A stretch of DNA of 64,000 bases from Halichondria panicea. Taxonomy: Eukaryota; Porifera; Demospongiae; Suberitida; Halichondriidae. The notes beneath the pieces were generated by a model. The model saw only the letters and a program-made list of their open reading frames with translations. It did no database searches and had not been told where the DNA came from. How positions within the stretch are numbered: position 1 is the stretch's first letter; each line of letters starts with the position of its first letter. Location of the stretch: positions 4,031,442 through 4,095,441 of the forward strand of contig NC_087379.1 in assembly GCF_963675165.1 (NCBI RefSeq). The letters run 5' to 3'. The translations under genes were made by a program, and so were the position numbers. Shown here one piece after another: positions 1-64,000 of the stretch.

Positions 1-1556
1 GAATACCATGCGACGTATCATGAAAGTTTAGCAGTGCAATAGATGAGAAAATGGTTAGTGGCACTCTGAACCAGTTAGTCACACTGAGCTTGTGTTCAGC
101 TGGTAGAAACTTCTCTCTTAGAACCCGCATGATGGGAAAATAAAATCCACATATCAGCTCAAAAGATTGCAAGCAAAGGAGCATTTTGATGCGATAAAAT
201 AGACTATTAGTGTCCCTTGCAAACTGAGCAGCTATGATAAAAATGATTGAAGCAGATGCATTCAGTACAACAAGCACTCTAGTCATTGAGTAACCCACTT
301 TAGAGATTAAGTAGTCACATGTGATGCTTCCAAGCATATTACAAACCATGAACGATGCAAATATAATTCCTAGAGGAACGTCGTGAAAAACATCCAGCGA
401 AGGAGTCCATATAAACACAAACACGAACACAACACTTTCAAACAGGCTCTGAATAGCTCCTACTAAAAACAAATCAACGTTCTGAACAATCGTTTTCAAT
501 CCTTCCAGACATGATTTTCGCTCCTTATTGAAGGAGAACTTTCTTTCCTCTCCATAATTCTCAGTCCACACAAACAACAAGGCTGGAATTGAGCTCAGAA
601 GTGCTGGTATAGCCAAAATGAATGGTGCAAGTGGTCCCAAAGAGAGCCATCGTGCAAATGCATCTGCCACAACACCAGCAGCCACAGCAACAATACTGCT
701 TCCGAAAGCAACATGGCTAAAAGTGATTGGCACCCATTCCTTTGGAAAGTCATACTTGTTTATATGCTCGTGTACATACCAGGTTTCCATGGTTGAGAAA
801 AGGATCGAGTTGCTCAGTCCAGCTACACACCTCCCAATTAATAGCACACCATAATTGGGGATGAGTATCAGCAAACAAGAGAGTGAGTAAACCACACAGA
901 ATAGAACAACAGTTGCTCTGCGACCTAGCTTATCGGATATGATGTCCTTGGCAGCCATGAAAATAGCACTTGAAACAATACCACAGGCATAGATCACTGC
1001 GACTTGTGTCCCAACAAATCCATGGTAGCGATACAGTGCATACAGGTACGGACCTGCAGAATACAGATTGAGACCACAGGAACTGTGTACACACAAAATA
1101 AGTAACTTCATAACAATTTGAAGTGTCCAGAAATTTGGTCCGATGGTAATCTTGACATTACATAATAATTATTATAACCATTCGAGCACGGGGGGGGGTC
1201 AGTTCAGCCTCAGAGCACTCAGGAGTATGAAATCATGAATTATGTTTTTTATACCATAATTATTTCCCTTACAGTGTACGAATGTAACCTTTTATATACT
1301 TGGTCCATATAAAAATGTACTCACGTATAATAATAATAGAGTCCAAAGTCTATACTGTATACGTATAGATTTACATGTACGTACCTTGCAGCCAGTCCCC
1401 CCACACAACAAGAAGATAGACAGGGATGAACTTGTGCTGAAAAGATCGGAATGTTGGGTTGTTAGACGATCCTTCTTTCGTAATCCTTAACTTGAGATAG
1501 GCAGCCAGACACATCGATGAGAGCACACAAAGGGATACATATGCCACCACCAACAT
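1..1556 (-). CDS. MFSD5: MFSD5-like major facilitator transporter (molybdate-anion transporter family), 3' end outside window
   Basis: Two exons are visible: 1556-1385 and 1053 to beyond base 1, with a 331-nt GT..AG intron. The N-terminus MLVVAYVSLCVLSSM and the junction DWLQG/PYLY match MFSD5. Downstream family landmarks are ETWYVHEHINKYDFP, SLFESVVFVFVFIWTP, PLGIIFASFM and NWFRVPL. About 408 codons are present against roughly 450 in vertebrate MFSD5, so some 40 C-terminal residues lie left of the window. The protein has the multi-pass hydrophobic pattern of a 12-TM MFS carrier; the family is linked to molybdate uptake at the plasma membrane (known from the family, not shown here). The start is the first Met of exon 1 and aligns with the vertebrate start. 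The gene is transcribed away from PSMG2, whose ATG is 212 bp away. Confidence 0.93.
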
Positions 1557-1768
1557 GGTTGATCATCACAGCACCAATCTGTACAAGCTGAGCACACAAC
1601 TTATTCACTCCCCATACAAAAATTAATGGTGAGATCTAGATTAGATCTCTAGATTAAATTTTAATTTGGATCTAAGTTCACCTCAGGTCAGAGTAGACTA
1701 CACAAAGATGCCTGATTACGGATTATGCTGACTCGACTGGACTGTAAGATTTCCTTGAAAGTTTAGAT
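1557..1768. promoter_or_regulatory. Divergent promoter region between MFSD5 and PSMG2
   Basis: Only 212 bp separate the start codons of two oppositely transcribed genes, so both promoters and 5' leaders must lie here or overlap the genes. The stretch is AT-rich with palindromic AGATCT/TCTAGA clusters near 1630-1665. No clear TATA box is placed at a convincing distance from either ATG. Shared regulation is inferred from geometry only. Confidence 0.5.
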
Positions 1769-3530
1769 ATGTTTGTACGATCAGGAGATACTGCTGTTGA
1801 CTTGGATGGTTACAGAATCATTGTGGTGAATAAAAACTAGCTTGTCTATTTTAATCCATTGTCCATTTCCAGCCCTGCATATCAGTGGGGAATGTGGCTC
1901 AGTTGGCAGTGGACCTGCTTATAAATACTCTGAAGCTCCCACGAGTCGGTTACCTAGATGATGACTCCTTGCTCCCATTGGTTGGAAACGATGCATTTGA
2001 CCACACAGGATTGTCTGGATACATGCATACTGCAGGAGAAGGTGAGTTTAGTTGAGTTAGCCATTTTGTTTGGTACTGTGCATGAAGCTGAAGAAGCAGG
2101 TGAAAACTGCTGCCCTCAGCATAATTATAATTATATAGGAGTCGGCCTCTTGTCCCCCGCGTGATATAGAATTTGGGTGTTTGCAATATTAAACCCAAAA
2201 ATCATGCACTTCATACTCTTCGTGTTGTCCTTGTTTTACAGTGTATGCAAATTTTGAGTGCAAGACGGCAGTAGTCCAACTGCGTACTCCCATTGCTAAG
2301 GTACGTACGTGTATGCAAACTAGTTCTTGTAATCTTTAGTGGCTGTAGGGAAGGAAGCTCTCATTTTGTAATAACCTCATATCGTGGATTAAGAGTGCCA
2401 ACTTCACGGAGGTCATTCTACTGACAAGTTCCTATTCTCATGAAAGAAAAGATGTTCAGATTAGAGGGTAAGTAACAAGTAACGTGTATAGCTACCTCTG
2501 TACATGCATGCTTTTTCTTTCACCTAATGTATCACTGTTACATTTTATTTTTACTTTGGGAGCCTGCACATGCATGTGTGAGAGCCAAAAGTACAAAAAG
2601 AAGTTAACTGTGTATGTCTCTGCTACACTATAGTGAACCATATCGTTTCCTGCTCACCCCTGAAGCCCGAGATCTCTACACTCCTCTTACAATGGACCAG
2701 GGTTGGAACTTGCTAGAACCTCGGAATGAGGATGAAGGAAGTGCAAGCAGTGTGGGCCAGGATGGTGTGCTTTCAGAAAGTCAGCTGTTTTTACCTGGGT
2801 CTGGACTGGCTAAAATACTCTACTCACAATGGTCAGTATTAACCGTTTGTTTCTCTTGTGTAACAGTTGCATACTTTCAGCTTAAAATCACATTGGTACA
2901 AAAAGGTAGTCCAACATCCCCCAAACTTTGTTTTGTACACATGCAACTAAGCAGCTCACCTTAGTAATTACACACCTTGTCTCCTTCATATAACATACAT
3001 TTTTGTCTCCCAGAATCCCCCGTCTATAATTTTGTATGTGTTTATTAGCAGTGCGTATAGTACGTATTACTTATATTTAACTCTTCATACGTATAGCTGC
3101 TCAGAACATGTTCGACTTATGATGTTCGTAGCATTTTGCTCCCAGGGAGATAATATTCATGATGCTATTGCTGTAGCAGCCAAAATTAATTCATGGCTAA
3201 AGCTTCTGCCAAAAGAGGTACGTAAGTCACACACATAATTATGCATTTCCATAATTGTAAATAGTTTGGATTTTCTTTTCGGATCTACAACACAAGCTTT
3301 AATTCTGATATTGTAATTCAACCTAAATTATGATGATTAGGGAAACGGCACCACATAACTATGCCCAGGGCAATGTCTGTGATCAATCATTACTGACCTG
3401 ACGAGGCTGTCCTGTAATAATGTCAAAATTTAAACTGATTTTTATGCTTATCCAGAATGACCGATTGTGGTGTGTCCCATCCTCGTGGAGTCTTATGTAT
3501 GGAGGACCTTCACCAAACACTTTATTCTAA
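1769..3530 (+). CDS. PSMG2: Proteasome assembly chaperone 2
   Basis: Seven exons (1769-1825, 1873-2041, 2242-2300, 2349-2467, 2634-2831, 3097-3217, 3456-3530) join in phase to 265 codons, almost the same length as human PSMG2 (264). Landmarks are the start MFVRSGDTAVDLDGY, SVGNVAQLAVDLLI, GYLDDDSLLPLVGND, LTSSYSHERKDVQIRG, YRFLLTP, FLPGSGLAK, CSQGDNIHDA and the C-terminal PSSWSLMYGGPSPNTLF. PSMG2 pairs with PSMG1 to guide assembly of the 20S proteasome alpha ring; its C-terminal tail ends in a hydrophobic-aromatic motif, as here. All introns are GT..AG and short (47-238 nt). The frame is intact, so the gene looks functional. It is head to head with MFSD5 and converges on the kinase-kelch gene. 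Confidence 0.95.
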
Positions 3531-4069
3531 ACAACAATGATTATGCGTGCAGTTCTATGTTATAATTGCTCTTTTGTGACCACTTAATTTTCTTGTGAAA
3601 TAGTGATTATGCCAATGAAATCTTTATTGCTGGTATTAAGTAGCCAATAGATATGTGTACGTGCATATATATTATAGTACCGTGAAGTCCATGATCATAC
3701 CCAAGAACCGAAGACATATGGAATGAGCGGTCGCGGATTTAAAGGAATCATCAAATCTAGATCTGGATGTAAAAATAATCGTGACAGCTATTAAATGACT
3801 ATTATATAATAATCAAGTCGATATATACATACGGTATATGCAGTAATTATATTTACGTCATGAAAATCATGTCCTAAAAGTGAAGGAGATCACTATAAAT
3901 TTAATTCCACAAGCATGGACACAAACATCTCCAGCCTCGTGTGGGCTAATTAAAACTTTTAGGCAACGACACAAACACAAAAGACAGCATAATAATAATA
4001 ATTGTACTTCTGGCCATAATAATAATAAAAAATTTTATATAACGTTTTGCTGTGACTGTACACTATCTG
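3531..4069. other. Convergent intergenic stretch between PSMG2 and the kinase-kelch gene
   Basis: This AT-rich stretch separates the stop codons of two convergent genes and must hold both 3' UTRs. No coding signal, tandem array or clear inverted repeat was seen. Runs of AATAATAAT near 3985-4030 could contribute to polyadenylation of the minus-strand gene, but no site can be fixed. Confidence 0.5.
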
Positions 4070-6468
4070 TTAGTTCCTATAAACAAGTTCCATAGAAAAC
4101 ACGTTCTTGTTCCTATTGTTTCCCGAACTGTCCCGACCACCAGCAACCAACACTTTCCCACAAGGCAGGGCAGCAGCTGTAGCATCAGTCAGTCCCATAG
4201 GCAGGTCTGCAATCTGTATCCACTTTCTCAGGTTAGGATTGTAAGCGTGTATTGGGGTGCAACTGTTGATCGTCGTTTTTCCTCCGATTGCTAGTAGGGT
4301 ACCGCAAATGTGTGCTGGGGTAGCTGATCGACTAGGTAGTTCTTGAAGCGTACTCCAGACAATTTCTCGACTCTCATGGAATAAATTCCCTGTAGGGATA
4401 CTGAAGCAGTCACGCATACCGTCTTGCGATAAATCTTCGTAGCCACCCAGTAGATACACAGTGTTATGTAGGACGGTCATTCTCAGTGCAGCTCTTGATT
4501 TCGGTAGAGATGTTACAGTAGTCCAGTGTGGGCTATCTTTGCGGTACACCTCGACAAGATTAGTAGGTACATGTACCTTGCTAGTGCCGTTAATAAACAT
4601 GCCCCCACAAGCCGCTATGCAAGCACTACTTTCATCTTCCGTTTGGCTTACAACACAAACTCGAGCTCGAGGTTTCGATAATGCAGGAATTGCGCTTTCT
4701 TTCCACTCATGGGCATCACTATCAAACGCGTAAATCTTGTTTGTCATGCTTTCACCCTCAGCTGTTCTCCCACCGATCGCTAGAAGTTTCCCTCCAATGT
4801 TTCCAAGACCAAATTGAATCACAGGACACTCTGGTAGTTTACCAATCGAAAGTTGAGTCCAATTGACGGTCAAGACCTGATTTCGCACGCCCAGATCAGC
4901 TGTGTTTTGCCCTCCACCCATGTATAGTGTTGATGTGATAAGTGTACTTTGGGTAGCAGTCATTGGAGCATGTATTTCCACTGCTTTGATGGACTCTGAT
5001 GGATCCCTGACTTTCTGTACTCGTAGCATGACTTGGTCGTGTAGTAAATGGAGCTACAAGGAAACACTTTAGTGCACGTGGTGTACAATATAGTAAAAAA
5101 TAATGGGTAAGTTAATTTACACAGTACAGAACTACTTACACGTACATACAGATATTTTAATGTACGTGTACTTTTTAGACTCCCATTCACCTGTTCTCCT
5201 GAAACAAGACTCTTCATTGCGTCACTTCTCTGCTTCTCTAGTTCATGCATTCTCTCATGATACTTTTCACCGCGATTCAACAGATGCTTTGTCTTTTCAC
5301 TTACTTCACTCTCTCTTTTCCGAAGCATATCTCTTGTGCTGTTTAAATCTTTTCGCAATGTTTCTATTTCTTCTCTAAGCTTATCAATGCTAGGCTCGCT
5401 TTTGTACACTTCAATTTCTTGTTTCAGATCAGTGACAGTAAATTTAAAATCAGTAATCTCATCTGTTAAACGTCTTTGCTCATTCGTCAACTTCTCAATC
5501 TTCTTTTTCTGGCACCGCCTTTCTTGAAGCATTTCAATTTTGGAATAGCAATCGATGTTCAGCTTAGCTTTTTCCTGGCGTATATAAGCTTTAACGTCGG
5601 CTGCTATTGGTCGCTTGTCCGCTTCGTCTAGGCACTGCTCAATGAGCCCTACCATAGGGTGGTCTGGATTGATTACATCCATGTACTTTTGTCTCCTTGC
5701 TATTTCCGTGAGTCTCCGAAACCTGTGATCCCCACTACATGTGGAATCCTCTTCGAATTCATTTGTTGGAACGGGGCTTTCTCCGCAGAAAATTTCCATA
5801 GCAAGGATACCATACGAAAATATATCTATTTCCACCTTGTAAGTTGGATTGTTTATCAGTACCTCTGGAGGCATACAATACAGTGTTCCAGGCTTAGTTG
5901 TCATTGCTTTTTGTTTTGGTGTGATGTTGAGAATTTTTGCCATGCCCAAATCGGAAATTTTGGCATGCATGTCGACTGTCAACAATATGTTGTTTGAAGA
6001 GAGGTCACGGTGAGCTATGAATTTTGAGTGAAGGTAGCAAAGAGCAAGAGCAATGTCTTCGAGAATCGTGTATGCAACTGTTTCCGGTAGGATGTGGTAC
6101 TTTTCAATACACTCATTGAGAGTAGTGTGCAAGTATTCCATTACTAGCACGGGGAGGTTGCTGTGTTTGCTCATGTATACACCTAGGAATTGCACGATGT
6201 GGGGGTGTCTCACGGTAGCCAGGAACCTACGTTCTCTGAAGACACTTTCTTCCAGAGAAGATCTCGCCAATTTGTTCGATGATTTCGTTTCGTTGTAGAG
6301 AATTTTGTGAAATCTTTTGCCTGCACATTTGAGTCCATGGAATCTTAGCTCCAAAACTTCAGCGTAACTACCACAACCAATGACTTTTGGTTCAGAATCT
6401 GCTCCCATTACTTCCTCTACTCCTGACAGATTTAGATCAGGTAGGTCTGAGTACTCTCCACTAGCCAT
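4070..6468 (-). CDS. Protein kinase - coiled coil - kelch repeat protein (TKL/Tyr-like kinase)
   Basis: Two exons (6468-5191, 5053-4070) give 753 codons. Residues ~25-320 form a kinase domain: glycine loop GCGSYAEV at 31-38, ATP-site Lys51 in CAGKRF, catalytic loop HRDLSSNN at 153-160, DLG at 173-175 instead of DFG, and CMPPEV in place of APE. Residues ~325-420 are charged heptad-like sequence (KKKIEKLTNEQRRLTDE, LREEIETLRKDL), predicted coiled coil. From ~440 to the end are kelch blades with repeated GG-containing strands (LLAIGG, CGGMF, YLLGGYED, LLAIGGK, VLVAGGRD). There is no signal peptide or TM segment from the chosen start MASGEYSD, so the protein is probably cytosolic, with kelch blades reading a partner and the coiled coil dimerising the kinase. 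The catalytic residues suggest an active enzyme. No one-to-one vertebrate orthologue is recognised. Confidence 0.9.
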
Positions 6469-6946
6469 TGTTAATGTTGTTGCAGCTACAGTACAGTACT
6501 CTGATAGCAATTTGACAGTGATTAGATGGTCAGCAGAGGTAGACGATATAAATTCTAGAATGAGAGCTACACAGTACAGTACTGAGTACACTATAAAGTA
6601 CTGTACTAGTACAGTATAGGATCTCGAGGAAAGACAGCTACATGTAGTAAGAAGAAGGGTGTGTCTGCTAGAATAAATCACGTGCCAAATTAATTAATAA
6701 GTCAAAAATGGCTAATATTAACAGTAGCTAAGTTTCTACACGGCTAGCTAGCTCAAGCCTTCATCCAAGTCTCTTGTTTGGACATCCGTGCCTTAGTTAG
6801 TAGCTACTTCTTCATTTACAGAGAACTTGCAACCGTAGTACCGTGGCGTCGTTCTGTTTCCAGCCTCAATACAGACTGATTGAGCACTGTTGCTAACTTT
6901 CCTGTGCTTCAAAGCTAGCCTGCTGCACTGTACTGGAGGGAGAGTC
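6469..6946. promoter_or_regulatory. Divergent promoter region between kinase-kelch gene and ARHGAP39
   Basis: There are 478 bp between two divergent ATGs. The segment has repeated ACAGTACAGTACT/AGTACTGTACT blocks (about 6572-6617) next to the kinase gene and TAGCTAGCT blocks around 6745. No convincing TATA box was found. Assignment as a shared promoter is positional inference. Confidence 0.45.
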
Positions 6947-15410
<8,464 letters not shown>

Positions 15411-15658
15411 TCCAGATTTAGCATTGGAATTAGCACTGGTGTGTGTATTTATTATTTTGTCTCTGGTGTATGTCAGTAGTGTATTGATTGAGCCTTTTTG
15501 TAGCTGCCATTCTTCTGATTGTGTGTTTCTCTGATTTGTTGCTGATGATGTGTACGTGTGGGACTGTTTCAAAAATATACTGCGCATGCGCTGTTAAATG
15601 TGGGCTATTTAATGTAGCAAAGAACCGACTCAATGGATGTTGGCTCTGATCAGATCAA

Positions 15659-18600
15659 ATGGGGAATGCTTTGAGAAATCAGCCATTTCCTAGCATTTTC
15701 CCTGAGCTAAAAACCAGTCCTACTTATAATTCTCAGAGTGCTGTCAATTATGCTTACCTGTCTATGATAGCAGTTTCATTCTTTCTCATTCTACCTGGTA
15801 TCAGAGGTCTGCAGGTGAGTATCACTATAATTATGTGCATTTAATAGTACTGTACATGTAGGCCTGTAGAAGTGGTGTGTGCAGCATGGTAACTGATGAA
15901 ACCCATCTACTCTTGCCAATGATAATTCTATATGTCTGTATATATAGCTAGACTATGGGAAGTTGCATTCACAAAATACCGTATAATTATTGTATCGGGT
16001 TAATCGAACGAATTAATTACACTGTACAAGCCTGATTGCATTTCTAACTGTTGCAAATTGCATGGGGGAATTTGCAATTGAAAGAACATCGCATTCGAAA
16101 CCTGCATGATAATTATATGGTAGCACGAAATGTTTGTTGTTTTCTAGAGTTAGCAATCCTCCACGAAAATTTAGCACTATATAATTTTACGGCTATTTAA
16201 ATTAATGATCAATGTGGTGGAACAGATGTAGACCCTTGAATATATCCGTGTTACTCTATCTGCGGTTCTATCGAGGCTGCATGTCTTAGCAAACCAATTG
16301 CAAGCTGATGCTCAAAGAAGTCGTCGAAAAAATGCTCTAGCGAATGTGTAAAACACACTCTTTAATAACTAAATAGCAGTTTGTAACTTCTTCAGACCGA
16401 ACAGAAGAAATCGCAAGCAAAATGACATGCTCATAGGTTGCAGCTCATTTAAGTATCTAAACCTGTACGCTTATAGGCCTTGGTAGGTTATGACATTGCC
16501 TATAATTATTCTTTTCCAATTGCCTATTATTCCTCAGTGTAAACCACGAGCACAACATAATTATAGACCATAATAATTATTATCATTGACGTCACACAAG
16601 CAACATAATTATCACAAACTTTCACATGCATGACTGTGTTAACACTATAGCCCAGAATCATGCTGTCAAGGAGATAATTATCCACAATTTAATTATACTG
16701 ACTCGATACTAACACCCAACAAAAATAGGCGTATAAAAAGAATGATTTTGATGTGCGTGAAATGGTCACGTGCACTAGCTTCCGTTTCGAATGCTTCTCT
16801 TTCTTTTTCGTGGTCGTATCCAATAGATCTAGCATTGTATTAATTGTCCATTCTAGGGGGATGAAAATATAATATAATCCCAGATCGTAATATACCTTGT
16901 TGCCCAGTGAGTGGGCAGATCAAAGCAATCCAGTGCTCAGTATATGGCATGTTGCATCACTGCCATGGCTACCATATATTGCACTGCATTATATGGCATA
17001 ATGCACTGGATTATATGCACTTGCACTGTGTGTTAATGCAGTAGATTTCTTTAAGAGATATCCATTTGGGACTTATGCCCCACTATCCCTAGCCTCGACT
17101 CCAGCCCCTTGAATAGTGGGCCTGGTATTTACTGTTGGCGCGTGGGTGGACAATTAATTTATTATTTACCGTATTTTATCTCATTGAACGTTAAAACAGT
17201 CTTATTGTGATAAAGACAAAAAGAGAGGTACCTCTGTATATACTGTAGACAGAGACAGCTAAGTAAAACATCAGCTCTGTAGATTTATTCATTAACTTGA
17301 GGCTCGGATCGGATACACACTCAGGCAACAAGTTAATCTCATAAGAAATTAGTTAAACCTGTGGGTAAAAAATAAATGTGGATAAGTACAGTGGCTGTGA
17401 CGTAACATAATGTGAGGACTACTTATTGATTTACACAATAGATTTGCCATTGAAAGCACTATCCATTAATACACACTCAAGCAACAAGTCCGGATACACA
17501 CTCAAGCAACAAGTCCCTCAGATCGGATACACACAAGTCCCTCGGATTGTAAACACATTCAGGCCACACAGTTCTCGGATCAGATACCACGTACTTACTC
17601 TGTGACCAATTTTCAGTAAATGTCACAACAATACTTCCTTCCAGAGAGAATGGTACTGAACGTCGAACAGACACTTCAACACTTTGAAGATGGCTTCACT
17701 CAGAGAAACAAGAGGAGAAATCACCATCACAACACTTCTTTCAGAGAGAGGTGCACTGGTCCTGTCAAGCTTCACATCAATCAAGAAAGGGAGTGTCTGG
17801 AAAGCAGATGGACTTGCTCTGGGACTTGCCATAGCCCGTCGGTACTGTACCTACATAAACACCAGCGTACAGACACTTCAACGCCTCCAGCTGCTTGTCT
17901 TTCAAGACTAGACCTGGTTTTCCAACACAGGATAACGCGTACGCGAGAGCAGAAGAGAAGGTAGCAGCCATTTAATACAGACTAGATTTCTTTTTTCAAT
18001 GACATCATTATAAATGAAACGGATATCAATGTTTTACAACTAAATACGGAATAAGAATACTGATAGATATACTACAATTTACGATTACCAAGATTCTTGG
18101 TAATTCTGGCGCATGCGTAAACAGTGTATACCAGGCCGCCTTTCTCAGCGGCCTGGAATCGAGGCTACACTATCCCACCCAATACTCAGTTGGTCCCTTT
18201 TATAGGCTACTTTTACAACTACTAGTGGGAAGAAAACCTAATACTATGGAATTCAGCAAAACTAATGAATACACTAAATTCCTTCAAAACACATGTCTTT
18301 TATTACGATTTATATGACCAGTTAGACGAGTTTAACGTCATTGGGCAACAAGTTAGTTATTGCAGGCGCCCTCGTGCAACATGCCATATATTGCTCCAGT
18401 GCAATATATGGCATGTTGCACTCTGGCTGGGCAATAACTAATACGTACATGCTCATTAACTATGATAATTATACAAGTAGAAAACGTTCAGTTGAACAAC
18501 CGATTCGTATTATTCTTTTCCTTACTCTTAACCCCAATATGAACTCCTCATAAATGAAGCGATGCTGGACACTACTTCGTGTGTATACGGCAGTATGGAT

Positions 18601-20656
18601 AGCAGGAGTTCTGCTCATCTGCAACTATAGTGCCTGGTACGGGGATACAATATGCACGAGGACACAGTACAAAGCTTACACTGGCGGCCAGAATGTGCCC
18701 CAAGAGATTGAAGCAGAAGTTGGACTTCACATAAGTTTGAGAGGCATCAACATTACAGTCTCTGAGAAGGACTGTGGTAAGTAGCCATTGCATGTAGGAA
18801 ATTGATTTTGCTTACTTTACATACTAAGAATAATGAAAGCACCGCGGGTGCTGCATGATGCCTCTGTGGAGGTGCCAAAGAGCTACGTATAATTATAACC
18901 TATTAATAGCTAGCTTTTATACACACATTGATTATGATCACAACATTTTAATTTTGCTGCAGAATCCAGGGAAACTGAAGGAGTGGGTAATGATCAACAA
19001 TGATTGACAATTGAACTTTTGGCATCGATCGTTTTGTTATTAAAAACAAGCGATGCCAAAAGTTCAAGTGTAAAATTAATGGCAGCAAGTCAGCAGAGCC
19101 TTGCAGCTCTCTTCTCACTCTTGCAGCTACCAATAGCTAGCGTTCTAGTGCAGAGCTAACTACTAAGCAGAGTAGCAACACTCGGTGGAACAAGTTTTGC
19201 TACGCACTCTTTTGAAAAGGCTGCAATGGCATTCCAAGTAGGCATAACTCAAGAACGAAGCTTTATTTTGCAAATCCACCAATTAAAATCCAAGAGAACA
19301 TGACTAGAAGCCTATAGAAACTCTTACTTGCCACTTCATTGATCCTTGAGCGCCTGACTACACACACACACACACACACAAACACACTTCCGTATACCTC
19401 GCTTGCGCATGCGCATCGAGGCATAATTATCACATGTATATAGCTCTATCTATCAATTATGATGGATCGCTTATTATTTTGCCTTTTGTTTCTTGTTTTA
19501 TACAGGTTTTTCCTCTCACTACATTTCTCCTTTTCCCGATGAGACTATCAACTACAATGAGCATTTCTCTTGGTCTAATCCCTGGGGACAAGGAAGACAA
19601 GACTTTGGAAAGTATGGAGGGAAATTCAGACAGCAGTTTAGAGAAGCTAAGTATCGAGGTGTTCCTTACCCAATAGCATGGATTGCAGAGTATTTCATTA
19701 TTGACGGAGAACAGATTCGCTGGTATAGAAAATTCAGACAAGCGGGATGGTACACTCACATCATAATGTGGTATGTAGGGCTAATTATGATGTCATTTAA
19801 TTATAGCACTATTTTTTTATGTACGTAGGCTATAATATAATGTACCCACATTTTATACGAAAGCTATGTTTCGTGTGCAGGTTGGCCTTCACAACACACC
19901 TCTTCTCAATTTTGCTCTTCACGAAAAACATCCGGATTGGAACTTGGCACTTAGCAATGACTGGGTCACTCATGCTTCTAGCTTGTCTGTCTTACAGTAC
20001 TATTATTTTGAATGATCCAATACTTCAAATTCATTTTCCTGACGACACATTGACACCATGTATAAAGCCTGCATTTTGGGTGACCTTGGGGACTGGACTT
20101 GCGACAGTACTGATTGCCTGTACCCTACTAATACTCGAGATGTTGATCCCGTTGAAGATGGCAGAATTATTCAATATGAAAGACGACTCATTTTTTGAGG
20201 TATGTTTCTGATTATTGCAATATCTCTACATAATAGATCTACTAATACACAATGGTTGTACAGGTTGATGAGGAAATTACACAATCGTTTGCTCAGATGT
20301 CTCTAATGAAACAAAAGTCCGACTACAGACCCTCATTGAGGGGAGCTGTGAAACGAAGAACAAAGCGGCTTTCCAAACGAAAATCACGCGATAGTTATGT
20401 ATCACAGGAAGTCTGTAAGCAACCAAAGGCAAAGCCTACCTATTCTGATAACGAGAAGGAAGACTCGTCTGTAACTATGAGAACCATTTCGTCACATGAC
20501 CAACCAGAAATTGAAGTTTTAAATGATATCACTCATCTAAACTATTTTACACGCTCTGGCGAACAACAAATTCACAAGTTGGACAATACTCTTTCTGTAA
20601 TGACTTCCCATGATTTGGAAATGGAAATACAAGTAGCTGAAATCATACTTAAATGA
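15659..20656 (+). CDS. DUOXA: Dual oxidase maturation factor (DUOXA family)
   Basis: Five exons (15659-15814, 18560-18776, 19506-19770, 19881-20199, 20264-20656) join in phase to 449 codons. Family landmarks are FLILPGIRG in the first TM region, the partner sequence WTLLRVYTAVWIAGVLL, GLHISLRGINIT, ETINYNEHFSW, YRKFRQAGWYTH and CIKPAFWVTLGTG. Vertebrate DUOXA1/2 proteins are ER membrane partners that bring dual oxidases to the cell surface for hydrogen peroxide production. The hydrophobic pattern fits about five TM segments. The C-terminal ~130 residues are basic then acidic and longer than in vertebrates. Intron 1 is 2.7 kb and carries repeats and a helicase remnant. The acceptor of exon 2 (TGAAG before CGATGCTGG) was chosen because it joins GIRGLQ to RCWTLLRV as in the family. 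The start is only 248 bp after the ARHGAP39 stop. Confidence 0.92.
17300..17580. repeat. Degenerate tandem repeats in DUOXA intron 1
   Basis: Several imperfect copies of GGATACACACTCAAGCAACA occur at about 17310, 17470, 17492 and 17525, followed by related ATCGGATACAC segments. They lie next to the helicase-like remnant and may belong to the same inserted element. Confidence 0.55.
17623..17971 (-). pseudogene. RecQ-like DNA helicase fragment, frame-disrupted
   Basis: Minus-strand reading from ATG at 17971 gives MAATFSSALAYAL..., then LKDKQLEALKCLYAGVYVG and the Walker A-like TVPTGYGKS. After that the frame breaks, and a second frame continues with LPFLIDVKLDR and SVVMVISPLVSL, which resembles the motif Ia region of RecQ-type helicases. 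Two frames are therefore needed for one domain, which implies a one-nucleotide-type indel or a lost splice site. The later helicase motifs (DEAH box, motifs III-VI) are absent. The fragment sits antisense inside the first intron of DUOXA. It probably came from a mobile or multicopy helicase gene. The family call is moderate because only ~100 residues remain. Confidence 0.6.
18375..18420. repeat. Perfect 20-bp palindrome with 6-nt loop
   Basis: TGCAACATGCCATATATTGC and its exact reverse complement flank TCCAGT. Related ATATGGCATGTTGCA and TGCACTGGATTATATG blocks occur at 16935-17035, so this is a dispersed element in the same intron rather than a unique regulatory hairpin. Confidence 0.7.
18833..19090. 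repeat. Copy of a dispersed short repeat family in DUOXA intron 2
   Basis: It starts AATGAAAGCACCGCGGGTGCTG, includes GGAGGTGCCAAAG and GAGTGGGTAATGATC, and ends near TGCCAAAAGTTCAAGTGTAA. The reverse complement of 36640-36800 aligns along the same block order, and 44644-44745 has the first half. A 17-bp inverted pair (TTGAACTTTTGGCATCG and complement) lies near its right end. Confidence 0.7.
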
Positions 20657-21138
20657 CCATGTCTGTAACTTTGATAGTGAAGAAATACTCGATCTATAAA
20701 ATAATAATGAGGCATGGTATTGGGTATAGTCTCATGAATCAGCCGCCGTTCGTTTGACAACGGCGGCTGATTCATGAGACTAGGTGTTGGGCATGCATGG
20801 GGGCGTATGGATATATCATTTTAGATATAACAACTAGCTCTGTTATTGGGCTCGTATACTTTTGTACTGCAACATCATTTTATACCTATGTGTAATTATT
20901 TACTCCCAGAGCCTAAGTATACTGTACAAATATCCATCACTAACTGTTTGAGTTCCCTGATGGAGGGGCTGATGTACACACTATAATTATAGCTACTCAA
21001 TGGAGAGCACCCCTTTAATTAGCGGAATATCATGCACCAACAAGTTAATAATGCAGTTTAATAATAATTGGAATCAGTTTGGAAGACATAATATATTATA
21101 TAGAAACTAGACAGTTATGTAATACAGCTTCGTATATT
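20657..21138. other. Convergent intergenic stretch between DUOXA and the VWC/TIL gene
   Basis: The 482 bp between two convergent stop codons hold both 3' UTRs and the hairpin listed separately. The rest is AT-rich with no coding signal seen. Confidence 0.5.
20728..20781. repeat. Perfect 23-bp inverted repeat (hairpin) after DUOXA
   Basis: AGTCTCATGAATCAGCCGCC and three further bases pair exactly with the downstream arm across an 8-nt loop (CGTTTGAC), 71 nt past the DUOXA stop. A partial relative, AGTCTCATGAATTAGCCGCC, is at 34085. It could form a stable hairpin in the DUOXA 3' UTR, or it is a minimal foldback element. Confidence 0.8.
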
Positions 21139-24100
21139 TTATCCTTTAAGTGGACAGGGATAGCGATAGCATCTGAAGTTGTCTTCAGTCTGATCAGCAG
21201 TCTGTGGCAAAGTAAAACGACATGCAGGACATTGATGAATGATTGCCTATAATTATATCAATGGCAACTGACACCCAACTTTGAAGTCTTTAGCTGCTCA
21301 AGTTTTAGCATCAGAATATTACTAATAATTCATTTACACATCGAAGTTCACTCAAAACAACTTACATCTTCATACTCTCTGGCATCTGCCCTCCCAATAC
21401 AGTAGGCCCATCGTTTATAGCATCTTACACTGGAAATTGGACCGCCACATAACGGGCAATAACCAGGAAGTGGACGTGGCTCCTCAGAGAAGTAGCAAGC
21501 CGAGCAAAATGTGAACTGGCAGGTACCAGTACATCCTGGAATCTCACGAGGACCAGGCCTGAAGAGAGAAAAGAACTTTGTGTTAGTGGATTGTGCATGA
21601 TCAACGTTCATTCAGTAAATTGATCAGACAATAATTATGATCTGTAAACTAAACTAAACTAAACGGTGTGACTCTTTAACAATGCCTCAGTTGAATATTA
21701 CTTACTTCCAATGAAGCCAGGAACGGGTCTAAACCAGTTGGTATATATAATGATGAATACTTAACACTGTATTAGTCAGTGGAATGATCCGAAGAGATTA
21801 TAACCTGACTTACATGGTACACTTAGCCCATTTGTTCCTCTTACAGAATGCAGCAGTGCATACTGGTGGACAGTTGTCTACGAAAGAAAAGAATGATTCA
21901 CATGATACAACATGGTCAACAAACTTGCACTCTCACAAGTTAAAGAAAGGCTGCCTGTCGTCTTTTAAGTATACTGGGGGAGGAACTACATGCACTTACA
22001 AACTACAGATTCCCGTAGGAGAATAGGTACTACCTATTATTCCATTATCTTGTTACATGTAATTTCAAAATCGATTTGTAATGCTGTGAATCTCGAGAAT
22101 CACTTTAGATTAGCTACAGTCAGTTAATATTATTGTACAATCAAAACTAGCTAGGAGGCACTCAATATATATGTACCTGGGCACTGATCACGTGGGACAC
22201 ACTCATTCTTCTTCTCATCAATAACCTGTCCTGCAGGACACTCACATCTTGCCACACACTGACGTGTGCAGATAGGGTTGGGGGTGGTGCAGTTAGCAGG
22301 ACAGGCTGACCCGCACTCCTTGAATATCTGGCCTTTGACTGGACACTCTGCCGGAAAAAATGGTCAGGAGTGAATTAATAAAGCAATCAGGGGTTTACAA
22401 AGTAAACATAACCAAAAAAGTACGTTTATGATTTCATCATCATTCTTACTACATGTGTCAGTGACTTCTTTCTTTCCAATGAAGAACCTAGCATTGCACC
22501 CTCCACAGAAATCAGCTACACAAACAGCATCTGGGTGGGCGGGGCAGGTTGCGAACATGCAGGGGTCAGCAAAACAGGAGACGAGGGGCTTGTCAGGTGG
22601 GCAGGTAGGAGGAGGTGGAAGCTCAGTGGTAGGCTCAGCTGCATGATCAGCAATTGATATGTACATGGATGTAAGTAGTCAATTACATGACTTGGTATTT
22701 AAGAGTGTGTATACTTACGACAAGCTATGAGAGTACACACAATCGTATTGGGGCGAATGCAGCCACTGCAGTAAATACAAAAGACCACATCATGATTACA
22801 ATGCACTTCATCATAGATTCTGTCTAATGACCGGCACTGATTACCGATTATTGTGGTCCCTATGGATAATCATCACTCACCAATTGTTGCAGCCATCACC
22901 AGCAGGGAAGTTATCACCAACTTCATATATGACCTCGCCTTGAACACACACATCAGCTACATCACAGTGCGTACAAATGTATTAAAACGATATTACTATT
23001 TATTTATATCAACTTACGACATGCGATCTCTGTGCAGGCTATTTGGCCACCAGCTTGACATGTACTGCATGTAAATTATAGGCAAAATAGCAAGGTACAC
23101 AAAATGTTGTTATAGTGCCTCGCATACCATGTGTTGCACTCGTCTCCAGCAGGAAAGGTATCTCCTACTTGGTAAGTTACACCGTCCTTGACACATACTT
23201 CAGCTGCATGTATGGGCAGCAAATAGTGAAACAGTAGAATATAAGCCTAGCAGTATATTGTATACAGTAAGCTTTAAAGTAATACTTAATGGTTATCTGC
23301 AGTCTCTAAAAAACTACACTACACCACTGTAACATTACTACAGATTAACCATTAAACCTTCAGTCGAATGTGCTCAACATTGAAGAGCCAATATATGCTA
23401 TTACGTACATACCTGGGCACTGATCACGTGGGACACACTCATTCTTCTTCTCATCAATAACCTGTCCAGCAGAACACTCACATCTTGCCACACACTGACG
23501 TGTGCAGATAGGGTTGGGGGTGGTGCAGTTAGCAGGACAGGCTGACCCACACTCCTTGAATATCTGGCCTGTGACTGGACACTCTGAAAAAAGGGTCAGA
23601 AGTGAATACAGCAATCAGGGTTTACAATCATGTGTACCACAGTTATAAGTTCAGTCGTAATTAGATCTATACTAGCTAGAAACTATAGATGCAATAATTA
23701 TTTTTCACCATTACAGAGTTTAAAATTGACCATAATTATAAGCACAATATTTTTCTTACTGCATGTGTCAGTGACTTCTTTCTTTCCAATGAAGAACCTA
23801 GCATTACACCCTCCACAGTAATCAGCTACACAAACAGCATCTGGGTGGGCAGGGCAGGTCGCAAACATGCATGGGTCGGCAAAGCAGAAGACGAGGGGCT
23901 TATCAGGTGGGCAGGTAGGAGGAGGTGGAGGCTCAGTGGTAGGCTCAGCTGCATTAATTATTTGATATATAGGTACGTAGACATTGTAACACACTTGTCC
24001 TGACAATTAACACTGCAACTGCATAAAATAACCGAGTGGATGGTTGTATACTTACGGCAGAAAATCTTTGTACATGCGACTAATCCACCAGAGCTGCAGG

Positions 24101-24688
24101 TGCTGCACATGTATAGACAAATTTAGTATGATCTTGAAATACTAAGTGAATTGAACACACCATTTGTTACAGCCATCATCCGCTGGGAATACATCTCCAA
24201 CTTGATAGACATTTTCATTGTAGTTGCAAACATCTATTTCAAATTGTGTATAAAATAAGTGACTACCCTGAGGACTCAAACAAAATATACTATCACTATT
24301 TTCTACGGGCATCAGTGTACCAAAAACTACTTTTCAAACCACACAAATTTGTAGCTTCGTGTTGCATGCAAAACCCCGCTCAAAAGCGGCTAGCAGTTCA
24401 CCAAAAATACCTGCAGGAGGGCATGTGGGGCAGCACTGTCCATGGCCTGGTGGTATGGGATTAAGGCAGTCTGGGAAGGCACACAGTACAGTTGCACAGA
24501 TCGGTAGAAGGGGAGCTGGTTGAATACTGATGCATTGTCCTGTATTGAGAAAATAGTATACCATGCTAATGGCTATCTAAATAAAGAAAATTCAGACATT
24601 ACAATTATACTTAGCATGCAAACGTACCTTCAAAAACGAAGAGAAAAGACAAGTATAGAAGGCCGAATGCGCTCATATATGTCACCAT
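21139..24688 (-). CDS. Secreted multi-domain VWC/TIL cysteine-rich protein
   Basis: Fifteen exons (24688-24628, 24539-24411, 24233-24161, 24102-24056, 23948-23760, 23583-23413, 23203-23128, 23064-23018, 22956-22881, 22765-22719, 22638-22450, 22347-22177, 21877-21814, 21558-21366, 21201-21139) join in phase to 531 codons. Order: signal peptide (MSAFGLLYLSFLFVF); Cys module; VWC-like pair (VCNYNENVYQVGDVFPA then CTCSSGGLVACT); Pro-rich plus CFADPC module; TIL domain (CPVTGQIFKECGSACPANC ... CVPRDQCP); VWC pairs 2 and 3; second CFADPC module; second TIL; C-terminal Cys-rich exons (PPVCTAAFCKR, GTCQFTFCSACYF). TIL domains are often serine-protease inhibitors, and VWC domains bind growth factors or matrix. 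Exon phases repeat module by module, the mark of exon shuffling and duplication. Exon 13 was accepted because only it reconciles phase with exon 14. An upstream Met at 24688 adds four residues; 24676 is the alternative start. Confidence 0.85.
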
Positions 24689-25620
24689 TATTGCTTTGAC
24701 GGTGAAATCAAAGAGAAATGTTCATAAAAGCATGGTATGATTCTCTTTATATAGGGGTGCATGGTGGTTAGATTCGTTAACATGCAACGGAAGTGCAATG
24801 ATACGATGTTTTAAAACAGAACACCTCTAAAGACATGCTACCAGGTGTTCTAGTTTCAAGATAGGTGCTAAACCCACACACTGGACCAAATATAGATCAT
24901 TGTATAGTCTACACCTTATGATATTACCATGCAACCTAGAAGTTGATTGAACTGTGCAACAATTGTGCCTATTGTATTATGATATCACCTTTAAATGTGC
25001 CTAAATTGCATCATGCGATCATTCTATATTGGCAAAACAGTGAATCAATGTATATACACATTGTGTGGTTTCTGTGGATGACGTGTGTACATTTAGTGCA
25101 CACACATGCACCCCTTAATCTATATACATTTACACACATATATATGTACACCAGCATCTTCACATATAGAGACAAACAAACGAACTGCCAACTAAAGGTG
25201 CATTAAGTGCATAACAACAGCTTTTAGTGCCGTGGCATGAGCTGTACAATTCTGCTTGTGGTACCGCACGGTTTCAGAGACTCCTGACTATATAATGATG
25301 TGATATACTGTGCACGTGTGCGTGATGTACGTAGTTGGGATATACGGTAGCAAGAGGTAAAAGACAGCTGGTTTCAACAAAGGCCATGATTGTACGGTAC
25401 AACGCACTTGCATGCCCAAAACCTTTTTGCAACTTGCAATAAATTATAAACGGTATAAACGTAATTTGTGCATGGCATTATATAATTATACTCAGCAATT
25501 AGTTTTTAGGTGCAATCAAAAGAAGAAAAGTATGTACTACATGTACAAAGTAAGCAACATGCAGTCTATAACAAGAGAAACAAAGAAACAGAACAGTGAT
25601 TAATGTTGGTGTCGCAGCTT
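24689..25620. other. Intergenic stretch between VWC/TIL promoter and SAM-MOB 3' end
   Basis: Apart from the TATA box this 0.9-kb AT-rich stretch shows no coding exon or strong repeat. It holds many TGCATGCA/TACATGTA words that are common across the whole window. Confidence 0.5.
24745..24753 (-). promoter_or_regulatory. TATA box of the VWC/TIL gene
   Basis: On the minus strand the sequence reads TATATAAAG about 57-65 nt upstream of the start codon at 24688, the right distance for a TSS roughly 30 nt before the ATG. It is one of few clear TATA boxes in the window, in keeping with a regulated secreted product. Confidence 0.6.
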
Positions 25621-27987
25621 TTAAATTTTGTCCTTCTGCAGTATATATGATAGCAAGTCAATAATATAGTGGCAAATACATGTAGTGTGCATATAACAAA
25701 CTAGATATAGTCACAACTATAATTATAAACATCATGCAGACTGCATGCATACAATCAAAATCACACTTACCAATATTTGCAAATCATCTGACTTTACAAG
25801 CTTGAATTCCTTCACAAAGTAGTAGAAGTGCTTGTGGCATGAACTGAGCAAGTACATCTGAGGGGAAGAGAAATCAGTATCGAGTTCTACAACACAAAAA
25901 AGATTTCACCTTAGGTGGTTATAGTGCATGCCGGATATGGTATTATGAGGTTCGCATGCATGATGCAGACATACAAGTCATGTACATGCAATCATGACAA
26001 CCGTCTATGATAACTGCATGCATGAATGCCATAAAGAGCTAAACCCTTGGCTAGAGGTGTGGTTATATATGTATAGCACGTCTCATACATACATGTATAG
26101 ACAAATAATACGTAAGCCCAAGAGGAAAACCTATTATAGTGAGGGAAAGAGGGTGTTGCAATTTTATAACAAGAGGCTAGATCATGCAATAAACGCACTA
26201 TATACTTTATAGCAGCCAGGAGCCGAGTCAGAATACACATGCATGCAAACAGACAGACTAGTTATAACAGACAACCTATAATTGCAATTATGTGCAGAAG
26301 TGCATGCGTGGTGCCAATCCTAGTTAAGGCTTTAAAAAATTCAGCATCAATCACATACCACTTCTGATGGCAGTGAGCTAGAGTGGTGAATGAAGGCATG
26401 AATGAATACACGATATAACCGAGTCAGCATCTTCTGACACAGTGGAACAAAGTTTTTATGAAAGTCCATGTCTGCATAAAAGTATAACACACATGCATAT
26501 ATTAAGCCTATAAGCATGTAAACATGAATAAAGAAAGAACATGTCAAGTGTTGTTTATACTTTTTTATATACCTTCTACAGTGGGAAGTATGTATATACT
26601 CCATGTGGATTTTTTTCCTTACCCACTCTAACAGCCTTTCAACATACTGCAATACAGCGATTGAGTATACTCTAATATAAGGGAAAGAACTTACGTCTAC
26701 AGCAGAGAGTCGTAGAGGGCTTGTCAGCTCATCTGTCCAATAGTAAATAATGGTACCTGACATTAGGGGACACTTGCACTCATTGTAAACTACAGATATC
26801 ATGGCTGCAATTCGATGATGGAAATTCACCAAATTAACAGCTATCCAGTGGTTTAGATCAACATCTTTCGGACACTTGACTCCCTCTTGAGCATCAAAGT
26901 TTGAATCCTTCGCAGCCTGTTGAATTTAAGAATGAACCATTGGCAAGATATATATACGTACCATTGTAGACATAATTATAGCAGGGATCTGACTTAGTAA
27001 ATATAAAGGTTCAGAACTACTGTAAAACTATGAGTTTACAGAATATGAGGCAGTATACAGAGGATTGCAAATGCCTGTAATATAGAGCCTACATGTATAG
27101 CCTCGTCCCAAGATGATTTTTGTCTAATATTTATGGTTCGACCTAGCATTACATTAGAGAAAAATCAGCCTGGTGATACAGGAACATTTGACTGTAAATA
27201 ATTATTCTACAAATTGTGTGTCTAAATGCCTCTGGTTTTGATAGACTGTTGCAACACCACCCACTTTCAAGAGTTCACTTTGGAAAGCCTCAGAGTTCCA
27301 TCTTTTCTTCTGAGATGAGCTTCCAGTATCTTGGGATGACACAAACTGGTTTATGCCCTTTTCCTTTGAATTAAGACACAGCCTGTACGTCAGAAAAGAC
27401 TGAATTCTAAACGATGTACATTACAGATAATGTAAATCTTAGTACGGACGAAATCAATGAAGTACAATAGTCTCAGCTAGATCTAGATCAAAAACATGGG
27501 CCAAACTAGCTGCTCTACAGTTAACGATTATTATTGTGATTATGTGCTGTCTGTAAAGTACTTCAAGGCACTTTCACAGGTGTTACAATGTATATACATA
27601 CGATGGCACAGCATACTAATTTACTTCCTGGACAAGCCTAGTCAGCAGCAGATGACCCCCCATCCCAACTCCTAGCTTTGTGATGATCTAGTCCTCCAAC
27701 ATTAGAAAAGACTGACCAGTAAATCCATTCTCTACAGAACAGTAGCAGTTCCTTTAAACAAGACTAGCTAGGACACACGTTGCAATTGTCATACAATATA
27801 TATATATAGTATGCTTCTATGTTACAATGCTACCAGTACGGTTACGTAAACAGAGTTTAAGACAACTTTACATGTACACATGCACGTACGTATATAGAAT
27901 CAGTATTCCAGTACCTTCAAATAATTTGCAATCTTTCTTCGAAATTCCTTTGTTCAGTAACCACACCTTCAGTTCCTCACAGTCCAT
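25621..27987 (-). CDS. SAM domain - MOB domain fusion protein with one in-frame TAG
   Basis: Exons 27987-27915, 27731-27625, 27363-27265, 26916-26695, 26646-26580 (donor unsure), 26471-26359, 25857-25771 and 25635-25621 join in phase. Residues 1-60 form a SAM domain (MDCEELKVWLLNKGISKKDC, ENGFTGQSFLML, KLGVGMGGHLLLTRLVQE). Residues ~93-260 match MOB proteins, closest by eye to MOB3 (DVDLNHWIAVNLVNF, CPLMSGTIIYYWTDE, YVERLLEW, LTRLYRVFIHAFIHH, SCHKHFYYFVKEFKL). MOB proteins bind and activate NDR/LATS kinases; SAM domains oligomerise. A TAG at 27690-27688 interrupts the SAM domain, although both sides stay in frame and in register. The gene is therefore a recent pseudogene, a null allele, or a sequence error. 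The MOB segment between YVERLLEW and HKNF is divergent: the best phase-compatible donor is GTAGAA at 26579, and a stronger GTAAGG at 26622 does not keep frame. Confidence 0.7.
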
Positions 27988-28326
27988 AGAACATCGAAAC
28001 TTACTTTCATTCAAAGTTGCCACGGTAGTGTTGGAAAAGTTTGATAATTGATGACCACCTTGTGAATTCCATAGATTCTGAGTGCCTATACGTACACCAT
28101 GTATTGCATATGTACAGTCATGTATCTTGTATACGCACTATCTGATGTAATTTTAGGACTGAAGTTGTTCACCTCATGCACAATGACGTAATAACTAAGG
28201 TGTTACAGTAGTGTATACTGACTGTGTGGTGCACGTAGTTCATTACATCACATTCATAGAGCTCAGAATCTGTTGTTAGGGGGATGGATTGATGCATGTA
28301 CACATAAATCTCACCATATGCCTTCT
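27988..28326. other. Intergenic stretch between SAM-MOB and metzincin genes
   Basis: This holds the SAM-MOB promoter region (its ATG is at 27987) and the metzincin 3' UTR (its stop is at 28327-28329). No clear TATA box and no repeats were recognised. Confidence 0.45.
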
Positions 28327-31053
28327 TCAGTTCAGATCAGTCAGAGAAGGGCCTTTGGGAAGATCCTCGCCTTTATGCCTTAGGTGAATACCCTTCAGGT
28401 ACTGCTTCTCTTTCCTGGTCAGGGATGGATGACAGTCAATGTTCTCGTACACTCGCAGATTTTTATCCCTGATCCAGTTTATGTCAAACCTAACAAACAC
28501 GAGCAGTGCATGTATCAATAAAATACTGGTTTGAACTCCTAACCAACAAAAACAGTGCCTTACTTGAGACCACTACATAGAACAACACTATAGATATACC
28601 TATCTCTTAACTCATTACAATTTGAGCCAGGCCACAATCGAGCGCATAATATTTTGCAAGCAGCCAACATTGCGAATTTTGTAAGTGCTTATATGACATC
28701 ACACCACAAATACCTCTAACAGTACTTGTGCATGGTATCACAATTCTTCCTGATCGATGCCACTGTGTCATATTTTCTGCTGATTTTCTTCATTCGCAAA
28801 ACATTGTAGTAATACGTACGATATAATTATTTAAGTGAACTATGTATATACAAGTACAAGACTGTTAGCGCTACTAAAATGCATGTGCCTACTCTTTCCA
28901 GATTGCTACACACAACCACATGCAGGAATTCATAGAGAAGGGAGATTCCCAGGGCGCCTCAAAATTAATGATGTCATAACAAAATGTATGATAAAAACGT
29001 CTACAATCTCTATTAAAAGAAGTACGTTACCGTATAGCGCGAAATTTTCGAGGCACTTATATTTTGTGGATTGGCCTCTAAAAGCATTTCGTTGCACAAT
29101 GTTCGCGGAATTACTGCTTACCGGAAGCCACGCCTTTAAATCTTTGCACGTTATAGCAGATTAAAGAACAATTTTCGTGGACTTAATTTGCGTGTAGGAT
29201 TGCTAACCCACAAAATCCGCGAAAATTAAGCCCCTCGAAGTTTCGCGCTATACGGGTTATATACTAATGGTTCGAAACACACAAAAACACCAGATAATCA
29301 TTTCGTAAAACACGTTTCCGGGGAATGACTCCTGAACCCCCCAAATTAAACACTTCCCCCCTCCTAGCTAAAAATCCTGTACAGTAGCCCTCAGTTTCCC
29401 GTTGCACGTAATGCTGTTTTTATGGACTAAAATGCAAACTGAACAATTATAGCGTGATACACACACCACCCACACCCGCTCATTGTACTCACAGACTCAC
29501 CAGTAGTGCATGATGCTGTTGGGGTCATAGTCCGATCTCGCCACGTCCAAATGGGTGTTACCTTTCAGCCTCGACCAGTCCTTTAACTGAGCTAATCGCT
29601 TGTCCTCCTTTATACTGCCAAGATCGAAGTGTTTCTCCAAGACGTCCCAAAAATCAGAGCGCTGATGTTCGTGCTCTAATCCCAAAGCATGCCCAAACTC
29701 ATGAATGACCAAGCTTCTTTGGATGTCAGGAGAGTGGGCTCTGAGGCTCAACACCATTGTGGGTTTCTCCAAATCGGTGACGTTCATAGCATCTGTTCCA
29801 ACCATTGATCAGCATCCTTCACCATCTAAGATGAAATTTTACTCAGCCTGTCAAAGGTCTGACTACGGTAGTGAGCATAATTTATGTACGTGTACGTACC
29901 TGAAAACTTTACTCTTATCTGAGCCCTGCCATCATTGATTACTGTCATATCAAACACTGGAATAGGGAGTTCCATCGAAGGGTTCCACATTTGAGCCCAG
30001 CCCATTATGTTGGTAACATTTATAGGTACTCCTTTGTGCATCCAATTGTCGACAACATCAGGATTCAGGAAGTAGACTTTCAATTTCTCATGTCCTATCC
30101 AGATCTTGACCCTGTGGACGGTAAGCTCCAGCTGCCCCGGACTCACGCTCTTCCGGCTTTTCATTGGCAATCACCGAGGGAGCACTTGCACATACTGGGA
30201 TCATCTAATTATGTGGATATAAATTAAATGACTTAACCAACTGAAGGTATATTTAGTTGACGCCTGAGGCGTACATGTAATAGGCATCCAGAAGGTTCCA
30301 AAACAATGCAAATATCGAGGTTGTGGTCTGTAACCTTGACGCCACGTAGCCTATAGATGCTAGTCTAGCAATGTAATAACCTAATGAATGGAGACAGTAA
30401 AAGCTCATATTAATAAATCAATATTTGCATATTATGGTAGCTACGTAGGACAGTATAGCAATCCTGGCTGGAAGCCACTGAGGCGATTTTCTGGAAATAG
30501 AAGTCCCCGTGTGTCATCTAAAAAGCTGGATATAAATACTATTTTCATCATGCTGAGTTCATAAAACCGTTGTAAAGCAAAGTCAATGGACCGGGCAGGG
30601 CGCTATCTATCTGGTTTGATATAGATAACGCCCTTCCATTTGATTGGCGGTGGTTTTTCAGCATGGTGATTATCCAGTTTTTTAGACATACAACACAAGC
30701 GACTTTTAGCGACTAGATAAGTATAGAATTTGTAGTGATTGACTTTCCAGGTGTGGTTTTAGCAGTTTCATTAGATATATACACGTAAAGAGCTTGTAAA
30801 GATGAAGCTAACTCACCTCTGACTTCAAGACAACTTTCAATCTGCAATCATTACAAATATCCTTGTCAGAGCTCAAGTCAGTGAACTCCTGACTCTCATC
30901 ACTCCAAGCCTTGAGGCAAACAATCTCATTGTCTCCGAGGTTGAATTCTCTCTTGACACTCTCTAATATGTCCTGGTGGGTGTTTCCAGAAAGCTGAAGT
31001 CTTTTTTCTTTGCCTTGAACACATACTAGCACCACTGTATTCATTCCTGCCAT
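28327..31053 (-). pseudogene. Metzincin (astacin/matrixin-like) metalloprotease with PB1-like N-terminal exon; in-frame TGA
   Basis: Exon 31053-30817 encodes MAGMNTVVLVCVQGKEKRLQ ... LKAWSDESQEFTDLSSDKD, a ubiquitin/PB1-type beta-grasp pattern. Exons 30131-29900, 29825-29501 and 28489-28327 encode a zinc protease: NIMGWAQMWN, AQIRVKFS, zinc site HEFGHALGLEHEH and Met-turn SIMHYW, ending CHPSLTRKEKQYLKG...DLN. After exon 30131-29900 ends in phase 1, the next exon reads DGEGC then TGA (29811-29809) then SMVGTDA. Metzincins have Trp there, so one base change (TGG to TGA) breaks the frame. The acceptor at 30131 lacks a pyrimidine tract and the linker to the beta-grasp exon may hold another lesion. 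No signal peptide or cysteine-switch propeptide is seen. The gene is called a pseudogene because of the stop; polymorphism or sequencing error is possible. Confidence 0.68.
29029..29256. repeat. CCGTATAGCG-type MITE, copy 1 (metzincin intron)
   Basis: Terminal inverted repeats ACCGTATAGCGCGAAA and TTTCGCGCTATACGG bound a ~228-bp element. Related ends occur at 38137-38348 and 40295-40504, all with CG-containing arms unlike the AT-rich surroundings. Confidence 0.8.
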
Positions 31054-31387
31054 GACAATAATGTCAAATCTATCTCTATCTGCGGCCTGTTCTCTAGACG
31101 ACCGTACTCTTGGTTGTATGTTTTGCCATAGATACAGTTTACACAAGAACACAACAGTTTACACACAAGAAAACATTATAATCACTGCATAATAATAATA
31201 ATAATAAAGTGTCAAAATAATTTTACATGCAACTATTGCTTGGGCTCTCGCCTGCAGCTTTGCACTAATTAAAAAGTGCGAGCTGTGGTTCTAGCTGTCT
31301 CGAGGATACTTAAGTGTTGATCTGACAAACTACACCCAAAACTTCATATCCGGCCGTAATAAACGTACATTGAAAACCTGGTTTGGG

Positions 31388-31566
31388 GCTAGTTGGGCGT
31401 GGCCCGATCGCGTCCCTGATGGGAGGTCGGGTTGCAAGCTTATCTTTATGCGGAAGTGTAACCAACTTAACCACGTGAAAAATGCTGCAATAATGATAGG
31501 GCGCCCTACAGTGGCGGCAGAACAAATCCGAGATAAGCTTGCAACCCGATCTCCTGTCAGGGACAG
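31388..31566. repeat. GGGCGTGGCCCG-family inverted-repeat element, divergent copy
   Basis: The left arm GGGCGTGGCCCGATCGCGTC...GGGTTGCAAGCTTATC pairs with the right arm GATAAGCTTGCAACCCGATC...GTCAGGGAC around a ~90-bp core. It is related to the longer copy at 31760-32102. The long reading frames here come from the GC-rich arms and are not coding. Confidence 0.65.
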
Positions 31567-31759
31567 TCCAACTATAGGTTGGGGCAGCCAGTAATGGCTA
31601 GTAAGGAATAGGAGTGCTAGAGTAAACAACGGAACTTCGAACAACACCGATTTTCGAACGATTTAGCACCACGGTAAGCAAAAACAAACAGCGTTATGCA
31701 GAATCTGACCCCGCTACACAAGCCGACTTACATGCCTTAGGAACAAGCTGGGTTGAATT

Positions 31760-32102
31760 AGATGGGCGTGGCCCGCCTCCAACAAGGGAGACGGGTTGCA
31801 GCCCTATCTAGCATTCGTTCTTGCTGCAGAAAAACATGCAGCACCAATCAGATTGCAGACTGCCTACATTACGTAAGCAGTTTGCATTCAGGAATGCATA
31901 TGCACTAATCAGATTGTATAACCCTTACGTAATGCATTTTTGTTGGCTTCCCAGCCCCTCCCCTCTCTGCAGCAAGCTAAGCTTTGTGGTTAGAGGCGCG
32001 GCTAATATAAATGATATTCATAGTTAGTACGTGATGCAGCAGAACGAATGCTAGACAGGGCTGCAACCCGTCTCCCTTGTTGGAGGCGGGCCACGCCCAT
32101 CT
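31760..32102. repeat. GGGCGTGGCCCG-family MITE, intact copy
   Basis: Arms of about 60 bp begin AGATGGGCGTGGCCCGCCTC and include GACGGGTTGCAGCCCT and GCATTCGTTCT; the right arm is the near-perfect reverse complement ending GGGCCACGCCCATCT. The 343-bp element has no transposase. Partial copies are at 44930-44975 and 45075-45143. Confidence 0.8.
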
Positions 32103-32682
32103 AGGGTTGAATAGCAACGTCGTAGCTCTTGCAATGATGACGTAATAATCCAGAAAACAAAAGTGTGCGGTGATGGTTGTATAATCTGTACAACCGTCCA
32201 CGCTACTGCACATGCGATGAGATGCTTTTAGTTGTGCGAACGTCTGTAGATTTAGATTGTATGATAACTGAATGTGTCCAAAAATCAATTGTTTTTAGTC
32301 GTGCGAAATTCTGTAGATTTAGATAACTGAATGTGTCCAGAATCGGTATTTAAGCGAGCGCTTGCTTTTAATCATAGCCGTACTGCAGTACAGTGTGCAC
32401 CCGTGTATATCATCCAAATAAATGCATTCACTCACATGAAGATCAAATTGGCAACACTGAGTCTTCATCAAATTGCAGATCAAGACTGCACTGCAGTGGC
32501 TGAGCCTGTTTCCATGAGCAAGGCTTCGTTTCCTAAGCCCCGCAAGCAGAAATTAATCGGCCGGATTCGAGGCTAGAGCTAGCCTCGGTCCCAGGCCGAT
32601 TTTTCTTTAATAGAACGAAGTTGAAGAATACGGCGACCTAGCGTTCAATTGGAGACGGATCGGCCTGGGGTCGAGGCTAAGG

Positions 32683-33092
32683 CTAGTCTCGCGAGCAGAC
32701 GTGGGAGGGAGGGAACGTCTGGTAACTATTGCAGCAATTCCATGGCACTGAGGAATGTAGTCACGTGCAAGATATTTGTTAATTAATTAACCAAATTCAC
32801 ATGTAGACAAATATTTTCATATGCAGCTAGCTAGCTCTTGCTTGGTCTGAGCTCCTTGTAACCAAGTTTCTTCACAACCAGGTATAGTTCAACACTAAAA
32901 TTAGCCTTTGCTAGAGTAATAATCCTTCTTTTCACGTTCATTTTATGCTATAATAGGAAAATATACGGGGTGTTACCCGCCCACTATGACGTGGACAAAT
33001 CTGATTGGCACTGCCAACATTCTGGCAGTGGTCCACAGAATTGCTGCAATAGTTACCAGACGTTCCCTCCCTCCCACGGCTCGCGAGACTAG
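32683..33092. repeat. 410-bp foldback element with GGGAGGGAGGGAACG arms
   Basis: The left arm (CTAGTCTCGCGAGCAGACGT, then GGGAGGGAGGGAACGTCTGG and TAACTATTGCAGCAATTC) is repeated as its reverse complement at the right end, finishing GGCTCGCGAGACTAG. The core is AT-rich and non-coding. Just left of it, 32570-32680 holds GAGGCTAGAGCTAGCCTCGG palindromes of another GC-rich element. Confidence 0.78.
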
Positions 33093-33234
33093 GCTAAGGC
33101 TAGGCTAGAGCAAGCCTTTTCCGGTTAAGGTTGCCGCGAGTCTAAGTCTACAAGTAACGCCCGATTATGTGCTCCTTTGTAAACTGTTTTGCACATGCGC
33201 TAAATAGATCACTAGGTCTAGGGTAGCGCCAGCG

Positions 33235-33530
33235 ATCGGAGTACGGCCGATGTTTTTAATATACGTAATGATAGACCTTGATTAGTGCTCTCTAGTAGTG
33301 GTCTTGGATTTCCAGTGCCTTGCTTGGTTCTCTAGATATGAAGGCCGAAAGTAGCTGGGCGTGGTCTGGCAAGTGGGTAAAGGGTGCTAGGTATGAAAGT
33401 GGCTTAATGGGGGTCAGAGGTCAGTTTGGAAAAGGGTTGGGCTTGCAAATGAGAATCCGGATGAGGACATGTCTGGGTCAGAGGTCAGATGGGCTGGGCA
33501 TCCGGATGACACTGTACTGCGGTTTTCAGA
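33235..33530 (+). repeat. Dispersed repeat, shared in inverse orientation with 45590-45770
   Basis: Blocks such as CTTGATTAGTGCTCTCTAGT, AAAGGGTTGGGCTTGCAAAT, GAGAATCCGGATGA and GGTCAGAGGTCAGATGGGCT reappear as reverse complements, in the reverse order, at 45590-45770. It is therefore a two-copy interspersed repeat with no coding capacity seen. Confidence 0.75.
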
Positions 33531-34661
33531 GTTCTTGCATCTCCAATGTCTAGAGCGGAAGTACCTGTCACGTGAACCGTTACGTAACAAGATTGAAGTC
33601 TAGCTTCATTCTAAACCGATTTTTTCCCAATACATGATTTGGGAGAAAATCAACCTTGGAAATAGCCTTTGCAAGCCTTTTGCATCACCACTGAAGCTAT
33701 CCTTGAGATTGTAAGCACTTCCAATAGTTTTGTGAGCTACTATTAGTAACACAGGACTGGATGTCTGGAGCTAAGAGAGAGAGATTCTACTGTCTATATG
33801 ACTCATCACTGACATCAGCTTGCAGCAACACAAAATGAGTAGGCAGACCGGGGTAGTCACTTCAATCAGTTCCTTATATAATACTGAGAAGCTACACTCT
33901 TATTTCAGACTTTTCTGGATAACTAGTAACAAATAATTTTGTCTGTAAATGAAAACTCATGTAAAAAAACTTGCCTGACTCAGCAATATTTGTGCTCCCG
34001 TGATGTTGTCCAACCAGAGGAGGCGCGAAGCACTTAACCTTTGCTCATTAGGTCTCTAATTGCCGTTGTGTTAATTGCATGCCAGTCTCATGAATTAGCC
34101 GCCCTTCGAGTTTACTTTCAGCTTATTTAGAGGGACGTGCAAGAACCGACGGTCATGATGGTACATGTACATGCTTTTTCTTTTGTATCAGGCCGATTGG
34201 TATGATGACATGTACGTATTTGACTCATGTCTTGTAGGTGTAGGGTATAATGCAGATTTGTAACTTCCTTACTCTGGGTTGCCACTCGTACTCGTACTTG
34301 GCAGTCGAGGTCAAAGTTCAAGAAAACGCACATGATACACAATAATACCCCCCCCACAATAATAAAGATACACATGATCAGAGCTAAAAAGTAGCTCTAC
34401 TGACTTAGTAGGAAATACATACTTGTATAAGTGTAGTGTATAAGCACTCTGTTTGTGTGCATACTCTGTTTGTGTGCTTACGCCCAGTGCAAGAAAGGGA
34501 GCACCACTGAAAAAGTGGATACATGTACGTACCCAATAGTGTCCAATTGACGGGCTAGATGTACATAGAATAATGTTACAGAGGCATTTGCAACTATTTT
34601 TGACTGCCATAACAAAATGTATTCAAAACAGGCTGGCATTCTTTTAAAATAAAGCACGTAC
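33531..34661. other. Stretch without a supported gene
   Basis: No exon was supported here. At 34085 there is a partial relative of the 20728 hairpin (AGTCTCATGAATTAGCCGCC). A minus-strand frame around 34330-34270 (LNFDLDCQVRVRVATQ) followed by a GTAAGG donor could be an exon of the unidentified gene upstream, but phase and family support are lacking. Confidence 0.4.
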
Positions 34662-35573
34662 GTTTGCCCAGCTGTCTGGTAAGAGCTGATGCTGGCGATG
34701 GGTCCCACATCAAACTGGAGAGAGATGCCAGGCTTGCTCCCGTGTCTCTGGCCCTGTGCACACTCCTCACTGCCTACAATGAACTCAGTCTGTGAACCAG
34801 AAGAAAACACCGATAATTTCTCAGCATTTAGAGAGATTTTAGGGAGGTAGATACATAACTACTGAAGCCTCTCAAAAAAGAGAGGTGGCAGAGGTTGTTT
34901 AGACATTACATGTCAGCATTGCACAAAGTTTGAGTGGTCTACATAACGGACACCTTCGGGGAACAACGTTTTGGCTTTGATAATCACTAGTACGTGCATG
35001 TATATATACGGGTACTTTTTTTACCCATTACATGTCCTGTATGCCCAATAGTAACTCAATCTCTTATTTACACCCCAATAGGTGCTAAGTCAGGTACGTA
35101 CACATGTAGTAAAGCTGACCTGAACTTTCCGAAGGAGTCAACCACTTTTTTCTGTGTAAGGACAGGACAGGAGAACATTATAATTACCAAAACAAAAAAA
35201 CACGTGCAGCACTGACGTAGCACGCACATAAACAATACATGAACAGCTAAGAGAGAGAGCCAGTGTTTTCTTGGCTTGCTAGCTAAAGCTCTAATACAAG
35301 TGAGGTGGAACAGTAACAGTATGCAGTTCACACTATCTGCAGTGGAGTTACCTGGCAGCAGTCTCCAGTATTGATATCCTGCCACGCCGCCATTCTCAAT
35401 CTGGGCGGCCATACTCTTGCTACCTCCACCTGGTGTTACGCAACCTGATTGGTCAGATCCATGAGAAGGCGTTGTATGGAGAAAATGTTGCTGGACAGGT
35501 GTGCTTGAGCTGCAGAAAAGTGCGACAAAAAGCCATACACTTACAGTAACGGACGATCGATCAAGTCGATCAT
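34662..35573 (-). CDS. Unidentified minus-strand gene, partial exon set
   Basis: Three exons with good splice signals are seen: 35573-35545 (MIDLIDRPLL), 35509-35351 (SSTPVQQHF ... GGGSKSMAAQIENGGVAGYQ ... WRLLP) and 34789-34662 (TEFIVGSEECAQGQRHGSK ... ISLQFDVGPIASISSYQ). A further short exon near 35147-35105 (VVDSFGKFR) is needed between the last two to keep phase, but its ends are unsure. Codon use and splice sites look like real coding sequence, and I do not recognise the family. There is no signal peptide at the proposed start. The 3' end was not found; one candidate acceptor near 34275 gives a frame that stops after about 16 codons. Confidence 0.4.
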
Positions 35574-36162
35574 CCATCATTGGTATAGCCCAGAAGGTCG
35601 AATACAAGACCTTTTCGTCCCTAATGTTTATTGTGCCGGGACTCATCAGTGGACTGCACGCGCACTCAGTAAATGTACTTTGCTCATACTATTAGCGGTT
35701 TCTAGAACTAATAAATAATTACTTGCATCCAGTGTAATTTAATGGAAAGTGGTCATGGCAATAGGCAAATGGACTAAGTGTACATGTAGTTATGGTCCAA
35801 CAGGACAGATTCTATGGCTATCTATGCAAATGTATGTGGTACATCATCACACAATAATTTAAACGGACTCCCAAATATTCGTTTAGCGGCAGGGGGGGTT
35901 CATTTAACCAATTAAATATTAAGTGGTGTAAATCATGTTACAAAGGGGTTGTATGGTAAGCATCAGTCAACCAATAAACACATTCTTGGCAATCACACTG
36001 AGACGGTAAAGACCCACTAGACAATAAACATTAAGTGACGTAGCTACATTCAAAGTTAGCTCCAAAAAACAGGCCTGCTTTCGAAAAAGGACCCACTTGG
36101 ATAAAAGTTCTGCAAGGGGCAAGAAAGTGCCTATTTCGACAAAAGACCAAGGGCTATATAGC

Positions 36163-36627
36163 CTATTTTCCTACAATTTGGCAGGCACGTATTTTGGGGC
36201 TGAAAGTGACATTGTCTGCGTCAGCATGACCTTCCTGGCACAGAACACAGTCAACACAGTCATCAATGCCACTACGTACACACACTTACAATGAGATGTC
36301 TCGGCAGCTCTTTGAGCTGGACAGGGTCCTTCTCCAGTCTGCGGAACAGCTGTGGGGGAGGGGGAGAGGTCACACGAAATTCTATGAGCCAATCATACGA
36401 GGGAATGCATACAGTAACTTACTCAGCCACACATAATTATAGGATAAGTGTAACGCTAGGAGGTGGAACGGTTATGCGCATCCTATACATGTAGGCACAC
36501 GTAGCTATTTAGGGCACCTCTCAGTATTTGTTTAGCCTTACGCAATGTTTTAGCGGCCTGAATACGGTACAAACATTACAAGTACGTACCTCTTCAGCTT
36601 GAGAGTCCTCTTGTGTGTTTGTCTGAT
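36163..36627 (-). CDS. Unidentified 3' exons (FRRLEKDPVQLKELPRH), duplicated at 39.3-39.6 kb
   Basis: Three exons, 36627-36590 (QTNTQEDSQAEE), 36349-36290 (LFRRLEKDPVQLKELPRHLI) and 36234-36163 (EGHADADNVTFSPKIRACQ..., stop TAG), join in phase. They have GT..AG introns of 240 and 55 nt and a good pyrimidine tract before the middle exon. No family is recognised and no 5' exons were found; a repeat copy (36640-36800) and a G-rich minisatellite begin just upstream. The first two exons are duplicated at 39276-39613. This may be the 3' remnant of a gene broken up by repeats. Confidence 0.4.
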
Positions 36628-36639
36628 CTGTAAGTACTT

Positions 36640-36800
36640 GCAGCCATTAATTTTAGACTTGAACTTTTGGCATTGATCTTTTTTAACAACACAATCACCA
36701 TCGATCATTACCCACTAATAATCATGATCAATGTTTGCTTTATGTTATGTAGCTTTGGCACCTCCACCGAGGCATCAGCACCTACGGTGCTTTCATTGGA
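36640..36800 (-). repeat. Dispersed short repeat, reverse copy of the DUOXA-intron element
   Basis: Its reverse complement matches 18833-19090 in block order (GAAAGCACC..GGTGCTG, GGAGGTGCCAAAG, GTGGGTAATGATC, TGCCAAAAGTTCAAG), but it lacks the ~40 bp that hold the possible DUOXA mini-exon. A half copy is at 44644-44745. Confidence 0.7.
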
Positions 36801-36940
36801 AAGGTAATTCTGAGAGCTACTGCATCAATATTATTAGTTTAGGAATTGAACATGCTCTCAAAAATGCTACTAAATAGGTGTGAGGCTCTACTTTAAATAG
36901 GGATAAATACCTTCATTAGCCTTCATTATGACTAATCACA

Positions 36941-37395
36941 GAGCCTGTGTGTGGGGGGGGGGGAAGGTTGTGTACAGTATATTAGCCATGAGTGTGTGTG
37001 TGAGGGGGGGGGGAGGTTGTGTACAGTATCTATGAGCCTGTGTGTGTGGGGGGGGGGGAGGTTGTGTACAGTATATTAGCTATAAGCCTGTGTGTGGGGG
37101 GGGAGGTTGTGTACAGTATATTAGCTATGAGCCTGTGTGTGTGGGGGGAAGGTTGTGTACAGTATATTAGCCATGAGAGTGTGTGTGTGTGTGTGGGGGG
37201 GGGGAGGTTGTGTACAGTATCTATGAGCCTGTGTGTGTGTGGGGGGGAGGTTGTGTACAGTATATTAGCTATAAGCCTGTGTGTGTGGGGGGGGGGGGGA
37301 GGTTGTGTACAGTATATTAGCTATGAGCCTGTGTGTGTGGGGGGAAGGTTGTGTATGTGTTGGGGGGGGGGGGGAAGTTGTGTACAGTATGCACA
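36941..37395. repeat. G-rich minisatellite, ~45-50 bp units
   Basis: About nine imperfect units share GAGCCTGTGTGTGTGGGGGG and AGGTTGTGTACAGTATATTA; G-run and GT-run lengths vary between units. Related units reappear at 37505-37605. The G-runs could form G-quadruplexes on the plus strand. Long plus-strand reading frames across it are repeat artefacts. Confidence 0.88.
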
Positions 37396-37700
37396 CCTTG
37401 CACGTAGGGGTGGTCCCAATATCGTCTCCTGCATAATCGAGTGATCCCTGTGGCTAGCCGTCAGTCGTGTCTAAGGCGGGTGCCCTCAGCTGGGGGGGGG
37501 GGGGATATTTAGCAACACAGCTCAATATGTACAGTACATTAGGTATAAAGCCTGTTGTGTGTGTAGGGGGGGGGGCTATGTACAGTACATTAGGTATAAG
37601 CCTGCCATGTACATACATGTAGGAGGTGATGAAGCAAAGTGGGTGATACCTAAAAATAGCTAACCACACATTACAGGGTTTATGCTAAGTCCTGGTAGGT

Positions 37701-37970
37701 CTTGAATAAACAAGATAGATCTTGAATAGAAATTGAGCAATAATTTAGAACCACAATGTACCTGTGCTGGACATGATGAAGTTAAAGACCTAGGGAGTTT
37801 TCTGATTTTAGTCAAGTCATTAATGTCTTACTATTTTTATCATACATCATGCTTCATCATGTCCAGCACCCTTACTATTTTTATCATACATGCTTCATCA
37901 TGTCCAGCACAGGCATTGTGGTTCTAAATTATTGCTCAATTTCTATTCAAGATCTATCTTGTTTATTCAA
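37701..37970. repeat. Large inverted repeat with ~80-bp arms
   Basis: The left arm (TCTTGAATAAACAAGATAGA ... TTGAGCAATAATTTAGAACC ... GTGCTGGACATGATGA) returns as its reverse complement at about 37891-37970. The spacer contains a short internal repeat of CATCATGTCCAGCACCCTTA. It is foldback-like with no coding sequence. Confidence 0.75.
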
Positions 37971-38136
37971 GCCAGCACCCTTACTATTTTTATATCATAC
38001 ATCAGGCAATAATTATTGAGAAAGCTCAACATTTTCCTGCTTATACAATGCTGTACATGATGAAGCAATACGAGTTATATAACTATATAAATTATGGAAG
38101 TGTATTAATTTTATAGAACAGCTATATCGATCAGAA

Positions 38137-38348
38137 TACCGTATAGCGGGTCATTTTCGTGGGGGTAAAATATTCGTTATTTTCGTGGGCAGGCTGACCT
38201 CCACGAAATTTTAACGTAGGCGTGGGCTTATCGGAACGTAGGAATGCCGTGCAGCCACGAGGCTAAACGAAATTTTTACTCACGAAAACCACCGTTTCTC
38301 GAGTTGAACGAATTTTTTACCCCCACGAAACTTTCCCGCTATACGGTA
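38137..38348. repeat. CCGTATAGCG-type MITE, copy 2
   Basis: It begins TACCGTATAGCGGGTCATTT and ends with CCCGCTATACGGTA. Internal TTCGTGGG and CCCACGAAA blocks are themselves inverted. It belongs to the family of 29029-29256 and 40295-40504. Confidence 0.85.
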
Positions 38349-38429
38349 CACATAACTATGACTTGACTAAAATCAGAAAACTCATGCTTCAACACAGTCA
38401 TCAATGCTACTACGTACACACACTTACAA

Positions 38430-39275
38430 AGAAATGTACTCTTGTTTAACCAAAGCAAGTGTAAATACATGACTATATCAAGAAAATTCAGCCCACCACT
38501 TCCCAACATGTGTCTTAATATCAGTGGACGTCCCCTACTTAAAGTTGACCACTACAAGTACCTTGGCGTGTGGATCTCTCACGACCTCTCATGGTCAAAA
38601 CACATAGAAGAAATGTGCAGAAATACCTGCAAGCAGGTTGGTATAATTTACCGACAGTTCTATGGCCACTCGTCACTAGAATGTTTTAAGACAACTCTAC
38701 ATCTCCCTTGTGAGATCAAAACTGGAATATGCTGCCCCTGTTTGGGATCCACACCAAAAAACAAATTCTCACAAAATAGAAAAAGTACAAAAGTTTGCCC
38801 TTAAAATCTGCACAAAACTTTGGAATATGGACTACGACTCCCTATTAGATACTGTGGACCTACCGTCCCTTTCTACAAGAAGATTGTACCTGAAGCTATC
38901 ATACCTTTACCAGGTAATAAATGGTAACTTTAAATTCCCTGATCCACCACTGGAAAGAAGAGTATGCCCTCTCAATCTAAGAAGCACAAAAAATATACAG
39001 TTTGAAAGACCAATTTGCAGAACAAATGCATATGCGAACTCTTTTTTCCCAAAGGCAATATCTGTGTGGAATGAATTACCACTGGAGCTGCAGGAAAGTA
39101 CATCGATTTTGTCATTTAAGAGAAATGTACTCTGTCACTTGCATTAGTATAATATTAGTCTTTATTTTTAATTTGTACTCGCTATTGTAAGTAATATATA
39201 CAGGGCGCACATTAGGTTAGCATAATATGCTACTAGTGTATCCATGCATTTTGCAGAATTATTATAAAAAAAAAA
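38430..39275 (+). mobile_element. 5'-truncated non-LTR retrotransposon (CR1/Jockey/L2-like), dead copy
   Basis: Only the C-terminal part of a reverse-transcriptase ORF remains: YKYLGVWISHDLSWSKHI in one frame, then LEYAAPVWDPH, IEKVQKFALKIC and FFPKAISVWNELPLE in another. The frame changes near 38700, consistent with a small deletion. The element ends at 39147 (stop) plus a short 3' UTR and a poly-A run at 39265-39277. No RNase H or endonuclease domain is present. It sits exactly in the duplicated splice-donor region (see 39276-39613). Confidence 0.85.
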
Positions 39276-39613
39276 AATGAGATGTCTCGGCAGCTCTTTG
39301 AGCAAGACAGGGTGCTTCTCCAGTCTGCGGAACAGCTGTGGGGGAGGGGGAGAGGTCACACGAAATTCTATGAGCCAATCATACGAGGGAATGCATACAG
39401 TAACTTACTCAGCCACATATAATTATAGGATAAGTGTAACGCTAGGAGGTGGAACGGTTATGCGCATCCTATACATGTAGGCACACGTAGCTATTTAGGG
39501 CACCTCTCAGTATTTGTTTAGCCTTACGCAATGTTTTAGCGGCCTGAATACGGTACAAACATTACAAGTACGTACCTCTTCAGCTTGAGAGTCCTCTTGT
39601 GTGTTTGTCTGAT
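39276..39613 (-). pseudogene. Duplicated exon pair disrupted by LINE insertion
   Basis: This is a near-identical copy of 36290-36627, with exons at 39613-39576 and 39335-39276 and the same intron. The middle exon carries changes (KHPVLL against KDPVQL). Its GT donor has been replaced by the poly-A tail of the LINE, while the severed flank (ACACAGTCATCAATGCTACT...CACACACTTACA) is still recognisable at 38387-38429. This copy cannot be spliced normally. Confidence 0.7.
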
Positions 39614-40016
39614 CTGTAAGTACGCAGGTACGCAATCACAATCACAATTTTACACCTGGCAGGGAACAAGACAGATCTAGCTGACACAATTTGTATGTAT
39701 ATACAACAATCATCACAACATCACTATATGCAATGCTGGATAGATATAATCATCTCACTTACCTTATTTTTCATAACTTGTGACAACCTAAAAATTGTGC
39801 CTAGGGTTTTTCCTCTGTGCTGGTCATGACCACGAAGTGACAACTCAGCTTGAAAAAAACCACACACCATTTTCTGTGTGCTGATGGTCAGCAAAGTGAC
39901 CCTAACCACAAAGTGACCAGGTAGCTCAGCTGAAAAAACCACAAACCACCACACTGGACAGCTAAAACACCTCAAGTATTATTTTTAGATTGTAGTTACA
40001 TCATTGGTTAGTTGCA

Positions 40017-40023
40017 TATAAAG
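40017..40023 (+). promoter_or_regulatory. TATA box of the transposase-Ulp1-PHD gene
   Basis: TATAAAG lies 95-101 nt before the ATG at 40118, placing a likely TSS near 40047. The downstream leader is free of ATG until the chosen start. Confidence 0.5.
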
Positions 40024-40117
40024 GCTACACAGTACACAAACAGCACTATTCATCTCACCAAACTCAGCAAGTTGATCTCACAGAGCAAGATATTCCAGGT
40101 GCAAAGAGAACTCTGCG

Positions 40118-43100
40118 ATGTACAGCATGGAAGACTCGCCTCTCACCCCAATAAAGGACTCAGAGGTTTGTACACCCTTGCTGTATGTACTTTGTGATAT
40201 ATAGAGTGGAAACTGCATTTGGTGAACCGCATTTGAAAACAACAAGTATGTATTGTATACACGGCAACTACATATAATGCTCAGAAACCGGATATACCGT
40301 ATAGCGTATAATTTTTGTGGGGCAAAATATTCGTAGTTTTCGTGGTTGAAGGTCTGACCACGAATATTTTACCCACGAATGAAGCGACCTTGCCTACCTT
40401 TACCTGCAGTGCAAGCTCCAACCACGAAAATATTACCCACGAAATGTCTCAATATTGCTGAACCACGAATATTTTGTCCCCCGAAAATTACCCGCTATAC
40501 GGTATGCTAAGAAATTTAACCCACCTGTATACAGGAACTTGAAGACTACTCTGAACAGGACAGGCTACAAGAGTCCGACTCGCCCCCTACTCCAAAGAGG
40601 AGATGTCTACAGGTGAGAAAATTAATAGTTACATCATCAGCACAACCACGTACAACCACGTACAGTGCATATAATTATACATATGTAGGCCCCCAATTTT
40701 TTCCATAAAATTGCCGCGAATTTCGCGTATTATATTTTGACTACGTGCTATATTGTTTTTCGCAGCTTATAATTGGTTGAAATCCGTCCCTATTTACGGT
40801 ATATGCACGTACATGTATAATTATATGCTAAATTTACCAGAGCAGACCATTATCACCCCCCTTCAGGATTCGCAACCAGACACACCCTTCTCCACTGTGG
40901 AATACCCTCAAGATTCGGACTACATTCTAACACCAATGGACATAAAATGTACTAATGCGCATGAAAAGGCGCTTTGTTTTCTTGATTTGAGCCAGTTGGA
41001 CGAGTTTGTCGAACGCCTCAATGAGATTCGTCAGTGCCCTGAACCAGCTTGTAGGGGTAACCTTGTTCCCACCTCAGTCAAGAGGGGAATAGGTGGAGTT
41101 GCAACAATAACATACAATTGTGACGGATGCCGAGGACAAGAGCTCACACTGGACACGTGCAAGGTACAAGAAGATGGAAGGAACAGTGAGATCACACGAG
41201 CACTGCATGTCGCCTTTATCATCAGTGGGTGTACCTTCACAACCTACACCAAGGTCTTACGCTACTCGCTGGGAATTCAGTCCACATACGACGACCGGTT
41301 TCAAGACACTATTCGCATTATGCACCCAGTGGTCAAAAAAATGGTGGATGAGATGTGCACAGAAGCCAAAGAGGCCATGAAACAAATGAAACCAGAAGAG
41401 CTAGGATCGTGGAAGAGAGCCGTCACTGTTGCAGATGGAGCATGGATGACAAGAGGTCATCATTCGAAGAACTTTACTTTCAGTATTAGAAATTATTTCA
41501 CAGGTGAATTGCTCTTTCGAATACATCTGTCTCAAAAGGGCGGAGACAATCTGTACAAGGGGACGTCCGAGGGAGCGGAGGGCTATGCAGCCAGGATACT
41601 CTTCCAGCAAGCCAAAGAACAGGGGATGAAATTGGAAATAAACTGGCAGGTAATGGTTATACTTAATGGCATTATATCTATGATTATAAGCGAGCTAGAA
41701 TGATGCAATTCCTGCCTTAATTTACAAAATAATTACACCAACCCCTAATTGGCAGGATGATGACTCCTCCACCTCAAAGGCCATAAGAGGTATCTACGAG
41801 GACGTAGAAATAATGATGTGTCGTGGACACGAGGGAAGGTCTCATCTCAACCAGTTGAAAAAGCTGATGCAAATGAAAGCGTTCACCTCTACAATGTTTA
41901 AAAGTCATCAAAATCACATTGCAGACATACAGAACAAGCCCTGCTCCTGTTCTGGAAAAAAGCACAAGAAAGGCTGCGGATGTTTCACTGACCAGTTCAT
42001 CAAAAACTCCAGAAATTTGTTCTCAAAAATTCTGTCGAACAGCGAGTCCAAAGAGGAATTTGAAAAAAAAACCCGTAGTCTCTACCATCATGCAATTGAT
42101 GAACACGTGTGGGATGGCGGATCTTGCGACTTTCATGCCCTAAAAGTGTGCAGCTGTGGAGAGTGCCCCGACAAAACAAACTTTGTGTGCGAGGGACAAG
42201 AGTACCACACACGGGATAAGCTGACATGTCCTTTCCATATGATGGCCTACAGGACGGAGATTGAGCACAGGGCTCGAAAGTCATCATCGCTGATCCACCC
42301 AGAACTAAAAGCAGGGCACACAAACTCGATGGAATCATCACACAACATCCTAATTCGATTTAGGCAGAAGCACATCTCCTTGGAAAAGAGTCACTACGAG
42401 CTCTCCACAGAGCTGGGCCTCCTTCAAGCCAACCTTACCTCAATGAGAAAAAACAAAGGACCTCATTACCACTGGATTCCTATGCTGTACCAAAGGTTGG
42501 GGCTGCCCCTCTATACAGGAATTGAGGATGCTCTGGAGAAGTACGGAAAATCCAGAGACAAGCAATTGAGAGAAATCAAAGAGGATAAGCACAAGAAGAG
42601 AAGGATACGATATAAGGTCAAGAGAAAGATGGACAGGGAAGAAAGAATAAAGTGGTCAAAGAAACTCGGTGATGCATACGGTTGTGAATGGAGGAGAAAG
42701 AGAACAAAGAAGGATCAAGCTGCCACGAAACTCTGCAAGTGTGGCTCCAGCGAACACAGAAACAAATCTCACAGAGACTGCCCACTGAACAAGCGACACG
42801 CAAGCAGGTCAGAGTTGTAATGAGATTTTAAAACAACATACAGACACGCAAAAAACATTGTGTCCAGTTAATATGATTGAAGCACACCATGCATGCATCT
42901 ATACAATTTACTGATCTGATGTCCGGGTTTCTTATTTACATGCAGGGATGCCAGGAGTCATCCTAAATCAGAGAAACAAGGACCTTCTTCAGCTGAATCA
43001 GATGAGTGAGTAATACGTACACATGAATGCATGTATACTAACAGAAGCAATGTGTAATGTACAGCAGCCGCCACAATGGGATTTTGTGGTGTGATTGTGA

Positions 43101-44395
43101 TAACATGTTCGCTATAAATATTTTTACAACACAGAAACAATGGGACAGACGCTAGTGTGAACAGGGACAGCAGTGACAGCAGTGAAAGCGACTTTGAGGA
43201 TCAAATTTTGCACGCAGAACGAGGCGAATGTATCTGCCCAAATCCCAAAGCACACAAGAGAAACTGCCCAGCGGGCAATAGGAACCGTGGGAAAAGGCTC
43301 TTCCAGACTTTCAAACCTGGAGACAAGGTAGCCATCCACGTTACGAGGTTGTCTGGGAAACACCTTGTCTGTCGCATTGCTCAAGTGACCAACAAGCGAT
43401 ACACACTCCATTCCAAGCGAGGGACCCTATTGAAGCGATTTGGAGGAAGTGAGCTACACAAATTGGGGGAAGACGAAGGCTACGAGATTCCCCTCGACAA
43501 CTGGCGCCAGAGCGAGGTCGTGTCAATCAGAGCACTGCAGGAAGAAGACATGGTGAGCTGCTCGTGTGCAATCGACACTCCAGACTATCTGTACGTGGAG
43601 GACGATGATTCAGAAGAGGACCCAGACACACAACAGGGTGATAACACTATTCAAACATCCATATACTGTCTGTCATCAACTGACATCAACAAGATTGATA
43701 GACCCACAGGATGGCTGAATGACATCGTCATCACTGCAAGCCAACACCTTTTGTACCAGCATTTCCCGCACATTGAAGGCCTACAGCCACCTACACTCCA
43801 AGCGATTAGAGGATTCAATGTGAACAAAGGAGAATTTGTTCAAATTTTAAACGTGAGCAATATGCACTGGTGTGTTGTGTCTACTGTTGGCTGTAGCCCG
43901 GGGCAAGTAAACGTCTACGACACCATGTACCGCAGCGTTCAGAAGTCAACGATTCCAATTATAGCAAGCCTGATGTTATGCACCTTACCCAACCTCACAA
44001 TCAACATGATGGATGTCGGTCTACAGAGAAACGGCTCTGACTGTGGTGTGCTAGCTATCGCCATTGCCTATGACTTATGTGCTGGGAACGATCCGTTGAC
44101 CGTGGTGTACGAACACACATCCACAAGACAACACCTGAAGGAGAGCCTCAAGAAGTGCTGCTTCGATCGCTTCCCAATAAGGAATTCGAGGACCTCAACA
44201 GGTGTGATCCACGCTGAGCATGTCCCCCTGTACTGCACATGCAGAATGCCCGAGGAAAACATCGAAGACGATCCTATGGCAGAATGTGATGTTTGCAAGG
44301 GGTGGTATCATCGATCGTGCTTGAGCATTCCCAACGAAGTGTTTCAAGTTGATGGCGTCGAATGGAAGTGCGAGGCATGCACAGAACAATCATAA
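40118..44395 (+). CDS. DDE-type transposase fused to Ulp1-like protease and PHD finger
   Basis: Six exons (40118-40165, 40535-40612, 40867-41649, 41756-42807, 42946-43005, 43135-44395) join in phase to 1,093 codons. Residues 1-42 are acidic/Pro-rich. Then comes a Cys cluster (CPEPACRGN ... YNCDGCRG) and a transposase core with acidic residues in VADGAWMTRGHHSKN, WQDDDSSTSK and NSMESSHN, typical of Mutator/Kolobok-like enzymes, plus CSCSGKKHKKGCGC and CSCGEC clusters. A basic linker and acidic Ser-rich exons follow. The C-terminal exon holds a Ulp1/C48 protease fold (His in NMHWCVVS, Asp in VNVYDTMY, Cys in NGSDCGVLAIA) and ends in a PHD finger (YCTCRMPEE ... CDVCKGWYHRSC ... WKCEACTEQS). A stop at 42818-42820 would end a transposase-only form if intron 4 is retained. 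Terminal repeats were not found, so mobile or domesticated status is open. Confidence 0.82.
40295..40504. repeat. CCGTATAGCG-type MITE, copy 3 (transposase gene intron 1)
   Basis: Ends TACCGTATAGCGTATAATTT and CCCGCTATACGGTA match copy 2; the interior carries TTCGTGGTTGAAG and several CCACGAA repeats. It fills most of intron 1 and stops 30 nt before exon 2. Confidence 0.85.
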
Positions 44396-45152
44396 CTCTA
44401 ATAATAGACTGCATGTATATAATTAATAGAATTGCAATATGGGATTAATAGCATAAGTAACCATACTATTGATTTCTAATCGTGAATGATGAAGTTCTCT
44501 GCAGTTTTTATTAACATTTTCGGCCACGGGAGTTATTCGAAAACAATACGTTGTCGTTGACAGCGTGCAATTTTGTCCTCCCCCGGGACACCCCTGAATT
44601 AAACGCTTCCCCCTCCCAGCTAAGAATCCTGTATGAAACCCTGTTAAATGAAAGCACCACAAGTGCTGATGCCTCGGTGGAGATGCCAGAGCTATACATA
44701 ACATAAAGCTCTACTAATACTAAATAGCTTTTATACATACTCCTAGTATTTACCATAAAAAGTTCTATTATACTGCATGTAACAGCGGCAATTGACTATG
44801 CGGCTTAGCAACCAGATGATATTTTCCAAAAGGGGGTGAAATGGCGGAAAGAGTGTAGCAACGTTATGACTAAATGTAAAAACTGATAAGAAGCTGTACG
44901 TAAATGCAGCACTATACAAATCTAGACATAGGCTTGAAACCCGTCCTCCCTTCTTTTGGGTGGACGGGCCACGGTTAGGGTTAGAGGCGTATATAGGAGC
45001 AGTATGGAAGCAATATCACCCCATCACGCATTTTGTGGTTTGCAGGACAACTCTCACACGGCAACTTGCCAGTATTGGTGCTGCGTGAATGCTAGATAGG
45101 GCTGCAACCCGTCTCCCTTTTTGGAGGCGGGCCACGCCCATCTACCCCCTAC
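44396..45152. other. Repeat-rich intergenic stretch
   Basis: It contains a half copy of the 18833-type repeat (44644-44745) and two partial GGGCGTGGCCCG-family copies (about 44930-44975 and 45075-45143), both in the same orientation. No gene is supported. Confidence 0.6.
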
Positions 45153-45308
45153 CTTGGGCAGCAGCCATTCCATTGAGGTTCTTCTCGATAAAGAGATAAG
45201 GTCCATCCCAATCACAATCCTCAGACCACCGCCTTTGGGTATCACAAATGAATGAGTAGCCAGCCCAGCAGACAATGGTGGAGACACTGCTCTGCCCTCA
45301 GGGGTTGT
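45153..45308 (-). CDS. Isolated candidate exon, unidentified
   Basis: This 156-nt open, phase-0 segment on the minus strand is bounded by CACAAG and by AAG/GTAGGG. It reads EGRAVSPPLSAGLATHSF then VIPKGGGLRIVIGMDLI and ends MEWLLPK. A GGGCGTGGCCCG-family repeat begins 10 bp beyond the donor, so neighbouring exons may have been displaced. It could equally be a chance frame or a pseudogene piece; no flanking exons were found. Confidence 0.25.
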
Positions 45309-45589
45309 CTTGTGTTGGAGAGAAGACACAATAATATACATATAACCTCCAATACGTGTATTTTTACTCTCCAATGCACTTGTACTTCCTCACCTGTGAT
45401 ACTCTGTAGAGTGCTGTCTTTGTCTATTTAGCACTGCCCTAAGGTATAGTATAGTAGCTAGCTACCTGGACCCCAGGCCGTACTTATTTGTATTTCTATA
45501 TTTTATTTGTATTTCTATATAAAGCACAGAGCCCAGCCCCTTTTTTCTGAGCTGACCTCTGACCCGTTTTATCTCGCTGACCTCTGAAC

Positions 45590-45770
45590 TCCAGTACTAC
45601 GTCATCCGGATGCCCAGCCCATCTGACCTCTGACCCAGACATGTCGTCATCCGGATTCTCATTTGCAAGCCCAACCCTTTTCAGTAAGGCACTGAAAATC
45701 CAAGACCACCACTAGAGAGCACTAATCAAGGTCTATCATCAGGTATATTAAAACATCGGCCGTAAATCGG
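45590..45770 (-). repeat. Dispersed repeat, inverse partner of 33235-33530
   Basis: The reverse complement carries the same GGTCAGAGGTCAGATGGGCT, ATCCGGATGA and GGTTGGGCTTGCAAATGAGA blocks. It ends about 35 bp before the start codon of the Cys-rich secreted gene, so it may supply part of that gene's promoter. Confidence 0.75.
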
Positions 45771-45805
45771 ATCGCTGGCTATACCTTATATTTTTGCCAA
45801 GAGCG

Positions 45806-47512
45806 ATGAAGCTGATTTTAGCTACAATCTGTTTCCAAATTATCTTTGCCTACTTGGTAATGGGCCAGAGAGAATGTGTCCCTGACCCTTGTGAATCAGC
45901 CGAGTGCCCTCGCTTCCTTAATGCTGATTGCAGAATTGATCCAGAAAATTGCACTGTCAAGTTTTTTTGGGGAGAAAGAAACGTCTCTGATCAATGTGCA
46001 GTGCCGACTTGTGACACAAGACAATGTGGAAAAAGTCGAGACTGCATAGAGAATGTTTTTCCACCTAGCTGCCCACAAGACAATCCGGAATGCCGACAAT
46101 ACATAAAAACCAGGTGCATGTTGAGACCTCAGTCGAGACCACTAACCTGTAATGATGTAAAATGTGAAGCTGGAATGACTTGTCACTTTCGAGAACGTGG
46201 AGATAGTTTTCCACCAGTAGTGCGATGCATACCTTCTGTACCGAAAGACTGCTCTGAGCTGAAATGTGACGATGGGTCCAGGTGTGTTCTGCAAGGTAGA
46301 AGGCCATTCTGTGTTCCCAGTGTCACTACTAGTCCTCCGACTACTACTAAACCTAACGATTGCTCTGAACTAAACTGCAAGCAAGATGAGATGTGCATTA
46401 TAAGTGGCACTACACCAACTTGTGTTCCCTTCACTACCCCTACGCCAGCTCCTGACTGCTCTGAGTTTGAGTGTAAAGATGATGAGATGTGTGTGCTAAG
46501 AGAAATGTCACCAATTTGCATACCTGCAACCCCATTTACGACAGTAACTACACCGACAAGTACAACTCCAAACTTTAATGTCATGGCGGAGTCTTGTAGC
46601 GAGCTAGATTGTCTTGCTTTTTTCACAGTATGTAATCAAGTCAATGCAAACTTTGCAGTTTGTGAAGAGCCTACGGAATGCACGGATGAGTTCAATGAGA
46701 GGTGCATGGACATTCATCTCGTTTGTGGTGGTACATCATTTGATACTGTAACTTGTGTTGTTCCATCCAGCTGCAACCAACTCACATGTAATGAAGAGCA
46801 AAATTGTATTGAATTTACATCTGGTAACAACATCATAGCACAATGTATAGAAAATACAGGTCCTATGTTCAGCTTGCGTTGTGAAGATCTCTCATGTCCA
46901 GAAGGTCAGGGTTGCCTAGCCAATGATTATCCTTCACTAAATCTTATTTTCGCTTCATGCATTGCCAATGACGTTTTGGATAGCATCGCTATCAGTATTG
47001 AATTGGCTTCGAGGATCCCGCAAACATGCTCCTCTCTTGAATGTGGAAATGAGAGTTGTATTGATATACAGAGAAATGAAAACCAGGTTCTCCAATCGTG
47101 CATTCCTCAAAATTGCTTAACTAATATGAACTGTTCAGCTGTCTTTGATCAATGCGTCTCCCTTACTGATCTCGACTTATTAGCTGCTCCTGAGTCAATT
47201 TGCGTACCAACAGTATTTCAAGCATTGGTAACCAATAAATCATGCAAAGAAAATGAAAGAGTTTGTTCAGAGGGCTTGGAGTGCCAAGATGTATATATAG
47301 ACGGGAACCTTATCGGCACAGTTTGTAATACTCCAGTACCACCACTTGGCAGAACGTGTGACGAAATTGAGTGTATAGGTGAAAATGTAGGTTGTGTAAT
47401 AAACGAGATTCCTAGTAGGCCTGATTTGGCCCAACTGGCTTCGTGTATTGACAATTTCGATGTAATAACTACGAGCATTATATCAGGACTTCGTGCTCTT
47501 GGCCTGATTTGA
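45806..47512 (+). CDS. Secreted cysteine-rich repeat protein, intronless
   Basis: A single open frame of 568 codons starts MKLILATICFQIIFAYLVMG, a clear signal peptide ending before QRECV. The first module, CVPDPCESAECPRFLNADC ... VKFFWGERNVSDQC, matches the CFADPC modules of the VWC/TIL gene. Then follow six or more short repeats of the form C-[SN]-E/Q-L-x-C, a Met/Arg-containing core, then P-x-C-[VI]-P (for example CSELNCKQDEMCIISG and CSEFECKDDEMCVLRE), resembling follistatin-N/EGF-like mini-domains. Thr/Pro-rich linkers separate them. The C-terminal third has looser Cys repeats (CEDLSCPEGQGCLA, CDEIECIGENVGCVI). It is probably an extracellular matrix or mucus protein. The lack of introns, against multi-exon neighbours, suggests either a large single exon or a retrocopy. 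An in-frame TTG precedes the ATG but is not used. Confidence 0.8.
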   Translation: MKLILATICFQIIFAYLVMGQRECVPDPCESAECPRFLNADCRIDPENCTVKFFWGERNVSDQCAVPTCDTRQCGKSRDCIENVFPPSCPQDNPECRQYIKTRCMLRPQSRPLTCNDVKCEAGMTCHFRERGDSFPPVVRCIPSVPKDCSELKCDDGSRCVLQGRRPFCVPSVTTSPPTTTKPNDCSELNCKQDEMCIISGTTPTCVPFTTPTPAPDCSEFECKDDEMCVLREMSPICIPATPFTTVTTPTSTTPNFNVMAESCSELDCLAFFTVCNQVNANFAVCEEPTECTDEFNERCMDIHLVCGGTSFDTVTCVVPSSCNQLTCNEEQNCIEFTSGNNIIAQCIENTGPMFSLRCEDLSCPEGQGCLANDYPSLNLIFASCIANDVLDSIAISIELASRIPQTCSSLECGNESCIDIQRNENQVLQSCIPQNCLTNMNCSAVFDQCVSLTDLDLLAAPESICVPTVFQALVTNKSCKENERVCSEGLECQDVYIDGNLIGTVCNTPVPPLGRTCDEIECIGENVGCVINEIPSRPDLAQLASCIDNFDVITTSIISGLRALGLI

Positions 47513-47802
47513 GTGATCTTCATGATCAGGATTGATTGATTTGTGGCATTGTGGCATGCTAATTATTGTCTATAGCTAGTTGCATCTCCCTTGCATGCAT
47601 GGACTAAATACTATAATTACATACTGAGATTTTGCTGCCTAGAAACGAGTGAATATGTGACTACAATATATTATAAGCTGGCGGTGTGGCAGATGGCAAT
47701 AGCACGTATCTACCCAAGTGTTATAATTGGGCCCCACTCGACCATGCGTGCATCTATATAATTATATAGTGGACCAAGATGTGTTATTAGTTAACTCTAT
47801 CA

Positions 47803-48170
47803 TGTACAATATCGCACAGACATGCATGAACAATATGTACACTATTATTGTATATAGCCATCGGAAGATCACATCATATGCATGCACGACAATTGAACAC
47901 AACGGCACATTTGCCATCATTGTACAATATCGCACAGACATGCATGAACAATAATAACATGCACTATTATTGTATATAGTCATCGGAAGATCACACCTTA
48001 TAATTATGCATGCATACACGACAATTGAACACAACGGCACATCTGCCATCATTGTACAATATCGCACAGACATGCATGAACAATAATATGTACACTATTA
48101 TTGTATATAGTCATCGGAAGATCACACCATATATGCATGCACGACACAACGGCACATCTGCCATCATTGT
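47803..48170. repeat. Three-copy tandem repeat of ~118-132 bp
   Basis: Each unit has TACAATATCGCACAGACATG, CACTATTATTGTATATAG, ATCGGAAGATCACA and ACAACGGCACATCTGCCATC. Units start near 47806, 47924 and 48056. The array lies between the Cys-rich gene and the TBC1D9 3' end, and its frames are not coding. Confidence 0.85.
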
Positions 48171-48381
48171 CTTTAACCTTATTCTTATGGCTTGTAGTTG
48201 TACGTGAGAGTAACAATTTACACACAATCATTTTGTTCATGCAGCTATAATTATAATTATCACGTTGATTTCCGAATTAACAGTGTTGTCAAGGATTCAC
48301 CAGTCATATAATTGTGGCTCTAAGATAAAATCATATATTCAGGCATGACTCAAATATCATTCCATTGGTGGTAAAAAAATA

Positions 48382-51300
48382 CTATAATGGTGATGTGGCT
48401 ATTACTGTTCTAGTGTAGCTACTGAGAATAGGATCTACACTACTAGCTCCAGTCAAATCTAACAAGTTCTGCTCAGCAAAAAACTGACAAAGTTCGGGTT
48501 CTTGATTTAACCCCGACACAAACTGCTCAAACGTTAAAAACCATTTTTCTTGGACTTCAGAGTCATTTCCTACGTCCAACGTGAGAGAGTTCGATAAACT
48601 ACTGGTAGACGAACTACCAAGTGATTTAGTGATACACTGATGTGCTTCTTGAGGTGGAACTTTAATGTTGGAGTGTTCATGTTCACCAGCACCAGCCAAT
48701 TCTTGGTCTTCACTTACATGTATCTTCAAAATTTTTAAGTCAGGCAAAATTTGTGAGTTTGGTGTGTCTCTTTTGTCGGACAGTAACTGTTTTTTATCGT
48801 TAGAGATTGGTTCAATCTTGTTTTTCTCTGAATCAGAGCCCATAACGTCGTCAACACAGGATATTTCAGCAATGCTTGGGACAGTCGCCTCTTCAGACGT
48901 TTGAACATTGCTTGCGACTGGGCCTTCGATATTTCTCTCTCCTTCACGTAACAAATTCGATGCCACGATTCCCATTGCATGAAATAACTCATTTTTCTCT
49001 GGGAAATCTTGAAGAAGTGTGTACAGTGTCTTGCATAGTTGAATGAATTCACTCTAGAGAAACAAACCAAAGACAATTGTCTTAACTATGTTATTGTAGT
49101 TGCATGCTTTTTCCTTTTTACAATCACTAATTATCAAATCCTGTCTGTAGTGTCAGGTGTGTGTACACTAGACATAACTACAAGTTAATTAAAACTTTGT
49201 ACTCCATACATGGATGTACATGGTAGCGTTATACCTGTTTGAGAGGTGGTGGATCGTAACTGACATCAAGAGGTGAGTGTGAATCATTAGTGGCAGGTTT
49301 GGATTGCATTTCTGTACATGAAAATTATAATCTTACCAAAACTCTATACACTACATGTATAATAACGGTCAAGAAATACTTTTTGACATAACACAGACAT
49401 GCAAACCTGGTTCTTTGGCCGAAACGGTATGATCTGAGTCAGCTGGTTTAGCCTCAGGTACTGGGGTATTTCGTTCTGTATCTTCATCATAAAATACTTT
49501 CAAAGGTTGCGACGCAGACGGAGCATCCAAATCTATGAAGCAGGGTGTTACAGAGTGTAGAAAAGATTTAAGAGAGCATGAAATTGCACAGTCAAAGTCT
49601 GTTGGGTTCACAAGATCAACTACATGTACGTACATGTACGTACACTGTACAGTACAACAGAAACTTCAATCATACGTACAATAAAAATTGGGGCAAGGAC
49701 AGCACATGTACTTGATAGGATATCACAGGGGGATACATGTACATATATGAAGAAGTGCTGAATGGGGTGTGTACAACTGTTCCATATTAGTTCCCATACT
49801 CATCTAACAGATACATGTAATTATTAGTTAGCTGATAGGGTTCTCCAGCGCTGAACCATTTTCCCTAATAGTTTCTTATAAACCGTCAATTTATAGACTA
49901 CACACTTACCACTTTCTTTAGCGGTCGAGCTGTTTTCCAAGGACTCTTGCATCATGGTCTTTTTACGTGTAGTGAGCTCCTTGATGTGGAGTATGCACAG
50001 CAGCTTCAATCTCTCTTGGAGGGTAGCTCTACTCATTATTCCAAAGAGCTCAACAAACCGGTGGAAGTTCATCTGACCAGTACAATCTGGATCCACAAGC
50101 TGTGCAAAGAAAACATCAATAGTTGGTCGAACGTGCAGTATGCAGGACTTACCCTAAACGCTCGCTTTGCTACTGTTTTGGAGTGTTCCCCAAAGTTCCA
50201 AGGAGAGAGGTATTGAAAGAGCATCACAAACCGTTCCACATCCATCGTCGGCTCTTGCTTAGAATGGGAGTAGCTAGTTTTCTGGAACTTGGCACCACGC
50301 CCCCAGAATGTGGCCTGTCTATGGCCCTCCTGTAGTTACAGAGATCCAGTATAGTTGTACATACCCACAGTCACATACATGTATTATTGCAGCATATTTC
50401 ACATGATACATACGAACTGTACATTAAGGCCTATTTCTCAATAATATGCACACAATTACATAATTACATAAAAAACTTGGACACAGTTCAGAGTGTATAG
50501 AATCTGACATTATTACTACAGGTCTACATTGCAAATGTGCAACACAAATACAAACTAAGCAACAGTGTTTAAACTCTAGGTCGCAAAACAGACACGAATG
50601 CGAATGCTATACATTGTACTACATGTACATTCTAAGAGCATAATTTACTTGAAACCATTTGAAGAGTTCTTCGAGTTCTTTCCTGTTGAATTTTGAGCCT
50701 TCCATGGATGCCCTGAGAATAGATTTTTTGCTGGACTCGAGGAGCGTCTGACCCACTTCCAATCGAGCAGAGTTCCTCATCTTCTCAATTGTCTCGTTGC
50801 TGATAAACCCGTATGTCTCGTATGACTGCTTCAAGAGGTCAGACACAGACACATGAGTGGGACGCTGTGCATGGGAAATAACATGGCAAACGTAGACATA
50901 AAAGTTCACGTTGCTGCCAAAGTGCATCCAGTCTAGAGAGTAGAATACCAAAAATGTGTGAGTAGTTGTACATGTACTTAAATGTAAATATCTTATGACT
51001 AAGATGATACCATTGTGTAGGTGAATGAATAAGCTACAACATATCTAAAGGCGTTTCCATGACAACATAAGGTGGTGGGTTTATGGTGATATAAAACAGT
51101 AAACAATTGTTATAGTGGGTAATCGGTTAGGGAGAGAAAAGGCCAACGGTTTCCGGCTAAGGTGTGGGACTTTTTCACAACATCGGCTGTCTTATGAAAG
51201 CTAGATTCGATGTTGCTTAAATATCTATACATCCTCCGCAGTGCTCAAAATTGCTAGTTTTTAGTGCCGTTTCGGTTTGGGGAGAGATTTGAAGAAGATG

Positions 51301-54300
51301 AAATGACATGGCTAACGTAGACATAAAAAATAATTTTTCACGTTGCTGCCAAAGCAACATAATTATATGTACATGAAAAGAGCATACCTTGATGTGATCT
51401 TCATCCAAAACTTTGTACTCTTGGGACAGCTTTTTGCCAATACTGCAGAAATTCATAGTCAGTACACTACGCATAAAATAAAGAATGCCATTGCAAATGG
51501 ACGATATAGAGATCAATAGGACTAGCAATTCATGCCAAAGCGCCGCATGGTAAAACCATAATTTTTATACTGAAATAAAGTTCATATAATAGTGTGCCAT
51601 ACGTACCTGGATAGGAAGTCATTGAGGATGGCTATGGCATCAGCCTCGTCACTGCTGCTCAACATGGCTGTCTCCACAAACTTGAGCACCATCAATGACA
51701 CCTGGAATATCACCTGCAGTCATGGAAACAATGTAAGTGTGTGAATACTGGCCAAAAACAATAAAACGGCTGACACCTCCAGAGTGGTATCATACACAGT
51801 AAAAAGAAAAGAGAACATTTACTATGTTAAGTACACAAATCCGAGAAATACCCTCTTCAAATGGATACTTGTACCGGTACCATATAGAGGGTATAGCAAA
51901 TGAACTATAATTGGTTTGACAATCACGCTGCAGAGCATTATTGATTACGTATGAGATTGTATTTTAATTGGAAATTTATAATTTGGCTACCAATCACAAA
52001 AATAATTTTTTTAAATTCACCTATACACTACATAATTATATTGGTATTATTATATTCAACGGACCTTTGCTCCATCAATAAAGAAGCAGTCTATGATGTT
52101 GACTGCGACACGGTTATCCATGACAGAGAGGAAGAGAGTGAGGAACCAGCTAAGAGAGATCATGGCCATGATCTGAAGCTTGTGCTTGAGCAGGGTGTAG
52201 AGTTCAGGCAAGTGCTTCTCAGTCAGCCACTCAAACACAACTAAATGAGAACGACATAAATAAATATATACATGTAGAGTTGCTGTAAGTGTACAGTCCC
52301 ATATCACACAATGTGAGAACCAATAACCAAGTTTGTACCCTGGATCCACACCACTCGTAGTACTACATGTAAATTGTCAGTGCTCTGTTATAGTGTCTCA
52401 GAAGGAACACAGCTAGACAACATACAGAGGTGGAAACGGTCTGGGACTAGGGAGTAAATTAACTCACCCTGGTCTATCTGTGCTCCTACAACTCTGGAGT
52501 TGTAATACTCAGGCAGCATGACTTCACAGACTACAGAGAGTAGCCAGAAGGCCTCTTCCTCATTGGCATGGAGTAGGAACACTGACGTGATAATGTTCAT
52601 AGCCTGGCAATAGCCTGAGGGTGTAAACGCAACATGAAAGTTACATACATGTACATGTACATGTACGTACTGTACAGTCGTAGATACGTACTCGGTGCAT
52701 ATATATATATATGTTCACATTCTAAAAAAACAATCTCTCAAATGAAACGATAACCAGATCACTCACCAATGTTGGGGTTGTGCAGTGCGTATGCCCTGAG
52801 GACTCTTCTAAGGGTGTCAATGCCTTTGTCCTGCTGGTAGGCAGGGTGCTCTGGTAGGGAGCGATGAAGATCCCTCTCTATCTCCTCAAACGTAAACAGT
52901 TTCTCTCCGTAGCTGCGCTCCAGCAGCTCTGCATAAAGACCAGGGTTGGCCTCCATACAATCCAGGGCACCTACAGTGTTTGAGCCAATTTGTTCACACT
53001 GTACTTTTACGGCACAATCAATGCACCATAAACTACTGTCACATGACTATGATGCTTCTACAGTTGTACGTACGTTTCATGTCTGATGTAAGATCTGCCG
53101 AACAGTTTATTGCTAACCTGAGTACACCATCCAGATCTCGACCCGGTACTTTTCTGGGATGCCTTTCTGAGCCATGTCCACGTGCTCCCTGATTCGGTAC
53201 ATAGACACTCCTCTGGTGAAGAAGAAAATATAAGAATAATGATTGTATCCATGTACGCACAACATAACCATAGATAGAAAAAGGTATTGGAAACGATGTA
53301 CCCTCGAAGTACCATCCGTGTTTCCCCGCGGTTTTAATCGAGGCTTACTTCCAACGTGGGGGTCTAAACATGAATAATTCATGAGAATTGTTTTTGCTGC
53401 CTGTAAAAAGTCCACGAACAGTTCTGCTGCTAAACATCAACTTCATCAAATACTTGGGGCCATTTGGGACACAGCACACTACTTAGTGACAGAACCTTAA
53501 TTAGCTATATAGTACGTAGCTAAAATAACACAAGCATGAATAATCGCTCTGTGTTAGACTAGCTACTTCACGACAATCAGGATTATATTTTCTTCATTTT
53601 CAAATGATACTCACCAGCATACTAGTTTAAGTGTTAGAGGGGTCTTTGAGACGCATGCATAGGACTCAATAAGTTTTGCGGGAAACTTATGTTCCCAAGG
53701 TAGAAGTGAAACACGGATTGTTTCTGAGCTACCAAATAGACTTCATTATAGAAGCATCACGTGAACCACTTCCTTTGCCAATCCCTCTCTCTTCTATCTA
53801 TGATATAACACTGTAGCATTCAGAAAGTACAGTATATGTACAGCAGAACAAATTCCCACAGTGAATACATACTGTAAAGCGGTTGAGAGATCACATGTTT
53901 ACGACCATACAGAATTCTTTAATGTAGCAATTACAAAACAGTTTAGGAACAGACATGTGTATTACACAGTTACATGTAGGGTTAGGGTAAGACAGACAGA
54001 CAAGGTTTCCTACCGTCCATTTTCGGTGAAGCTCATTTCCCACATGTTTTCCTTGACCTTCTGTTTTGCCTCATGGTGTGGGGAATGAGGTAAGTCAATT
54101 GTTGACAGCAGAGCAGGCTCAGGAACAAACTGGGCCCCAGCTTTCCTGTAATCACGAGGAGTGGAATATGACTCAAACAAAATGGCTATAAACTTACAAC
54201 GGTACATAAACTCTTGTGGAGTCTCTATGTCACATTGAGGCCTAAATACACAGTCATGCATATCCACGCTTACCTACAAAGCACCAGAAATGTTTTAGGA

Positions 54301-57300
54301 AAAACATTAATGTGACTAGATACATCTATAGAGGTTGAGCATCTTCTAACTTTTCCAATGCACTTTTCCTGACAACTACCGGAATTGTGTACAAGCTACA
54401 TGTAGCCTATACTTACATCTACGTACTATCATGCTCTAAACCACCACATAATGATAGCACTCACACTCTCCTAGGAGGTGACCCAGCCCTGAAGGAGGAC
54501 ACCGTCCCAATGATCTGCTCTCTATCATCCAAGTTGGCAAAGATGATGGTGTTCTTGTTGGCCCTGGTGGCAATAAGGATGCCATTGGGGAGGGTTTGTT
54601 CCTGATTTAGACGCTCTATCTGCACTACGTCTCGCAGTGGGATCACCACCCACACCACACCCACCAACTGCGTGCAATATATTGAGATGAGTCAGTGAAT
54701 TACACTGAGCATGTGTACATGGAGCAATGTGTGTGTTAATTATATGCACTACGTTGGTATTGATCATTGTGTTTCTTACACCCATACGTATCAATTCATC
54801 CAAGCAACCCTTTGGCTACAGTACAATTAAGTGTGTACGTACCTTGCTGGAGAAACATATGTAGTTTGGTGAGCAGTAGAGCTTGCCCAGGATGGGTGCT
54901 TTTGAGGCGGGGTTCCACATGGTGCACTCACAGTAGCCATCCAGCCCCTCAGTCTCAGGCAGTCGAAAAGTGGATCTGCAGTGAATACAGATCAAGTGAA
55001 TGCAAAGTACAACGTATTGTGTAGTACATGACAGACAATTAGTGATATATGTACCTGCCAAATGTTAAGGGGTACAAGTGTATGTACGTGTATAAAGCTG
55101 ACTGAGTGTATTGATGATGAAACGTAAACTTCTTGGGAAAGAAATGTTAAACAGAAAGTCTTACGTACGCACAAACAATTACAGTACAGTAGAACCTCGA
55201 TTATCCGGCCCTCCATTATCCGGAACCTCGATTATCCGGCTTGGCATTTTTTTATCAGATTAGAAAATGGGCGTGTCCCTAAAATGCGCATGCGCGTTAC
55301 AGCTGTTACCATGGAGACATACCTGCTTATCTTATGCGCATGTGGCACTGCTGTTTATCAATAAAGTGGGTGGATCAAGGCGTGGTTTATCTATTCAATT
55401 ATCCGGCATATTCACTTATCCGGCCTGCTTCTGGAACCAAGGTGTCCGGATAATCGAGGTTCTACTGTATTGTACCTACCTGTACATGTACAGCTGTGTT
55501 GCAGAATCTACAGTGCCATCATGCACATGTATGTGCTCAGCTCATAGCTGGTCTCCCTCACCTGTATTGCTCCGTGAGCTTCCTGGCATCGAGGACTTGG
55601 CTGAGAGGAGTTTTGGCCACAGAGGCAGCCCGCAGCTCTGAGAGCAGGGACTGGTGGTCTGATTTAGTACTACCCAATAGCACTCTGAGGAAGGAGGGGT
55701 GATGTAAGTAAGGAGAGATAGTGCTGCACAATAACTACATGTACAACGTCATGCAAGGACTCACTCCTTGGTGGCAATCTTGGCGAGCTGCTCCATGAGC
55801 TCGAGGGTCTCCCACCTTTTCATAAACATGGAGAAGTGATGCTCCTTACCTCCACTCTTGACAAAGAGCCCCTCACTCAGACGAGCTGATTCAGAAAATA
55901 TACCCTGTGTGTGGGAAGAGCGCAGGAACGTGCATACACACAAAATGCTGGTACAACACCAGTCCACATCCTACAAAGTCACTTGAGCAGTTTTCCCATG
56001 CGTAAAAAAATGACATGCATTGACAACACAAATACCCTAAAATGGACCGCTGTCTATATAACCCCCAGATGGACAGACTATCCCAACAGTAGAACCCCAA
56101 TCATTAATTTTGGCTGGGCAAATTTCTCCACTAGAGGATAAAGTAATTAAATGCGTATACGCAAACAACACCTGTTACCATGGAGATAGGTTTATCAATT
56201 CGCTTAGATGGATTATCTGATCTGGGTCTGGAACAAAGGGTGGTCCCCCGATAATCGAGGCTCTATGGTACTGTGGACAAATTAGCTACTCCCCAAGTGT
56301 CTAGCTTTAATTAATCGAGCAGCATTATGAAAGTTACATGCATTATAACTATAGCAATGCGAGTTCTCTGGTGCACACTAACCCAGACCCTCACATGTCC
56401 ACACTCCCCACAGACCCTCACACAACACACTCCCCACAGACCCTCTCACACAACACGCTCCCCACAGACCCTCTCATGTCCACACTCCCCAAGACCCTCT
56501 CACACAACACATTTTCCACAGACCCTCACACAACACACTCCCCACAGACCCTCTCACACAACACGCTCCCCACAGACCCTCTCATGTCCACACTCCCCAC
56601 AGACCCTCTCACGCAACACACTCTCCACAGACCCTCACACAACACACTCTCCACAGACCCTCTCACGCAACACGCTTCCCCAACACCCTCTCATGCAACA
56701 CACTCCCCACAGACCCTCTCACGCAACACACTCCCCACAGACCCTCACACACAACACACTCCCCACAGACTCTCTCACGCAACACACTCCCCACAGACCC
56801 TCACACACAGCACTCTCCCCACAGACCCTCTCATGTTCACACTCCCCACAGACCCTCTCACACAACACACTCCCCACATACTCCCTCACACAACACACTC
56901 CTCACAGACTGTCTCACAACACACTCCTCACAGACTCTCACACAACACACTATCCACATACCCTCTCATACAACACACTCACGTTAATGCTGGTCCACCT
57001 GAGCACAATCATTATCTCAGCCCCCATGAAGTAGGAGTAGAAGCAGAGATGGTTTACAGATAGGTACATCCATCCTTGTCGCGGCAGAGAGCTTTTCCAA
57101 TAGCTGCAAGAGTAGTCTGTGGGCCAAGGAGTGCTCATGAGTTACAAATTGTACTGCTTTGTACTGCAATAATACTACCGCTATTAAATTACACCACAAA
57201 GGTACGACCGTGTACGTACATGTATCTTAGCTATAGAGCATACCATGCACTACCTTTCTACGCAGGCCAGGAGCAGAAGTGGGCATGGGGACAAGGCTAA

Positions 57301-59132
57301 CCATGTACACATATACCTAAGTGTGCATTGCACAACTGGTAGTGCTACAATGAAGCTTACCAATAGTAATTATTATTACAAACAATAAGTACACGTACGT
57401 GTGATAAATTCTCAAGAACGTACAGTTGACAAGTTTCTCTTGTTTTGGCATGTTGAACTGCTGCAGGAACCGAGCTTCCACCTCCTTGAACCTCATAGTT
57501 ACTGGATCGTCTTCAGTCACACTCGCCGATCTACTCCCAGTCCCCCCGTCACTCCCCTCTCTAATCATCACCAAACTATGGATCTTGGCCTGAGCAAAGT
57601 CCATCGATTGGAGAGTGTCATCAAACGTCTCTGAACAGTGGGAAATTAATCAAGTACGTGATGACAGACACACTTGAATGGAGCACATGTTGATGCATTA
57701 GGTTAAACAGGTAGTGAAGGCTCTGAACTTTATGGTGTAAATGATAGTCACACGCTCTCAACACATACACCGACAAGTATCAGCATGTACACCGACAAGT
57801 ATCAGCATGTACACCGACAAGTATCAGCATGTACACCGACAAGTATCAGCATGCATGTACACACATGCCATGCTACATGTATAAGGGAATTATAATAATT
57901 ATACGCATACCATAATTATGCTACTAAAATAATAAGGGAATTACATACATACCATGCTATAAGGGAATTAAAGTAGCTGCAATATACAATATTGATTCAG
58001 CGCCATGTACTGCACAAGCACGCATGTACCTAGAGTGGGCACGAGTATCTCCTCCAGCCATTTCCAGTCAGTGAGGATGTCTTGTTTGGAAGAGGCCACT
58101 GCCACCACATAACTGAAGTCAGACCCAGCCTGGTGGAGGGAATAAGTAGTAGGTACCAGGGTGTCATACAGGATTTTGAAGTAGAGGGGGGAAATGAGAA
58201 AAGTAACCAGACAATTTTGCTAAAAAAAGGTAAACTGTTATTCAATACCCAGCTATGGACACTCAGTCATACAACTAGTATTTGAAGGGGGGGGGGGATT
58301 GGAGCTAGTCCCCCCCCCCCTATATGACACCCTGGACCATACTCTATCTCTATAATTGAGGCCAGGAATGCACTCCTGTTGAGGCTTAAATGCGGATCTA
58401 TACTCGTTTCAAGGCATATGCAGGCTCATCTTTGCAGTGCATGAACTGTGGAAACCACAAAGAACCTCCCGCCTAAAAATCATTTAGTTAAATGCCCTTT
58501 TTAAAGCCATGTGCTACATAATTCCAAGGATCACATTTAGAGGCTCCACTGTACTCTGAATAAAGATGCTCCACGCTAAAAGTGTTATACACAAGATGAG
58601 GTCTTGATTGACACTCACCGTTTGCAGCAGTATCCTGTACGGTGGTGGTCTTGAGTCCCGTATGTTGTCCAGGGTACCAATGACCCTCGCTGCAAAACCA
58701 CGGCCTTCACCATGGCCTCGTCTTTTTTGCAGACAGAAAAAAGAATTAGAGCGCTCACTCACCCTGAAAATATAAATAGAATACCCGATAGCTTTGGTTA
58801 GTTGCAAAGATGGTTAGGGTACCAAGTTCTCATACATGTAGTGTGATGTGGCATAGTCTCACAGACCATGCAGACTGTAAAAGATACATTGTAACGGCTG
58901 GCTTGCGAGACTAGATGTGGGATAACGTTGCAATGATGCAATGTCTAACTTTTAGTGACCGAGGGTAAATGATTGGTATGGGAGAGTGTTTAAGTGAGAC
59001 CTCTACACCCAATAATGGGATTGCAAAGAGTATAGAATCCTGACATGTTTTCTGGAGGTGTTTCATCAGCCCTGATTCTCACCAGAGAAGGTTGCTGGAG
59101 ATGAGTATCTCCTGCGGTTTCACCCACACCAT
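48382..59132 (-). CDS. TBC1D9: TBC1D9/TBC1D9B-type Rab GTPase-activating protein
   Basis: Twenty-two exons join in phase to 1,243 codons (human TBC1D9 about 1,266): 59132-59083, 58763-58619, 58129-58030, 57630-57424, 57116-56983, 55904-55765, 55684-55562, 54975-54843, 54667-54465, 54268-54014, 53212-53118, 52970-52767, 52614-52468, 52240-52065, 51713-51607, 51442-51388, 50864-50649, 50329-50153, 50099-49910, 49532-49407, 49311-49235, 49053-48382. Order: N-terminus [21 protein letters not shown]1 ([20 protein letters not shown]); GRAM2 ([27 protein letters not shown]); TBC domain with arginine finger [13 protein letters not shown] and glutamine finger GYCQAMNI; an EF-hand-like region ([17 protein letters not shown], position 12 Arg not Glu, so calcium binding is doubtful); and the conserved C-terminal [18 protein letters not shown]. 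The family accelerates GTP hydrolysis on Rab proteins on membranes. Confidence 0.94.
55185..55469. repeat. Pogo/Tigger-type MITE in TBC1D9 intron 7
   Basis: Ends TACAGTAGAACCTCGATTAT and the reverse complement ATAATCGAGGTTCTACTGTA bound a 285-bp element with TA at both sides, the target of the Tc1/mariner superfamily. CAGTAGAACCTCG..TTATCC termini are typical of pogo-related MITEs. Internal CTCGATTATCCGG is repeated in direct orientation. Confidence 0.85.
56085..56274. repeat. Degenerate second pogo-type MITE copy
   Basis: The left end AACAGTAGAACCCCAATCAT and right end CCCGATAATCGAGGCTCTAT are altered versions of the 55185-55469 termini. The interior shares GTTACCATGGAGA. It lies in intron 5 of TBC1D9. 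Confidence 0.65.
56385..56980. repeat. Minisatellite in TBC1D9 intron 5, abutting the exon 5 donor
   Basis: Around 25 units of 16-24 bp such as CCCCACAGACCCTCTCACAC and AACACACTCCCCACAGACCC form a 600-bp array. On the coding (minus) strand it begins within a few bases of the GTGAGTGTG donor, whose own sequence resembles the unit. Plus-strand reading frames of over 200 codons here (Thr-Gln-His-Ser-Pro repeats) are artefacts. Confidence 0.9.
57768..57853. repeat. Four-copy 22-bp tandem repeat in TBC1D9 intron 3
   Basis: Four near-identical copies of CACCGACAAGTATCAGCATG(TA) are followed by a TGCATGTACA tail. Confidence 0.9.
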
Positions 59133-59628
59133 ATCTGGAACCAGAGGGTTAAACACATTATGTTAGTTGATAGCCTGATCATTGAACCAGCAGTTATGAA
59201 TTTATAGGAGCATGCAAAGGTAGGTAGACATACAATCCATGGCCAAGGAGACACACCCACTTTGCAACATTTCAGCCTCTGTGTGGAGCAACTCACCTAC
59301 TACACCCTTTCAGAAACACTTGATAAGCTTTTGATAATAGGATCAACAGCCTTGGAGCATTCTATACGCCACTGGCACAGAATGGATGTAGAAACAAGTA
59401 CAAAAGAGTAATGCTTGCCTAGTCAGCAAAAATGTAGATGACGTCGAGAAAATTAATTGAAAAGGAGGACACACCCATGTTGAGTTCAAAGATACCGTAC
59501 CGTGGGGCGACCATTTCAGTACTAGTACATGCAAGGCAGAGATCGAGAGGGGTAGGGAACGCAATCAAGCTTCAAAAGGCAGAGAGTTTCTAGATCTAGA
59601 GTTGAGACACTATCAGAGAGAGAGCAGG
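59133..59628. promoter_or_regulatory. Divergent promoter region between TBC1D9 and the SNX9-type gene
   Basis: There are 496 bp between two divergent start codons. No TATA box is convincing; a GATCGAGAGGGGTAGGGAAC segment and TCTAGATCTAGA palindromes lie just upstream of the SNX start. Shared regulation is inferred from geometry. Confidence 0.45.
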
Positions 59629-62488
59629 ATGGCAATGAAGGTGAGAAGGTTTTTCTATGGGCGGGTCAAAAAGACTAAAAGACTTGATGCTTTGTTGTTG
59701 TGTTGTATCATTTATTTCTTGTGAGAGTTGGTCTGTAGGCAGTGATATGATGTACAATTAAGAGCCTGTGCTGTTAATTAAGCTTATTGCCTGATTGGCC
59801 TATTAATAGTCTGTAGTATAGCAAAAAACAGTGTCAGGATCGTGAATACTCATACTGTGTTGGTACACTCCTACATCCACTGAGCAGCATGAGGTGTAAA
59901 CACAGTGATCAACATGTTCACAAAGTTGAAATAGTGGAATTCTTGTATGTGTATGCATACAGGCGGTAATCATACAGATTTGCCATCTTGTACTTATGTA
60001 CTCTCTCTTTTATTCGACACTTTTACACAATGTTAGAACGTGTGCGATTGATTAGCATTCGACTGTTGCCTGGGAAACCCTAGGTTTCGTAATGCATTAG
60101 AGCGCAACTACAGTAGTTGGCTAGACCATGCTGTTTAGTGTAAATTAGCTTTGTTACTCCTGTGTCACATAATGGCAAGGGTGTGTGCCAGAATTAGATT
60201 GGGGCTTGACAGACTCAACTGTAATCAGTGTCCACCTCAGTCAATCTCCTAGATGTAGTAGCTGCTCTTCCCATAAAATTTTGTCACGTTCTTTGATATC
60301 CAAATGTGATCCCTTAATTGTATGTGGTGAAACTACTTGTTGACCAGTCACAATGGACCGTGGTTTATGTGGGCTAGTGACATTTCTGTGTAAAAACATG
60401 AATTGTTCCTCAATTAATGTGGCTCAATATTGAGAAGAACGCATTTGTGAATTCATGTTAAGTGTAACATGAAGTGAGTGTAAGTTTTGTGTTTAACCAC
60501 AATATTGCCACAGAAACCGTTTATGTTCTTGTTAACTTAATTAATTTACACTCTCATTATAATAATTATGGGGTAGTGGATTAGAAATCATAAACAGTTT
60601 TTGTTTATTGTTTTGTGGACAGAATTGCATGTGCATGTAGCGTGTTACACAACTGTGCTATACAATTCCTAAACTTTCCCAGTGATACTTGGCATCACAA
60701 GTTGCTTTGTGAATGAGGTAACGCAAATTCGTAGTGCACACACAGAATTTTAGCATCTTAATTTAACTCGTTAGTACAAGCATTTTGTAAGGACCACGGG
60801 TTTCGCTTGTGTCGGCCATTAGTCAAGTAAATGTTTGGTTGCAGTATTGAATACACATGAGCTCATTGTTCCCTCCTTCCTTGTATGGGTATAAAATGCA
60901 ACATTATGTAACCATCGTCATGAGTGCATAAGATGATCTTTCATAGCAACCAAAAACATAGTTTGACAACAACAATTACGTTACAATTTTGCAACTTCTG
61001 TGCCACACTGTGTGGAGGAGTGCTGTGGTGCGTGGAGTGGATATGTAGTGTACACAGAATTAAACCAGTGATGGTTAGTAGTGCGATAGATGTTCAGTAT
61101 AAAGGACTAGGGCAGCTATTATAGGATGTGAGTATAATCTACTCTAGGAACTCAGCCAACCACGCCCAGCTTTTCAAGTGCTTACCCGTATTCATGCCGA
61201 GTGCTATTCATGTATTATATAGTGTGGTACGTGTTTTCTTTGTACATGCAAAGGTGTGATGTAGTGTACATGTACGTCAGTCTTAGAAGGCAAAGAGGGG
61301 GGGGGGGGGGGTACCGCCTAAGTAAAAGACACCAACTAAAATACAAAGACATCATGAATATAAACAGGATGTTTATGTGCAGTACGTACAATAGTTTACT
61401 GTTTCTTGCTCCATCTGCTTGACTTCTTATACCTGTGTTGTACAGCCTGTGTGGCGTGTGCTTAGCAGCTACAAGCTGATTGCATGTGCCAATTAAGCTA
61501 CACTGTTTCGTGGTTCATTAGTTCTCACACTTCCCTCGGTTACTCCCACCCTTTTTTTAAGGTTCTTCTGATATTCTCAAATGTGGTTAACTACAGGAAT
61601 TGTTGTTTTAGTGACATGGTTACGTGCATGAAGGCTGCAGTGTTTACTTACATGTATATACATTCTAGCCTCTACACAGGCTCTCCTTTTTCTGTTCTTT
61701 ATCACAATCGTTCAATAAGATAAAATACTGTATTATTCCTTCAATGAGATAAAATACGGTATTAATTGGAGGAATAAAGAAAGAAATAGACGTAAAGTTA
61801 GGAAAAAGGAGAGCCTGTATCGGGAAGTCACGTGAGGGTAGAAGGGTGGTAGAAGGGTGAAAATGAGCGTGGGCATACTGAGCTAGAGATGTTGGACTGC
61901 CCACGCAGAGGTCTACGACTAATAAAACTTTGCCTGCAGCAAGCTGGACATGGACTTGGAACTGGAAGTTTGCAAGCACTATAGCTAGCTATACCTTAGG
62001 CTTAGCTAGATGATCTACTAGTCTAGATTGTGTGTTTAGATTCTATCACTATTGTGTCTTTCTACATGCTATAGTAGAATAGCTTAGTCATCATTATCAT
62101 ATAGCAGGTAGCTACTGCCACCAGAGCTGGCCACGCTGGTTCTCTGATCTGACTTGCAGCACAGCTTGGTGGTTGTCTCAGTGCAGTGCAGTACAGTACA
62201 GTCTTACTCTGAATGCGTGGGAGAATACCTTACGTCACGATTGTGGGCTACATATCGCCCACGTTCATAAAAATCCTTGTGGATCACGCGATTTCCCAAA
62301 CCAGGCCTTACTTTTTCTTAACTGTACGCCCATTTCTTTCCTTGCTGCCTCACTATGTCTTGTTTATGGATGAACAGTGACAACAGCAAGAAAAAGTAAG
62401 GCCTGGGAACGAGGCTATATACATTCTAGAACTTTATATAAAGTGTCACTGTCACATTCTTTTTAATAGGTAACTGTTCACTTACGAT

Positions 62489-62551
<63 letters not shown>

Positions 62552-64000
62552 CAAGGGTTTTGTATGACTTTGATGGTGATGAGGAGAACGGAGAGCTGAC
62601 CATCAAGGAAGGTGATGATCTCACTATCCTGAATCAGGTGATTACATGCAGTAATATAACAGTCTATACATCCCCCGTATTAAAGTAACTGATCAGTGTG
62701 GGTCCACTCTACTTGCCTGACAATCTGCACGCATGTACATGTTTTATTATACTTGTGATCAATTGTGTCCACTCCCAACAGACGACTTAGTGTAAGGTGT
62801 GTAGTGTAAAACTTTGTGCTTGTTTAACAATTTATGTAGTGGATAGGCAGCGCTATAGCAACTACTGGATATGCGTAACACTGTAACAATAAATATAGGG
62901 CCTTTTTGCTTTAATATAGCCACATGTACCTCAAATGTATGATGCCCCCTCCCCCCCCCCCCCCACACACACACACACAGGACATTGGTGATGGATGGTG
63001 GGAGGGGGAACTGGCGAATGGAGTAACAGGTCTCTTCCCAGAGTCTTACGTAGAGGCAAGCCTTGATATTTGTGTACCCATGCCTGCATGTGGTCTGTTG
63101 TTGTTGTACTTCGCTATTTATAGACACTACTATATTTACCAATACTTTCTAAGTGTATGCTTATTACATGTATATATCCCTGTACGCTACAAATGTTAGG
63201 TATGGCTTCAAGCCAAGTGTCTATGTCCCGGTTCTTGTGTGCTATGTTTGGTAACTGTTTGTCTGCATTCTGATAGCTATAGCTACATTGTGCATGCATG
63301 TACATGTATATCCGCTATTATAGTGCTGTACCTCAACCTTTGGAATGATGAATCTGTACAACTAGCATTACATGTACAGTCAATGAACTCTTGTACAGTA
63401 TACTGTGCTTGGTCCTGAGGTTTGAAGACCTACATGTATAGTGTTTGATGCAGAACAGTCAACACACTATCTCTATAGAATTGAATGTGTGTTTTGCAGT
63501 AGCTATACATGTATGTTTATTGTAAGCACTCGTTTTGTCCTGTACAATGTATCGCAAACTTGTGTCGCATAAACCTATTACCATGGAAGTGGCAACTGTT
63601 GATCATTTGTATCTTTTTATTATTATGACTGTCGTGTGACCATTGCAGCTGGTAAGTGGTGGTGGTGGTGCCACAATGGGGGGTGTGGAAGACGAACAGT
63701 TCCAGGGCGCAGGGGATATTGAGGAACGTCATGACAGTTTTGACCAGCCACCATCGTACAACAACCAAAAGTGGGACGAGGAAGAGGAATGGGAGACAGA
63801 ACAAAGGGAGGATGATGGTGAGAAGTTGTGGTGGCTGTGGGGGGGGGGGGGGTGGAGTGATTTGGTGATGCTCTTAATTGATTGTTGTAGGAGTAAAGAT
63901 ACAACTACTTGTTACAGTAGCGCAATGACATTCTTTACAATGTACATGTGTACACACTCAAGAGGAAGGTTGGAGTATTTGTTCCAAAATTCTTGCTGTA
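59629..64000 (+). CDS. SNX9: SNX9-type sorting nexin, N-terminal SH3 region; 3' end outside window
   Basis: Exons 59629-59640 (MAMK), 62551-62637 (ARVLYDFDGDEENGELTIKE, ILNQ), 62981-63055 (DIGDGWWEGELANGVTGLFP, ESYVE) and 63649-63817 join in phase. MAMK/ARVLYDF aligns with the human SNX9 start MATK/ARVMYDF, and the SH3 has the expected ALYDF-, WWEG- and GLFP..YVE-type motifs. Exon 4 encodes a Gly-rich then acidic, Trp-containing segment (SYNNQKWDEEEEWE), comparable to the low-complexity linker of SNX9 that binds clathrin/AP-2 and Arp2/3 activators. The PX and BAR domains would lie to the right. Intron 1 is 2.9 kb; it holds a poly-G tract at 61289-61308 and an inverted repeat near 62293-62420. 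Exon 3 appears to use a GC donor. SNX18/33 are alternatives because only the N-terminus is visible. Confidence 0.85.
62293..62420. repeat. Inverted-repeat element in SNX9-type intron 1
   Basis: Arms CCAGGCCTTACTTTTTCTT and AAGAAAAAGTAAGGCCTGG flank a ~70-bp spacer, with further partial pairing outside them. It is MITE-like and non-coding. Confidence 0.65.
62489..62549. repeat. (CA)n microsatellite ending at the acceptor of SNX9-type exon 2
   Basis: About 60 bp of pure CA repeat run straight into the CAG acceptor; exon 2 begins at 62551 with GCAAGGGTTTTG. Confidence 0.9.
62948..62979. repeat. Poly-C/(CA)n tract at the acceptor of SNX9-type exon 3
   Basis: A C-run followed by CA dinucleotides ends in the CACACAG acceptor; exon 3 begins at 62981 (GACATTGG). 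Confidence 0.9.

Follow-up and report, generated by a model that had tools for sequence, protein, structure and literature searches.

Analysis of the window, the whole 64-kb stretch of DNA considered here, indicated with a probability of roughly 60% that it carries a Kolobok-superfamily DNA transposon of the cut-and-paste type, in which a single transposase polypeptide terminates in a C-terminal Ulp1-like protease and a PHD finger. With such an element the superfamily would gain a Ulp1-PHD branch, its published lineages carrying other partners as far as the available part of PMC9587614 describes them; the same protease-finger pair is found in this one genome downstream of two unrelated transposase classes.

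Gene model and domain organisation

The gene of the window copy (copy A) consists of six forward-strand exons within positions 40118-44395, a span treated in the earlier note which corresponds to the gene only, the whole element being about three times longer. The spliced coding sequence of 3,282 nt encodes 1,093 amino acids plus a stop, all five introns are bounded by GT-AG, and phase is kept across every join. Exon 1 (40118..40165) supplies the start codon and is followed in the gene model by exon 2 (40535..40612) and exon 3 (40867..41649), the latter coding for an N-terminal cysteine cluster and the first part of the DDE transposase, including D232. The gene model and alignment assign to exon 4 (41756..42807) D304, the CxxH motif at residues 325-328, zinc-finger-like cysteines, E496, the end of the transposase and a basic linker with a zinc-knuckle-like motif. 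Exon 5 (42946..43005) encodes linker, as does the beginning of exon 6 (43135..44395), in which Pfam and alignment then place a conserved middle region (~residues 735-860), the Ulp1-like domain, the PHD finger and the stop. Retention of intron 4 would lead into an in-frame stop at 42818..42820, 10 nt beyond the exon 4 donor, and so to a putative transposase-only product; this stop, to which the earlier note had drawn attention, was present in all three copies displayed (A, B and D), and has no counterpart in L065 and L066, two relatives with single open reading frames.

The transposase part, with residues D232, D304, C325RGH328 and E496, matched PF20700 (E 9e-7, in exon 3), a family labelled 'Mutator-like' transposase in Pfam, and its profile retrieved one chain from among solved structures, at an uninformative E of 0.35. 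The C/DxxH motif between the second D and the E reads CRGH in the window copy and CGGH in L065, L066 and a further relative, L067. Cys/His clusters at residues 366-379 and 427-464, ahead of E496 and with many conserved columns, contain putative zinc-finger residues, and the window protein has no cysteine between D232 and D304. No nuclease domain was detected by Pfam in the gene, in its relatives or in four longer frames from the left portion of the element, and neither a piggyBac transposase domain nor the Gypsy-type integrase domain (rve, PF00665) was matched in Pfam by the window proteins. Rfam and tRNA scans of the 64-kb window were empty. A viral or prokaryotic origin was rejected: scans seeded by two short peptide patterns for each part found relatives of neither transposase nor tail in viral contigs, and the equivalent scan for the transposase found none in genome contigs.

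Proteases of the Ulp1 type (peptidase C48) deploy a catalytic His-Asp-Cys together with a Gln serving the oxyanion. Alignment and profile search placed a domain of this kind at 43709..44227, with H918, D936, Q971 and C977 in the window copy, the four residues being invariant in all six aligned members. Scores against PF02902 (C48) fell under the curated cut-off of 20.7 bits both for the window protease (11.3 bits, E 0.31) and for L065 and L066 (16.9 and 16.6 bits); five of the six aligned members matched at E up to 1, the best at E 8.9e-5, and YopJ-acetyltransferase models fitted the window protease slightly better than did PF02902 (E 0.041 and 0.0046). When a family profile of the protease part was compared with solved structures, ULP proteases came first (best E 5.2e-6). 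Judged from its sequence, the domain is a diverged Ulp1-like protease, the predicted substrate of which could be another ubiquitin-like protein instead of SUMO.

The C4HC3 PHD finger (44228..44392; C1041, C1043, C1058, C1061, H1066, C1069, C1086 and C1089) scored 28.3 bits against PF00628 (cut-off 24; E 1.8e-6) in the window copy, while the fingers of L065 and L066 remained under that cut-off at 18.7 and 19.7 bits; all eight ligands are conserved in the six aligned members. High matches of the PHD family profile to solved structures include SPP1, PHF2, BPTF and TAF3, each a reader of H3K4me3. At the four positions of the window finger which we take to correspond to the cage, Y, M and W are kept and one is Glu.

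Proposed role of the protease-PHD tail

We infer for the tail a function in H3-tail targeting and local removal of SUMO-like modifiers. The transposase would bind the terminal repeats, cut at TTAA and re-insert at TTAA, while the PHD finger would bind the H3 tail and thereby tether the complex to (probably active) chromatin; there the protease may locally strip SUMO, or a modifier resembling it, from host factors of silencing or repair or from the transposase, and this local removal of SUMO would ease expression, integration or repair.

Eleven of 100 Ulp1-PHD matches in this genome stand behind an integrase (rve) domain, and this recurrence behind an unrelated transposon enzyme hints that the pair may help transposons deal with chromatin. 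A more tentative generalisation, to which we give rather less than an even chance, is that Ulp1-PHD constitutes a transferable chromatin-handling cassette taken up separately by unrelated transposases (Kolobok, Ginger-type and perhaps MULEs with a downstream PHD), de-modification plus histone reading then being a general, selected step of transposition in the lineage. Since the pair recurs behind two transposase classes, the older proposal that ubiquitin/SUMO pathways participate in transposition (PMC2836005) becomes testable; in the single-ORF relatives the protease and the PHD finger lend themselves to separate mutation, and possible substrates for excision and integration are available in small nonautonomous relatives.

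It seems somewhat unlikely that the tail acts mostly against silencing, its protease stripping SUMO from piRNA or heterochromatin factors at the element's own copies with the PHD finger as anchor. Both the involvement of the SUMO ligase Su(var)2-10 in Piwi-guided transposon silencing in the fly (PMC7272611) and the recurrence of the tail behind an unrelated integrase here speak in its favour, but the same facts would fit repair, self-deSUMOylation or the steering of integration. Considerably less probable is a RAG2-style brake, whereby the PHD finger would block target capture until displaced by an H3K4me3 tail: the RAG2 finger is indeed described both as recruiting to H3K4me3 and as inhibiting transposition (PMC11844651, preprint), but RAG belongs to a different superfamily, and the finger of the window element sits behind a protease.

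Continuity of the fused reading frame

The earlier proposal of transposase, Ulp1-like protease and PHD finger within one six-exon frame was borne out by other copies and relatives in the genome. The frame is retained through all six exons in two (D and E) of the four other near-complete copies: their exon indels are all multiples of 3, intron 3 measures 646 nt as against 106 nt in the window copy, and the aligned exon 2 donor is not GT, a GTGAG donor that is also in phase lying 9 nt downstream (D displayed). Copies B and C contain an additional 50 nt in exon 3, with consequent loss of frame. In L065 and L066 one ORF without interruption (1,109 and 1,210 aa) holds all three domains, for which Pfam scans recorded PF20700, PF02902 (sub-threshold, E 0.006-0.007) and PHD. 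Because D and E keep the frame and L065 and L066 are single ORFs, the three-domain fusion is independent of splice guesses.

In a two-gene alternative of the kind seen in two-protein transposons, the transposase would terminate at the stop that follows exon 4, and Ulp1-PHD would be encoded by a gene of its own. This arrangement would accommodate the in-frame stop, exon 4-5-6 joins predicted from sequence, and the location of the Ulp1-PHD part of L067 in a different frame. It is nonetheless improbable, given the uninterrupted ORFs of L065 and L066 and the joined frame preserved in D and E; moreover, the first Met in the exon 6 frame occurs only within the conserved middle region, and a single BLAST stretch between the window protein and L066 (residues 82-738) runs continuously from the transposase into the exon 6 linker.

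At 12 of 16 transposase loci of the window element's lineage, Ulp1-PHD follows on the same strand within 5 kb, a count that includes the window copy and copies B-E (five of the 12) and leaves aside seven weaker places. Values of dN/dS between copies A and D, based on 98 changes, were 0.49 for the whole protein and 0.37 for the Ulp1 part, and those between L065 and L066 were 0.64 for the transposase and 0.53 for the middle region plus Ulp1; selective constraint on the fusion protein would appear weak at best.

Element ends, target site and superfamily placement

The comparison of terminal repeats and target-site duplications suggested in the earlier note gave a positive result in part. The whole element occupies ~12.6 kb (33215..45785, forward strand), its left end being approximate through degeneracy and its right end exact. 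A left terminal inverted repeat with a degenerate tip (33215..33534) and a right one (45579..45785; terminus ...GATCGCTGGCTATACC) align as the inverted pairs 33219-33324/45788-45683 (88.8%) and 33429-33534/45682-45579 (91.5%), the left repeat including a 104-bp stretch missing from the window's right end; at their right ends, copies B, C, E and F have 104 bp of it and D has 83 bp. The right end is common to copies B-F, beyond whose TTAA the sequences of B, C and F differ and those of D and E form one common flank; an inverted left end was seen only in copy A, the stretches read in B-E containing none. The termini, 5'-GGTATAGCC ... GGCTATACC, fit the pattern 5'-RR ... YY-3', here GG...CC.

TTAA stands next to 14 of the genome's 18 exact termini, which are not all independent insertions, while neither flank of the window copy has it (TTAT at 45786..45789 on the right, degenerate on the left). 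Of seven small relatives, one (C6:6878605-6878957) has TTAA on both sides, and another, on C10, has TTCA on both sides, a 4-bp duplication whose junction aligned without a gap to three insert-free loci (empty sites); the remaining five have no clear matching flank pair. At the element edges no pair of target duplications measuring 7 bp or longer was found.

The TTAA-type 4-bp target, the GG...CC ends, the CxxH motif and the zinc-finger residues together place the element in Kolobok, a placement by features as distinct from a tree with named Kolobok sequences. TTAA duplication is shared with piggyBac and does not discriminate, 5'-RR ends being what distinguishes Kolobok (PMC9587614); zinc-finger residues between C/DxxH and the last E are a further Kolobok feature, absent in Kolobok1 (PMC9587614). 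One of the 15 places where YqaJ is matched in this genome has PF20700 857 bp upstream, as in KolobokE.

The earlier note named MULEs and Zisupton-type elements as known carriers of Ulp1; the TTAA target, GG...CC ends and CxxH of the present element are Kolobok-like and point away from both. MULEs duplicate 8-11 bp of target, as against the 4 bp found here, and a MULE identity was rejected on this size and on the lack of a PF10551 match. A Mutator-like element with a Ulp1-PHD tail, the least probable of the alternatives, could draw on the Pfam name of PF20700 and on the Ulp1 published for hydra, lancelet and plant Mutator elements (PMC2836005), but has against it the TTAA-adjoined termini, the short duplication with empty sites, and window proteins that gave no PF10551 match at E up to 10 in a genome with 31 such matches.

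Comparison with known systems

The window element resembles KolobokE, D, P, H and 0, as described in PMC9587614, in its TTAA targets, 5'-RR/YY-3' ends and C/DxxH, in having zinc-finger residues ahead of the last E, and in an accessory domain that follows the transposase. However, the partners given for those lineages in the available part of that source are DnaQ, lambda exonuclease, His-Me nuclease, RecQ or KolX, with no Ulp1-PHD among them. Two features of KolobokE, D and P (PMC9587614) are missing here, namely the accessory nuclease and a second CCHC finger after the first D, the latter because no cysteine lies between the first and second D. Kolobok elements of Xenopus likewise have TTAA flanks and span 6.8-13.9 kb at full length (Table 5 of PMC6004289), a range within which the 12.6 kb of the window element falls; THAP, C2CH and H2CH motifs are given for them, and Ulp1 is unmentioned in the main text (PMC6004289).

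RAG1/RAG2 similarly couples a transposase-derived enzyme with a PHD finger, one that reads H3K4me3, but this finger resides on a separate subunit of a Transib-related system without a protease (PMC11844651, preprint), unlike the window fusion. The hydra, lancelet and plant Mutator elements also carry Ulp1 on a DNA transposon, but their transposases belong to another family and their target sites differ in size; according to the legend of Figure 1e in the relevant report, Ulp1 and PHD were aligned across Ginger1 and Mutator transposases (PMC2836005).

The architecture, which the earlier note could not name, has a precedent for its tail in Ginger1-9_HM, where again an intron-containing gene encodes one transposase protein that ends in Ulp1 and PHD; its core, by way of contrast, is a Gypsy-type integrase (rve), which the window proteins lack (PMC2836005). 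A C-terminal Ulp1, accompanied by PHD in one family, is a Ginger1 trait, and its presence here denotes a shared module without proving Ginger1 membership. Among the papers listed, the literature searches, which did not extend to Repbase, yielded no Kolobok relative with Ulp1, and Ginger only as a precedent for Ulp1 plus PHD. New on this reading is a Kolobok element with Ulp1-PHD; a Ulp1 plus PHD tail on another transposase was already known from Ginger1-9_HM as described in PMC2836005.

Evidence for a Single Fused Protein

The earlier note had read a transposase, an Ulp1-like protease and a PHD finger in one spliced frame at 40118-44395 (+), and that frame was upheld, its six exons and five GT-AG introns yielding 3,282 nt and 1,093 residues. 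In a Pfam scan, exon 3 matched the PF20700 transposase at E 9e-7, and exon 6 contained a PHD finger that passed the cut-off (E 1.8e-6). Pfam alone did not recognise the Ulp1 domain of the window copy. Nor did Pfam provide a name for a conserved middle region (approximately residues 735-860) N-terminal to the protease domain.

Three lines of sequence evidence support the three domains forming one protein. A DNA search of the 131-Mb genome assembly, whose introns and genes point to a eukaryote and whose contig C3 carries the window, was made with window positions 41760-44395. It returned four near-complete copies besides the window copy (A), at 99, 99, 96 and 96% identity; a sixth copy was truncated where contig C39 ends, and the other five matches were short. 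In copies D and E the frame stays open across all six exons and, as aligned, encodes 1,090 residues; the exon indels are multiples of three despite an intron 3 longer by 540 nt. The alignment gives both a non-GT donor at exon 2, and an in-phase GTGAG donor lies 9 nt onward (seen in D). Copies B and C have acquired 50 nt in exon 3, and their frame is lost.

Two diverged relatives at 37-41% identity, L065 (1,109 aa) and L066 (1,210 aa), are both uninterrupted, each carrying in a single open frame PF20700, the C48 domain PF02902 (E 0.006 and 0.007, below the cut-off) and a PHD finger (E 0.0018 and 0.0009, likewise below it). In a third relative, L067, the Ulp1-PHD part sits in a different, overlapping frame.

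When 51 transposase matches were grouped by place and seven places with E > 1e-18 removed, at least 12 of the 16 loci kept had an Ulp1-PHD match on the same strand within 5 kb downstream, five of these 12 being the window copy and B, C, D and E. This pairing was computed from 13 of the 100 Ulp1-PHD matches listed; inspection of the others by eye revealed none near the four partnerless or the seven removed loci. Three 69-bp stretches (L017-L019; C1:7316103, C1:7715161 and C1:7917023) match a portion of exon 4 (window 42597-42665) at 83% identity; they may be ancient fragments or a piece that was domesticated.

Ulp1-Like Domain, PHD Finger and Selection

The tail was aligned for six Ulp1-PHD sequences, namely the window copy, copy D, L065, L066, L067 and L008, the last a locus behind an integrase domain. 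The His, Asp, Gln and Cys of the Ulp1-like domain were invariant in all six, as were all eight zinc ligands of the PHD finger. Against solved structures, the protease-part profile matched ULP proteases with E values of 5.2e-6, 0.0065 and 0.016, and also the acetyltransferase AvrA (0.02) and SENP1 (0.13-0.19). PF02902 matched five of the six members with E no higher than 1 (8.9e-5 for the best of them), and models of YopJ-type acetyltransferases, the fold of which is related to that of C48 proteases, matched four (best 0.017). Because the YopJ-type model outscores C48 on the window copy (0.041 vs 0.31), the domain may perform chemistry other than proteolysis. With the PHD-part profile, the fingers of SPP1, SHL, PHF2, EBS, BPTF and TAF3 ranked high; in alignment with the methyl-lysine cage positions of PHF2, the window finger retains Tyr, Met and Trp, with Glu at the fourth position.

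Values of dN/dS, obtained by a counting method from small numbers of changes, would fit with constraint acting on the two catalytic parts. Comparison of the window copy with D gave 0.49 overall (35.5 synonymous and 62.5 other changes), with 0.51 for the transposase core, 0.97 for the linker and 0.37 for the protease, the PHD value being undefined (one change); L065 and L066 gave 0.44 overall, 0.64 for the transposase, 0.33 for the linker, 0.53 for the middle region plus Ulp1 and 0.15 for the PHD. The two linker values are thus discordant.

Element Ends and Target Site

Homology among copies reaches far outside the gene, to a right end ...GATCGCTGGCTATACC common to six copies, after which comes TTAA (in the window, TTAT). 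Farther out, the sequences of A, B, C and F all differ, and D and E have a common flank. An inverted version of this end at ~33215-33534 in the window implies an element of ~12.6 kb; among the copies compared, the window copy alone showed the left inverted end.

The genome contains 18 instances of the exact terminus GGTATAGCCAGCGATC, not all of them independent insertions; TTAA directly precedes 14 of the 18, and in reverse reading the pattern occurs 0 times. Seven small elements (~280-390 bp) share these ends; read by eye, the flanks are TTAA on either side in one of them, TTCA on either side in another, and without a clear matching pair in the remaining five. The TTCA-flanked element lies inside a repeat, and its flanks, joined via one TTCA, align gaplessly at the junction with three insert-free stretches at 73-74% identity; two of these stretches, located within copies B and C, are almost the same. 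The paired TTCA and these gapless stretches indicate that insertion duplicates 4 bp.

B and C (C2:8.59 Mb and 3.32 Mb) are 99.96-100% identical across ~15 kb, C being broken by a run of N, and D and E (C2:4.65 Mb and C8:3.74 Mb) are 99.2% identical across ~16 kb, right flank included. In both pairs of these 15-16 kb units a right inverted end was found and no left one. The D/E sequence past the right end includes a back-to-back pair of terminal repeats, and matches to the inner repeat, oriented as in a left end and situated 38-44 kb leftward of D and E (C2:4622985 and C8:3783240), may, as candidates only, belong to these copies.

Within the element, frames at 38367-39144 resemble by eye a non-LTR reverse-transcriptase protein in its C-terminal portion, with an A-run at the end and no Pfam match; direct repeats of 348 bp, 98.9% alike (36290-36637 and 39276-39623), flank them. 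Tandem arrays with strong strand skew occupy 36941-37355 (46-bp unit, 8.7 copies) and 56400-56980 (28-bp unit, 21 copies). An open frame of 586 aa at 45752-47509 (+), ATG at 45806, starts ~20 bp beyond the right end, which would fall in its promoter or 5' leader; it has a signal-peptide-like start (by eye) and repeated Cys-rich units, and a Pfam search extending to E 0.01 found nothing in it. The nearby frames at 2-1168 (-), 4073-6693 (-) and 26350-26925 (-), comprising an MFS transporter, kelch-repeat and protein-kinase frames and Mob1/phocein, are ordinary host genes.

The Tail as a Shared Module

At least 100 genome stretches match exon 6, from scoring of the best 99 of 230 candidates; the window's stretch is among them, and some loci appear as two pieces. 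Of the 100 matches listed, at least 11 had an rve integrase domain (best 150 of 389 candidates) within 5 kb upstream on the same strand, a link of proximity and not of common reading frame, and eight had PF20700 so placed: the window copy, B-E, L065, L066 and L067. Among the matches listed, no tail had both upstream, and downstream and opposite-strand controls gave 0 rve and 0 PF20700. The 11 rve-linked tails, by their similar frames and spacing, look like mostly copies of one family. At least three of 31 MULE-domain matches (C6:1292361, C17:4152032 and C1:5965386; tables compared by eye) had a PHD match ~2 kb downstream on the same strand, from the best 150 of 379 PHD candidates; these three PHDs are absent among the Ulp1-PHD matches listed (99 of 230 candidates scored).

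Since PMC2836005 describes Ginger1-9_HM as carrying Ulp1 and PHD, the tail is already known for Ginger1; none was found on a Kolobok lineage in the literature searched.

Proposed Mechanism and Superfamily Assignment

By analogy with the superfamily, the DDE core would excise from TTAA and insert into TTAA. The PHD finger is predicted to bind an H3 tail, and the protease domain would trim a SUMO-like modifier. Two uses of the tail seem likeliest, action against SUMO-dependent silencing and help with repair after cutting, with no firm ranking of them. On the former, PMC7272611 describes Su(var)2-10 as acting in Piwi silencing, and a repair role is suggested for Ginger in PMC2836005; the RAG2 PHD, which according to a preprint (PMC11844651) recruits as well as restrains a transposase-derived enzyme, offers a precedent for such a finger.

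The element and its relatives display, at the level of sequence, the features by which PMC9587614 defines Kolobok, namely TTAA duplications, 5'-RR and YY-3' ends, C/DxxH between the second D and E and, in nearly all lineages, a zinc finger preceding E. Judged by this published definition, there is a strong though not conclusive case for membership. The 12.6-kb length falls inside the range of 6.8-13.9 kb that PMC6004289 gives for full-length Xenopus Kolobok elements. The Pfam name of PF20700, 'Mutator-like', does not contradict the assignment, because at one of 15 YqaJ matches in this genome PF20700 also lies 857 bp upstream of the exonuclease domain, an order which is the KolobokE arrangement.
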